From Boswellia sacra (Eukaryota; Streptophyta; Magnoliopsida; Sapindales; Burseraceae): a stretch of 64,000 bases of DNA. The notes below the pieces were generated by a model that saw only the letters and a program-made list of their open reading frames with translations, made no database searches and was not told where the DNA came from. This document shows positions 1 through 64,000 of the stretch, one piece after another (within the stretch, counting starts at the first letter, position 1; every line of letters begins with the position of its first letter). Location: assembly GCA_013180625.2 (NCBI GenBank), contig SNVD02007534.1, forward strand, positions 229,572 through 293,571, written 5' to 3'. Both the position numbers and the translations under genes were made by a program.

Positions 1-9
1 TGCCCATGT

Positions 10-52
10 ATGAGCATGCATCATATCATGCATACATGCATGCATGCATGGG
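10..52. repeat. CATGCA-rich palindromic stretch in the E1 leader
   Basis: Overlapping CATGCA/ATGCATG units sit about 90 bp before the gag start. A matching stretch lies at the same place in E2 (44482-44522, opposite strand), so it belongs to the family leader. CATGCA is the RY element known to bind plant B3 proteins; a role here is inference. Confidence 0.6.
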
Positions 53-142
53 ATTAATACCTTTGTTTTGTAGCCGTCATAGCTTAGGTTAGACGAGGAG
101 AATGTTTGATAAATGGTAGCACCCTATGGCAATAATGTTAAA

Positions 143-1190
143 ATGGCTCAAGTGAGGGCTAACATCACCGCACTCCAATAATAAATGGTCCAACTCATTA
201 AAACTTTGTGGAATGGGCCCAACTGCATGAACCAGTCTTCACCTGAGGATAATGGTGATAGTGATGGTGAGAATAGCCAAGATAGAAATAGGGGAAAAAG
301 CCCAATCAACCATGAAGAACCTAAGTCAGTCAAACAGTTGGCCAAGGACATGGAGAAGGTCTAATCTCTCTTAAAGAAAAAGGGGCTGAAATAGGTGGAG
401 GACCTAGATGACATTTTGCTTATGGAAGACTAAGACATGCCTCCAAAGTCTCGCTTGCTAGACTTGCCCAAGTTCAATGGAGAGGGTAACCCAAAAACAC
501 GTTTGAGGTAGTATGCAGCCATCATGGCTACCACTCCTTTGACAAATGAGCACATCTTGAAATACTTCATGCTATCCTTATAAGATGATTTGGTAGCATG
601 GTATCATGACCTTCTAAAGAGAGATAAAAAAAGATTGGGAGGAGCTTGCCCAACAATTTATGGAACAATACCGTCACAATACTCAACTAGGGGTAACGTT
701 GAGAGACTTAGAGACGACGAGATAAAAGCCCAATGAGACTTTCTCAGAATATCTAGTCCATTGGAGGGCCAAAGCTGCGAAGATGACCACCATGCCTGTG
801 GAGAAGTACCAGGTTTGCATGGTGATTACTGGGGCCTATAGCTTCATCAGCAATAGATTCACAGGTTTCCTTATCAAAACATTCGAAGACTTGTATGACT
901 CAGGTATTCAAATAGAAGAGTTGGAATCCAGATGGAAAAGAAGTATCCATAGCTACACTCGAAGAATACAAGGGTAGTATCACCAACCTAGTGGTCGAGC
1001 ATGAAACATGAAGAAGTGAAAGAGGTTGCCCCACAAAGAAGATTTAGTTATTTGGGGATGCCACTTTCCAAAGTCTTTGCAAGGTGAGAGCTGAAGGAAT
1101 CTTGCTGCCATTGCCACTAAGAGAGCTTCCTAGTCCACTACCGAGGAATTGGAGGCAACATCAACCTTGCTGCTTTCATCGAATAAGGAA
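143..1190 (+). pseudogene. gag: gag of E1 (Tat type), broken
   Basis: Gag is the structural capsid/nucleocapsid protein of the virus-like particle. I place the start at the ATG at 143, opening MAQVRANITAL, because the E2 copy shows the same sequence close to its own start. Recognisable blocks follow: an acidic serine-rich linker, a stretch ending LDLPKFNGEGNP before the capsid domain, the segment MTTMPVEKYQVCMV near 783, and a proline-rich tail near 1090-1160. Several in-frame stops and frameshifts interrupt it. The zinc-knuckle end and the protease that should follow are missing, and sequence jumps to the protease-RT linker at about 1200. The E2 copy at 43250-44398 is clearly homologous along its length. 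Confidence 0.75.
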
Positions 1191-1199
1191 TTAAGAATG

Positions 1200-2130
1200 C
1201 ATCTTATGAAGATGTGTTTGTACCCAACCTCTTTGAAGAAAAAGACATTGTCTATGTTTCAAAGTTTAATACAATGAAAAATATTTTTGCTTACTTGTGG
1301 GATGTCTTTCCTAATGGTGTTGTGCATCATAGTTTGCATTTCACTAGCACATTTGAAATTCATACCATTCAAACTCATGACATTAATCTTGGTACGATAA
1401 AAAAACTTAAGAACATATGCATTGCACTTGATACAACTCTTAAAAAGAAGAGAGATTGGAAAAATTATTAAAGAAACATGAAGACTTTGCCTAGTCCTAT
1501 AACGACATGTCTGGAATCAATAGAAGCATCGTTGAGCATACAATTCCAACGTATCTGCACATAAAATTGATTAAGTAGAAACTAAGAAGGATGAGACTAG
1601 AATGGGCTCAAAAAATCAAAGAAGAGGTCTCAAGCAAATTGAAGCTGAGTTCCTAGAAGTGGTGAGGTATCCAAAATTGTTAGCCAATATCGTGTCAGTA
1701 CCAAAGAAGGATGGAAGGGTCCGAATGTGTATGGATTACCAAGACTTGAACAAGGCCTCACCAAAGGATGATTTTCCTTTGCCTCACATCGATGTGTTGG
1801 TTGATAGTGCTACCACCAATCTGATGTTCTCTTTTATAGTTGGGTTTTTGGATACAATCAGATAACGATGGCCAATGAAGATAAGAGTCACTTTGAGGCC
1901 TTAGATAGATTCCTATAAGAGGTGAAGAAATACAAGCTACGGCTAAATCCAAAAAAGTGTGTCTCCGAAGTTACTTTAAGACAACTATTAGGATTTGTAG
2001 TTGGCAAGAAAGGGATAGAAGTAGATCCAGGCAAGGTTAAAGCCACTACGGAGATGTCGTCACCCAAGACTAAAAAAGAAGTTAGAGGGTTTCTAGGGAA
2101 GATCCAATACATCAGTTAGTTTATCTCTAA
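1200..2130 (+). pseudogene. pol: Protease-RT linker and reverse transcriptase of E1, active site deleted
   Basis: The linker (1200-1500, including a block encoding NICIALDTTL) is shared with the fragment at 13511-14460. RT begins near 1560 and shows the Tat signature YQDLNKASPKDDFPLPHIDV around 1735-1800. At about 1850-1920 the sequence jumps from the palm segment after DSATTN to the thumb segment KYKLRLNPKKC. Roughly 80 residues are lost, including the YVDD catalytic motif, so this copy cannot reverse transcribe. The thumb continues through LLGFVVGKKGIEVDPGKVKA and the connection to about 2130. Confidence 0.85.
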
Positions 2131-2149
2131 ACTGACACCATTTGTGCAC

Positions 2150-3062
2150 TGATCTTTAGGCTTTGAAGAAAGATCAACTAGTAGAGTGGAATGATCAGTG
2201 CCAAGAGGCATTTGAGAATATTAAGAAGTACTTCTAGAATCCACCAGTTTTAAGGCAGCCAAAACCTGAGAAGAAATTAATTCCTTGTGGAGGAAGCCAT
2301 CGATGCTATGTAGGCACAAGAAGATGAGAAGGGTGTAGAACATGCCATCAATTATCTCTACAAAAAGTTGCTAACATACAAAATGAAGTATAGCTACGTG
2401 GAGAAAACGTGCTTGACCATGGTTTAACTCTCAAAAAAGTTGAGGCATTATTTTTAGTCATATAAAATTAAGGCTATCTCGAAGAAAAATCCGATGAAGT
2501 ATGTTTATGAAGCACCACCATTGGTCGAAAAATTAGCCAGATGGCTAGTACAATTATCAGAATTTGACATTGAGTATGTGACTAAGAAGGTGGTTAAGGG
2601 AAGAGTAGTAGCAGAATTCTTGGCTACAAACCTAGTCGATGACGATGAGCCATAGGAGTAAGAATTCCCAGATGAACATCTAGCGATAATCTCGATAGTG
2701 CTGGAATACGAGTTATTCTAGTATGATTGACTGAAGAAGCCATTCCATTAGGCAAGAAGTAGGGGTTTAAAGTCATCAATAGTCATTAATAACATGGCTG
2801 AATATGAAGCTTGTGACATTGGTTTAGGAGTTAGGATGGCCATGGGCATTGACGAACTAAGAGTATTAGGAGATTCAAAACTGGTCATCTCTCAAAGCCA
2901 ATAAAGATTGGGATTTACAAGAAGAGAAGTTAAAACCCTACCTTGAACATGTCGGATGGTTGATTAAGAGGTTCAAGCAGTGCATCCTCACCCATCTTTC
3001 TAGAAGTGAGAATCATATGGCTGACGCATTGGCTTCGTTGGCATAAGTTTAGGTGGGCACAA
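2150..3062 (+). pseudogene. pol: RNase H and second archaeal-type RNase H of E1
   Basis: The first part (about 2150-2650) is a heavily mutated retroviral-type RNase H. The second part (about 2780-3062) has AEYEAC, then a stretch reading MGIDELRVLGDSKLV, and ends with ENHMADALASLA. These match the additional archaeal-type RNase H known from Tat/Ogre elements. Stops and frameshifts are frequent. RNase H removes the RNA strand of the RNA:DNA hybrid during reverse transcription. Confidence 0.75.
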
Positions 3063-3079
3063 AGCAATTATTGGTGAGA

Positions 3080-4457
3080 CCAATAGTAATATCACAACCA
3101 TAGCGTCCTTGTTATACAGAGCCTTATGTGACGAAAATTGAAGTGGATGAGAAACCATGGCTTTGTGAATTCAAGAGATATTTAAAAGAGAGGATTTTTC
3201 CTAAGAAGGCCAATGAAAAGGATATGGCTATGTTACAAAAGTTGGCTCAGCAATTTACTTATCATAAGGGGGTGATGTATAAAAGAATGCTAGAAAGGAT
3301 GCAACTGAGGTGCGTTGATGAAAAAAAGCAAGGAGACTTATGGAAGAAATCCATAGTGATGTATGTGGGCCATACATGAATGGGCTAGTACTTGCAAAGA
3401 AGATCGTGAGGCAAGGCTTTTACTGGTTAACCTTAGAGACAGATTGTGTCCAACTTGCGAAGAGGTTTCACCATCGTTAGATCAATAGATCTTGATTCAC
3501 CAATGCCTGATTTGTGAAGAAATGTCACCAATGCTAGATCAATGGAAATTTGATTCACCAGCCATCCTTGGAGCTACAAGGGATGACAGTATTATGGCCC
3601 TTTGCTGCATGAGGCATTGATATTATAGGTGAAATAAGGTTGTTAGCCTCTAATAGGCATCGATATGTGCTGGTAGCAATTGACTACTTCTTTACATGGA
3701 TAGATGCTGAGTACTATAGTAAGTTAGGGGCAAAGCAGATGGCAAGGTTTATCGAGAAGAACATAATATGCAGACTCGGAGTACCACATCATGTCATGAC
3801 TGACAATAGGGTTTATTTTCAGGCAAAATATAAGCCCTTATTTGAGAAGTATAGAATCAAACACTATAAGTTATCTCCGTACAGGCCACAAGCTAATGGA
3901 GTAGTAGAAGCAGCCAATAAAATCATCAAGAATATGTTGGCCAAGGTGGTACATACATATAAAGATTGGGCAGAGAAGTTGTTGTTTGTATTACAGGGTT
4001 ATATAACAATACCCAGAAGCTCGACAGGCACGATGCCTTTCTCGTTGGCATATGGTTTGGAAGCGGTCCTTCCAATTAAAATATAAATGAAGTCAGCAAG
4101 GGTTTTGATAGAAGCAAAAATTCCTGAAGAGGAGTGAACTAACAATAGACTTGAACAATTGACCTTGATCGACGAGAAAAGAATGAAGGCCAGATATCAC
4201 ATGCAATTATACTAAAAAAGGGTTGCTCGAGCCTTTAACAAAAGGATAAAGGTAAGGAAGTTCAAATAAGGGAGCTGGTCCTTAAGCAAGTGAGGTTAGT
4301 TTTATTTGTTCCGAGAAGGAAGTTCAAAACCAACAGGGAAGGTCCATTCGTTGTGATGAAGGTCATTTTCGATAGAGCCGTCGTTCTATCATACATGGAA
4401 GGGAATGAGTTCAATGAGCCTATCAACATGGACAGGCTAAAGAAATATTATGTGTAA
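3080..4457 (+). pseudogene. pol: Integrase of E1; catalytic core still open
   Basis: Integrase inserts the cDNA into the host chromosome. The N-terminal zinc-binding part (about 3128-3420) is interrupted. The core from 3640 to 4086 is an open stretch of 148 codons holding the three acidic catalytic positions: D in VAIDYF, D in MTDNR, and E in NGVVEAANK. The C-terminal part ends at MDRLKKYYV and the stop near 4457. A near-direct duplication of about 40 bp at 3475-3560 (a block with AGATCAAT followed by GATTCACC, present twice) breaks the region before the core. Confidence 0.85.
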
Positions 4458-4680
4458 AAAAAAATTGAGAGGAGAAATAATTAATCAGATGACTAGAAAT
4501 GACTGATTAATGACAGGAGTTGTTTCATTGTGCACATGTTTTTTGAAGAACAAAAGATTGTAGTTTTATTGATGAAATGCAATTGTTTGGGACAAATATG
4601 CCTTTTGAAATGTCTCATTATTTTGCATAAGAACCAAATGAAAACATCAAACGTCTAAGCCAATCAAGAAACTAACAATG
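4458..4680 (+). other. Spacer between integrase and the antisense genes of E1
   Basis: This AT-rich stretch after the integrase stop has no convincing reading frame. The tail end of the antisense DUF7745-like gene begins at about 4680. Confidence 0.4.
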
Positions 4681-5900
4681 GCATCTCTGCCTCTTCGATG
4701 AACTACGAATAGGCTCACTGTGTCGCTCATGACACCGTCTAGCTTGAATGTTAGGATTGGGAATGGAAGCCTGAAAGGTCACTCAATCCTTATATTGGTC
4801 GTCTAGTCGAAATCAGAATCATGGAATAAATTCTTCTTAATGATGCGATGTGGCCAAGAATCCTTCACACGCTCTAGATAGCAAGCAAATAGTCTCCCAG
4901 GACCAAAAGTAGTCAGTGAATCCACGATCCTTTGCTTCAGACCATACTGACGATGTAGTCTAGCAGGATGATAAAATAAACTATGGGTGAAACCTGCTAG
5001 AGGCACGCGTGCAATATATGTCCCCACTATCACATGCTCTAATTTCCACCATGGATAATGCCAGTGAATCTGAGTATCAAGGATGACTCCAAGCTAGTCG
5101 ATCTAAGAGGAATGTCTCTCAACTCTTCTTCTTATATGAAGTTGAAGGCTGTAACGGGCAATGTCTCCTACAGGCGGTGCTAGAACAAACAATCTCTCTT
5201 GTAACCAAATATGAGAAGAAAAGAAACAGAGAAAAATAAGAAAAAGAAGCCTACTAAGTCAAAAAGCCAGAAAGGGTAGCTTAGATAAAAATTAAGACAA
5301 CTTCGTGGAGTCAAAAACCCAAAAAGGGTGGCTTAGGCAAAAATTAAGGCAAGCTTGCTAAGTCCAAAGCCCAGAAACGGTAGTTTATGCAAAAGTTAAG
5401 GCATGGAAAAAAAAAAAGCCTATTGAGTTGAAAACCTAGAAGGTTGGCTCAGCCAAAAGCTAGGGCAAGCTCGCTGAGTCAAAAACCCAAAAAAGGGTAG
5501 CTTAGGCAAAAATTGGAGCATAAAAAAAAAAATGATGATGAAGAAAGAACCTGAGGAAGTAGAAGACAGCCACCAAATCTCTGACTTTCGTCAACCTCGA
5601 CTTGGTCCAGTCTGATCAATGTCTCAGCTAAAATCATGGAAATGGTTATGGAAGTAGGTCCCATATGAGGAATAATGGTCATAAGGTGTGGATCTCTGAG
5701 ACTGTCTGGTGATAGAGACCGACGGACTCGAGTCATTTCTAGTGCTTGTCCTCCAGAGGCCATAGAAGAGGTTGGAAGATCTGGAGAGAAGCTTCAGACA
5801 TGTTGAATGACACGAAAAGGTGTTGAAAACATGACAAAGGAATCTCAAGAAATGAGGGAAAAGGTGCAAGGAAGTAGCAAAGAGGAACAACACTTAAACA
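4680..5900 (-). pseudogene. Antisense DUF7745-like gene of E1, broken
   Basis: Read on the minus strand this is a degraded gene. Near 5640-5560 it encodes ILAETLIRLDQVEVD followed by QRFGGCLLLPQ. Near 5033-4803 it encodes YHPARLHRQYGLKQRIVD. The pattern (an AE-L hydrophobic block, a GC-LL block, then a PLxG...RQYG block) resembles the DUF7745 domain that occurs in plant transposon-linked genes. E3 carries a homologue at 27180-27720. A 52-bp tandem array (5212-5530) lies within it. The function of the domain is not known to me. The assignment rests on memory of the family pattern, so confidence is moderate. Confidence 0.5.
5212..5530. repeat. Tandem array, unit about 52 bp, about six copies
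   Basis: Each unit contains AAGTCAAAAACCC, then GGGTRGCTTAGGC, then AAAATTAAGGCA. The same array occurs at the homologous place in E3 (26870-27200), so it predates the split of E1 and E3. It may lie in an intron of the antisense gene, but no clear splice sites can be assigned. Confidence 0.75.
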
Positions 5901-5929
5901 GTGCATAACACGAGACAAAAAAGGGAAGA

Positions 5930-6065
5930 CTTGTTGGAGAACTACTGGCCAACTATCTGACTATCAGCTGATTATTGCATGATAGCTAACTGGTTGCCTG
6001 AAAGTCACCCAACTGTCTAACAGTCACCCAATAGTCTGCTGATTGCCCAATGGCTATTGGGGCTA
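5930..6065 (-). promoter_or_regulatory. U3-like short-repeat block upstream of the antisense DUF7745-like gene
   Basis: Degenerate short units such as CAGCTG, CCAACTGTCT, GACTATTGG and CCCAATAG repeat here. Similar blocks lie in the U3 part of LTR A1 (13010-13130), of the E1 LTR (9690-9790) and of A2 (19240-19320). It sits directly upstream, on the minus strand, of the antisense gene. Promoter function is inference. Confidence 0.45.
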
Positions 6066-6279
6066 AGTAGCCCATCACCCATTTCTCACACTATCTTTTG
6101 ACTTTCAGAGCGTGTATCGACGAGCGAATAGCGTATGGCTTCTAGATTTTGTAGTTTTATAGAGAATTAAATGAATGATGATGTGGATACAAATTTGAAC
6201 AAATTTGAATGTAAACTTAGTAAAATACGCAAAGTGTATGGAATCAGAAATAGAAAATTTCCACCAAAGTTTCTAAAAA

Positions 6280-7870
6280 CTGTTTACATACCATAACACT
6301 TCATACATGGAAGCAAAATGAACAAAAGAAAGCTTGATAGAAGCCAACAGTGGCAGTCCTCACTCATCACCATCATTACCAATGTCAAGAGAGAAAGTAG
6401 TGACCTGGGCTTGGAGACGCTCAACCTCACGTTGTAGATGAGTAACTTCTTGGTGACCCGTTTAACCAAGCAAAAGAATCATATAGTTAGAAAAAGTGTT
6501 AAGATAAAAATCATGCACACATGTAGTATAAAAGGGTACTTTGCCTGATACTGATGAGACATCTGCAAAAGATATCTGTAGGAAGCAGCCTGTATACGAA
6601 AATGAATAATTAGAGGACTTACTAAAGTGGTGTCTTTTGGAACAAAAGGAACTGGCATGTTTGGATCCTTAGTGATCACGTAGCTATGGATCAGCCTATT
6701 TCCATCCCATGTGTAGATGACATTACAAGGGTAAGACTGGATGTCACCAATCACATGACTGATCGAAATAATCGAGGTAGCTGAAGGAGTTGGGGGAGGA
6801 GGTGATGTACCAGCGCCTGAAGAAAAGGCTCTCGATCTCTTCCAGAGTAATTAGACATCATTGGAGGATGAGAAGTGTCATCAACAGATCGATCAAGCTT
6901 GGTGTACAGTAGAGTGGCTCAAATCCAGTCAATGTAGGAAGTCGTCATCAATGGGAATTCAATCCTGTTCAAGTGAATCCCAATCGTTCAGTCTAAAACC
7001 TCTGATTTTATAGCCAAATTAGTTGAATCTATCATCAAAATCGATGGCGAATGAGGAATTATATGACATGTTGGGTCATTGTACTAGTCTCACACGCCAT
7101 CACCCAAATACCACATCATGCTGTTCAAACAAGGAAGGAGGATACGGTACAAGTTAAAGGGGGAAGCAACCTTCATAGCCGCGTATCGATTCTCCTCAAT
7201 ACCCCATCGTTTAGAGTGAATCCGTGAAAGAATAGAGAAGCATGGTACGATTCTAATATAAATAAACCTATTGACCGTAATATCTTTTTAACTTATCCTA
7301 GGTCATAGTATGAATGTAATCACAAAAGAAGTCTAGCTCATGTGACCTCTCAAGCTTTGCACGACATGCAACCGACCTTTTCATCCAAGGGAAGGAAGAA
7401 TCCTCACAAGTAGGAAGAGGAGATGGTAGAACTTCTAACTCTTATGCCTACATCTATCGTGGATAGTACAAAATCAGAAATGGAAGTTATACAAACAAAA
7501 TATTTAAAGTGTAGAGAAGAAATAAACTACCTCAAGAAGTGGAGCAAATCTAGTGATCCTAGCAACACCTTGGCAAGCTCAATCCAAACCAAAATACAAC
7601 TAGCCAAGAGCAACACAAGCCCAGTCGAAATCCCTCACTCGATCGAGATCCTAATAGGTAAGAAGTAAAGTCAAAGCAGTGGCGGTTGACGCATTGGTAA
7701 AGAGCTTCATATCAAGTAGATAGACAATGAAGTTGCGAGCATATTGGTCCACCTTGGCTGGAGACAGGTAGGATCTTCATCTCCAATATTTGTAAAAGAG
7801 AGCATACCAAATGGTCATATTGCTCTTGACCTTTACCTCACACCCTAAAGCCTATCAGCTACATACTAGG
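6280..7870 (-). pseudogene. Antisense plant mobile domain (PMD) gene of E1, broken
   Basis: Identified by homology with the better preserved copy in E7 (61872-63990). On the minus strand it shares a block with AAMKVASPF followed by ILLPCLNSMMW near 7190-7090, then IPHSPSILMI, and near 6680-6600 VPFVPKDTTLVSPL. These correspond to AAMHVASPF, ILLPCIDSIMW, IPHSPLVLMI and VPFVPHDTTLVSLL in E7. PMD proteins are shared between plant transposons and a few host genes. An antisense PMD gene after integrase is established for Tat elements. Stops and frameshifts are abundant. The N-terminal half is poorly preserved here. Confidence 0.6.
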
Positions 7871-7894
7871 TTGATTATGTGAGAAGCCACGTCG

Positions 7895-8080
7895 TAAACA
7901 ACCGACAAAAAAGAGAAAGAAAAAGAAGAAAGTAAAAGAAAAACAGAAAAAAAGGAAACAAGAAAGAAATGATAAAAGAAGAGAGAGAAAAATAGAAAAA
8001 ATATAAAAAAAGAGAGAGAAAAAAGAAGAGAGAGAGTGAGAGAAAATAGAAGAAAGAGAAGGGAAGAAAAACTCTAGATT
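7895..8080 (+). repeat. GA-rich (polypurine) tract of E1
   Basis: About 180 bp consist almost entirely of A and G on the element sense strand, dominated by GAAAGAAAAAGA and GAGAGAG units. Equivalent tracts lie in E3 (29340-29465) and E7 (61480-61635, pyrimidine on the plus strand). Long phenylalanine/serine-rich frames across it are composition artefacts. Confidence 0.8.
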
Positions 8081-8635
8081 GACCTTGAGACATCGAAAGA
8101 ATTTTCAAATGAATTGATGACAAGCACTCGGCCATGGCAATGGTTTAGCAACTCACAAGGAAAGAAGAGTAACGTCAATCGATAGAATCTTCGATTGGAA
8201 TCACATGAAAGAATTCCTTTAGATACTAGGAAGCAATTTGTTGAAGAACACACTAAACAAGGTAAAATTTAAATTGATTATACATTATTGAGAAATGTTT
8301 GAATCTTGCAGGAAGTTGCAAAGACAAGGGAGAGATCCCCAGTGAATCAGATGATGAACCATGTGAATATGATAATGAGGAACTCAGGAGTTTTCCCCAG
8401 AGACCAGAAGAAATCGAGAATAGGAGCAACAATACTTGCAAGAAGTGCATGAAACCCATTGATTACAAAGACTGGAAGAAACATGAAGCATACTTAGAAA
8501 AGAGGCATGGAACCGAACGAGTGTAAAGTCTGAAGAAATCGAAGAAGGTATGAATGATACTTAGTTGAAGGCATGAAGAATAAAAATTTCTAAAGACCAT
8601 AAAGCGATGCATGATAGAGGTTTTCCCAGTGGGTT
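8081..8635 (+). other. Conserved 3' untranslated segment of E1
   Basis: It is homologous to E3 29480-30060 and, on the other strand, to E7 61323-61420 plus 48110-48460. It contains short frames with repeated words such as the codons for MKPIDYKDWKKHE near 8450, but the frames are not conserved between copies, so I do not call a gene. Confidence 0.5.
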
Positions 8636-8639
8636 TGCA

Positions 8640-8940
8640 TTAGAAGGAAACCTTAAGAAGTAGATGCACTTAAGAGTGTTTTAAGCCCTTAGAATAGGCA
8701 CACTGAAGAGTATTGAAAACGCTAGGAAGTAGGTGCACTTAAGAGTGTTTTAAGCCCTTAGAATAGGCACAAGCTCTAAGAAGAGGTGCATTGAAGAGTG
8801 TTGAAAAGACTAGAAAGTAGGTATACTTAAGAGTGTTTTAAGCCCTAAGAAGTAGGTGCACCGAAGAACGTTAGAAACCCTAGGAAGTAGGTGTACTTAA
8901 GAGTGTTTTAAACACTAATAAATAGGTGCAAGAAGAGTGT
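8640..8940. repeat. Tandem array in the E1 3' region (GTGCACTTAAGAGTGTT units)
   Basis: About six to seven units of 40-50 bp carry GAAGTAGGTGCACTTAAGAG and TTTTAAGCCCTTAGAATAGG. Related arrays lie at 30065-30335 (E3), 21940-22150 (E2) and 47690-48065 (E7). Confidence 0.8.
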
Positions 8941-8949
8941 CTCATCATA

Positions 8950-9195
8950 GCATCATAAGGATGCTTTTTAGCCCTTGAACGAGCATATTCGCCCTTGAAT
9001 GGGGCACCTTTGCCCTTAGATGGGCACCTCCACTCCTGGACGACACATCTGCCCTTGAACTGGCACATTCATCCATAAATGTGCACATCTGCCTTTACAT
9101 GAGGCACCTCATGCCCTTAGATAATCACCTTTAGCCTTCAAATGGGCGCACTAGCCCTTGAATGGGCACACTAGTCCTTGAATGGACACATTTTT
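8950..9195. repeat. 20-bp tandem array (GCCCTTGAATGGGCACATTC type)
   Basis: About twelve degenerate 20-bp units of the form CCCTTGAATGGGCACATNNG. The same unit is amplified independently at 30340-30715 and, inverted, at 47413-47553. Confidence 0.8.
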
Positions 9196-9347
9196 TGCAA
9201 GAGCAAGAAGGAGAGAAAGAAGATGACGAGAAAGTCTTATAGAAGGAGGACAAAGGCGAAGATGTTAAAGACGAAGAAAGAAAGACGAAATAAGAATACT
9301 TTGTTAACTTTTGTGTCTCACAAACCTCTCTAAAGTAGGGGGTAAGC

Positions 9348-10793
9348 TATAGACATTAAGTTTTTGAGGCTTGGTAAAGGAATGAGGATGGATGTCGAGC
9401 AAAGAGAAATAACCAAAATGCCCTTGAGGGCCAAGAAGACAAGGGTGAGAAGGAGTTGGTGAAGAGTCTCGAAAACTGACATGTGACTTTGAAAAAACAC
9501 ATAAACTAATTCAGAAGGGATCTAGTGATAAGTCACATATAGTTTAAAGCTATCGATGTCTAGTTTTCGTAGAAATTTACGGATCATAAATCAAAGTTGA
9601 ATCCAGGAAGTTATGTGCGATCGAAGGAACAAACGTTTGAAGGAACTACATGGAAGGATGGCAAAAAAGGAAGGGCCCGAAGAGATATTGGCTAGTCGAC
9701 CATCAAACAGCTACTCGACTATCCACAACAATTGCCTGGCTCTCTGACAGCTGCTCAGCTATTGGGTGATGGCTGGCCAGCTATCATATAGCCCCCCGGC
9801 CATTTGGAGATAGAGGTTGGCCCTTCTTGGTGTATTTACGAAAATTACATTAAGAACCTTCATTTTCTGTTTTGTTTCTTCCTTTTTCATCTTAAACCCT
9901 CTCTTATATAAAGCCCCCTTTCTCACTGTGCAAGACACACTGATTGCCATATACAATCATCTTTTTTTCCTCTTAAAGACATGCTCGAGAATTCGAGAAT
10001 CCTTTTCTAGTATAGAGATTTTTACATGTTTTATTACTCTTAACCCGAAAAGGATATGTCTCGAGAGTAGAATTCTCTCCTCCCTCCAATTTTTTCTTTT
10101 ATTTTTCTTGCATAGAAGAAGCATGTTTAGGATTTAATTTTATGATTGGGATCATGCTAAGGTTATTATGAATTGTTCTAGACCTATTTGTTTTGTAAGA
10201 TGGATCAGCGTGTCGAGTTAAGTTTGCAATCCCTCTTTTTATTAGAATCATGCTTAGGAGTTTACTTTCTTTGTGAATGTTTAGAAACATGCCTAAGAGT
10301 ATATGCTTAGAATCATGCTTAAGAGCACATGATTAGAATCATGCTATGAAAATTTATTCGCTTTGATGAATGTTAGGAAATAGTATAGAATAGGTAAGAA
10401 TTATCGTTTTACCCTTGAATTACTTCTTTGATGTTGATTGCTTGAATTGGGCTAGAATATGCCATGAATGACATGTTAGGCTAGAAATGCCATGATAATT
10501 GATGTGAATTATGCTAGAATAAGCAATAGGTGGAATTGTTTATGATAGAATTTATTAAAATCTAGGCTGGAATGCAATGTTATTAGATTATGACTTTATT
10601 TGATTTATAATTTATTTGTTTATGTATGAATGTTTGAATATTAAGAAGTGTAATTGTATGATGCCATGAAGTGGTGGTGACTCCTTTCTCTAGACGTGTC
10701 TATGGCTCATCTGTGTGCCTTTAAGTCTCAAAAGAGGCTTTGACACAGTGCCATGGTCGCAGATGCTTTGGCAGGATGAAAGCCCCGTTCACA
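9348..10793 (+). repeat. 3' LTR of E1
   Basis: It begins at a degraded TG (TATAGACATT) after the polypurine tract AAAGTAGGGGGTAAGC and ends CCGTTCACA. It is homologous to the E3 LTRs but shorter, because about 0.4-0.5 kb is missing near 10680. A TATA box (TATATAAA, 9905-9912) lies downstream of a U3 short-repeat block (9690-9790). Confidence 0.8.
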
Positions 10794-11365
10794 TCGAGAT
10801 TCTCTCTCCTAATTCTAACACTCAAGTTGATGTTGGATTCTCCATGATTATCATAACATGTCTTTTAAACGTCATGTTAACCTTAACTCATGGCACATGG
10901 CCCCATTTTGTTTTTATGGGCAACTTGAAATGTGGCATTCATTCATGGTTTCATGAGGTTTGAGTTTACGTTATTCTAATCGAAGGGAGTTTACGTCTAT
11001 AGACATGCATTTCGACAAGGATTTTGGATATTCATCCTATTGAAATTTTCTAGATTCATCTACATGGGCTTGAGTCTCAAGGGTCCAATGGTCTCGGCTC
11101 TTTTGAGCGAGAGATGCCCCATTGGGCCAGTCTCTTTTTATATCAAATCAATGGTATGTGCTCAAAGGTGGTGACACCAACATGAGTTTTCTAAGGTCGA
11201 ATGGGGCCAAAGACTTCTCATGCCAATGCCACATAGCTAGTTTAGGTAATTCATGCTCATTGTGTGCAAAGTGTAGTGTTGCAAGGACTTAACATATCAA
11301 TATGAGGTAGCAAAATTTGTATCTTAATCGAAATGAACTTCTATTATCCCAAGTGAAGTCGCCAC
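10794..11365 (-). other. Leader of a minus-strand Tat relative (E8), cut by E1
   Basis: Homologous to the E2 leader at 44640-45211 and, in reverse complement, to the E3 leader at 25225-25490. The PBS reads GGCGACTTCACTTGGGAT on the minus strand and abuts LTR A1 at 11366. The remainder of E8 would lie left of E1, outside the window. Confidence 0.7.
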
Positions 11366-13464
11366 TATGAACGAGGCTTTCATTCTTCTAGAGTGTTTGT
11401 GACCACAACACTGTGTCAAACCTCTTTTAAGACTTAAGGGAACATAAACGAGTCATGGGCATGTTTGGAGAAATGGAGTCTCCACATAATTATTCAATTG
11501 GGAATGAATGAGGGCAATCTGATCCCTTACTTCAGGACCTAAACTATTCTCATCCCTTCAAAGATGGGCTCAGAAAGTTAGTTTCGAGCCCTTCACCTCG
11601 CCTGGATCAAACCTCCACTAGGGTATACCAACTAAAAATATCTCATGTTATTACACTAGTCCGATTAAATGGTTTGTTTTATGCAAACGTTCCACTTTTA
11701 TCTTTTTTAAGACCAATATGGTGATTTCATTAAATAACAACTACATATTCATACAAAGAAAGAGGGAGGAAATAAGACGTTCTCCTTGCTTGGGAGTTGA
11801 GAGAAGGCTTTCTTGGACGGTAATGCCACTATTTAGCCACAGTCATTTCGATGGTATCCCGAGATTGAAGAGATTGAATTCCATTCCTTTTCAAATATGA
11901 GGAAAATAAAATAAACTCTACTTCTAATACTTCAAATATTCAAAAATATTCCATACATGGCATATTCATGCAAATCATAAAATTCAATAAGTAATCAATT
12001 TTAGATTTGATAAATAAAGGAATTCCTCACCACCATAGGTGTGTCGACTCCATGCTTATCAAGCCTCTTCATACATAGTCATGTTACTCATACATATATT
12101 CAAGTATTCTAAGTGATGGTCCCTTGCCATCAATATGAGTCCACCACCATTTCAGGGCATCATACAATTATTCAATTGGATTTCTAAACATGATATTTAA
12201 ATAAAGTCAATTAATCAATTAATATTAAATACAAAGCCATAATCTAGACTTATAGCACTTCGACCTAGATTTGATAATTTTTATCCTGGTAATTCTACTT
12301 ATTACTATTCTAGCATTTGATTATAATTCTAAATATAGCAAGTTCTAGGCTAGCATGGCATTTCTAGCCTAATCACATTAATCAAGATCAAACACGGCTG
12401 TTCTAGCCTGATTCAAGCATTTAAGGGTAAATATGGTAATTCTTACCTATTCTATGCTATTTCCTATCATACTTCAAAAATCATAAGCTTTTCTAGCATG
12501 ATTCTAATCATATGCTCTTAAGCATGATTCTAAGCATTTGTAAAGAAAATAAATTTCTAAACATGTTTATATTAAAGGAGGAAAAGCAAACTTACTTTGA
12601 CAACTTATCCATCGCACAAAACAAATAAGGATTAGAACAATTCATAATAGCTCAGAACATGCACCTAAGCATCAAAATAAATCCTAAACATGCTTGTTCT
12701 AAGCAAAAACGAACCTAAGCATGCTTAACTCTAAGTAAGAAAAATAAAGAAGAAAAATAGGGGGAGAAGAGAGAACTGCTTTCAGGAGGTACCCTTTACG
12801 AGTTTATAGCAATATAAAACGCCTGAAAACTTTAGAGTAGAAAAGACTCATTGAATTCTCAAGTGTGTCTTCAATAGGGAGAAGAGATGAATCTGATGTG
12901 TGTTGGAAAGTGAGGAGGAGGGTTTATATAGTTGAGAGTTAGAATTGAAAAAGGAAGCAAAATAAAAAAAGGAAGGTTTTAAACGAAATTTTTCAAATAA
13001 AAGGACAATAGTTGGCTGACTATTGCAAGACTATCAGCTGACACTCTAATAGCCAACCAGCTATTGGTAGATTACTAGCTGGCAGTGTAATAGTCAACTG
13101 ACTAGCTCACAACCGTTGGCCGGTCGCAGCCCACCAGAGCCTCTAATTTTTGCATTTTTCCAATGTAGTCCCTTCTGACCTTTAGCCATTCGATCGTGCG
13201 CAACTCTTCGAGTTCAACTTTGATTTGCAATTCGTAAAATTTTGTATAAACTATACAACCGTAGTTCGCAACAGTACATGATTCATCATCATATTCCTCC
13301 TAGAATAATTTCTATGAGTTTTTGAAGTTATGTGTAAGTTTTTTAGACTCGGGCTAGTTTCTTCTCACCTTTATTCCTTTAGCTTCCAAGGGAATTTTGG
13401 TCATTTTTATTGCTCAATGTTCATCTTCATTTGACCATCATGCCTTAAAAATATAGTTTTTGTA
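11366..13464 (-). repeat. LTR A1 (minus-strand Tat relative)
   Basis: On the plus strand it runs from TATGAACGAGGC to TTTTTGTA. It is flanked by a PBS on the left and by a PPT-like sequence (CTACCCACTTTT on the plus strand) on the right, so it was joined to internal sequence on both sides. A TATA box (TATATAAA on the minus strand) lies at about 12922-12930, with a U3 short-repeat block at 13010-13130. Confidence 0.8.
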
Positions 13465-13510
13465 GTTGGACTACCCACTTTTCTTTAGATTAAAGGGCAC
13501 ACGAGAAAAA

Positions 13511-14460
13511 GAGGATTAGGGTATCGTTTTGATGAAGACACATGACCAACTAGGGGTAAGAGGACCGTTGTGTTTGCGAAATCGAAAGAGGTTGTGTATG
13601 TAGGGGAGGCAGAGCCATGGAGCTATAATGGGATCCTGAAGCAAGGGTTTGAAATCCTTACGGATATGATGAACCCTAAGGCTCAAGAGATTAGTGAACT
13701 TGACAAAGAAATGGAAAAGCTGATACTACGAGAGAAAGCAGTGAAATACGTAGCACACTCAAATGGGGAAACTTCTGTTGTCTTGGTCACCCTAATTGAA
13801 GAAGAAATGATGGATATTTATCGTGAAGATGTTTTCATTCCTGAATTATTTAGGATGCTTTTTTGGTAAATAAATTTGATGCAATGAAATATAACTTTGC
13901 TTACTTGTGTGATGCTTTTCCTCAAGGTAACATGCATGAATTTCATTCAAAAAGCATATTTGACATACATCTCATGAACACTCATCATATTAGTCTTGGT
14001 ATAACTAATAATCCAAAGAGTAACATATGCATTGCTCACAATACAACTCTCGAAGAAAGAGGGAAATTCGAGAAAATATTAAAAGAACACGAGGAAGTAT
14101 TCCTTTAGTCCTATGATGACATAACAAGAGTCAGTCATAGCATAGTTATGCGGCTAGTTAAGTAGAAGTTGAGAAGGATGAGCGTATAATGGGCACAAAA
14201 AATAAAAGAAGAGGTCACCAAGTAGAGAAAGGCAAAACTCTTACATGTAGTGAACTATTATCAGTGGTTAGCCAACATAGCCTTGGCATCAAAGAAGGAT
14301 AGAAAAGTGAGAACATGTGTAGACTATTAGAATTTGAAAAAAACCTCTCCAAAGGACGATTTTCCTTTGCCACACATAGATGTGGTGGTGGATAGTGTAG
14401 CTTCAACCAAATATTTTCATTTGTCGATTAGTGTAGGAACTTGTAGCCAAATTTGAACAC
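13511..14460 (+). pseudogene. pol: Tat pol fragment: protease-RT linker and start of RT
   Basis: This is a truncated piece of a plus-strand Tat element, the same region as 1200-1800 of E1. It encodes NICIAHNTTLEERGKFEKIL near 14030-14070, the counterpart of the E1 block with NICIALDTTL, then a broken RT start with SPKDDFPLPHIDVVVDSV near 14350-14400. The sequence stops matching at about 14460, just before the RT palm. The upstream junction is with the 3' internal remnant of LTR A1. The first part (13570-13869) is an open 99-codon stretch with no stop. I infer a deletion or template switch and not a complete insertion. Confidence 0.75.
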
Positions 14461-14929
14461 TTCAAGACTATAGAAGGCTCTAGGACCAAGATTTTGTGAG
14501 CACAGGCTTCAAAAATTTGATTTGATTTCTCACCATTTCAATTCCTAGTTATGTCTAAAAACTACCCAAACAAGGCATGCATGCACCTTAAAATCACTAG
14601 ACTATATTGGATAAACAATGATGGGTAAACAGTAACTTATGAACAGTAACAGTAGTTCATTGTTCACAAAAAACTCTCATAATACTGACCTGATTCATCC
14701 TTTTTTACCTCTGTTAATCCTTGTCCAATTTTGACCAGTAAACCTAACCCTATTAGGCTTAGTCTAACAAATTTTTTGGGCTTCTAGAACTTAATCTCAT
14801 TAAGTCTTGAATTGGGCCTTTAATACTCAATTAGGACTAACCCAATTTTGTATAGGCTTTTAATTGATCATATTAACTATACGTCTAGTAATCTAATTAA
14901 TTAAATTGGCCAAAATACTTGTGTGCGAG
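14461..14929. other. Unassigned AT-rich segment
   Basis: About 470 bp without a reading frame and without homology elsewhere in the window. It contains AACAGTAACTTATGAACAG and GTTCATTGTTCAC, words like those in LTR U3 regions, so it may be a fragment of another LTR. Confidence 0.35.
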
Positions 14930-17900
14930 GCTTTCATCCTACCAGAGCATTTGTGACCACGATAGTTTGTCGAATCCTCTTTCGAGACTTAAGGGAACAT
15001 AATCGAGTTATGGGCACGTCTAGAGAAATGGAATCACCATCGAACTATTCAATTGGGAATGAATGTGTGTAATTCGATCCCTCACTTTAAGACCTAAACT
15101 ACCCTCATCCCTTTGGAGATGGGTTTGGAAGGTTAGGTACAAGCTATTTGCCTCGCCCGAATCAAAATCCGACCTCCACTTGGGTATACCAAATTAAAAT
15201 AGCTCATGTTATTATACAATCTACTTAGTATTGTTCATTTTATGCACATATTGTTCGTTTTATCTTCATTAGACAAATAAGGTGATTTTCAATCATGGCA
15301 GTTGTATATTCATACAAAGAAAGAGAAAGGAGAATAGAATTATATTTTCTTTCTAATATGGGGGATAAAGGAGAGGATTACATAGCTCTCTAATAATAAA
15401 AGTAAACTACTTCTAGCACTTCATATATCTCATTCATTCATCCATACAATTAAAGCATTCAATAATAGAAAGCATATTTATGCATATCAAATCAATCAAT
15501 TCTAGACTCGATAAATAGTGAATTCCTCACTATGATATTTGAGTCTATTAAATGCTTATCAAATCTCTATTCATACATTCAATTATTATTATAAGTACTG
15601 GTCACTCCCCATCAACGTGAGTCCACTATCACTTCATTCCCTCGTCTAATTTTTCAATTTTTTATTGACTAATCAATTTTTTTTTTGGGTACATAGAGGT
15701 GCTTCAAAAGTTTGGGCCTTTGACTTGCGAACAACCCCTCTTGGTCTCACTATCTCATTGACCACGTTGTTTGTTACGTTTAAGGTATGCTTTTTAATCT
15801 CTGTTAAGTTGAATCATTTCATTTGGGAATTAAAAGTTCATCAATTTGTTTATTCGTGTGGGCCTACCCAAGGGATATTTACAGCAAAAAAGATGTTGGA
15901 AAGAGGTTTGTGTAGTGCATATTGTGTTTTCCATGTTGCTTCTTTATGGCATGTTAGGGAAAGAAATGCTTTAGTTTGACCATGTGGATGAGGTCAATAT
16001 AAATGGGACTTGCCATCTCATTAATTGAAGCTTGCCTTTAATTTGGGATTGGAAGGCTTTTCCAGGTGAGCACATACAACATTGTGATAAAGTATATCTT
16101 GACACTAAAGCTAGGATTCGGTCCAGGTTAGTTACTCTGTTTATTTTATTATTTAAATAAGCCAGATTTAATTCTCTTACACTAGTTAGTTGTTTTAGGG
16201 TTGGGTTATAGAAAGTTGATCATTGACTTTATGTGGGTGGTACTAGATTGGAAGTAAAATTGATGCTATTTCCTATTATGTTATTGTAGATATGTGGGTA
16301 TGAGAAAGAGATTTTGGGCTTGGTTTTATATGACTTTATGTTTCATATATGATCATAAAATCCTCTATTATTTAAGAATTAATTGCACTTAACATAATTT
16401 AAGTAAAATGGATATGGAATACTATGATTACAAATTAAAATATTAGTTGTGAAGGTTCTGGTGCTCATGAATTTAACCAAGCAAAGAATATAAAGTATTG
16501 AAATACTAAGCCTCTGGAAGCAAAGAGAAAAGGAGAGAGTGGGGACGGGTTAGAGTGAAAGTAAGAGAGAGAATATAAGATGCAAAGAGAAAAGTGAAAT
16601 TAAGAAGAGAAATAAGTGATTTCCATTGCCATTCATTTGTTCATCTCAAGCCTACTTATACAAAGAATTTAGCCTTAATTTTTGACTTTTATAAGAGTTA
16701 TTAATGGCTAAATTCTGAAATTTCTTTTGGTGTATTAAATATGTGTGGGAAAAGTCAATTGAATTCCAATAGTATGCACTAATTTATTTGTTTTAAATAC
16801 ATGGTGGTATAAATGCAATTTATTCAAATATTCTAAGAAAACAATATCTTTAAGCTTTTGACTTATGCTAACTGTTTTTTCTTTTTAATCTTTGACACTC
16901 AACAGCCATGTCCTATTTAGGCTCAATTTGATATTCAATTTTCAAGAAGAATGCCACTAAATGACTTCTATTTTGCCTGCGTAATAGCAACATTAAAACA
17001 AATTATATGTGTTGTTTTTATTTGAAAAGAATTAGTGATTATATATAAACTTAGTGATTATATATACTTATTTATGAATGCAAATGATTAAATGTTGATT
17101 TCTTTTTCTATTTTCTATAGTACATAAACTTTCTATTTTGTTCTGCTTGGTTGCTTGCACATTGCAATACATTTTGAGATAGTATCGGGTGCTGCATTAG
17201 GATTTGAAAGGTATGTAAGCACTATATCTGCAGTTTTGTCTTTTTTTTAGCACCTTAAAGCATACTAATTATTGTGATTAGTGCAATTTCTTAGGATAAC
17301 TGCATTAATCATATTTATTTTGTACCATAATGCGATGTATTTTTATATGTTGAGGAAAAGAGCATTATAATTTCTAACCAATAAATTAAACAATTGTGCT
17401 TTCTACAGTTTGCCTTTTGAATTTCTTTTTTAATGTTAATTGACAAAGAGTATATCACATGGCTAGTTTAAGGGAACTTACCTGGAAATTTATATCTAGA
17501 AATTATGTTTGATAGCTGGCTAGTAACTTAAATTTTTACATATTAATGGTTCGAAAGCCAAGCAAGTATGAGGGCTTGTAAAGCCATCTCCGGCCACAAA
17601 CTGAAAGAATTAATATATTTATTTATTTTTACAATATTGAAAATATGAAGATGCAATTTTGGATAATGAGCCTATTGATGTGTTTTATTGTGATTTCATT
17701 TTTCACTTGTGGTTCTCACAATTTGTTTTTTCAAATTCTTACTAGAAGTGCTTCAAAGACTTGAAGAATGATTGCAAATTCCTTTTGACGAGAGTCAGCC
17801 TGATCATCAAGTACTTTCTTCACTCTTGTGAGATTTGATTTTGCTCTTTTTATTACTTCCACGTTCATCATGCTTTCGATTTTAGTGAATGCAAGGTTAA

Positions 17901-19508
17901 GTACATGAATCAAACCTAGGTGAATATAACCTTCCTACCATTTATAAACAAGACACTTGACCCTTTAAGACAAATGTTACACTGTCTTTTCCCTATGTTT
18001 GGTAGAAAAGTAAAACTAGGATACAATTTTAGCATATTTTGTTGACTATGATGAAGGTGGAAATGTATATAGTACTCTCAATTGGTTATTGTGAGACGTT
18101 TGAAGTTGAATGTTGTTGTTTTGATAATAGTTGTAATTATATTGTTATTTCATACTTAGATTATGAATTTTTTTAACATTTTATAAATAGTTAATTTTCC
18201 TGTATTTTAGATTATATTTTTTTTGTTTCTTGAGAATCATATTTGCCGGCTAAAAACTATCAATTTTTTTTTTAAATAATCATACTTGGCGGCTAAAAAC
18301 TATTAAGTATAGTAGGTACATATTTGGCAATTTGACTGACCGCCAAATAGACTATATTTAGCGGTGCCATTGGTGGCGTTTTCGAAATCGCCAAATATAT
18401 GGTTAGGTGGTAGCCAAAAACCGCAAATGAGAAATTTTCTTGTAGTGAAGCCATAATCTAGAATCATGATACTTCAATCTATATTTGATAATTCTATCAT
18501 GGTAATTCTACCTATTGCTATTTTTGCATAATTCATAACAATTTGTAGTGAATCATGGCATTTCTAACCTAATCATGGTTATCATAACATCTTCTAGCCT
18601 AATTCAACCAATTAAATCAAACATGGCAATTTCAACCAATCAAGGTAATTCATATGTAATTCTGTGTTATTTCCTAGCATGATTATAATCATGTGCTCTT
18701 AAACAAAACTCTAGACATGTGCTCTTAAGCATGATTCTAAGCATGTGCTCCTAAGCATGATTCTAATCATTCACAAAAAATTAACCTCCTAATCATGATT
18801 ATAGATAAAATAGGGGAACTGGACTTGCCTTGGCGCACATTTCCATCTTACAAAACAAACAAGGGTTAAAACAATTCATAATAACTCTAAATATGCTTCT
18901 AAACATCAAAACAAAACCTAGACATGTTTATTCTTAGCATTAGAAAAACCTAAAATGCTTATTCTGAAGCAGGAAAAATAAAGAAGAAATAAAGAGAGAA
19001 AAGGGAGAACTGCTCTCATGACGTACCATTTCTGAGTTTAGAGTAATATAAAACACTTGAAAACAAATTGAATAGAAAAGACTCCATGAATTTTCAAGTG
19101 TGTCTTCAAGAGGCAGAAGTGATGAATTTGATGTGAGTTGAAAAGTGAGGAGAGGAGGTGTTTATATAAGAGGGGGTTGAGTTGAAAAAAGGAAGGAGAA
19201 AACAAACTGGAATGTTTCTAACAAAATTTTCCAAGAATACTTGAAGAACAGCCGGCTAACTATGAGAGGACTACCAACTGGTAATCGGATAGCAAGTCGA
19301 TGGGCTGATTGTGGCCCACTTGTTTTGCATTTTTTCAATGAGTACCCTCTGACCTTCGCATGTTTGATCACACATAAGTTTTCTAATTCAACTACGATTT
19401 GTGATCTGTTAATTTTTATGAAAACCAAACATTTGTAGCTTCGCAATGGTAAATGACTCATCATCATATTCATCTTGAATTAATTTTTATGATTTTTTGA
19501 AGTGATGT
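14930..19508 (-). repeat. LTR A2, split by a CACTA insertion and truncated by A3
   Basis: Two blocks, 14930-15678 and 18448-19508, align end to end with LTR A1. The first begins TGTGTGCGAGGC. The second stops at GAAGTGATGT, where LTR A3 begins without a gap. A TATA box (TATATAA on the minus strand) lies near 19162-19170 and a U3 repeat block at 19240-19320. Confidence 0.8.
15679..18447. mobile_element. CACTA (En/Spm)-type element, left end not found
   Basis: The right terminus reads TTTCTTGTAGTG on the plus strand, that is CACTACAAGAAA, the typical CACTA terminal inverted repeat. Subterminal direct and inverted units around GGCGGCTAAAAAC and CGCCAAATA crowd 18240-18440. The left border with A2 (about 15679) has no CACTA terminus, so that end was lost. 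Inside, 15665-15979 is an open stretch of 104 codons, 16060-16130 looks like an exon (ending GGTCCAG before GTTAGT) and 17731-17913 is a 60-codon minus-strand frame. I recognise none of them. They could be captured host exons or transposase remnants. Confidence 0.6.
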
Positions 19509-21377
19509 TGTGAATGGGGCTTCCATCCTGCCAAAGCATTTGCGACCATGATACTGTACCAAAACCTATTTTGAGAATTAAGAGGGCATGAACGACCTAT
19601 GGCCATGTTTGGAGAATGGAGTTGCCACCCAATTATTCAATTGGGATGAATGGGGGTAATCTGATCCTTCGCTTCAGGACCTAAACTACCCTCATCATTT
19701 AGAGATGGGTTTGGGAATTTAGGTATGAGCCATTCACCTCACCAGGATAAAAATCTGGCTTCCACTAAGGTATACCAAATAAGAATAGCTTACTTTGTTA
19801 TGCAATCCACTTAGTTATTTATTTTATGCACACATTTCAAATTTTATCTTTGTTAGGCATGCGAGGTGATTTCATTCAAGATAGTTGTATATTTATACAA
19901 AGAAAGAGAGAGGAGAACAGAGTTACATTTCCTTTCAAACATGGGCGATAGGGGAGAGGATTATAACAGTTGTTATTCAATAATAAAGTAAATTCTATTT
20001 CTAATACTTCAAATATGGCATTGATTCATTTATTCAAATATCATAAGTATATTCATATATATTTAATACGAACATTCAAATCGAGATTCAATAGATAATG
20101 AATTCCTCACCACTTTATGTGAGTTTATTCAATGTCTATCGAACCTTTTTCATTGTATTATTCAAGTCGTAGCGTATCCATGTTGTATTCATACATTTAT
20201 TCATATCAAAACAACACAAAGCCATAAATAGAATCATGGCACTTCGACTTAGATTTGATAATTCTATCACGGCATTCTCCCCTATTGCTATTCTAGCATA
20301 ACTTAATTAATAATCGAAATTCTAAATATGGCAATTCTAGCCTAGGCATGGCATTTTTGGCCTAATTCAATCAATCAACATCAATTATGGCTATTCTAGG
20401 TCGATTCAACCACTCAAGGGTAAACATAATAATTCTTACCTATTCTTTGCTATTTCCTAGCATGCTTTGAAGCAATTATAAATTTTATTGACATAGTTCT
20501 AATCATGTAATCTTAAGCATGATTCTAATCATGTTTTCTAAAGCATGAATCTAAGCATTTGCAAAAAAAATAAAATCCTATCATGATTCTAAATAAAGAA
20601 AGGAAAGCAGACTTGCCTCAAGACACATTTCCGCCTTGGAAACAAATAAAGGATTAACAAATTCTATAAAATCCTAAACATGCTAATTCTAAGCATAAAC
20701 AAACCTAATCATGCTTATTCTAAAGCAAGAAAAGTAAAGAAGAAAGGAGGAGGGAAGAGAGAGAACTGCTCTCATGATGTACCTTTTCCAAGTTTAAAGC
20801 AATATAAAATGGCTAAAAAATATTTCAGTAGAAAAGACTCCTTGAATTTTCAAATGTCTTAAAGAGGGAGAATAGATGATTTCGATGTGCCCTGAGAAGT
20901 GTGCCCAAGGTGTACTTATACAGGCTTTCTTTTGAGTGAACAAGTGATAAAAGACCAATATGGGATTTTAATGAACAGTGTTGATGGACAGTATCCAAGT
21001 GAACAATGCCACCGATGGTTGAACTTTGTTGGTTAGCAATTGAATAGTACCATTACCAATAAATTGTGCCATCAGTGACCAGTGCACATTGAGTGAATTA
21101 CGTTCAATTGACCATAACTTTTTGTACAGAACTTCAATTTACAATTCATAAATTTTTATAAAACTAGACTTCTGTAACTTCGCAACGTATATGACTCGTT
21201 GTCTCATGATTTATAGATTAATTTCTATAATTTTTTGAAGTTGGTTATTAGTTTTTTAGGTTTTTGATTCTTTGACTTTTCACACTTTTATCCATTTAAA
21301 GGCTCTCTTTGGGCATTTCATATTGCCCAACACATGTTCGCATTCCATCATCAAGCTCAAAAAATCAAGTTTCTATA
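19509..21377 (-). repeat. LTR A3 (3' LTR of E2)
   Basis: Begins TGTGAATGGGGC and is homologous along its length to A1, A2 and A4. The PPT-like sequence lies just right of 21377. Its U3 (about 20975-21090) carries GAACAGTG and ACAGTACC words, the second U3 type seen in this LTR family, also present in A4 and E3. The TATA (TATAAG on the minus strand) lies near 20915. Confidence 0.8.
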
Positions 21378-21534
21378 GTTTGTCATCTACTTTGGAGAGG
21401 TTTGCAAGGCACAGAGATCAACAGAGTACTATTGCCTTGTCTTACCAGTTTTGGTTTTGACTTCTTCATTAACATCTGCATTCTACCACACTTCTTAATG
21501 TTTGCTCTCCTCTTTAATTCTTAGAAAAGAGGTG

Positions 21535-21940
21535 TACCCACTTAAGGGCTAGCATGCCCATTTAAGGGTCGATTAGCATTCTTCTAATGCATGGAATACA
21601 TCTTTGTGATACGTGATGTGCACTCCTCTAGTGATAACAAGTGCATCTTTCTAATGCGTGGAATGCATTCTTATGATACAGGATGTGCACTTTTCTACTG
21701 TGGACATGTGCATCCTTCTAATGCATGGAGTGCATCCTTATGATGCACATTGTGCATTATTTTAGTGCGGACAAGTACATCCTTGAAATACATTCTTATG
21801 ATGCGCGATGTGCACTATTATAGTGCAGACAAATGCATTATTCTAATGCATGAAATGCATCCTTATGATGCGTGAGGTGTACTATTCTATTGCAGAAAAA
21901 TGCATTATTCTACTACATGAAATGCATCGTCATGATGCTA
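21535..21940. repeat. Tandem array, unit about 66 bp, E2 3' region
   Basis: About five to six units with TCTAATGCATGGAATGCATC, CTTATGATGCNNGATGTGCAC and TTCTAGTGCAGACAAGTG. A shorter version of the same array occurs in E7 at 47553-47690. Confidence 0.8.
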
Positions 21941-22740
21941 AGACATAACACTCTTAAGTGCATATATTTCGTAGGGTTTGTTAGTAATCTTCAGTGTACC
22001 TATTTTAAGGGCTTCAAACATTCTTAAATACACCTACTTCTTAGGGTTTTTAACACTTTTGGGTGCACATCTTCTTAAGGCTTGTGCCTGTTCTAGCGGC
22101 TTAAAACACTCTTGAGTGCATCAACTTTCTAGGGTTTCTTCTAATGTATGCCCATTGGGAAAACATTTATCATGCAATGCTTGATAGTCTTTAGACCTTT
22201 TCATTCTTCATGCCTTTAGTTGAATATTCTTCTTTGATCTCTTCAGACTTTGTATTCGTTGGGTTTCATGCCCTTCTTCCAAGTATTCTTCATTTTCTTT
22301 GATCTCTTAAGTCTTTGCATTCATTGGGTTTCATGCCCTTTTTCCAAGTGTTCTTATTTCTACTCTTGATTTCTTCTAGTCCACTAGGAAAAATTCTTGA
22401 TTCATTACGCTTTAACATTCTTGGCTCTTGATCTCTTCAGATTTTGCATTTATAGGAACCTTCAATAGGGAGTTGATATCAAGTTATTGGTTCTCGGATT
22501 CAATATGGATCTCTTCATCGTTCTTGCAAGTTCCTACAAAATGTCAAACAATTTATGATGGCAAATTCAAATAAGTTTTAGATTTTACAGTATTCAATGT
22601 TGTCTTCCAACAAAGCTTCTTTCTACTCTTTATAGTAATTGTTTCATGTGGGTCCAATTATCAAAAATCTATCCTTCAATGCAGCTCAAATTTCTTTTTA
22701 AATTCTTCTTCTTCAAATCCCTTCTTCAAAGTTATCTTCC
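21940..22740 (-). other. E2 3' region: mixed repeats and conserved non-coding sequence
   Basis: 21940-22150 carries units of CACTCTTAAGTGCACCTACTT and CTTAGGGTTT, inverse of the E1 array at 8640-8940. 22190-22540 is the reverse complement of E1 8160-8600 and E3 29530-30050. No conserved reading frame is seen. Confidence 0.65.
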
Positions 22741-22925
22741 TTTTTTAAGGTGGATTTCCTTTTTAAGATAAACTTCAAATTTCCTTTTCAAGATCTGTTC
22801 TTGAAGGTGGACTTCGAATTCTTTCTTCAAGGTAGATGTCTTCTTCAAGGTGACATTGGTTCTTCAAAGTGGATGCCTTCTTCAAGGGAGATGTTTTCTT
22901 CAAGGTCACGTCAAACTTGAACTTC
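22740..22925. repeat. 18-bp tandem array (TTCTTCAAGGTGGATGCC type)
   Basis: About nine degenerate units of CTTCTTCAAGGNNGANNT. The inverse of the E3 array at 29035-29210. Confidence 0.75.
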
Positions 22926-23074
22926 CTTCTTAAAAACAATAGTATTCTTTGATTGTCTTCAACTATGGCAGTTCTCATTTTTATGGTGATCCTTATCTTA
23001 ATATTATTTGTTATAGGCATCTTGTATATAGCACTACTAGAATTGCTTGATCTAGGCTTTTAACACATCATAAT

Positions 23075-23352
23075 GCTTCAAGTAATCATTGACTCCCATC
23101 GAGATGGAGTTGCCTTTACATACCGTGTTGCTAAAGAGAAGTCTAATGGAGATGGAGTTGACTTTGCACATCATGCTACTCGAGAGACTCTCATCGAGAT
23201 GAAGCTAACTTTACACATCATGCTACTTGAGAGAAATCTCATCAAGATAAAGCTGCCTTTGCACATCGTGCTAAACTGAGGAGCCTAATATAGGCGATTT
23301 GAACATTGTACTAAACTAAGGAACTTGATCCTGACGAGTTGCACATCGTGCT
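23075..23352. repeat. 42-bp-type array of E2, left part, cut by E3
   Basis: Units carry TTGCACATCGTGCTA and GAGATGGAGTTG. The array resumes at 32660 after E3, with GTGCT on the left and TTGCT on the right as imperfect target site duplication. Confidence 0.8.
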
Positions 23353-25205
23353 TGTAGATACTAGAATGTTGAGGATCGATGACGAAATGAAAATGAATGT
23401 TGAGTAGAGAAAATGACCAAAATGCCCTTGGAGACCAAGAAAGGAAATGTCAGAAGGAATTGATGAAAGGTCTTCAAAATTGACATGTGAATTTAAAAAA
23501 TCAGAGAAATTAATCCAAAAGGAATATGATGATGAATCATATACTGTGCAAAGCTGCGGATGTCTATTTTTCATAAAAATTTACGGATTGTGAATTGGAG
23601 TTAAACTTGAAAAGTTACATACGATCAAACAGGAAAAGTTGGGAAGGGACTATATTTAAACATTTTAAATTAGGAATGGCCAACCAGCCAGTGCACTGTT
23701 CACTCATGTGGTACTGTTCATACATTACTGTTTATCCAAATCCTGCATTGGTTTTTTGGGTTTTTATCACTTTTTTCAATCTAAGAAAAGCCTATATGAG
23801 CACACCTTGGGCACACTTTGAAGAGACATCCAGAAATCCTCTCTTCCCTCTTGAAGGTACGCTCGAGAATTAGAGAAGTTTTTTCTAATTTAATATTTTT
23901 CAGGCGTTTTATATTGCTCTAAACCAAAAAAGGGTAAGTCCCAAGAGCAGAATTCCCTTCTTTCTCCTATTTCTTGTTTTCACTTTCATGCTTAGAATTA
24001 GGCATGTTTAGGATAAATTAGGCTTAGAATAAGCATGATTAGGATTTATATTGATGCATAGAAGTATGCTAGGATTTTATGAATTGCTTAATCTTTCATT
24101 TGTTTTGCAAAGTGGATAAGCATGTCGAGATAAGTCTGCTCACCTTTCTTCATTTAGAAATATATTTAGGAATTTACTTTCTTTACGAATGCTTAGAAAC
24201 ATGCTTAGGAGTGCATGATTAGAAATATGATAGGAGAATTTATATTTGCTTTGATATATGTTAGGAAATAGTATAGAAGAGGTGAGAATTACCATTTTAC
24301 CTTTGGATGCCTTGTTTGAGCTAGAATAGCTATGATTGAAGTTGATTGCTTAGATTAGGCTAGAATTGCTGTGAATTAATGTTGAATTATGCTAGAATAG
24401 CAATTTCCATGATAGAATTATTGAATGTAGATCGAAGTGCCATCATATTAAATTATGGCTTTGTTTGATGTATGAATGTACAACTATATTATGAATATAT
24501 TAGAAGTATAGACGAATGATGCATGAAGTAATGGTGGACTCATATTGATAGTGCTGGACCAATACCTAGAATGCGTGCTTAAATGAATGGATGTAGAGGT
24601 TTAATAGAAGGTGAATAGACTCACATATGATGGTGAGGAATTCATCCTCTATTGAGTCTCAAATGAATCATTTGTACTATATATGTCAAATTTATCTAAG
24701 GAATGTTTAATTTAGAATTTATTTTATTGAAAAATAAAAGCGATGCGATCTTCTTCCCCTTCCTCCATGTTTAATGGAAATGTAACTCTATTATCCTCCC
24801 TCTTTCTATGAATGTTTATATAATCGCTATTGATTGAATAATCACCTCACGTGTCTTAAAAAAGATAAAAATGAAATGTGTGCATAAAATCAACCACTTA
24901 AGCATACTAAGTAACAACACGAGCTATTCCTATTTGGTATTCCGTAGTGGAGGCCAAATCATAATCCAAGCGGGTCGAGTGACTCGTACCTAACTTCTTG
25001 AAGCCATTTCTAAAGGGATGAGAGTAGTTTAGGTCCTGAAGTGAGGGATTGGATTGCCTCCATTCATTTCCAATTGAAGAATTGGGTGGCAACTCCATTC
25101 TCCATATGTGCCTATGGCTCGTTTGTGTTCCCTTAAATCTTAAAAGAGGCTTTGACACAGTATCGTGGTCTTAAATGCTTTGGCAGGATGGAAGCCCTAT
25201 TCACA
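23353..25205 (+). repeat. 5' LTR of E3
   Basis: From TGTAGATACTAG to CTATTCACA. The U3 has CACTGTTCA and ACTGTTCAT words near 23695-23740, followed by a TATA-like box (TATATGAG, 23793-23800). Confidence 0.85.
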
Positions 25206-25206
25206 A

Positions 25207-25224
25207 CGGCGACTCCACTAGGGA
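25207..25224 (+). other. Primer binding site of E3
   Basis: CGGCGACTCCACTAGGGA follows the LTR after one base. It resembles the TGGCGACTCC-type PBS I remember for Ogre/Tat elements, usually assigned to tRNA-Arg; the tRNA was not checked. Confidence 0.65.
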
Positions 25225-25489
25225 TAAGAGAAGTTGATTATGATCGGGATACCAAATTCTAATACCTCATTTTGGTATAATGAGTCATTGCATCACTACA
25301 CTTTTGCACACAATAAGCACGAACTACCTAAATCAGTTATGTGGCATTGGCTCAAGAGGTCTTTGGCTCCATTCGACCCTTGGACGACTCATGTTGGTGT
25401 CACCACCTTTGAGCACATACTATTGAATAGGTATAAAAAGAGATTGGCCCAAAAGGACATCTCTCACTCGAAGGAGCAGATTCTATAAC
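25225..25489 (+). other. Leader of E3
   Basis: Reverse complement of the leaders at 10970-11360 (E8) and 44910-45205 (E2). Non-coding; the 84-codon open stretch here is not kept in the other copies. Confidence 0.6.
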
Positions 25490-26650
25490 TTATTTGATCA
25501 CCACTCGAGGTGAAATCCTAGGCTTCACAATATAAAGGAAGTGATTTAGGCCTTATTCGGATCGATTAAGCCTTTCAAGCCTACCTATGCTTACTTCATC
25601 ATCACTAGTGTACCCTATTAAGCCTAATCAAGCATTTTCTTTATCTAACCACAAAATTTATACTAATAGTAAGAAAATTTCCCTTACATAGCACCCTTCA
25701 CTCACAACATATGAACATTTTAGAAAAGAGCATTGAGAGCCATGCTTATAGGGGAATAAAAGGAAGTTGACAAGTTTCTTTGCAATTTTGAGCTTGAAAA
25801 AAGAAGAAAACAGAAGAAAAGAAAAGAGAAAAAGAAAAGAGAGAAAACTAAAAAAAGAAGAAAAAGAAAAGAAGACTGCTAATCCCATTATGCATAAAGT
25901 GTAGGGGTGTAGTCACCCAAAATCAAAAGCAAACCAAACATGGTGGGTGAAAACCCAAAGTTTGGGGGTACAAATGGAAGAAGTTGATGCTCTCAATAAA
26001 AACCTAGAATGGTTATATAATTATGGGTGAGATAACCTTGTAGCCTCCTTTAACATACCTTGACCCTAGCATATCATTACAAGCTTGATAAAGCCCTAAT
26101 GATCCTTGATGTTGTGATGAGCCTACATTAATAGAGAGTGGTGTGAAAAGTGGGCTTATGGTAATCCTTATATCTTTACAGATTTATCATTAGTTTCTAT
26201 TTGCATAAAGCTATTCGAGTCTTAACAAGTGAAGTATGATTGGCTACACACACATACACACACACATGAAGAATCTCAAATGAAATAAGTTTGGTTTAGA
26301 GTCAAAATTATGAACAATCATGATGTCAATGCATTACCGTTGAGCCATTGAATTTGAGAAATCCTTGAGGAACTTGAATGTAAATCAAATTGACACACAA
26401 CTCACGTCTAGCATTTCAACTTGTTATTGGAGGATATTAGGTTTATTGATAACATGTCAGAAAGAAGAAAATTTGCCAACTGTTTCCATCAATGGTATCA
26501 AAGAAGCAACTTTGCCACCAACGATGAAGAAGCACGACCTATGGAAGAAGTTAGCCATTGTCTATAATGGATGCCTACGAAGGAAGAGGAATAATGCCTT
26601 TGAAGTTAGATGAAGAAATTCCCCAAGACAATACTAAACTCTTCATACAA
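25490..26650 (+). other. Athila-like 3' segment embedded in E3
   Basis: This stretch matches E6 55180-56160, which lies between the LOG gene and the 3' LTR of an Athila-like element. Shared words include CACTCGAGG-GAAATCCTAG, TGATTTAGGCC, AGTTTGGGGG, TGATCCTTGATGTTGTG and a CACACACA run. E2 carries the same segment in reverse complement. It also holds a GA-rich block (25790-25875). It suggests a Tat x Athila chimera. Confidence 0.7.
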
Positions 26651-26869
26651 GTGTAAAGAATTACCCATCCATCTTCATAAGTGAAAAGAAGTAAAGGACA
26701 AAGGGTTGTACAATCATCTTAAGTAAGAAATGAAATAAAAGGGTGAAGAATTGCTCTAATCATTTTGAAAATCATGGCAGATATTATCTCAATCATCTCA
26801 AAGGAAGTGTATGAAATGGAGATAGAATAGATAGCCTCTCTTGTAACCAAATATGAGAAAAAGAAACAA

Positions 26870-27200
26870 AAAAATAAAAGAAGAAAAGCCTGCTAAGTCA
26901 AAAACCTGAAAAGGCGACTTAGGAAAAAATTAAGGCAAGCCTCCTAAGCTTAAAACCCAAAAGGGCAACTTAGGCAAAAGTTAAGGCATGAAAGAAAAGA
27001 AGAAAAAGCCTGCTGAGTTCAAAACCTGGAAAGGGTAGCTAGGGCAAAAGTTAGGGCAAGCTCGCTAAGTCGAAAACCCAAAGAAGGCGGCTTAGGCAAA
27101 ATTTAGAGCATAAAAAAAAATGAAATGAAAAATGACTGAATCTGATAAGTTGAAAACCCGAAAGGGTGGCTTAGGCAAAATTTGGGTTAAAAAGAAAAAT
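26870..27200. repeat. Tandem array, unit about 52 bp, in E3
   Basis: Five to six units with AAGTCAAAAACC, GGCNACTTAGGC and AAAATTAAGGCA. Homologous in sequence and place to 5212-5530 of E1. Confidence 0.75.
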
Positions 27201-27720
27201 ACTTGAATAAGTAGAAAACTACCACTAAATCTTTGACTAGGATCCATCTCAGCACGATCCAGTCCAATCATTATCTTAGCCAGAATCAAGGGAACAATTG
27301 GGAAACCTAGGCCCATCTGAGGAATAATGATCACAAGATAAATATCGCTAAGACCATCTAGAGAGGCCAATAGAAACTGTGTAAGAAGGAAGAACTGAAA
27401 AAGCCGAAGCCATTCAGATGTGCTTTTATCCATCATCTCAAGCAAAGACATGATAGAAGACAATGTCAATCTACCACTTCTAGTGTAAATGCTCATGGTA
27501 GAAATTAGAAATTCAAAAAGTTGGCAAGACATTGATGGCATTAGAATTAAATGAATGAGAAACGAATATGGCAGAGAATTCCTCATACAGGGGGCAAAGC
27601 TCTTCCTCATTGAAGCAGAAGACATGATCATCAAAATCTTAGAAGGTTATGCATTCTTTAAGAAAAGGAACGTCTAACTTCACATGATGAAGGCACTTCA
27701 AAACGTAAAGACTGCTAGAT
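27180..27720 (-). pseudogene. Antisense DUF7745-like gene of E3, broken
   Basis: The minus strand has an open stretch of 180 codons (27634-27092), but the homologous residues are spread over more than one frame. In other frames it reads DFDDHVFCFNEEELCPLYEE near 27640-27580, which fits the start of a DUF7745-type domain. Within the open stretch, LILAKIMIGLDRAEMD followed by QRFSGSFLL near 27290-27210 corresponds to the E1 block with ILAETLIRLDQVEVD. The 52-bp array overlaps its end. Several stops interrupt the composite reading. Function unknown. Confidence 0.5.
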
Positions 27721-27729
27721 TCAAGCTGC

Positions 27730-28280
27730 TTCTAGTCATCATTCTTTAAATGCTTCAAAAGAGGATAGAGAGTCTTGAGAGAAGCCTCAGATATGTTGAA
27801 CTGTGAGATGAGGCAGTGGAAGGTGTGAAGGAAAGTAGAATGGAAAAGAGAAGGTCGATGGTGACAGTCCTCACACATCATCACCATTATCATCAACATC
27901 AAGTGAAGAAACAAACAACCTGAGCCTAAAGACGTTTAACCTCCTAGGCTAGATAAGCAACCTCTTGACAACTCATCTAATCCAAGCAAAAGAATCAGAT
28001 AGAAAGCCAATTAGGATAGGAGTCATGCATACATGAAACATAGAGTAATGTTTTAGCTGGTATTGATTGGACCTTTATATACTCACGAGAAGAAGTTGCA
28101 TATGAAAGACTCGTTCCATGAAAGATCGTGGTACCTACATTACATTGCATTGCATTTTATGACTAATAATTGATTGAAGAATGACTAAAAACATAAAAAA
28201 TACATAGTCAGAAGACTTACCAGAAGGGTTTACAACCTCCAAGTGACCAAGTTTTATAGAATCACAACGTTGTATAAAAT
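27730..28280 (-). pseudogene. Remnant of the antisense PMD gene in E3
   Basis: 27914-27732 encodes a block with LMLMIMVMMCEDCH that matches E1 6469-6284 (LTLVMMVMSEDCH). Sequence to about 28130 matches E1 6470-6600. The N-terminal PMD part is missing, and the region passes directly into a tandem array. Confidence 0.5.
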
Positions 28281-28319
28281 ATTGGGGGTTGCCACCAAAG
28301 GAATGGGCTCAATACCTAA

Positions 28320-29010
28320 AGCAATGGAAGTAGCACGATGTACAAGTTAGTTTCGAGGAGATACATGGAAGTGACACGATGTGCAAGTCAATCTTGATAA
28401 GATCCAATGGAAGTAGCACGATGTGCAAGTCACTCCTGAGGAGATCCAATAGAAGCAGCAAGATGTAGAAGTTAGTCTGGATGAGACCTAATGGAGGCAC
28501 GATGTGCAAGTCAGTCTTCATGAGAATCAACGAAAACAACATGATGTGTGAGCTAGTCTTGATGAGACCTAACATAAGCAGTATGATATGCAAGTCAGTT
28601 CTGATGAGACTTAGTAGAAACAACATGATATGTGAGTCAATCTCGAGGAGACCCAATAGAAGTAGCACGATATGCAAGACAGTTTTGGTGAGACTCGATT
28701 GAAGCAACACGAAGTGTAATATACCTAATCTAGGCAGTATGAGACTCAATTAAAATAGCACGATATACAAGCCACTCAAATGAGGCTCTTAAGTTAGAAT
28801 GATGTGCAAGTCACCTGGATTAGGCTCATTAGTTCAACATAATGTGCAAGTAATATGATGAGTAGTATGTATCAGGTAGCTCAATCTCAATGAGATGCCT
28901 CTCAAGTAGTATGATATGCAAAAATAGCCTCATCTCGATGAGATTTCTCTCAAGTAGCACGATGTGCAAAGTCAGCTCCATCTTGATGAGACTTCTCTTA
29001 AGCAGTGTGA
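28320..29010. repeat. 42-bp tandem array of E3
   Basis: About fifteen degenerate units of GATGTGCAAGTCAGTCTTGA plus TGAGACCCAATGGAAGTAGCAC. The unit is 42 bp, a multiple of three, which explains the open frames of 146 and 73 codons on opposite strands. The same array exists in E2 (23075-23352 and 32660-33030). Confidence 0.85.
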
Positions 29011-29034
29011 TGTGCAAAAGCAACTACCATAAAG

Positions 29035-29210
29035 AAGGCTTGAAGAAGGATGTTCACCTTGAAAAAGGAATCTCCCTTGAAGAAGGAATCTCCCTCGAAG
29101 AAGGCATCCACCTTGAAGAAGGAATCTCCCTCGAAGAAGGCATCTACCATGAAGAAGATGTCAATCCTGCAAAGGCATCTCCTTTAAAGAAAGAAGTTTG
29201 CCATGGAAAA
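29035..29210. repeat. 18-bp tandem array of E3
   Basis: About nine units of CTTGAAGAAGGAATCTCC. The translation is a repeating acidic six-residue pattern, but that follows from an 18-bp unit and is not evidence of a protein. Confidence 0.8.
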
Positions 29211-29339
29211 GGAATTTGAAAGTTATTATAAAAAAAAAAAGGATTTTGAAGAAGAAATTTGATGTTCACCAGCCTTGAAGATGAAAGGTCATCTTGAATA
29301 AAGGATTTGAAAAATGTAAGAAGATTCATAGTCAAATAG

Positions 29340-29465
29340 TTGAAGGAAAGAGAAGAAGAAAGTGAAAGGAAGAAGAGAGAAAGAAGAAAAAGAAGAGAAA
29401 TAAAAGAAAAAGAAAGAAGGAAAGAAAGAAGAGAGAGAAAAAAAAAGGAAAAGAAAGAAAAAAGG
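29340..29465 (+). repeat. GA-rich tract of E3
   Basis: About 125 bp of GAAAGAAGAAAAAG-type sequence, at the same place as the E1 tract. Confidence 0.8.
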
Positions 29466-29479
29466 TGAATGACCCTTTG

Positions 29480-30060
29480 TATTTTAAAGAATCTTTAGAA
29501 CATACCGATAGTAAGCAACTCGTCAAGTTAATAGTTTAACAACTCATAAAGAAAAAATAGCATTGGTCGAATGGAATCCTCGACCAATCCACACTAGGAA
29601 AGAATTCCTCGAGAGACTAGAGAGCAGAGTTGTTGAAAACACATATAAGAGATAAAAATCTGAATTAATTTGAAATCATTAAGATGTTTAACACTTTTAC
29701 AGGAGCCTACAAGAAGAATGGAGAAATCACCAATGAATAAGAGAATCAATAATATTGTTCCTAGTGGATTAGAAGGAATTGAGAGTAGAAGCAAGAATAA
29801 TTGGGCATGAAACCCGTTGAATACAAAATGTTGAGCAGATTAAAGAAACATCAAGAACTCAAAAGAAGGACATTAAATCCATTAAATGAGAAGGCTAAAA
29901 AAGAACAAAGAAGCATGAATAATACTTAAAAGATAGGCATGAAACCCAATGAATGCAAATTCTAAAGAGATCATATAAAGTATGAAGGATGCTCAGCCAA
30001 AGGCACGTAGAATAAGAAGATCTAAAGACCATAAAGCAGTGCATGAGAGAGTCTTTTCCC
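29480..30060 (+). other. Conserved 3' untranslated segment of E3
   Basis: Homologous to E1 8081-8635 and, inverted, to E2 22195-22540. No frame is conserved between copies. Confidence 0.55.
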
Positions 30061-30064
30061 AGCG

Positions 30065-30335
30065 GACATACATTAGAAGGAAACCCTAAGAAGAATGTGC
30101 GCTTAAGAGTGTTTTAAGTCTTTATTATAGACGTAAGTCCTAAGAAGAGGCGCATTGAAGAGTGTTGAAAACGCTAAGAAGTAGATGCACTTAATAGTAT
30201 TTTAAGCCCTTGGAATGGGCACAAGTCCTGAGAAGAGGCGCACTGAAGAGTGTTGATAACCCTAAGAAGCAGGTGCATTGAAAAGTGTTGAAATCCTTGA
30301 GAACTAGCTACACTGAGGAGTGTTTTATCACAGCA
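30065..30335. repeat. Tandem array of E3 (GCGCATTGAAGAGTGTTG units)
   Basis: About six units of 40-45 bp carrying CCTAAGAAGAGGCGCACTG and GAAGAGTGTTGAAAACCC. Same type as E1 8640-8940. Confidence 0.8.
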
Positions 30336-30339
30336 TTAT

Positions 30340-30715
30340 AAGGATTCTTTCTAGCCCTTGAATGGGCACATTTCATGCTTGGAATAGGCACATCTGCCCT
30401 TAGATGGGCATAGTAAACCTTGAATGGCACATCCGCCCTCAGATGGGAAAAGTAACCCTTGGATGGCACATCCACCCTCAGATGGGCACATTAGTCCTTG
30501 AATAGGTACATCCGCCAATAGATAGGCATAGTAACCCTTAAATGGGCACATTCGCCCTTAAATGGGTGTAGTAACCCTTGAATGGGCACATCCACCCTCA
30601 GATGGGCACATTAGCCTTAGATGGGTATATTAACCCTTGAATGGGTATATTTACCCTTAGATAGGCATCATAACTCTTGAATGGGCATATCTACCCTTAG
30701 AAAGAGCAAGAAGAG
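30340..30715. repeat. 20-bp tandem array of E3
   Basis: About eighteen units of CCCTTGAATGGGCACATCCG and CCCTCAGATGGGCACATTAG. The largest version of this array in the window. Confidence 0.85.
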
Positions 30716-30848
30716 GAGAGAGAAATGATAAGATGTTTGATGGAATGGAGATGAAGACGAAGATGTCAATATGGAAAAAGAAAGGACAAAGCGAGAGTAC
30801 TTTGTTGACCTTTGTGTCTCATAAACATCTCCAAAGTAGGGGCCAAGT

Positions 30849-32659
30849 TGTAAACACTAGAATTTTGAGGCTCAATGACAAAATAAAGATGAATGTCAAG
30901 CAAAGAAGAGGACCAAAATGCCCGTCGAACGTGATTAGCAATCGATGAAAGGTCTTAAAAACTAGCATGTGAGTTAAAAATCATAGAAATTAATCCAAAA
31001 GGAATCTGATGATGAGTCATATACCATTGCAAAGCCACAAATGTCTAGTTTTCATTGAAATTTATGGATCGTAAATCAAAGTTGAACTTAAAAAGTTAGG
31101 TACGATCAAACAGGCAAAGGAAGGAAAACATTACATCGCGAAATTGTAAAATAGGAAGGGCCAAACAGCCAGCGCACTGTGCACACAATACTGTTCATCC
31201 TAATCCCATGTTGATTTTTATCACTTTTTCATTCCAAGAAAAGCCTGTATAAGCACACCTTGGGCACACTTTTAAGTGACATCTTGAAATCCTCTTTTCT
31301 TCCTCTTAAAGACACACTTGAGACTTCGAGAAGTCTTTTCTAGTTTAATATTTTTTTTGGCCGTTTTATATTGCTCTAAACTAAGAAATGGTACATCCCG
31401 AGAGTAGAATTCCCTTTTTCTTCCTGTTTATTCTTTTTATTTTCATGCTTAGAATTAGGCATGTTTAGGATAAATAAGCTTAGAAAAAGCATGATTAGGA
31501 TTTATTTTTATGCATAGAAGTATGATAGGATTTTACGAATTGTTTAGTCTTTCATTTGCTTTGCAAGGTGGATAAGCATGTGGAGGTAAGCTGGGTCGCC
31601 TTTCCTTATTTAGAAACATGTTTAGGAATTTACTTTCTTTACGAATGCCTAGAAACACGCTTAGCAGTACATGATTAGAAACATGATAGGAGAATTTATA
31701 TTGGCTTTGATATATACTAGGAAATAGTATAGAATAGGTAAGAATTACCATTTTACCCTTGGATGTATTGTTTGAGCTAGAATAACTATGATTGAAGTTG
31801 ATTGCTTGAATTAGACTAGAATTGTCATGAATTAATATTGAATTATGCTAGAATAGCAATTTCCATGATAGAATTATTGAATCTACGTCGAAGTGCCATG
31901 ATATTAAATTATGGCTTTGTTATGTATGAATGTACAAATATGTTATGAATATGTTAGAAGTATGGCTAAATGATGCCATGAAGTGATGGTGGATTCACAT
32001 GGATGGTGAGGGACCATTACCTAGAATCCGTGCTTAAATGAATGAATGTAAAGGTTCAATAGAAGTTGAATAGACTCACATATGGTGGTGAGGAATTCAT
32101 CCTCTGTTGAGTCTTAAATAAATCATTTGTACTCTATATGTCGAATTTATATAAGGAATGTACATTTTAGAATTTATTTTATTGAAGAATAAAAGCGATG
32201 TAATCTTCTTCCCCTTCCTTGATGTTTGACAGAAATGTAACTCTATTCTCCTTTGTCTTTCTATAGATGTTTATATAATCACTATTGATTGAATAATCAC
32301 CTCACATGTCTTAAAGAAGATAAAAATGGAATGTGTGCATAAAATCAACCACTTAAGCAGACTAAGTAACAACACGAGCTATTCCTATTTGGTATTCCCC
32401 AGTAGAGGCTGGATCTTGATTCAAGTAGGTCAAGTGAATCGTACCTAACTTCTGGACCTATCTCTAAACAAATGAGGGTAGTTTAGGTCTTGAAGCAAGG
32501 GATCAGATTGGCCCCATTCTTTCCTCATTGAAAAGTTAGGCGGTGACTTCATTCTCTAAACGTGCCCATGGCTCATTTGTGTTCCCTGAAGTCTTGACAA
32601 AGGCTTTGACATAGTGTCATGGTCGTAAACGCTTTGTTGGGATGAAAGCCCCGTTCACA
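30849..32659 (+). repeat. 3' LTR of E3
   Basis: From TGTAAACACTAG to CCGTTCACA, preceded by the PPT AAAGTAGGGGCCAAGT. TATA (TATAAG) at 31248-31253. Confidence 0.85.
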
Positions 32660-33040
32660 TTGCTAAGAGACGGAGCCTCATCTAGCAAATTGCACATCGT
32701 GCTAACTGAGGAGCCTCTTATGGGAAATTGCACGTCGTGCTAACTGAAGAGCCCCATCCAAGTGGCTTACACACTGTGCTATTTTAATTGGGTCCTATCG
32801 AGATTAACTTGCACATCATGTTGCTTCCTGTAGATATCATCGAGACTGACTTGCATACCTTGTTATTTCAATTGGTCTCATCGAGCCTGACTTGCATACC
32901 ATACTGCTTTGATTGGGTCTCATAGAGACTAACTTGCACATCGTGCTGCTTTGATTGGGTCTCGTCGGGACTGACTTACATATTGTGTTTCTTTGATTAG
33001 GTCTCATCAAGATTAACTTATACATCGTGTTGCTACTGCT
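32660..33040. repeat. 42-bp-type array of E2, right part
   Basis: Continues the array cut by E3: TTGCACATCGTGCTAACTG units, then TGACTTGCATACC and GGGTCTCATCGAGACT units. Confidence 0.8.
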
Positions 33041-34087
33041 ATTCCTCTAGATGTTGAGCCTATTTCTTTTGTGGTTACCCTCTAGTATTTCATACTGCAT
33101 TATGATTTTGCAGAACCCAGTCACTTTTGGACTCTGCTTCATTCTATATCATGCTTCCTATAAGAAAAGGATTTATGATTCGTGTATGCATGCTCTATGT
33201 TGATGCTCAATATGTATGCTTCTTATGCTAGGCGACAAATAAGGGTGTGGACTAACTATAGGCCAACTCCTCCTTTTTATGAGAGGATACTGAGGATGTC
33301 TTAGTGATGAGCAGGAAGAGACTTTTGGTACTACAACTCATGCAATGAATCTTCAAATGCTCAAAACAATCCTCTAGCGAATAGTTAGTCTATCTATTTC
33401 AAGCATCATGTCTTATGCTTCATTCAAGATGATTGAGACAATTCTATCTACCATGATTTTTAAGATGGTTAGGGCAATTCTTTGGCCATCTCATTCTTTT
33501 CTTATCTAAAGATGAATAGGCAATTCTTTGCCCCTTACTTCTTTTCACTTCTTAAGATGAATGGGCAATTCCTTGCCCCCTATATGAAGAGTTTAATACT
33601 GTCTTGGGGAATTTCTTAATCTAGTTTTAAGGGCATTATTCTTCCTTCTTTGTAGAAATCCATGCTGGATGAAATGGCTAACTTCTTCCAAATATTTTGC
33701 TTCTTCACTGTTGGTGGCAATGTTGCCTTCTTTGATACCATTGATAGGAAATACTGGCAAATTTTCATCTTCTTAAAATGTTTTCAACACCTCTAATGTC
33801 CTCCAATAATAAGTTGAAATGAGTTGTGCATCAATTTGATTGACATTTGAATTCGTCAATGATTTCTCAAATTCGATAGCTCAAAGGTAATGCATTGACA
33901 TCATGATTGTTCATAATTTTGACTCATTCCATAATTGCTTCATTCAAGATTTTTCATATATGTGTGTATGGCCAATTATACTTTACTTGTTGAAACTCGG
34001 ATAGCTTTATGCAAATAGAAACCAATGATCAATCTCTAAAGGTAAAAGACTATCATAAGCCCACTTTTCACACTACTCTCCACTAAT
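33040..34087 (-). other. Athila-like 3' segment of E2, part one
   Basis: Reverse complement of E3 26010-26650, so also related to the E6 3' region. It stops at CTAAT (34083-34087), the target site of E5, and continues at 42296. Confidence 0.7.
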
Positions 34088-35801
34088 TGGCACATCCAAA
34101 AAGGATTATCTCCTAAGTATAGGAGTGTTGAAGTATTAAACCCAGCAAGACTAGGGTCGATGCATAGGGAATGAGATTTAACGGTACAAACTAAATGGTA
34201 AACAAGTATGACAAGAATAATTCACATAAATAACAAGATAATATTAACAAATAAAGGCAAAGAGGGTAGGTGGTACAATCGACAATTCAAATGTAAAACA
34301 AAAATAAGAGGTGGTACAACCAACCGTGGAAATAGAAGGTGAAACCTACCATAGCAAATGAAAGAACAAGTTTATAAGCAATAAACAAAAATATTTAAAT
34401 ATACAAGCAAGAAGAATTAACACAATAATAATGAAAGTTAAGGTCAAGGTATCCACCCTTGATATATCAAATAAGGATAAATAATCCAATTATACTCAAA
34501 TGGACTCCACAAATCAAGGAGGTTATCTGAGGATCTGAGTCGAGGCCCTACAACCTCTTCCCGATTTCCACTCCGGTCTGAACCCAATCGCACAGTAAAC
34601 TGTATTGTTCCCTTTGGTTTATAGGCCTCACGGTTTTGTTCCCGAAGGAAGTGTCCCCCGCACGAACCCAAGACCTCCAACACAAAGGCTGTCACAGCTC
34701 ATCAACAGGTTCCAATCGGAAGGTTTGTCATTTAAGCCGATTTTAGTTATATGATTCATATTTATTTCGTTACGAATATTTATACTACTTCTTGTAAATG
34801 GGTTCAAGCATCTAATGTGTCAATTACCATATGTCTACAACAAAGAAAGGTTCATAACTAGATTTGTGTCAGTAAGGAAGAACCATACGATGTCTAAAAA
34901 GGATCCAAGCATTTGCTGTACCAAAGATTGTCTATAATGGATCAAGACCTCCACTTTACGAGTAATGTCAAGATTGATTAAGAAAGTAAATATAAAACAT
35001 ATAAAATAAATAAGACAAGATTCTGATTATTAAGGACTTATCAAAGGGATAGAAAATCTTTATTCCCATATCAAGGGATTCACCCTTTCATCTTCGCAAG
35101 AGAGAATTTTGCAAGACATTATGCAAGAAAAAAAATTACAAAAAGAAAAACGATTTATTAATAATATTAAGGGAACAAAATATAAGAGATAAAACACAAC
35201 GTTAAGATATCATAGCCAAGAGCTAAGATGCCCTAATGGGTCACAATACACCTCTATTTATAGATACATTTGAGGGTAAACTTGTCAAATTATAAAGGGA
35301 CAATTGTAGAATATCTTATTAACAATTTGGGCCATCATGTGCACTGACTTTGACCACTAATTTCGGCATCGAAATATTTATTATTTTGATCACATGTCTA
35401 CATTAAAGTTGTAGATATTTCTCTCAACTCTCGAGAGCATCTTGAATCATACAATTTAGATTCATATTTCAAGAGATACGGTCAAAATACAGAGGCATGG
35501 TCAAGTTGGGTTGAAACTACAAATGGGATCACTAGATGGCTAAATTTGATGATGCTTGTGACATACAATTTTGTAAAATATTTAATCAGCTTTCCAAAAA
35601 ATCAAGATTTGTATCATTCTAATCTATAAATAGAAAGTTATAACCATTCTACCAAACCTGCATAAAAAATAAAATTAAGATAAAACTAATTAAAAAGATG
35701 AAAAAACTACAATTATGCTTGAATTGACGAATTTAACGATACTACTAGTGTAATATGATAAATTAAGCTCTTATTAAACATATAAATTTAAGTGTTCATC
35801 A
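34088..35801 (-). repeat. 3' LTR of E5
   Basis: Plus-strand TGGCACATCC to GTTCATCA. It holds about 320 bp (34455-34770), GC-richer than its surroundings, that the other LTR lacks. A TATA box (TATAAATAGAGG on the minus strand) lies near 35262-35275. Confidence 0.8.
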
Positions 35802-37140
35802 TAAACCCCAACCAACTTATTGCTAATCCCTAGCAATTAAAGTATTATTATTCAATAGTAATTTATAAAATATTACATCCAAGGTGATCATTATTTTATT
35901 TTTATTGATTTTATCCAAATAAACAAACTCTCAGCCATTTTTTTTAGTGACTTGTATACCTTTCAGTCAAGATATTAATAAACCATCTTTTTGTTCTCAG
36001 TCGACACATGACTAAGGGGCTTTTAGAAAGAAGTTATATCAGTTCTAATATTTGTTAAGGCTAACATCATTAGGTAGGGGTCATTCATTATTTCCTCTTT
36101 TCTTTTTCTTTTAAATTGCAACAATGCATCCTTGACCCATGTGAACAATTCACCTTAGGGTATTAGGTGTTAATACGCCCCTACGAGCTTAATGACTCGG
36201 GTTGTAGATGCTTTATTTTTGCTTAGAAAATTGTGGATAGTGCAATATTCGATCCCTTTAAGCTTTCTCCTTAATCCATGTGGCGACCTTTGGGCCAAAA
36301 ACTTCCAAACTAGTTAGTCTTAGGGTATTAGGTGTTAAGGCACCCCTTGGGCTTAATTGCTTAAGTTAAGGAGATTACAAAACCAAACTTATCCTCAATT
36401 GCTTATTTATTTATTTCTATTATTTCTTTTTTTTTTTGCTCTCTTTTCTTTCGCTTTCTTTTTTCTTCTTCTTCTATTTTTTGTTGACTTCCCCCTTCCT
36501 TTAGTTGTTATCCTAAACAAAACAAAATAACTCAAATATTGAAACATTTCAATTTGCAACCCACAATTATGCATCAAGGTACGTGTGTACATGAAGAAAG
36601 GTTCATAGATAGTTGCTTAATGAGTACATGAGCAAATAGTTTATTAAATGATAAAGTTGTGAGAGTTCATAGATTTGAATAATTCAAAGAGGAGTGAGTG
36701 AGACAATCTTGTTATAAAATTCATAAATAAAACTAAGCAATAACAAGTTAAGCTAAAATGAGTTTGAAAGGTACAAAATCAAGACAAAATAACAATTTCT
36801 AAGAATGCATTTCAAGAGTTCAAAATTGTACCCTTTACTCTGCCATTCTTGATCTAATAGACCCATAATATGTCGCAAGAGAAAATGAACTCCATACACA
36901 GCCACTCTAAATCTAATTACTCACTTTTTTTTTTTAAAGGGATATGCAAGACACACTTATATCCACTATCCTTTCCTCCCCAACTAAATGAAACATTGTC
37001 CTCAATGTTTAAATATAGAGAGATAAAGAATACGAGACATTACCTAAAGCTTCGGTTATTCAAAATAAACAACCTGAAATACACTTAAGTGAATGTAAAA
37101 AAAAAAAAAAAACTACAAATAAAACAAAAGACAAGGAAAA
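35802..37140 (-). other. 3' non-coding region of E5
   Basis: Lies between the LOG-like gene and the 3' LTR. It includes a pyrimidine-rich block (36420-36480) and words shared with the E6 3' region such as TTGAGGACAATG near 36990. A purine-rich stretch (GTTGGTTGGGGTTTA, minus strand) abuts the LTR as probable PPT. No gene seen. Confidence 0.55.
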
Positions 37141-37740
37141 CTACAAACAAAGCATCGGATCCATTTTGCACTTTTTGTTATGTCTCCTTAACCAATTAAT
37201 TTGAGTTGTTGCTTGGTCAGGTTCATGATCAACTGCTATAATTTGTCAAATAATTCATCAACAGTAGTGGCAAAAACAAAGATCCGTTGCACTGAGTGTG
37301 GGATAAAATTTTGTTCTATAGTTCATCAACAAAACGTAATAAAGGATCAAAGAAACTTTTAACATTCAACAAACCTACGGGTTTCTGATGGAGATTCAAT
37401 TGGGCCCAAGAGGCAATTTGAAAAATTTATTTGAAAGTACCAAAGCCACCTAGTAAACTAATAAAGGCATCCAAATTGATAAGCATATGCGCCATGCATT
37501 CATGCATAGATGAAACCCTTAACTATAGCCCAACTGTTTTCCTAATGATGCTTTCTAAAGCCAAAGCTCTAGGAATAACACCAAAAACTTGACTGCCTCT
37601 TAAGAGTATAGCTGTTAACACACACACTATTAACCCAAGGCTATCTCCCTCATAAACCAAACGAATCTTTCTCTAAGCTACTAGTTTACCAAGATCCACG
37701 ATAAAATACACATATCTTTTGGATTCGTTGAGCTAAGATT
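37141..37740 (-). pseudogene. LOG-like pseudogene of E5
   Basis: The minus strand is homologous to the E6 LOG gene from just after the start codon to the stop (TAG at 37143-37141). Matching blocks include KICVF near the start; VIPRALALESIIRKTVG; SSMHECMAHML; DAFISLLGGFGTF; IFQIASWAQLNLHQKPVGLL; and the tail with INWL and NKKCKMD. An internal deletion removed the region of the GGGxxGLMG loop, and several stops and frameshifts are present. The motif PGGxGTxxE is altered (LGGFGTF then K and a stop). At the start position the sequence is ATAGAG where E6 has GTGGAG. This gene follows the NABP-like pseudogene as in E6. Confidence 0.88.
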
Positions 37741-38064
37741 CCCTCTATGTCTAAACAACTCTCTAACTATGTGTGTGAAAATAGATAACAAGAGATGTCC
37801 TATTTATGGAGTGCAACAAGATATTGCAATGATAGTAGCTATATGGGTAGCTCAACTATTTGTTGAAAAAGTTTGAAAAAAAGAAACAAAAATAAAAAAA
37901 TGGCAAAAATAAACATAAAAATTACTACGTGCATGCAGAATGCAATCGAAAGGCAAAGATATAAATTAAAAAATGACAACAATAAGGAATAAAAATTCAA
38001 AAAAATGGTAGCGCACATGTATATATATAGGTAGTTATGACTGTGACTCGTATCTTCTTCTGGT

Positions 38065-38641
38065 TTTACGTTTAAAAAAGGCTCAAACACCTTCTATGAG
38101 TTGGGGATATGCTTACCATGTAGTTTTCTTATAAATTGGCAAACAAGGTCATTTAAAGTCAAATTCCCGAGACCATATTGTGCATGCTCATCTCGAAATT
38201 GGATCCATAGCTTCAAGATTTCATGTCACACAATTTCAAAAGGATACATCTTAAGAGTCAATAGGACATTGTCCAAAGACTCCCTACTCAGACCATTCTC
38301 GATGAATTGAAGCTTATCCTCTTGAATGTTAGACACAAATCCCAAATAGCGACAATGTTGGTTACAAGTCGATCTTGCACATTTGTAATAGACTTGTAAT
38401 CTTTTTGCTCTTCTCTTTTTGGTGTAAGAGCTTCTTCTTGAACCTAGCATATGAGAAACAAAACCATCTGGGGATTCGCAAGATAATTGGACCTTGGCTT
38501 CAATTAACCATCTTAAATCAGTAGAATACCCTTGTGTATTAGCATCCTTAGTTGCCCTACTCGTACTTTATAAATTTTAAGCAAATAATTGTGAGGAAGA
38601 GAGGGAAAATGGGCATTTAGATATGACAGAATGGTATCCAT
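38065..38641 (-). pseudogene. NABP-like accessory pseudogene of E5
   Basis: Homologous to the E6 gene at 52358-53041. The minus strand starts with ATG at 38641 (MDTILSYL), followed by FPSLPHN and LLKIYKV. A frameshift leads to DLRWLIEAKV, then to YTKKRRAKRLQVYYKCAR. After a TGA the C-terminal part continues with LWIQFRDEH and NDLVCQFIRK. The first cysteine of the motif is replaced by tyrosine. Nucleotide similarity continues past the stop (CGTAAAACCAGA shared with E6), so the two elements share descent over the whole cassette. Disabled copy. Confidence 0.85.
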
Positions 38642-39107
38642 TTGAAAAGAGAAGGAGAGAAGAAAATGAATGCAGAGTCAGCAACAGTTTTTAGGAATTG
38701 AAAAATCGACTTCAAAAGCCACAGAGCACCGTATCCACCACATGACTGGGAAACAAATAAAATAAAAACACAAAAAAAATAAAAGCACACAAAAGAAAAT
38801 AAAAACAAAATAGAAAATGATAGAAAAAATAGACAATAAAGACAAAAATATAAAATATGGTGTAGATAGATAAAACCTCATTAATCGTGATAGACAAGGG
38901 CAACAAGAAAAATCTCTTCAAAACTATAAAGTAATTTACCATGGTGAAAAATATGCCATTAAGTTTACTCCTCTCTTTTTCCTTTATTTGTGAGAATGGA
39001 ATAGATTACCATTGGTTAAGTTTGTTTATCCTTGAGGTATGTATGCTTTAGTGTGGATGTTTCTTCCTGCTACTTTTGAAAATGTGGCTCCTGACCCTTG
39101 TTCTCCT
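38642..39107 (-). other. Spacer between gag and NABP-like gene in E5
   Basis: Thymine-rich on the minus strand, like E6 52140-52350 at the same place. The overlapping phenylalanine-rich frames here are composition artefacts. No protease or pol remnant seen. Confidence 0.5.
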
Positions 39108-40745
39108 TCACCTATACAAAATCGAGGATGAACATTTTTTAGAAGCAATAGTCTCTAGTTGCATACTTGGTTCAAATGAACTAGTTAAACCGGTTTTTGA
39201 AAGACTAGAAAAATTCCCATTTTGAATAGAGTTTTCCACACTTGTTTCAGTCCCATCAGCTAGCTCATTTTCATCATGTTTGAAAAATTCATCAATTTCA
39301 AAATTTGAGTTAAGTTTCTTTACGTGATAAAAATGAGGGCATAGATGAGGATTCGGCCTCTTGCTTGTGAGATGTAGGTTCGTTAACCCTTTCCTTACGC
39401 TTTGAGATTGATCCATCATCTTTCTCGTAAGGTTTAGGAATGTGTTCTTCATCAGACCTTACCATCATGAAATGTACTGGCTGAATCTTGGCATAGATGT
39501 TGGCCACTTGAACTAGTCACATGTGGATTGATGGGGTCTGGCTCTAATTAAGATGGAAACTCATCTTTCTCATGAATGCTAAGTGCAAATGCAAGTTTTT
39601 CAAGAGTGTCATTCAAGTTTGCCATAGTTTGGGCAGTTTGACTATTAAAAACCTCTTGCTTTGCAATGAATGAATCCAATGTTTCTTCAAGATCCTCATA
39701 AGGTGCATGATCATGAGATTTTTTAAAATTTTGATACGATTGAAAAGGAGGCTCGGAAGATTGTGCATGATTATCATTCCTCCAATCAAAATTTGAGTGA
39801 TTTTCCCATCCAAAATTATAGGTTTGTGAGTAAGGATTAGGATTCGACCTTTGGAAATTGTTTAAAACAATGGTTTGTTCATAGAGAGTTTTCCTATAGG
39901 TAGGTACAATTGGGCAATCATTGATAGAATGATCACTAGTATTACAAGTGTGACAGATAATTTCTTGCATAGACCACATTTCTAAATCCTCGACTTTTCT
40001 AGCTAGGGAGGTAAATTTAACATGAAGATCATGATTTTCCTTAAGATTAAGAATGCCTCTACTAGATATTGTTGGTATGCCAACATTGTTCTAATTTGGG
40101 TATTTTGTGCTAGTAAGTCTAGGAAATCCATTGCTTCATCTGGATCTTTGTTTTCAAATTATCCATTACACATTAATTCTACCATTTTCCTATCTTGACA
40201 TCCTTGACCTTCATAGAATATAGAAACTAGTCTCCAAGTTTCCAAACCATGGTGAGTGCATGCATTGAGCAATGCTTTGTGCCTTTCATAACATTGGTAA
40301 AAGGTCTCTCATTGTTTTTGAGTGAAAGTAGTGTTTAGCCTTTTGAGAGAATTTGTTCTATAGGGAGGAAAGAATTTTTTTAGATATTGCTGTTGTATTT
40401 AATCCCATGAGCTAATGGACCCTGGCCTAAGATTTTGTAGCCATGTTTTAGCTTTATCTTTTAAAGAAAAAGGAAAAAGCTTTAATCTAAACATGTTTAT
40501 GCTACAATTTAGGTTACTATAGGTGTTACAAAACTCTTCAAATTCTCTCAAGTGCAAATATGGGTTTTGAACATCTCAGCCATGAAAGTGGGATAAGAAT
40601 TTAATGAAGTCTGATTCAATATTGAAATACATTGCATCATGAGGGAAGGCTATGCTTGATTGTGTATACGTTCTTATAGGATTAATGTAGTTTATTAATG
40701 TTCTAGGTTGGGTTTGAGCGTGTTTTCTAAGGAAGATGATGACCT
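39108..40745 (-). pseudogene. gag: gag of E5 (Athila-like), broken
   Basis: Minus strand: IAFPHDAMYFNIESDFIKFL near 40650, then NPYLHLREFEEFCNTY, RLKLFPFSLKDKAKTWLQNL near 40440, FFPPYRTNSL, and HHGLETW near 40240. This is the Retrotrans_gag capsid domain of the Athila type. The zinc knuckle CHTCNTSDHSINDC (C-x2-C-x4-H-x4-C) lies near 39960-39915. The rest (39900-39108) is a charged C-terminal region. Scattered stops and shifts make it a pseudogene. Unlike E6, which lacks the capsid domain, E5 keeps it and lacks protease. Confidence 0.8.
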
Positions 40746-40893
40746 CCTAACAAGTCTATACTCGATGCACGTGACCAAATTTTCATGCAATTTTAAAGAA
40801 AAAGGAAAGGAAAAAAATTAACATACAACACGAAAAATAAAGATCTAAACGAGAAACGGGAATACTTACAATTTTCTATGCTGAATTTTACCT

Positions 40894-40911
40894 TCCCCTG
40901 CAACGATGCCA
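40894..40911 (-). other. Primer binding site of E5
   Basis: TGGCATCGTTGCAGGGGA on the minus strand, six bases inside the 5' LTR. It fits the 3' end of plant tRNA-Asp with three mismatches and matches the E6 PBS with two. Confidence 0.75.
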
Positions 40912-40917
40912 AAAACT

Positions 40918-42295
40918 TGACACATCCAAATCGGATTATCTCCCTAGTATATGAGTGTTGAAATAATAAACCTGACAAGACTTGGGTTGATCCATAGGGA
41001 AGGAGATTTAGCGGTACCAACTAGAGGGTACGCAAATATAATATGAATAATTTACATAAATAACACGATAATATTAACAAATAAAAGTAAAGAGGGTAGG
41101 CGGTAAAACCAACCATGAAAATAGGAGGTGAAACCTACCATGGAAAATGAGAGAACAAGTTCATAAGCAATAAATGAAAATACTTAAAATTCACAATTAA
41201 GAAGAATTAACACAATAATAATGAAAGCTAAGGTTAAGGGATCTAGCCTCGATGAATTATATTTGTATCTTTGCCAATAGTTATACTACTTTTTGCAAAT
41301 GAGTTCAAGCATCCAATGTGTCAATCATCACATGTTTACAACAAATAAAGTTTCCTAACTAGACTTGTGTCATTAAGGAAGAACCATACGATATCTAGAA
41401 AGAATCTAAGCATTCGATGTGTCAAAGATTGATCAAGACCTCCACTCTATAAGTGGTGTCAAGACTGATTAAGAAAATAAATGTAAAACATATAAAATAA
41501 GCAACAAATGATTGTTATTATTATTAAGCACTTATTAAAGGATTAGAAAATCCATATTTCACCTTAGCAAGAGAGAACATATGAAGACATTATGCAAGAA
41601 AGAAATAAATTGCAAGAAGAAAAAGATTTATTAATAATATTAAAGGAGCAAAATATAAGAGAGAAAACGCAATGTTAAGAGATCCCAGCCAAGAGCCAAG
41701 ATGCCCTAATAGGCCATAATACACCTCTATTTATAGATACATTTGATGGCAAATTTATCAAATTATAAAGGAAAAATTTTTAAATATCTTGTTGACAATT
41801 TAGGCCATCATGTCCACCAACATTAACCACCAATTTCGGCATCAAAATATTTAGAATTTTGATCACATGTCTTCATAAAAGTTGTTGATATTTCTCTCAG
41901 CTTTCTATAACATTTGAATCATATGATTTTGATTCATATTTCAAGAGATATGATCAAAATACAGAGGCATGGCCAAGCTGGGCTAAAACTATAGATGGCT
42001 TCATTTCAAGCTCATTTTTGGTCCTCCAGATGCCCGAATTTCATGATGCTTGTGAATGTAATTTTGTAGAAGCTTTAATCAGCTTTGCAACAAATCAAGA
42101 TTTACACCATTTTGATGTATAAATAAAAAGTTATACCCATTCTAGTGAACTTGTATCAAAACTAAAATAAAGATAAAACGAATTCAAAAGATGCAAAAAC
42201 TATAGATATGCCTAAATTGAGGAATTTAATGACTCTATTAATGTAATATGATGAATTAAGCTCTTATTAAACATATACAATTTAAATTTTCATCA
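40918..42295 (-). repeat. 5' LTR of E5
   Basis: Plus-strand TGACACATCC to TTTTCATCA. TATA box TATAAATAGAGG on the minus strand at about 41724-41737. Confidence 0.85.
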
Positions 42296-43249
42296 CTAAT
42301 GCAGGCTCATCACAATATCAAGGATCATTAGCGCTTTATCAAGCTTATAATGTTTGGCTTGGGTCAAGGTATGATATAAAAGGTTAACTCGCTCATAATC
42401 ATAGAACCATTCTAGGTTTTAACTAACAACATCAACTCATTTTCATCACCATGTTTTTTTCAATTTTGAATGGCTACACTTCTAAACTTTGAGTCATTAT
42501 CCACTACATTTGGTTTGCTTTCTATTTTAAGTGGCTACGACACTAAATTTTACAAGCAATGGGATTACCACTCTTTTCTTTTTCTTCTTATCTATTTTTC
42601 TTTTCTCCTTTTCTTTTCCTTTCTTTTTTTTTTTCTTCTTTTGTTTTCTTTCATTTTTATTCCTCAAGCTCAAAATTGCACAAAACTCATCAAATTCCTT
42701 TCATTCTTTCATAAGCATGGCTCTCAATGCTTTTTTCTAGTATGTTCATATGCTATGAGTGAAGGGTACTATATAGGAAAAAATTTTTAGTGTTAGGATA
42801 AATTTTGTAGTTTGACAAAGAAAAGGCTTAATTAGTTCAATGGGGTGCACTAGGGCCAATAAATTAGAATTAGGTAGGTTTGAAAGGCTCAATCGATCCA
42901 AAGAAGGCCTAAAACACTTCCCTCATATTGTAAAGCCTAGGCTATCACCTCAAGTTGTGATCAAATGGGTTTTAGAGTCTTATAACATCTCAACACCTAG
43001 CTTTATTCACATAAAGTTTCTCTAAGTGGTATTAAGCTCCATATTCATGCCTAATGTGCTTAAATGTTGAAGAAGCAAGAATGAAACTCATGTAGCAAAA
43101 ATAGTCAAGCATGCAAACAACACAATCTCATGTTTTACCAAAAATCTATTTCCAATGAGTATGATAACTTTATCAATAATCATTAAAAGAACACACAACT
43201 CACAAACATAACATTCTTAAAACGAAGCATTTCAAAACATCATTATTCT
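42296..43249 (-). other. Athila-like 3' segment of E2, part two, and spacer to gag
   Basis: Continues 33040-34087 after E5; reverse complement of E3 25490-26100. It includes a pyrimidine-rich block (42570-42665), inverse of the E3 GA block at 25790-25875. 43020-43249 has no gene I can identify. Confidence 0.6.
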
Positions 43250-44398
43250 TTCTCTAGGTGAGGAATTTTTCCATTGTAGATCAGGTCTTGTATCTCATGT
43301 TGAAGATGATGGCATTTGTCAGTGATATAGCCACTTTGTTAGTGGAAATCACAATATTCATGATGCTTGCGTTTAGTTTGTTGTGGGTTTTATGGAGGTT
43401 TTGTTTTCAATAGGAACAACACAAATTGGACATAGAGCTCTTCAAATGCTTTAGATAAGGGTTGGCCTAATTGACTGAATTTCCTTGGATGATGTTCTTC
43501 TGCAACCTCATCGTTTATCTTGCTGCTTTGGTTATAGTGTGCTTGATTTCTTCTCAGGTAGTTGTTATTCTTCTTTTGTTTGGCCTCAAAATCTTCTGTT
43601 TGAATGTCTGAATGACAAAAGTCTTCAAATGTTTTAATTGGAAAGCCCGAAAGTCTATCGTTGACGAAGGCATAGGCTCCATTGATCACCATATGGACCT
43701 GGCCCTTATCTACAAGCCTTGTGGTCATTTTGATAGCTTTGGCCTTGCAACGAACTAGGTACTCTGAAAAAGGTCTAATTGGGCTTTTAGCAAGTTGTCT
43801 CCAAATCCCTCAAGGTTAAGCCTATTTGGGTATTATGGCAATATTGTTCTACGAACTGTTCTAATAGGTCTTCCCAATCTTCTTAAACCATTGTGAAAAG
43901 ATCATAGTACCATATTACCGCATCATCTTCTAAGGATAGCTTGAAGTACTTCAAGATATACTCCTTTGACAAAGGAGTGGTGGCCATGACAGCAACATAC
44001 TATCTCAAATATGTCTTTGGATTGCCTTTTTTTGTTGAACTTGGGCAAGTCTAGCATGCGAAACTTGGGATGCAAATCATCATCCCCAATGAGCAAGATA
44101 TCATCTAAGTCTTTGACCCCTTTCAACCCCTTCTTCTTCAAGAGAGATTGCACCTTTCCCATGTCTTTGACCAACTGCCTGACTGAGTCAAGCTCATCTT
44201 GGTTGGCTAGACTTTTCCCCCATCCTTTCCTTGGCCAGTCTCACCATCATCACCACCATTTCCTTTAGATGGCGATTGGTTTGTACAGTTAGGCCCATTC
44301 TACATGGTTTCTATAAGTTGGGCTATTTGTTGTTGAAGAGCGGTGATGTCAGCCCACACTTGAGCCATCTTAGCATTGTTGTTATTAGATGTGGCCAT
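43250..44398 (-). pseudogene. gag: gag of E2 (Tat type), broken
   Basis: The minus strand starts with ATG at 44398 (MATSNNNNAKMAQVWADI). An open stretch of 112 codons at 43728-43390 covers MTTRLVDKGQVHMVINGAYAF, homologous to E1 783-977. Downstream a knuckle-like CDFH-x-QSGYITDKCHHLQHE near 43360-43300 is the cysteine/histidine end of Tat gag. Stops and frameshifts split the frame. No protease or RT follows; the sequence passes straight into the Athila-like segment, so pol was deleted. Confidence 0.75.
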
Positions 44399-45211
44399 TT
44401 TAGCAACTCGTTTTTTTTTTTTTGTCAAACGACCACCTTATTTAACCCAAGCTATGATGGCTACAAAATAAAGGTGTTGATGCCATGTATGCACACATGT
44501 ATGCATGATATGATGCATGCTCAAACAAGGGCATAGACAGACTTTCAGCCTTTCAACCTTATTCCTCCTACACATGTGAGGTCGAGTCTTTTTTCCTAGA
44601 ATTTTTGGCCTCATTCCTAAGTCAACATCATGGGATGTAGGAATGCAAGATTCTCTCACCTAATTCTAACGTACAAGTTGATGTTGGATTGATTATCATA
44701 ACATGGCCTTCAATGTCATAATAACCTTAACTCATGGCACATGTTTCCATTTTGTTCTTGTAGGTGATTTGACATGTGGCATTTGTTCATAGTTTCATGA
44801 GATTTGAGTCAATGTTATTCTAATCATGTGGAATTTACATCCATGGACATGCCTTTCAACATGGGTTTTGGATATTCATCCTATTGAAAATTTCTAAACT
44901 TATCTACATGGGCTTAAGTCTCAAGGATCCAATGGTCTAGGCTCCTTCGAGTGACAGATGCCCCTTTAGGATAATCTATTTTTATACCAAGTCAATGGTA
45001 TGTGCTTAAAGGTGGTGACACCAACGTAAGTCATCTAAGGTTCTGATGGAGCTAAAGACTTCTCATGCTAATGCCACACAGCTAGGTTAGGTAGTTCGTG
45101 CTCATTATGTGCAATGTGTAGTGATGAAAGGACTCAAAATATCAAAGTAAGGTATTAGAACTTGGTATCTCAACCAGAAACAACTTCTATTACCCTTAGT
45201 GGAGCTGCTAG
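44399..45211 (-). other. Leader and PBS of E2
   Basis: Includes the CATGCA-rich stretch (44482-44522) and a segment (44640-45205) nearly collinear with 10794-11360. The PBS CTAGCAGCTCCACTAAGGG (minus strand) abuts LTR A4. Confidence 0.65.
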
Positions 45212-47257
45212 CGTGAACGAGGCCTTCATCCTGCTAGAGCATTTGCGACCACGATACTATGTCAAAGCCTCTTTCAAGACTTAAGGAAACGCAAACGAGC
45301 CATGGGCACGTCCGGATAATGGAGTCGCCACCCAATTATTCAATTGGGAATGAATAAGGCCAATCTGATCCCTCACTTCAGGACCTAAACTACCCTCATC
45401 CCTTGAAAGATGGGTTCAAGAAGTTAGGTACAAGACATTCACCTCGCCCGAATCAAAATTTGGTCTCCACTAGGGTATACCGAATAAGAATAGCTTACTT
45501 TGTTATACAGTCCGCTTAAGTTGTTAATTTTACGTGCACATTTCAAATTTTATCTTCGTTAGGCATGTAAGGTGATTTCATTCAAGACAGTTGTATATTC
45601 GTTCAAAGAAAGAGAGAGGATAATAGAGTTACATTTCCTTTCAAACATGGGGGATAGGGGAGAGGATTACAACAATTGTTATTCAACAATAAAGTAAATC
45701 TACTTCTAATACTTCAAATATAACATTCATTCATTCATTTAAATATCAAAAGCATATTCATACATATTCAATATGAACATCCAAATCGAGATTCAATAGA
45801 TAATGTATTCCTTACCATCATATGTGAGTCTATTCAATATCTACCGAACCTTTCATTGTATAATTCAAGTCATAGCATATTCATGGTATATTCATACATT
45901 TTTTTCTTATCAAAGCAATGCAAGACCATAATCTAAAATCATGACACTTCGACCTACATTTGATAATTTTATCACGGCATTTTTGCCTATTGCTACTCTA
46001 GCATAATTCAATTGATAATAAAAATTCTAAATGTGGCAATTCTAGCCTAGACATGGCATTTGTGGCCTAATTCAATCAATCAACATCAATTATGGCTATT
46101 CTAGCCCAATTCAAGCACTCAAGGGTAAATATGGTAATTCCTACCTATTCTATGCTATTTCCTAGCATTTTTCAAAGCAATTATAAATTTTCCTAGCATA
46201 ATTCTAATCATATACTCTTAAGCATGACTCTAAACATGCTCTCCTCAATAAGATTCTAAGCATTTGCAAAGAAAATAAAATCCTATCACGATTCTAAATA
46301 AAGAAAGGAAAGCAGACTTGCCTCGACAGCATTTCCACCTTGCAAAACAAATAAAGGATTAAACAATTCTATCAAATCCTAAACATGCCTTTACACATCA
46401 AAATAAGTCCTAAACATGCTAATTCTAATCATAAACGTACGCAATCATGTTTATACTAAAGTAAGAAAAGTAAAGAAGAAAATAGGAGGAAAAAGAGAGA
46501 ACTATTCTCAAGATATACCCTTTTGGGGTTTAGAGCAATATAAAACACTTGAAAAATATTAGACTAGAAAAAACTCCTTAAATTTTTAAGTGTGTCTTCA
46601 AGAGGGAGAAGAGATGATTTTGATGTGTCCTTAGAAGTGTGCCCAAGGTGTGCATTTATAGACTTTCCTTGGAGTGAAAAAGTGATAAAAAAACCAATAT
46701 AGGATTTGGATAAACAGTTCTTTTGAATAGCGTCAATGAACAATATCAAAGTGAATAGTGTCAACCAGTAGTTGAACAGTGTCAGCAGGCGGTTTAACAG
46801 TACCATTGCCAATAAATAGTGCTACCAATGAATAGTCATGCTGAGTCAGTTACGTTCAATTGACCATAACTTTTTGCACAAAACTCGGATTTATAATCTA
46901 TAAATTTTGACAAATACTAGACATCTTTAGCTTCGCAAAGGTATATGACTTGTTGTCTGATTCTCTGTAGATTAATTTCTATGATTTTTTTAAGTTGGTC
47001 ATTGGTTTTTTAGGTTTTACGGTTCTTTGACTTTTCACACTTTTTTCCATTCAAAGGCTCTCTTCGGGCATTTCATATTGTTGAACACATGTCTGTGCTT
47101 CATCATTGAGCTTGAAAATCAAGTGTCTTAGCACGCGTCAGTTGTTGAGACCCTTGGTCGTTTCTTCTTCTGTTTGCTTCCAAGAGCATTTTGGTCATTT
47201 GCATTACTTGACATTTATCCTTACTTCATCATTGAGCCAAAAAAATCCAATTTTATT
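45212..47257 (-). repeat. LTR A4, shared by E2 and E7
   Basis: Plus-strand CGTGAACGAGGCC to TTTTATT. A PBS lies on its left and a PPT (inverse of AGGGGGCAAG) on its right. U3 words GAACAGTGTC and ACAGTACC at 46715-46840; TATA (TATAAAT, minus strand) near 46658-46664. Confidence 0.8.
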
Positions 47258-47412
47258 GCTTGCCCCCTATGTTGGAGAAGTTTATAAGACACAAACATCG
47301 ACAAAGTACTATTGCTTTGTCCTTCCTCCTCTCATCTTGGCCTCTTTACCTTCATCTGCATTATGTTAGACTTCTCATCGTCCATTTTTCTCTTCAATTC
47401 CTACAAAAAAGA

Positions 47413-47690
47413 TGCGCCCACTCAACGGCTGATGTGCCCACTTAAGGGCTAATATGCCCACCCAAGGGTTGATGTGCCCATTCTATGGCTAGTGTGCTCA
47501 CTTAATGGTTGATGTGCTCACTCAAGGGCTGACGTGCCTACACAAGGGTTGATGTGCATCATTCTAATGCATGCAATGCACACTTCTAGTGCACACATGT
47601 GCATCCTTATGATGCACAATGTGCACTCTTCTAGTTTAGACAAATGCACTTTTCTAATGCATGAAGTGCATCCTTATGATGCTGAGATAA
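47413..47690. repeat. Tandem arrays of E7: 20-bp and about 66-bp types
   Basis: 47413-47553 has seven units of GATGTGCCCACTTAAGGGCT. 47553-47690 has units with TCTAATGCATGCAATGCAC and CTTATGATGCACAATG. Confidence 0.8.
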
Positions 47691-48065
47691 GACACTCTTT
47701 AGTATACCTACTTCCTGGGGTTTCTAACACTTTTCATGTAGACAAATGCATTCTTCCAATGCATGAAGTGCATCCTTACAGTGCTAAGATAATACACTCT
47801 TTAATGCACCTTCTTCCTAGGGTTTATAAGCACTCTTTAGTGCGCCTGTTCTAAAGGCTTGTAACACTCTTAAGTGTGCCTATTTTAAGGGCTTTCAACA
47901 CCCTTTAGTGTGCCTCTTCTTAGGGCTTATGTCTATTCTAAGGGTTTAAAACATTCTTAAGTGTATCTACTTCTTAGGGTTTTCAACACGCTTTGGTGCA
48001 ACTCTTCTTAGAGCTTGTGCCTATTCTAAGGGCTTAGAACACTCTTATGCACACTTACATCTTAG
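47690..48065. repeat. Tandem array of E7 (CACTCTTTAGTGCACCT units)
   Basis: About eight units of 40-50 bp with CTTCCTAGGGTTTNNAACAC and CTATTCTAAGGGCTT. Inverse of E1 8640-8940. Confidence 0.75.
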
Positions 48066-48460
48066 AGTTTCTTCTAATACATGCCCATCAAGAAAGCTTC
48101 TACCATGCACCAATTTGTGGTCCTTAGACCTTTTCATTCCTCCTGCCTTCGGTTGAGTATTCTTCTTTGATCTCTTCAAATTTTGTATTCGTTAGGTTTC
48201 ATGCCCTTCATCTAAGTATTCTTCATTCTTCTTTTATTGATTTCTTCCATTCCACGGGAGAAAAATCTTTGATTCATTATTCTTTACTCCCAATCTCTTC
48301 AGATTTTGCATTCATGGGATTCTCTACTAGGGGGTTCATATTAGGTTGTTGTTTGCTGAATTCACTAGGGATCTCTCTGCATTCATGGAAGAATTCATAT
48401 TAGGCTATTAAATCAATTCAAAATTTACCTCATGCGGTGTGTCCTCCAATAATGTACTTT
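48066..48460 (-). other. Conserved 3' segment of E7, up to the E6 insertion
   Basis: Inverse of E1 8160-8600. Ends in ACTTT (48456-48460), the E6 target site. Confidence 0.6.
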
Positions 48461-49875
48461 TAATAGGTGTTTATTTATGTATTACTTTCATATCAATTCG
48501 TCTATGTTTCTTTGCTATATTCCTTTGTATTTTTATGTTTTTGTGTGGTTTTGATGTTTGTAGGAGTTTTGGAGCAATTTGCACAAAAATGGAGTAAAAC
48601 CCTTCATTTTCACCTCTGCTAGTCAACCATCTTTTCGGATTTAATTGTATTGATATACAATGAACCCGATGACATGTTGTATACCGTTGGAAAGCTCTCG
48701 AAGTCTATTTTCTGGAGAAATTTACGGTTTATGAATCCATTCGGTGTACCAAAAGTTGTAATCAAAACAGTGTGAGAAGTGTAGAAATATAATTCCACAA
48801 ATCACTGTAGCATGTATAATACGGGGCACTGTAGCAGGTTACTGTAGCAGAGTATTTAAACACATTTTAGGGTTTTATTTGATAACTTGAAGAGGGGAGA
48901 ACATGGAGGAGGCTGCATCTTTGGATTTCTCTCATCTCTTAGAGTTCTTGAAGGAGATTGAAGGCTTGGAAAGAGGAAGAACTACAAATCCTAAGAGATT
49001 TCATCAGATTTGCTAAGTTTTTCATTTCCCTTTCATTTTCTGGAATTGCTATGTATTATATTGTATTTGTATTGTGTCTGAATATGTGTAACTAAATCTG
49101 AATTGGTTGAGGGTGATTTCAAAGCCCTTGATATGTTGTTTGTGAGTTGATTGTGCAAGAAATTATTATCCAATTCTCTAATTGAAGTTGCTTGTATTTT
49201 CCCATGTTTAATGCTTATGATTACTTGCTGATTGTATTTGGGTGGCCAATTGAATATAATCTGGATATTGTCTATTGCTAGACTAGAAATCTTGATCCGT
49301 AATTGTCTTGAATTTCTAATCATTAGTAGCAAAATTGTGATCAGAGATTGCAATTGGAGAATATAACCTAAGTTAAATAATCCGAGCTTGTGTGTTTATT
49401 GCTTAGATCAACCTGTCTTTCTTTTCGTAATGCATCCATTGAATTAAATTTAGAGAGCTTGTTCTAGGTTGTTTAATGGATAGAGATTAAATAAAGAGCC
49501 TGTTTTATTTAACAACAAAGTAAGGAAAGATTGGGATAACAGAGCTTTATTGTTATCTACGGTTGATAATTTCAGTGGTGTAATTGGATGATAATTCTAT
49601 AATTAATTCACAAATCCATATCTTGTGGTGGAGAATGATCCCTTAACCAGATTTCTATCATTGATTAATTCCCATTTCAATTAAGTTTGCATTGTGTTAT
49701 TCATTAATTACCGTCGTATTCAGTTTTTCATCTAGTTAATCAACCAACAAAACCCCTCATTTAGTTAATTGTTGCTAGAAATAACAAATCCAATTAGAAT
49801 CAATCCTCGTGGGAACGATTATTTATCACTTTATTACTTGTGCGACTAGTATACTTGCTAGTTTCGGACGCATCA
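48461..49875 (+). repeat. 5' LTR of E6
   Basis: From TAATAGGTGTTT (TGATAGGTGTCT in the other LTR) to GACGCATCA; 1415 bp. The ends are inverted (TGAT...ATCA). It is nearly identical to the joined 3' LTR. Confidence 0.92.
48804..48860 (+). promoter_or_regulatory. LTR promoter of E6: three ACTGTAGCA boxes and a TATA-like box
   Basis: ACTGTAGCA at 48804-48812, 48828-48836 and 48841-48849, followed by TATTTAAA at 48853-48860. The same arrangement is kept in the 3' LTR near 56656-56713. Binding proteins unknown. Confidence 0.6.
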
Positions 49876-49881
49876 AGTTTT

Positions 49882-49899
49882 TGGCGTCGTTGCTGGGGA
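49882..49899 (+). other. Primer binding site of E6
   Basis: TGGCGTCGTTGCTGGGGA, six bases after the LTR. It matches the complement of the plant tRNA-Asp 3' end with two mismatches, as is usual for Athila elements. Confidence 0.85.
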
Positions 49900-49990
49900 T
49901 TGATTTTCTAATCGATTTGTTATTTTGTTTTCATTGTTGATTCGTATTTTTTTTTTGTTTTTCTTTTCTGATTGTTTGTGTTTAGGCGAC

Positions 49991-52009
49991 ATGGCAGTAA
50001 ACTTCCAGCAATTCAGTAGTCGATTTGAGCCACAACTACATTGGAGAGTAAATGAGGTAAGCACTCCGAACATTGAACAACAACTTTCTGAGCTAACCTC
50101 TCTTGTGGAAAACATGGCTGTAGGACATATGCAGAAATCTTATGCATGTAGGGTATATTCTACCATGGAGCATCCAATGGACATGTATCCAACTTTACAA
50201 GAAAAAGATATGGAACAAGCCAATGCCATGGGTGGATTTTCAGGACAATCAAGGTAATGGTATGATCACTTCTCTAATACTTACAATGCCGGATGGATAG
50301 ATTACCCCAATTTTAGTTACGGGAATCATCAACCGATCGCCCCAAATGGCATACCAAATTTGCTGCAAGGTTTCAATCAACCTAGAGTGCAGCAAACATT
50401 TCAAATGCAACCACCACCAATGCCACATCCAACACCACAACCAGCTTCACAAAACTCAGGTATGTCTCTCCAGGATATTGTTAATGCACTTGCCACTAAC
50501 ACAATGCAATTCCAGCAGGAAATTGGGGCAAGTATCCAAAACCTGGCAAATAAAATGGGACAATTGGCTACTAGCATGAGCAAATTCGAGGGCCATGACT
50601 CAGAAAAATTATCTTCTCAAACAGTGATCAATCCAAGCGAGAATGCTAGTGCAATAACTTCGCAAAGTGGAGAGCAATTAGATGTCTTGCCAAGAAAATC
50701 ACAAACTGATGAAGGAGATGACACCACATCCACCATGAACAAAACATTGACTTCTCAGGTAAATCCTATAACTCCTATTCCTTCATATGTTACTCCTCCA
50801 CCTTTTCCTAGTAGATTGGCAAAATTGAAGAAGGAGGAACAAGAACAAGAAATCCTGGAAACTTCTCAAAAAATCGAGGTAAATATACCACTTTTGGATT
50901 CTATCGAGCAAGTACCTCATTATACAAAACGTCTCAAGGAGTTATGCACCAACAAGAGAAAGTTAAAAGGGAATGAGAAAGTAAGTATGGGGGAAAATGT
51001 TTCAACTGTACTACAAAGAAAAATTCCTCCGAAATGCAATGATCCAGGTACAGTCACCATTCCATGCACCATTGGTAAAACCAAGTTTGAAAGAGCTATG
51101 TTAGATTTAGGAGCATCTATTAATTTCATGCCATTTATTTATGCTTTTTTTAAATCTTGGACCTTTGCGAAAACTGGTATTACCATTCAGTTTGCTAATC
51201 ATTTTAATGCATATCCCAAAAGAGTTGTGGAAGATGTGCTTGTGTAGGTGAATCAAATGGTTTTCCCAGCAGACTTCTATGTACTTAAAATAGAGGATGA
51301 GACATCTCCTAATCCAACACCGATTCTTTTAGGGAGACCATTCTCGAAAACTGCTAGAACAAAGATTGATGTTCATGATGGCATTCTCACCATAGAGTTT
51401 GATAGCAAGGTTATCCGTTTCAATATTTTTGAGGCAATGAGGTACCCTAGTGACTTACATTCTGTTTTTGCAGTTGACGTTATTGATTCTTTGCCACAAC
51501 AATGTTTTGAGTTAACTTGCAAGAATGGATTGGATGTAGCTATTAGTGAGCACATAGGGACAGAAAATTCTAAGGAATCAAGAATTTTTATACAAGTGTC
51601 CAAACAAATGGAGGAAGTTGTGGCAAGCTTAGATGAGATCATAGCTATAACCACAAACAGGTATGATGTTTTGTACATTGAATTGCCTTTATCTAATGAG
51701 AAACTTCTTCCTTTTGTGATGAAAGCCAATACCTTAGAGCTTAAGTCACTGCCAGATCATTTGAATCATGGATTCTTGTGTGAGAATGATACTTTGCCAG
51801 TTACAATGGAAATGGGCCTTGCACGAATACAAGAAGAGAAACTCGTCCGAATACTTACAGATCACAAAATAGCTATTGGGTGGACGATTGCTAACATCCA
51901 AGGCCCAGCCATATGCATGCACCAATTCTTGTTGGAAAAAGGATCCAAGCCCACTAGAGAAGCACAGCGGAGATTGGACCCCCCCATGATGGAACCAACG
52001 TCGGGCTGA
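49991..52009 (+). pseudogene. gag-pro: gag-protease of E6, two in-frame stops, cut at the start of RT
   Basis: One reading frame starts at ATG 49991 (MAVNFQQF). It continues through a TAA (50255-50257) and a TAG (51245-51247) to 52009. The capsid domain is missing. The zinc knuckle near 50140-50190 has lost two of three cysteines (C-x2-Y-x4-H-x4-Y). A proline/glutamine-rich stretch follows. The protease region holds MLDLGASINFMP (catalytic D at 51103-51105; DLGAS is usual for Athila) and PILLGRPFSKTARTKIDV. The frame then enters the pol linker (LPDHLNHGFL, HKIAIGWTIANI) and stops right after EAQRRLDPPMMEP, the first conserved block of RT. Here pol is deleted up to the post-integrase region. 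Gag forms the particle; protease cleaves the polyprotein. Confidence 0.88.
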
Positions 52010-52357
52010 GGATGTTAAACCAAGTGCTTATTGGGAGGCAACCCAATGTTTTTGAAAAATAAATAAAAGAAAAGAAAAGAAAAATAAAATCAGGTAATAA
52101 TGATCGATTTTTGTGTCTCGAGGAGATTCCTTTAGTAGGCCATCAAATTAATCAGGTTTTATCTCTCTTTGTCATCTGTCTTATTTGTCTTTTATATTTG
52201 TTTTTTTACTTGTTTTTGACTTTTGTTTGCTATTGTGTTGTTATCTCTTTCATGTGTCTTTAGTTTCGTTTCTGCTCTTTTCTTTTCCTTCCTTTTGTTT
52301 AATTTTATTATTCCGTACTCCGAATTCATTTCTGCAACAGCTTGAGGAAACATCCAA
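52010..52357 (+). other. Post-pol spacer of E6 with a short hairpin
   Basis: Starts with TTGGGAGGCAACCCAA (52031-52046), a perfect 5-bp stem. From memory, this sequence follows integrase in Athila-type elements, which places the deletion end just after integrase. The rest is T-rich and non-coding. Confidence 0.6.
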
Positions 52358-53041
52358 ATGGGAGCTGAAGTCATTGCTCAAAGGTTTGAAACGTGCATAT
52401 CTTGGAGAAAAACAAACCCGATCGCATTATCGGTAATATCTCTTCTTTTCTCCTCTTCAATGGATGCTGATATCTTTCTATCGAACCTTTGTAAATATTT
52501 CCCTTCACTTCCTCAAAATGCTGTGTTTAAAATTTATAAAGTACAGATGACTAGACTTTGGGCGTTGATGCTCCTAAATGTGCCTGCAGATATCCGATGG
52601 CTTATCGAAGCCAAGGTGAGATTGTCCGGTGAGCCGGACATTAATCTCGCAAAATACATGCCGGGTCAAGGAAAGAGCTACTACGCCAAGAGGCGAAGAG
52701 CGAAAAGGTTACAAGTATGTTATAAATGTGCTAGATGGAATTGTAACCAGACTTGTCGTTCATTAGGTTTTGCGTCCAGGAATAGAGAAGATAAACTTTC
52801 ATTTATTAAGAATGTTTTGAGTAATGAGTCGCTGGATAATGTTTTGTTAACTCTCGAGTCACATTCTTGTGGACTTGTTCAGCGTGAATTGCTTAATCTA
52901 TGGACACAATTTCGTGATGAATTGCAGTGTTATAGTCTAGGAAATCTGACTAAAAACGACCCTGTTTGCCAGTTTATAAGAAACTGGATGGGAAGCAAAT
53001 CCCCGACTCATAGAAGGCGTTTCAGCCGTTACTGGACGTAA
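52358..53041 (+). CDS. Small basic Cys-motif protein, carlavirus NABP-like (accessory ORF 1 of E6)
   Basis: Uninterrupted 227-codon frame from ATG 52358 to TAA. The second ATG at 52460 (residue 35, MDADIF) may be the true start, because the E5 homologue aligns from exactly that Met; this would give 193 residues. Visible features are FPSLPQN (48-54) in a likely helical N-terminal part, a basic run KRRRAKR (111-117), and right after it a compact cysteine motif C-x2-C-x4-C-x3-C (121-133). A C-terminal region with LWTQFRDE and VCQFIRNWM follows. The order basic run then cysteine motif recalls the nucleic-acid-binding proteins of carlaviruses, although the cysteine spacing is tighter. Nucleic-acid binding is therefore plausible, not shown. 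It lies where Athila elements can have an env-like gene; no signal peptide or membrane segment is evident. The homology to E5 38065-38641 is certain; the viral link is tentative. Confidence 0.75.
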   Translation: MGAEVIAQRFETCISWRKTNPIALSVISLLFSSSMDADIFLSNLCKYFPSLPQNAVFKIYKVQMTRLWALMLLNVPADIRWLIEAKVRLSGEPDINLAKYMPGQGKSYYAKRRRAKRLQVCYKCARWNCNQTCRSLGFASRNREDKLSFIKNVLSNESLDNVLLTLESHSCGLVQRELLNLWTQFRDELQCYSLGNLTKNDPVCQFIRNWMGSKSPTHRRRFSRYWT

Positions 53042-53237
53042 AACCAGAGGAAGATGTGAGCCACAATCACAACTACTTGTATATTTGAATGTGTGTTGTT
53101 GTTGTCGAATTTTATTTTTGTTTCATTTGATCTGATTATCATGTTGTTTTTGCGTTGTTGTTGTTTGTTGATTTTGTTTGTTTTAATTTCAAGTTTTCTT
53201 TTTGACAAACCATATGACTACCCCATGATATAAGCAC
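53042..53237 (+). other. Intergenic spacer, T-rich
   Basis: Between the NABP-like stop and the 67-bp array. The first 50 bp are also conserved in E5. No other signal seen. Confidence 0.5.
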
Positions 53238-53505
53238 ACGTGGGAGACAAGTGTGGAGGCTTTGTCAACCTCCGCCGAAAGTATATCTTTACTTTTCATG
53301 CTTCACGTGGGAGACAAGTGTGGCGGTTTTGTCAAACTCCGCCGAAAGTATATCTCCATTTTTCATGTTTCACGTGGGAGACAAGTGTGGCGGTTTTGTC
53401 AAACCCCGCCGAAAGTATATCTCCATTTTTCATGTTTCACATGGGAGACAAGTGTGTAGGTTTTGTCAAATCTCGCCGAAAGAATATCTAATTTTTTTCA
53501 AATCT
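53238..53505 (+). repeat. 67-bp tandem array with G-boxes upstream of LOG
   Basis: Four units start at 53238, 53305, 53372 and 53439, at an exact 67-bp spacing. Each has ACGTGGGAGACAAGTGTGG, then an inverted pair GGCGG...CCGCC around TTTTGTCAAA, then GAAAGTATATC. CACGTG (G-box) is intact at the first three unit starts (53237, 53304, 53371) and mutated to CACATG in the fourth. Overlapping frames across the array are a product of the repeat. Confidence 0.92.
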
Positions 53506-53552
53506 TGGGGCGATAAATCTGCATCGAGCAACCTCCACCGAAATTATGTCCC

Positions 53553-53589
53553 CACGTGTCAAATTTGAGAGTTTTACGTGTGTATATAT
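53553..53589 (+). promoter_or_regulatory. Possible promoter of LOG: G-box and TATA-like box
   Basis: A further CACGTG at 53553-53558 and ACGTG at 53576-53580 precede TATATAT at 53583-53589, about 107 bp before the LOG frame. Together with the G-box array this looks like a promoter separate from the LTR. Inference; no transcript data. Confidence 0.5.
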
Positions 53590-53695
53590 CCATTCTCCAT
53601 ATTTTCAAATGTCATTATTATAACCTGTCTTGCACTTGAAAAGCATATTACCTAACATTCATCATTGTCTTACACAAGGTTGAGCACTTGTAGAA

Positions 53696-54346
53696 GTGGA
53701 GAAAACACCAATTCGGCGATTCCAAAATATATGTGTATTTTGTGGATCGCAATTTGGTAAAGATGGAGAGTTTACAACAACAGCTCTTGATCTTGGTAGG
53801 ACATTAGCTGCGAAGGGTATTCATTTGATTTATGGAGGGGGTAGTCTTGGGTTAATGGGGTGTGTGTCGATAGCTGCATCCTTGGGAGGGAGTAAAGTTC
53901 TCAGCATTATCCCTAAACCATTAGCTGTGCGAGATATCATAGGCAACACAATGGGGGAAGAGTTACAGGCCTCTAGCATGCATGAGCGTATTGCACATAT
54001 GGTCATTAAATCTGATGCATTTATAGCTTTGCCGGGTGGTTATGGTAAATTAGAGGAGATATTTCAAATCACCTCTTGGGCACAGCTAAACATCCATCGG
54101 AAACCCATCGGTTTGTTAAATGTCAATATTTTTTTTAATGGTTTGTTGTCTTTTCTTGATCAAGCAGTAGAAAAAAACTTCATCTCACAGTCGGCAAGGC
54201 AAATCCTAGTTACAGCTTCAACTGTAGAGGAGTTAATTGACAAATTACAAGCATTCGTCTATTCGCCTGATCCAACAATAGATCCAATAGATTGGTTTGC
54301 GGAAGGCAATAAAAAGCGTAAACTGGATTTAACGCTAAGCCTGTAA
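53696..54346 (+). CDS. LOG-like: LOG-type cytokinin riboside 5'-monophosphate phosphoribohydrolase (accessory ORF 2 of E6)
   Basis: Uninterrupted frame of 216 residues, about the usual LOG length. The family releases active free-base cytokinin from its nucleotide in the cytosol. Visible: FQNICVFCGS (9-18), nucleotide loop GGGSLGLMG (47-55), IIPKPL (71-76), MHERIAHM (95-102, conserved Arg 98), PGGYGKLEE (113-121), and WAQLNIHRKPIGLLNV. The motif PGGxGTxxE has Lys at the Thr position, so activity is uncertain. The first codon is GTG, not ATG. The frame is closed upstream by TGA at 53681-53683, and the first in-frame ATG is residue 54, inside the nucleotide loop. E5 has ATA at the same place, so an ancestral ATG was probably lost in both, or translation starts otherwise. 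The gene lies inside the LTRs of E6, downstream of the NABP-like gene. Confidence 0.88.
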   Translation: MEKTPIRRFQNICVFCGSQFGKDGEFTTTALDLGRTLAAKGIHLIYGGGSLGLMGCVSIAASLGGSKVLSIIPKPLAVRDIIGNTMGEELQASSMHERIAHMVIKSDAFIALPGGYGKLEEIFQITSWAQLNIHRKPIGLLNVNIFFNGLLSFLDQAVEKNFISQSARQILVTASTVEELIDKLQAFVYSPDPTIDPIDWFAEGNKKRKLDLTLSL

Positions 54347-56312
54347 TCTTCATCTACTAGTTTGCTTCACTTTTGTTTGCTTTCTTTTTATTGTGTTTAT
54401 TTGAGATTTTTCATGTTATTTCTTTTGAGCTTTTTCAGGTTATTTCTTTCGTTCCAGGTAATATTTTCTAATCTTGCCTTTTAGAGTGGTGGCTTAAAAA
54501 GTTCAAGTTCTCTTGAAACGCATTTTGGATTTCTTTAATCCATAATGGCTGAATAGGGAGGCTAACTTCTAAACTTTTTAGATCCATTCTAACTGAATTG
54601 TTTTTGTTTGCTGACTTGTTGGACTTTGTTATTTTATGAGTAAGTTTAGTTTTATGTAATTTAGAGTTGTTATGTGTTTTTGTCTTTATCAGTTTCGATT
54701 CAAAAAAAAATTTGTGGAAAAAACTTGAGAATGGCAGAATATGGGGTTTCTTTAACCCTTGAAACGCATTCTCTCTAAATAAATCTGTAGTTTCTTTATT
54801 TCAGTTGTTTGAAGTGTCTTGTTTCTTTTTTTGTTCTTTCATAATAAAGGTATATAGGCTGGAAACCTTAAGTCTGCGGGCTACTGGTCCTAAGGATTGT
54901 TGAAATATACAATCTTGACTCAGGTGTAACAATGCCAAGTACCTCTTTTCTTGCATTTTGTGGGTCAATGATAAGATAATGATTGAATTAAGAATAACTC
55001 TTGGAAAATGATAAATGATGCATGGATCTGTGGCTTGAAATGTTTATTGGTTTTCGCTTTGCCTTTGATTCCTTGTGCAACATTGAGCACTGAGCTATTA
55101 TCACTGAGTTATTTGTTCACTTAGAGAAAGTTTATGTAATTTAAATGTTTCTTCAGATTTCAATGAATTCTAGAACTTGTTTGATGGTCACTCGAGGCGA
55201 AATCCTAGACTGTGCAACATTGGGGAAATGATTTAGGCCATCTTTGGACCGTTTGAGCCTTAATAGCCAACCTTGATTGAAATTGATCCCTAGTTACCCC
55301 TTTGAGCCTCTTGTAAGCCTTTTTTTTTGTTAACTCACTAAAAGATTTCCTAACCTCAAATGAATTTTTTTTTTTCCAAACAGTTTGTCCCTTACCTATG
55401 AGCATGTAGATCATTCACGATGACATTTGAGCTATGTTTTGGTTTTGGGAAGTTAGAGGAGGTTGGATTGTGCCATGAGCAATGCAAGTGAGTTTTATTG
55501 TGTTTGTAAAAAAAAAAAAAACAATCTGTCTTATCTTCCATGTACTTAAACATTGAGGACAATGTGTTGTTTAAGTGTGGGGGAAGAGAATTGCAGTTAA
55601 AGAAAAAAAAAAGAAAAAAACGAAAAAAAAAGAAGAAAAAAAAGAAAACAGATCTATACCCTTAAGTGTTCTTGAAAAGAATGAAACAACAAAGTGTGGG
55701 GGTGTAGTTTCTTTTGTGTTAAAAAAAATAATAAAATGAGAGATTGAGTATTTTGAATAAGTTTGGGGGAGTAACCGGTTGAATTGAAATAAGTTTTGTT
55801 ATGAGGGTTGAGCTCCACATAGTCCTGAATGATTTATGTGTTTGTAGGTGATTTCATCCAAATTATTTTCCTTTATCATATCTTCACCCAAGCCAAAGGT
55901 TACAAGCTTAATAAAGTCATACTTGATCCTTGATGTTGTGCATGTCTACATTAGTGGAGAGTGACTTGAAAAGCAGGCCTATAGAGTTCATTTATACACA
56001 CATCTTCACTACTAAATATGATTCATTTTTATGCATAAACTCATCTGGGTTACAAGTGATTAGGTGAGAATGGCTCTACACACACACACTTGAGGAATTG
56101 AAGTGAAGCGAAACTAATCTTTGAGATAAAATTCTTGATCAAGTGCATTATTTTGAAGTTTTCCTTGGGTTATAATTAAGTACAATCTTTGAGGCCTATT
56201 TGCAAGTGAAGCATTTGTGTGTTTTAATTTTTTTTGATTCTGTTTCGGTTTAGTTTTGTTTCATATCGTTGTAGTTGCTCGAGGACTAGCAAAGTTTAAG
56301 TGTGGGGGAATT
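54347..56312 (+). other. 3' non-coding region of E6
   Basis: T-rich, then purine-rich. The word AGTGTGGGGG recurs near 55575 and 55692, with a TTTGGGGG variant near 55762, and the last copy near 56299 is the PPT. 55180-56160 is the segment shared with E2 and E3. A CACACACACA run lies near 56078. No gene seen. Confidence 0.65.
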
Positions 56313-57071
56313 TGATAGGTGTCTATTTATGTATTACTTTTATATCAATTCGTCCATGTTTCTTTGCTATATTCCTTGGTATTTTTATGTTTTTGTGTGG
56401 TTTTGATGTTTGTAGGAGTTTTGGAGCAACTTGCACAAAAATGGAGTAAAACCCTTCATTTTCACCTCTGCTAGTCAACCATCTTCTCGGATTTAATTGT
56501 ATTGATATACAATGAACCCGATGACATGTTATATACCGTTGGAAAGCTCTCGAAGTCTATTTTCTGGAGAAATTTACGGTTTATAAATCCATTCAGTGTA
56601 CCAAAAGTTATAATCAAAACAGTGTGAGAAGTATAGAAATATAATTCCACAAATCACTGTAGCATGTATAATACGGGGCACTGTAGCAGGTTACTGTAGC
56701 AGAGTATTTAAACACATTTTAGGGTTTTATTTTGATAACTTGAAGAGGGGAGAACGTGGAGGAGGCTGCATCTTTGGATTTCTCTCATCTCTTAGAGTTC
56801 TTGAAGGAGATTGAAGGCTTGGAAAGAGGAAGAACTACAAATCCTAAGAGATTTCATCAGATTTGTTAAGTTTTTTATTTCCCTTTCATTTTCTGGAATT
56901 GCTATGTATTGTATTGTATTTGTATTGTGTCTGAATATGTGTAACTAAATCTGAATTGGTTGAGGGTGATTTCAAAGCCATTGATATGGTGTTTGTGAGT
57001 TGATTGTGCAATAAATTATTATCCAATTCTCTAATTGAAGTTGCTTGTATTTTCCCATGTTTAGTGCTTAT

Positions 57072-57820
57072 TGTCACGAGCTTAGAGTTTAGCGCAGCTG
57101 CTCGTGCGGTACTTAGGCAACTTGAACCCGAAAGTTGCTAAGTAAGCCTTGTAGTGTGCTTCTCGCTCAAGGAGAAGTTAGGACCGTTGAGCTAAGAGCT
57201 TTAAGGCGACGAGAAGAGAAGTGTGGGAAGATTTGCAACAAGTGTTGCTAGAAAGGAAAGCTTTGGTATTACTTGAGAACTCTTTATAAAGCTTATATGA
57301 AACTTGGCTTGATTTTCTGGGATGCCTCACAAATGAGCCTAGGAGGGGTATTTATAGTAATCCACCTCCTCAATGGACGGCTAGGATTTGTTACATCTAA
57401 CGGTCCATATTTCCTATCTAGAATCATCTCCCTAAATATCTAGATATTTATCCTAAAATATCTAAGATATTTCCATGGAAGTTTCTAGCAACTTGGCTTG
57501 CTAGATAATTCTAGACCTTCTAGGACCTTCCGTAGCCTTCCACATTCTTCCGCAACCTTCTCGAGTCTTCTAGAGACTTCTAGAGTCTTTCGGATGCATC
57601 TCACGACTTCCGGATCCTTCCGGATCTCTCTGGAATGTCCCGGAACGTTACAGAATCTTCTAGAAGCTTCCGGATCACCGCGTCTACTCTTCGCGCCATT
57701 GAGTTCCTCTCGACACGAGGATCCCAAATCACCATCACACTTGCCCTAAATTCCCATTCCTTGGCATTCTTCCGAGCAAGCTTGGCGTGATACAGTGCGC
57801 ATGTCGCGCGGGGCGTGACA
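57072..57820 (-). repeat. 3' LTR of E9
   Basis: 749 bp. TATA box (TATAAATA on the minus strand) at 57349-57356. The U3 (57480-57700) is crowded with TTCTAGA, CTTCCGG and GGAAC words. Confidence 0.93.
57653..57670 (-). promoter_or_regulatory. Perfect four-unit heat-shock element in the E9 3' LTR
   Basis: GAATCTTCTAGAAGCTTC is four alternating GAA/TTC units at exact 5-bp spacing, about 300 bp upstream of the TATA box on the minus strand. The identical site in the 5' LTR is 60486-60503. Confidence 0.75.
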
Positions 57821-58930
57821 TCCTCCCCCACCTAATTTCGCGACGTCCTCGTCGCGTCTTGGAGGATGGGTCATTGGTTGCGAGTGAGTGGTCTTGGCTC
57901 CATGTTGACGCTTCCCTCTCGCGTGCTTGCATGGCTTCTTGGTGGCCTTCTTTAGCTTTGCGATCTTGGATGGCGTCATGTGGTGAGGCGTTGTGGATGG
58001 AGGTTTGGCATTGGGCTCCGACTTGATTTGGTGAGCCTCTTGTCTTGGCGGTAGCCTCCTTGGTAGCCTTTGGGATGTAACATCCTTGTGCTTCTCCTTG
58101 ACTTGCCGTGGTACTGAGTTTTTGGCAACAACGATGTTCTTCCTATCGTTTCGCTCCCGAACGTTGGCAAGGAGGTTCAGATCCTTCCTTGTTCCTTGCA
58201 TAAGTTGTAGTGCGGACATTGTCTTGCTCTCGACCTTGACTGTATGTTCCGCCATAACCGAACATGATTGGCTCCCATCGAGGATGTTGAGGGAGTTAGA
58301 TGCTGGTATGAGGAAGGCATGGGCTTGGTCAAAGAACTCCATGCCAAGCACTACTTCGAAATCGTCCATGGAGACGATGGAGAAATCTAGCTTGCCACTC
58401 CACGTGCCAAGTCGTACCGAAGTCGCCTTGGACACTGCCAAGATTGCCTTGGCGGGTGACTTTACGGCCTTGATCATACCTCTACCATGGGTATACTTGA
58501 GGCCTATCCGCTTGGCCTCTTCTACGGAAATGAAGTTGTGCGTGGCTCCCGTGTCAAGCATCGCACGCACATCCTTGCCATTAACAGTGGCATTCACGTA
58601 CATGAGACCCTTATTGGCATGTATGGGTCTTTTGAGTGCACCGATGACGTGAAGAGAACCTATCTCCGCTTGAGGTTCTCCATCTTGTGCGCCCTCACAT
58701 TGAGCCGCTAAGGCATTGAGGGTCTTTTTCTTTGGACAATCTCGTGTCCAATGAGGGCCATCACAAATGAAACAAGGACTCTTAGGCTTGGGGACATTGG
58801 ACTTACCTTTGCTAGGTTTGTCGCGCTTGTCGCCCCTCGAAGCTTTGCGAGCACCTTCCTTGTTGCTTTGGTCCTCTTCGACAATCCGCTCTCCCCCACC
58901 ATTATTATGGTCGGTCTTCCATGGCTTGGA
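57746..58930 (-). pseudogene. pro: Zinc knuckle and protease of E9, in frame with gag after one stop
   Basis: The minus strand continues the gag frame after TAA. Near 58775-58735 it encodes a zinc knuckle CFICDGPHWTRDC (C-x2-C-x4-H-x4-C). From 58603 an open stretch of 285 codons starts with MYVNATVNGK and holds the aspartic protease motif LDTGATHNFIS, then VVLGMEFFDQ. A long basic tail rich in Lys, Arg, Pro and His follows and runs into the LTR, ending at 57746. No RT, RNase H or integrase follows. Apart from the single stop at 58931-58933 the gag-protease frame is intact, so the stop is either a recent mutation or is read through. Confidence 0.85.
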
Positions 58931-59869
58931 TTAGGACGTATAGTCCGTAAGGGATTCGGCCGCAGCTATGGCTTCATCAAGGTTTTGTACGCCACGCCTC
59001 TCGAGCTCAACCCTTGCCCAATCCTTTAGCCCGTCGAGGAAGAAGAAGAGAGAGTCCTTGTCTGACATATCCTCAATCTCAAGGATGATGGTGGTGAACT
59101 CCTTGATGTAATCCTGGATGGTGCCACTTTGTTTTAGACGACGGAGGCGACCCCTTGCCTCCTTTTCCGCATTGCGTGGGGAGAAGTGCTTTCGAAGCTC
59201 CCTTTTAAAGTCCTCCCATGTGCGGAGAGAACAAATGCCCTTGCCCGCGTCGCCATGTTTGCGACGCCACCACAATTGGGCAGCATCCCGTAGGAATGTG
59301 GGCGCAATACCGATTCTTGATGCATCGTCGTGGGCACCCTTGGCCTCGAAGTATTGCTCAAGGCCGAACAAGAAGTTCTCCACTTCGGTGGCATTGCGGG
59401 CACCATGGTAAGAAGCAGGAGTAGGCACTTGCATAGCACTGAGTGGGCTAGCACTTGTGTAGGATGTGCTAGCTTGATCGCAACGACGCCTATCCCATTC
59501 CGTGCGAACTTCCTCTACTTCCGCACGAAGAGCCCACAATTCAAGCTCCACGAAGTTCCGTAAGCCATGGAGTTCTCGTGTAAGGGCCTGAAGCTCGTCC
59601 ATGTAGGACTTGCTACACTCAAGGATGCTGGACTTTGTGGCTTGAGTAATCTCCCCATAGTCCATCTCTAGGCCATCAAGACGGTTGGTGAGACCTTCAA
59701 TCACATTGTCCATCCCCGAGATGGTTTCCTCCATACTAGCAACACGAAACTCCAAGACTTCGGCAGGCGGAGCTTTCGACTTGCCACGCTTGGCTCGTGC
59801 TTGTGGTTGAACTTGCTCCTCGCGTCCGCGTACTTGTTCTTCTACCGCCACTTCAATGTCGGATGCCAT
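58931..59869 (-). CDS. gag: gag of E9
   Basis: 312 codons from ATG 59869 (MASDIEVAVEEQ) to TAA 58931-58933. The N-terminal third is charged and probably coiled coil (ISGMDNVIEGLTNRLDGLEMD and following heptads, about residues 45-140). The Retrotrans_gag capsid domain covers about residues 165-300, with AAQLWWRRK, TWEDFKRELRKHF, LKQSGTIQDYIKEF and LEIEDMSDKDSLFFFLDGL. It forms the virus-like particle. The start lies about 35 bp inside the PBS end, as expected. Codon use is GC-rich, unlike the neighbours. The stop separates it from the knuckle and protease, which follow in the same frame. Confidence 0.9.
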   Translation of the reverse strand: MASDIEVAVEEQVRGREEQVQPQARAKRGKSKAPPAEVLEFRVASMEETISGMDNVIEGLTNRLDGLEMDYGEITQATKSSILECSKSYMDELQALTRELHGLRNFVELELWALRAEVEEVRTEWDRRRCDQASTSYTSASPLSAMQVPTPASYHGARNATEVENFLFGLEQYFEAKGAHDDASRIGIAPTFLRDAAQLWWRRKHGDAGKGICSLRTWEDFKRELRKHFSPRNAEKEARGRLRRLKQSGTIQDYIKEFTTIILEIEDMSDKDSLFFFLDGLKDWARVELERRGVQNLDEAIAAAESLTDYTS

Positions 59870-59890
59870 TTGCTCTTGTGCTCGAACCGT

Positions 59891-59902
59891 GCTCTGATAC
59901 CA
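59891..59902 (-). other. Primer binding site of E9
   Basis: TGGTATCAGAGC on the minus strand, two bases from the 5' LTR: the usual PBS for initiator tRNA-Met. Confidence 0.92.
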
Positions 59903-59904
59903 AC

Positions 59905-60653
59905 TGTCACGAGCTTAGAGTTTAGCGCAGCTGCTCGTGCGGCACTTAGGCAACTTGAACCCGAAAGTTGCTAAGTAAGCCTTGTAGTGTACTTCTCGCT
60001 CAAGGAGAAGTTAGGACCGTTGAGCTAAGAGCTTTAAGGTGACGAGAAGAGAAGTGTGGGAAGATTTGCAACAAGTGTTGCTAGAAAGGAAAGCTTTGGT
60101 ATTACTTGAGAACTCTTTATAAAGCTTATATGAAACTTGGCTTGATTTTCTGGGATGCCTCACAAATGAGCCTAGGAGGGGTATTTATAGTAATCCACCT
60201 CCTCAATGGACGGCTAGGATTTGTTACATCTAACGGTCCATATTTCCTATCTAGAATCATCTCCCTAAATATCTAGATATTTATCCTAAAATATCTAAGA
60301 TATTTCCATGGAAGTTTCTAGCAACTTAGCTTGCTAGATAATTCTAGACCTTCTAGGACCTTCCGTAGCCTTCCACATTCTTCCGCAACCTTCTCGAGTC
60401 TTCTAGAGACTTCTAGAGTCTTCCGGATGCATCTCACGACTTCCGGATCCTTCCGGATCTCTATGGAATGTCCCAGAACGTTACGGAATCTTCTAGAAGC
60501 TTCCGGATCACCGCGTCTACTCTTCGCGCCATTGAGTTCCTCTCGACACGAGGATCCCAAATCACCTTAACACTTGCCCTAAATTCCCATTCCTTGGCGT
60601 TCTTCCGAGCAAGCTTGGCGTGATACAGTGCGCATGTCGCGCGGGGCGTGACA
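59905..60653 (-). repeat. 5' LTR of E9
   Basis: 749 bp; TATA box TATAAATA (minus strand) at 60182-60189. Confidence 0.93.
60486..60503 (-). promoter_or_regulatory. Perfect four-unit heat-shock element in the E9 5' LTR
   Basis: GAATCTTCTAGAAGCTTC, identical to 57653-57670, about 300 bp upstream of the TATA box of the promoter that would drive E9. Confidence 0.78.
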
Positions 60654-61322
60654 TTATGATTACTTGCTGATTATATTTGGGTGGCCAACTGAATATAATC
60701 TGGATATTGTCTATTACTAGATTAGAAATCTTGATCCGTAATTGTCTTGACTTTCTAATCATCAATAGCAAAATTGTGATCAGAGATTGCAATTGGAGAA
60801 TATAACCTAAGTTAAATAATCCGAGCTTGTGTGTTTATTGCTTAGATCAACCTGTCTTTCTTTTCGTAATGCATCCATTGAATTACATTTAGAGAGCTTG
60901 TTCTAGGTTGTTTAATGGATAGAGATTAAATAAAGAGCCTGTTTTATTTAACAACAAAGTAAGGAAATATTGGGATAATAGAGCTTATTGTTATCTACGG
61001 TTAATAATTTCAATGGTGTAATTGGATGTTAATTCTATAATTAATTCACAAATCCATATCTTGTGGTGGAGAATGATCCCTTAACCAGATTTCTATCATT
61101 GATTAATTCCCATTTCAATTAAGTTTGCATTGTGTTATTCATTAATTACCGTCGTATTTAGTTTTTCATCTAGTTAATCAACCAACAAAACCCCCCATTT
61201 GGTTAATTGTTGCTGGAAATAACAAATTCAATTAGAATTAATCCTCGTGGGAACGATATCTTGCTTATCACTTTATTACTTGTGCGACTAGTATACTTGC
61301 TAGTTTCGAACGCATCAACTTT

Positions 61323-61640
61323 CTAGTCTTTGAAGGAATTCTTCCCTGTGATCCAAACCGAAAATTCCGTTGATTAATGTCACTCATCTTTTCTTGTCAG
61401 TTGGTAAGCTATTGCCATGCCTAGGTGCTCGTCATCTTACAAAAATTCTTTCGGTGTCTTAGGGCCGATGTACAGTTTTTATTCTCTTATCTTTTTCCCT
61501 TCATTTTTTTCTTTTTCCTTTCTTTCTTCTCTCTTCCTTCTCTCTCTCCTTTCTCTCTTCCTTTTCTTTTTTCTTCTATTTTTTTTCTCTTTTTCTCTTT
61601 TTCTTTCTTCTTTTCTTTTCCCTTTTCGTTAACGTTTTTG
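61323..61640 (-). other. E7 3' segment resumed, with pyrimidine-rich tract
   Basis: 61323-61420 continues 48110-48460 across E6. 61480-61635 is almost pure T and C on the plus strand, the counterpart of the GA tracts in E1 and E3. Confidence 0.75.
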
Positions 61641-61644
61641 CCCT

Positions 61645-61770
61645 CATTAAAGGGACAACTAGCTAGCTATGCAAGGACCATCGATGGACAATTTAACTGT
61701 CAGTCAGTGGCCAACCAACAATCGATTGATGGTTTGACTATCAACTTGCAGTGGAAGGTCTATATAAGGA
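61645..61770 (+). promoter_or_regulatory. Putative promoter of the antisense PMD gene in E7
   Basis: Short U3-like words (GGCCAACCAACAATCG, GACTATCAACTTG) are followed by TATATAAGG at 61761-61769, about 103 bp before the ATG at 61872. This is the same arrangement as in LTR A1 (repeat block, then TATATAAA), suggesting a copy of U3-type promoter sequence inside the element. Confidence 0.5.
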
Positions 61771-61871
61771 ACCTTCACCTTCTTATGCTTCATTCGCGCG
61801 CCATTTATTCATTTTTAATTCAATTTGCCTCTAGTTTTCTCCTATGTGCTTTTCTAAAATTCCTCTTTCCA

Positions 61872-63650
61872 ATGGTGGGTCACCCAGTCCATCTTGATTT
61901 GAATGAGAGACACCCGATTTGGGAATTGACATTGAAGGGTCTTCTAAAAAACCTAGAGGTGCCTGTTGTCTATGACATGGATTCCCACACAATCAACTAG
62001 GTATACATTTTTTTTTCTTTTAGTCTTTCATTTTCTAAGAATTTTCTAGGCATGTATTCACGTAGAGACCTCCATTTCTTACCTTACAACTTCCATGAAA
62101 ACAATGTCTTAGTCATTTTTTAGGGCCCATAGTTGGTTTTTAGAGATGAGGAATAAGAATGTTAAGAACATGATTGCTACTGCCAGCTTCTATGAGTTCG
62201 TCATTTCTCTTCCATGTGCTACTCAACATACTGATCGTCGGGCATTGGCTGCTTTATGTGAGAGATGGATGGACACGACCTATCTTTCCACCTTTCGATC
62301 AGTGAGATGACAATCACGCCATTTGACATCGCCGCTCTGACTGGCCTTCCATGTGGTAGAGAGGTCATACCTATTGATGCTTGTATCACAAATTCAAAGT
62401 ATCAACAAAATTTGTTTGCCAGCTTCTGGGGTGCGGTATGCCTATCAAGAATAATATCGCGACTAGATATACTATATTGTATGAATATTGGAGGAGGAGG
62501 TCAAGGCTTACTCTAGTTGAGGTGGATCAGTATGCAAGTAGCTTTATCGTGTATTTGCTCGGTTCGACACTTTTTGCTAATGTGTGGAACATCACCTTCA
62601 ATGACTTTACTTCCTACCCTTCAGGATCTTGATCGAGTGAGGATTTTTTAATTGGGCCATGCTGCTCTCACCTAGTTGTATTTCAGTTTAGACCATGCTT
62701 GTCGAGGTATTACCACGATTACCGATTTTGCTCCATTACTTGACGTAACTTTTTTCTTTTTACACCTTCGTATTTTGTTTGTATGAATTCTATTTTTTAT
62801 TCTATCTTGTTTATAATAGATGTAGGCCTAAGAGTCGAGTGTCCTACCTTTGCCACTTCCTGCCTATTAGGACTTTTCTTTCCAATAGATAAAGAGCTGG
62901 GTTGCACGTCATGCAGAGCTCCAGAGATCTCATAAGTTGGATTTCTTTTGTGATTACATCCACAAGATGACCTGGGATAAGGTAAAAGACATTACAGTCA
63001 GCATTTCATTTCTATCCATATTATAATCTCATCATGTTTCTATTATTTGCAAATTTGTTTTGAGTGGTGGGGCCCTATTAAGGGTTGGTCAGCTGCTATG
63101 CATGTTGCTTCCCCATTTGTCAACTATTGTATCCTTCTCCCATGCATTGATAGCATAATGTGGCACTGAGGTAACTATGTTTGGGATTGGTTTGAAGGCC
63201 CAAAGCATCATCTAATTCCTCATTCTCCGCTAGTTCTGATGATACATGCAACTAACTTGGCTATGGAGCCAATACACGCAACTAACTTGGCTATGGAGCC
63301 AAGTGTGTAAGATTGCGTGGTCGGGATTCCCTTGGGCGAGATTAAGATCCTAGTGATGACAATTTCTTATGCTAATTAGGCTCGAGCCACATTGTATACT
63401 AGATCAAGTCGATTGGATTATGAGGCTCCTCACCCTCCTACTACTTCTAGAATTGCCAATCGCTGTTCAGCCCGTCATAGGGGGAGATCGAAGGTCTCCT
63501 CTTTAGGTACTGACACATCTCCCTTTTTTATTATTGCTATTGAGCAGCTACATCCACCTCTAGCCCCTACAACTGTTCTAGCCATTCCAACTGTTCATGT
63601 GATTGGCGACTCTAGGCCTACCCTAGCAATGTAGTCCACACGTTGGATGC
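61872..63650 (+). pseudogene. Antisense plant mobile domain (PMD) gene of E7, with introns, broken
   Basis: Runs against the element. The exon from ATG 61872 encodes MVGHPVHLDLNERHPIWEL. An intron-like stretch (GT at 62001, TTTTTTAG near 62121) follows, then HSWFLEMRNKNVKNM, FYEFVISLPCATQHTDRRAL and LCERWMD. After a shift comes SFHLSISEMTITPFDIAALTGL, the PMD hallmark, then LTLVEVDQYASSFIVYLLGSTLF. Later pieces are SRVSYLCHFLPIRTF near 62840-62880, AAMHVASPFVNYCILLPCID near 63090-63160, and a proline/serine-rich end (63392-63634). At least two frameshifts and several stops break it. PMD proteins are shared by plant transposons and some silencing-related host genes; their role in Tat elements is unknown. 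Confidence 0.75.
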
Positions 63651-64000
63651 CAGTGGATAGATTAGCAGTCATATGATCACTAAGGATCTAGCCATGCTTG
63701 TTCCTTTCGTTCCGCATGATACCACTCTAGTGAGTCTTTTGACTATTTATTCCTCAATTTTCCTATTATTCTTAAAATATTTTTTAATCATAGAAAATGC
63801 AATGCCATGCAGGTACTATAATCTTCTATGGAGCGTGTCTTCTAGATGCAAGCTGCTTCTCAAGGATATGTCTTATAGATGTCTCACCAATATCAGGTAA
63901 AACATTACTCTATGCTCTATGTATGCATGATCTCTATCTTAATAGTTTTTATAACTATATGCTTCTTGCTTGGATTAAATAAGTCGTTAGGAGAATGCTC
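63651..64000 (+). pseudogene. Tail of the antisense PMD region in E7, running off the window
   Basis: Matches E1 6754-6479 on the opposite strand (VPFVPHDTTLVSLL here, VPFVPKDTTLVSPL there). By analogy with E1, a DUF7745-like gene should follow outside the window. Confidence 0.55.

Follow-up and report, generated by a model that had tools for sequence, protein, structure and literature searches.

Ty3/gypsy retrotransposons of Citrus and Populus that carry a YgdH (LOG) domain are described in the available part of PMC9289625, which cites a 2011 survey by Steinbauerova et al. In Athila elements, an extra gene, Athila ORF-1, is present in 16% of elements and is therefore not required for Athila membership; an aRH domain marks Tat and is lacking in Athila (both from the available part of PMC6317226). 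CVB p12, one of the viral nucleic-acid-binding proteins (NABPs), activates transcription and suppresses silencing (PMC7588395); it is also said to cause hyperplasia (PMC12172455).

The locus analysed here lies in a 64,000-nucleotide stretch of Boswellia sacra contig SNVD02007534.1 (hereafter the window). It contains two LTR elements, each holding an NABP gene followed by a LOG gene. The carriage of the same gene pair by two broken elements suggests that host-manipulating genes have evolved in elements of this kind.

Two LTR-bounded insertions carrying NABP and LOG

Element 1 and its flanks comprise the following features:

48461..61317, + strand: element 1, a defective Ty3/gypsy LTR retrotransposon (paired LTRs and target-site duplication; 12857 bp)
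48456..48460, no strand: left copy of the target-site duplication ACTTT, read from the sequence
48461..49875, + strand: 5' LTR (LTR alignment)
49882..49899, + strand: PBS-like 18-mer 3' of the 5' LTR, found in the sequence
49992..51247, + strand: degenerate region, presumably gag/protease (ORF 50360-51247, with a stop at its end)
51248..52009, + strand: what we take to be the remaining protease and the first residues of RT, after which pol is gone
52460..53041, + strand: NABP gene, Viral_NABP/Carla_C4 homolog (Pfam and alignments), with a basic run and then CX2CX4CX3C
53011..53081, + strand: conserved 71-nt block, at and past the position of the family's NABP stop codon
53237..53497, + strand: 67-bp tandem repeats in the NABP-LOG interval
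53696..54346, + strand: LOG-like gene (Pfam), 216 codons, C-terminus KKRKLDLTLSL
56313..57071, + strand: 3' LTR, first part (LTR alignment)
57072..60653, - strand: LTR element nested inside the 3' LTR, carrying ORFs of gag and protease type
60658..61317, + strand: 3' LTR, second part (LTR alignment)
61318..61322, no strand: right copy of ACTTT, read from the sequence

A previous sequence-only reading had placed an LTR retrotransposon at these coordinates with an ACTTT duplication, and both are exact. Its description of the LTRs as intact fails at the 3' LTR, which is split by the nested element; the latter has 749-bp LTRs with 11 differences between them and is flanked by a TTAT duplication (read by eye). 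Once this insert and its duplicated TTAT are subtracted, element 1 measures 9271 bp. Its own LTR pair shows 42 differences in 1414 gap-free aligned columns (K2P 0.030), and the 5' LTR begins with TA instead of TG. Of the proposed tRNA-Asp-type PBS, the PBS-like 18-mer is present; its match to tRNA-Asp is assumed here. The gag-protease region is likewise present but degenerate, and it gave no Pfam match above cut-off; 51248-52009 gave no Pfam match. Beyond the apparent first RT residues pol is absent from element 1, with only 349 bp from 52009 to the start of the NABP frame, and neither element has space for RT, RH and INT between gag and NABP. With its broken gag-pro, missing pol and broken gene frames, element 1 is a dead, non-autonomous copy that can make neither family-type protein, and a functional state of this copy is not supported.

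A second, older NABP-LOG element in the same window had been overlooked:

34088..42295, - strand: element 2, an older LTR element that contains gag, NABP and LOG (LTRs, and target-site duplication ATTAG at 42296-42300 and 34083-34087)
40918..42295, - strand: 5' LTR, followed by the PBS-like TTTTTGGCATCGTTGCAGGGG
39548..39979, - strand: gag-type ORF of 143 aa with a CHTCNTSDHSINDCP knuckle, named gag by eye
38094..38641, - strand: NABP, frame-broken (tblastn, 61%)
37150..37726, - strand: LOG, frame-broken (tblastn pieces at 61, 57 and 43%)
34088..35801, - strand: 3' LTR, with about 290 extra nt

The 3' and 5' LTRs of element 2 differ by a K2P of 0.177, and no pol was found in this element. Its LTRs are unrelated to those of element 1, and the cassette order is the same in both. 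The earlier reading suggested a search for other LTR elements holding both genes; element 2, an insertion with its own duplication, is one such element within the window.

The NABP/LOG module recurs in many plants. A LOG-type Pfam domain (PF03641 or PF18306) occurs in 14 of 115 NABP matches, and a contig size of 8,723 bp is given for one NABP match and for one LOG match. Together with element 2, the contig L001 described below and the shared contig size, these 14 matches bear out the earlier proposal of a lineage whose env-like position is occupied by a cassette of two genes. The idea that NABP-LOG fusion proteins are real fusions was set aside; in assembled genomes, such a protein may be a gene model that runs across two separate frames, and the fusions were used as evidence of adjacency alone. 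A plant-like contig, L001, encodes an integrase ORF and then NABP, without LOG, so the pair is not obligatory. Because the L001 ORF matches the Pfam families rve and Integrase_H2C2, pol is carried by relatives and not by the window copies; the L001 integrase had no match in elements 1 and 2 at E<=1e-3. The L001 ORF has no RNase H Pfam match, and the stretch from the end of RH (placed by eye) to H2C2 is about 80 residues long; Athila ORF-1 (PF03078) had no match in the window frames or L001. We infer that element 1 is of Athila type.

The NABP gene and the adjacent 71-nt block

By alignment with relatives, the NABP gene of element 1 starts at the ATG at 52460, and over its last ~15 codons it departs from the frame that encodes the family C-terminus RKLDGKPIPDP. 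The frame matches PF05515 (Viral_NABP; 2.4e-9, 37.9 bits, cutoff 23) and PF01623 (Carla_C4; 2.6e-5, 24.5 bits, cutoff 20.9), which upholds the earlier call of a virus-like nucleic-acid-binding gene. Each of the two families is also matched by 44 of 49 aligned relatives (E<=0.01). Of four control sequences made from the relative P0001, three were searched, one reversed and two shuffled, and none of these three gave an NABP match. Reversed P0001 had an unrelated Pfam match at 0.001, under that family's cut-off. An NABP scan of IMG/VR found none.

The 115 database homologs include relatives 48-67% identical to the element 1 frame; judged from these sequences, the divergence of the family is deep. 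The four cysteines are conserved in 46, 49, 49 and 46 of 49 rows, and 11 columns of that alignment are invariant. A C-terminal RKLDGK-like motif is kept in 55 of 115 matches, many of them shorter pieces. In one pair near synonymous saturation (169 codons), dN was 0.285 and dS 1.75, and the resulting dN/dS of about 0.16 shows, at the level of codon substitution, purifying selection in this one comparison. The AlphaFold model (mean pLDDT 62.7, pTM 0.35) was too weak for a fold search, and an NABP-profile search of PDB sequences returned a single match at E 0.39.

The 71-nt block is identical at 66 of 71 positions to L001 2345-2415. A protein-level reading of it was rejected because three of the five changes between L001 and element 1 would be non-synonymous (by eye). 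RNA folding gave z values of -1.0 for element 1 and -1.8 for L001, with differing best structures. The decayed element 2 does not preserve the one apparent compensatory pair of changes, which reads CUAG/CUAG in L001 and CUGG/CCAG in element 1, and a structured block is therefore only a lead. A 22-mer from the block had 0 matches in IMG/VR.

Element-type LOGs compared with host LOGs

The LOG frame of element 1 matches PF03641 (1.3e-34, 119.6 bits, cutoff 27) and, in a sequence search, the solved chain 2a33 (At2g37210, LOG3) at 7e-62. It reads PGGYGK where the family has PGGxGT, so the earlier statement that all major LOG blocks are present needs this exception. It also has GTG at the position of its relatives' ATG, the first in-frame ATG being codon 54. 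The two frames previously described as uninterrupted both match Pfam; the NABP tail leaves the family frame and LOG lacks its ATG. The C-terminal LDLTLSL is an LxLxL motif, and LxLxL is the EAR motif of TOPLESS-recruiting proteins.

For comparison, the best 120 of 7841 matches, labelled element-type by similarity alone, were set against 120 host LOGs. Among these best 120 of 7841, the EAR-like LxLxL tail is present in 96, compared with 0/120 among host LOGs and a rate of 2.8% in shuffled tails; a basic run occurs in the tail of 111, compared with 1/120 host LOGs; and the two occur together in 93, and in none of the 120 host LOGs. LxLxL is a short motif, and the 24 element-type sequences (again of the best 120 of 7841) without it include the majority of the Xanthoceras rows and their closest relatives. 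R98, G117, T118 and E121 are all intact in 105/120 of the same best 120 of 7841. The lysine beside the catalytic Arg is I, L or M in 106 of these best 120 of 7841, and K in 120/120 host LOGs. By motif mapping, this position was equated with CgLOG Lys100, an adenine contact according to the available part of PMC4979012.

A tree, from which 6/120 element-type LOGs (>230 aa) were omitted and which took 30/120 host LOGs plus one LOG8 segment, separates 118 element-type rows from 31 host rows (split 100/98); most K99-bearing element-type rows sit closest to host LOGs. A LOG scan of IMG/VR gave 25 loci at 24-33% identity. Twelve fusion-type NABP-LOG matches were aligned, and active-site residues are given for eight: the catalytic Arg is N or S in the five Orobanche matches and L in P0102, P0097 has a gap there, and P0086 keeps the R without E121. 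P0046 and P0052 retain a terminal LDPLDLSL.

The sequence-only reading supposed that the element could raise cytokinin, and it did not notice the conserved new feature, the NLS/EAR-like tail. The mostly retained catalytic Arg and Glu still fit, and the loss of the adenine-site lysine in 106/120 weakens the claim. Because of that loss and the LxLxL tail in 96/120 (both of the best 120 of 7841), cytokinin production is less secure than the conversion of the LOG fold into a nuclear factor that manipulates the host.

Explanations for the module and its known counterparts

The reading we favour, and think probable, is that element 1 is a dead copy of an Athila-type Ty3/gypsy family with NABP, a homolog of the cysteine-rich NABPs of carlaviruses and other flexiviruses, often plus a captured LOG, as an accessory module replacing the env-like gene, the proteins acting on the host nucleus in live relatives. 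There, both proteins would act in trans. NABP would bind nucleic acid and, by analogy with carlavirus p12, might weaken silencing or alter the transcriptional programme. LOG, which has an NLS/EAR-like tail, would have its site of action in the nucleus. There it could either increase the local level of active cytokinin or, if its catalysis is changed or lost, recruit TOPLESS-type corepressors. Both proteins might promote cell division or loosen silencing, and these are the conditions under which transposition becomes heritable. Rather doubtful is an oncogene-like version for host manipulation, in which a virus-type nuclear zinc-finger protein would partner a LOG-derived nuclear effector that has lost ordinary cytokinin-nucleotide binding and recruits corepressors by its NLS plus EAR tail; the two would relieve silencing or keep cells proliferating, and a conserved RNA or DNA element by NABP would control the module.

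That the element LOG is an ordinary cytokinin-activating enzyme, with local cytokinin sustaining the division of meristem cells and thereby the inheritance of new insertions, is a tentative possibility. It fits PGGxGTxxE with the catalytic Arg/Glu (four residues intact in 105 of the best 120 of 7841), the closeness of most K99-bearing rows to host LOGs and the 2a33 match; it fits poorly with I, L or M at the adenine contact in 106 of the best 120 of 7841 where all 120 host LOGs have K, with the altered catalytic residues of the Orobanche, P0102, P0097 and P0086 fusion-type matches, and with the LDPLDLSL end kept by P0046 and P0052. Plant LTR elements capture gene pieces, and both window copies are broken, as expected if LOG and NABP were hitch-hiking cargo of no gain to the element. 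We think this unlikely, given the low NABP dN/dS in one pair, the 11 invariant columns in 49 rows, the RKLDGK-like motif in 55/115 matches and the cassette order shared by elements 1 and 2, whose LTRs are unrelated.

An improbable alternative is self-restraint, with the EAR-tailed LOG and NABP binding and repressing the element's own DNA or RNA and so sparing the host: the tail, the adjoining nucleic-acid-binding gene and the 71-nt block as a possible cis target agree with it, and the occurrence of NABP without LOG in L001 speaks against it. Viral_NABP/Carla_C4 homology could also be read as a recent endogenous carlavirus insertion that landed by chance in an LTR element. This we hardly credit: it is already contradicted by NABP in element 2 and L001, in a place equivalent across two unrelated-LTR elements and that contig, and no further virus gene was seen beside NABP, whose relatives are deeply diverged (48-67% identity to the window frame).

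Should the favoured module act in trans, plants would have an equivalent of the accessory genes of retroviruses, with a virus-type regulator and a plant hormone enzyme altering the host cell, and the role of extra genes in plant LTR elements would become testable. Some of the LOG gene models annotated as 'LOGL10'-type or hypothetical in Populus, Reevesia, Diplodiscus, Xanthoceras and Citrus may belong to transposons, with consequences for studies of the LOG gene family. An NABP common to both raises gene exchange between RNA viruses and retrotransposons, in either direction.

The 2011 survey by Steinbauerova et al. is said to include two Athila-like elements with LOGL4 similarity. The Citrus and Populus YgdH elements are likewise LTR retrotransposons with a LOG-family ORF, so LOG alone in Ty3/gypsy is prior art. 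The earlier reading knew of no described plant retroelement family with the pair, and the section 12 text of PMC9289625 gives no NABP partner and no C-terminal tail. In the main texts of the literature examined, PMC9289625 alone speaks of LOG/YgdH in LTR elements, and no mention of NABP in such elements was found. Gypsy elements of Phalaenopsis that encode an AlkB-type m6A demethylase also have a host-type enzyme as extra ORF; the enzyme is another one, and the available part of PMC9289625 mentions no NABP partner.

Athila elements with Athila ORF-1 (pfam03078; available part of PMC6317226) likewise have an extra ORF between pol and the 3' LTR, and in L001 the integrase is directly followed by one; unlike theirs, the extra ORFs here are NABP and LOG, without a PF03078 match. 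The cysteine-rich NABPs of carlaviruses and mandariviruses, such as CVB p12, also have a nuclear-localisation-type basic run and a zinc-finger motif, and belong to Viral_NABP and Carla_C4 (available parts of PMC7588395 and PMC12172455). Unlike carlavirus NABPs, the element NABP has ~182 aa, its own N-terminal region and the C-terminal RKLDGKPIPDP, the likeness resting on Pfam profiles. Whereas flexivirus NABP lies at the 3' end of the virus genome, the element gene is encoded between LTRs; it may work alike and is not a virus gene. The plant LOG1/LOG3 enzymes, which are cytokinin riboside 5'-monophosphate phosphoribohydrolases, share the Pfam family, PGGxGTxxE and the catalytic Arg/Glu with most element-type relatives. 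Unlike them, the frame here lies inside LTRs, and among the best 120 of 7841 matches the adenine-site Lys is replaced in 106 and a basic plus LxLxL tail is present in 93. The split between element-type and host LOGs, the LxLxL tail and the loss of the adenine-site lysine are new here.

The NABP–LOG pair in two LTR retrotransposons

The HMM search confirmed both family assignments made in the sequence-only reading of element 1 (window 48461-61317, plus strand). The frame at 52358-53041 (NABP, a virus-type nucleic-acid-binding protein) matches two Pfam families, Viral_NABP (2.4e-9) and Carla_C4 (2.6e-5), and the frame at 53696-54346 matches PF03641, the LOG cytokinin-activation family, at 1.3e-34. 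No NABP match arose with three control sequences made from one relative, two of them shuffled and one reversed; the reversed control gave an unrelated family at 0.001, under that family's cut-off. The main features of element 1 and of a second element, element 2, are as follows:

48461-49875, 5' LTR of element 1
56313-61317, 3' LTR of element 1, in two parts
57072-60653, minus strand, nested element splitting that 3' LTR
42295-40918 and 35801-34088, minus strand, LTRs of element 2, with 5-bp duplication ATTAG
39979-39548, minus strand, gag-type ORF of element 2
38647-38106, minus strand, NABP of element 2, frame-broken (tblastn)
37726-37150, minus strand, LOG of element 2, frame-broken (tblastn)

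The proposed ACTTT target-site duplication is present on either flank of element 1. Its LTRs do form a pair (1414 gap-free columns, 34 transitions and 8 transversions, K2P 0.030), but the 3' LTR is not intact, being interrupted by the nested element. The latter has 749-bp LTRs with 11 differences between them, gag- and protease-type ORFs (Pfam), and one further ORF of at least 120 aa, an antisense frame of 188 aa; its core (58001-60000) has a GC content of 0.52, compared with 0.38-0.40 in the adjoining 2-kb bins. Without this insert element 1 measures 9271 bp. Directly 3' of its 5' LTR lies a PBS-like TGGCGTCGTTGCTGGGGA, which we take to be of tRNA-Asp type.

The gag-protease region named in the sequence-only reading is degenerate and interrupted by stops. 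It breaks off in what appear by eye to be the first RT residues, an end for which the Pfam search returned no match. The NABP frame begins 349 bp beyond 52009, leaving no space for RT, RNase H and integrase. The two frames, earlier described as uninterrupted, are open but are not intact genes. Alignment with relatives places the NABP start at the ATG at 52460, and the final ~15 codons do not share the frame of the family C-terminus. In the LOG frame, GTG occupies the position of the relatives' ATG, the earliest in-frame ATG is codon 54, and one block is altered, with PGGYGK in place of PGGxGT. In this copy, therefore, gag-pro, pol and the two extra genes are all defective. What the system is can be taken as near certain.

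Searching the window by tblastn with one NABP and one LOG relative located the cassette of element 2 (34088-42295, minus strand), an older insertion overlooked in the sequence-only reading. Its LTRs differ by a K2P of 0.177 (130 transitions, 80 transversions over 1346), a PBS-like TTTTTGGCATCGTTGCAGGGG comes next after the 5' LTR, and the ~900 bp between its gag-type ORF and NABP are insufficient for pol. Comparison of the element 1 and element 2 LTRs gave no match. With unrelated LTRs and their own duplications, these are two independent insertions that agree in both the gene pair and its order, which contradicts the possibility, raised in the sequence-only reading, that the frames occur in no other LTR element.

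Elsewhere in the window, stretches resembling the 3' non-coding part of element 1 lie outside both elements (42294-43028, minus; 25480-26159, plus), which by likeness suggests more relatives or tandem or nested elements. A long inverted pair (30001-32658 / 45213-48148, about 71-80% alike) possibly represents two further opposite-facing elements flanking element 2.

Relatives and conservation of the NABP

A database search returned 115 NABP relatives at E<=0.001, with Populus, Xanthoceras, Acer, Orobanche, Striga and Citrus as named hosts. PF03641 or PF18306 is also present in 14 of the 115; some of these, from assembled genomes, may be joined gene models. The element-type LOGs, assigned by similarity as the best 120 of 7841 matches, come from hosts including Xanthoceras, Reevesia, Diplodiscus, Populus, Melia, Rehmannia and Pterospermum. 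All named hosts in both sets are presumably eudicots, most rows carrying no host name. The longest contig listed is 8723 bp for both P0001 (NABP) and P0120 (LOG). One Xanthoceras protein, P0117, has a gag-pro-linker-like stretch between two LOG pieces, a weak match (E 0.06).

One scan of genome contigs yielded L001 (DAIEQH010000041.1). This contig is assigned to a Candidatus Nomurabacteria MAG but has the appearance of a plant retrotransposon and is probably plant contamination. Its 466-aa ORF carries Integrase_H2C2 and rve; an intact NABP ORF comes next, and a 3' ACATTGAGGACAATG region is shared with element 1. No LOG-type frame was found between the NABP and this region, nor to the contig end at 3330; the NABP therefore occurs also without an adjacent LOG.

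Over 169 codons, the NABPs of element 1 and L001 share 66% amino acid identity, with dN 0.285 and dS 1.75 (NG86; one pair, near saturation). The four cysteines are kept in 46, 49, 49 and 46 of 49 aligned rows, which also show almost no variation in the basic run KKRRAK. Conservation exceeds that of the coding sequence in a 71-nt block at and after the family NABP stop:

53011-53081, element 1
2345-2415, L001
near 38096-38025, minus strand, element 2, still recognisable

Between element 1 and L001, 66/71 positions are identical, against 73% for the whole aligned stretch (binomial 2e-5 to 2e-7 for assumed mismatch rates of 0.27 and 0.33). The block may be an RNA element, a readthrough signal or a DNA target.

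Divergence of element-type LOGs from host LOGs

Element-type LOGs were compared with the best 120 of 7998 matches to Arabidopsis LOG3, mainly of the LOG1/LOG3 group. LxLxL occurs within the final 14 residues in 96/120 element-type and 0/120 host LOGs (2.8% in shuffled element tails), a basic run within the final 30 in 111/120 and 1/120, and both together in 93/120 and 0/120. LxLxL matches the pattern of the EAR repression motif, and the KKRK of these tails resembles a nuclear localisation signal.

R98, G117, T118 and E121 are all kept in 105/120 element-type and 120/120 host LOGs. The residue following the catalytic arginine is lysine in 120/120 host LOGs, whereas element-type LOGs have I/L/M in 106/120, K in 13 and T in 1; the LxLxL tail is absent from 11 of the 13 rows retaining K. 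PMC4979012 describes the CgLOG residue at this position, matched by motif, as Lys100 contacting adenine, and reports activity almost abolished by alanine substitution of AMP-binding/catalytic residues, except S19A. None of the five fusion rows from Orobanche retains the catalytic arginine; P0046 and P0052 nonetheless end in LDPLDLSL. The sequence-only model, in which the main role of the element LOG is cytokinin production, raising cytokinin locally, appears unlikely from these sequences.

A tree was built from 150 rows (the window LOG, 114 of the 120 element-type LOGs, 3 fusion pieces, 30 of the 120 host LOGs, a LOG8 segment and one bacterial row). One branch (100/98) parts all 118 element rows from 31 host rows, with the bootstrap unsettled, long branches on some rows and the bacterial row ungrouped. 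Seven of the eight K rows included sit closest to the host side, P0177 being the exception. Three Populus proteins named LOGL10 (P0148, P0203, P0112) group with the element-type LOGs, and P0112 joins NABP and LOG pieces; judged by similarity, they may be retrotransposon genes rather than host LOG genes.

Candidate roles and described systems

PMC9289625 reported gypsy elements carrying a YgdH/LOG domain from two Citrus species, and from P. trichocarpa without filter, and described this as 'in line with' Steinbauerova et al. 2011. LOG in such elements is thus already known. Within the portions of the literature examined, no earlier report was found of the NABP partner, of the NABP without LOG, or of the LOG tail and lysine changes. 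Term searches in the main texts of PMC7264820 and PMC11963269 turned up no cargo related to LOG, cytokinin, carlaviruses or nucleic-acid binding, and one in PMC6317226 gave no occurrence of 'lonely guy'.

The NABP–LOG pair is carried by elements, recurs and is conserved. In live relatives, both proteins would act upon the host nucleus, and host manipulation in general by this cargo is the somewhat favoured reading. The nearest studied NABP found, CVB p12, is described as a nuclear transcription activator and cytoplasmic silencing suppressor (PMC7588395) and reportedly induces hyperplasia (PMC12172455). A division-promoting LOG partner would act in the same direction as a p12-like NABP, as, alternatively, would an EAR-tailed repressor derived from LOG.
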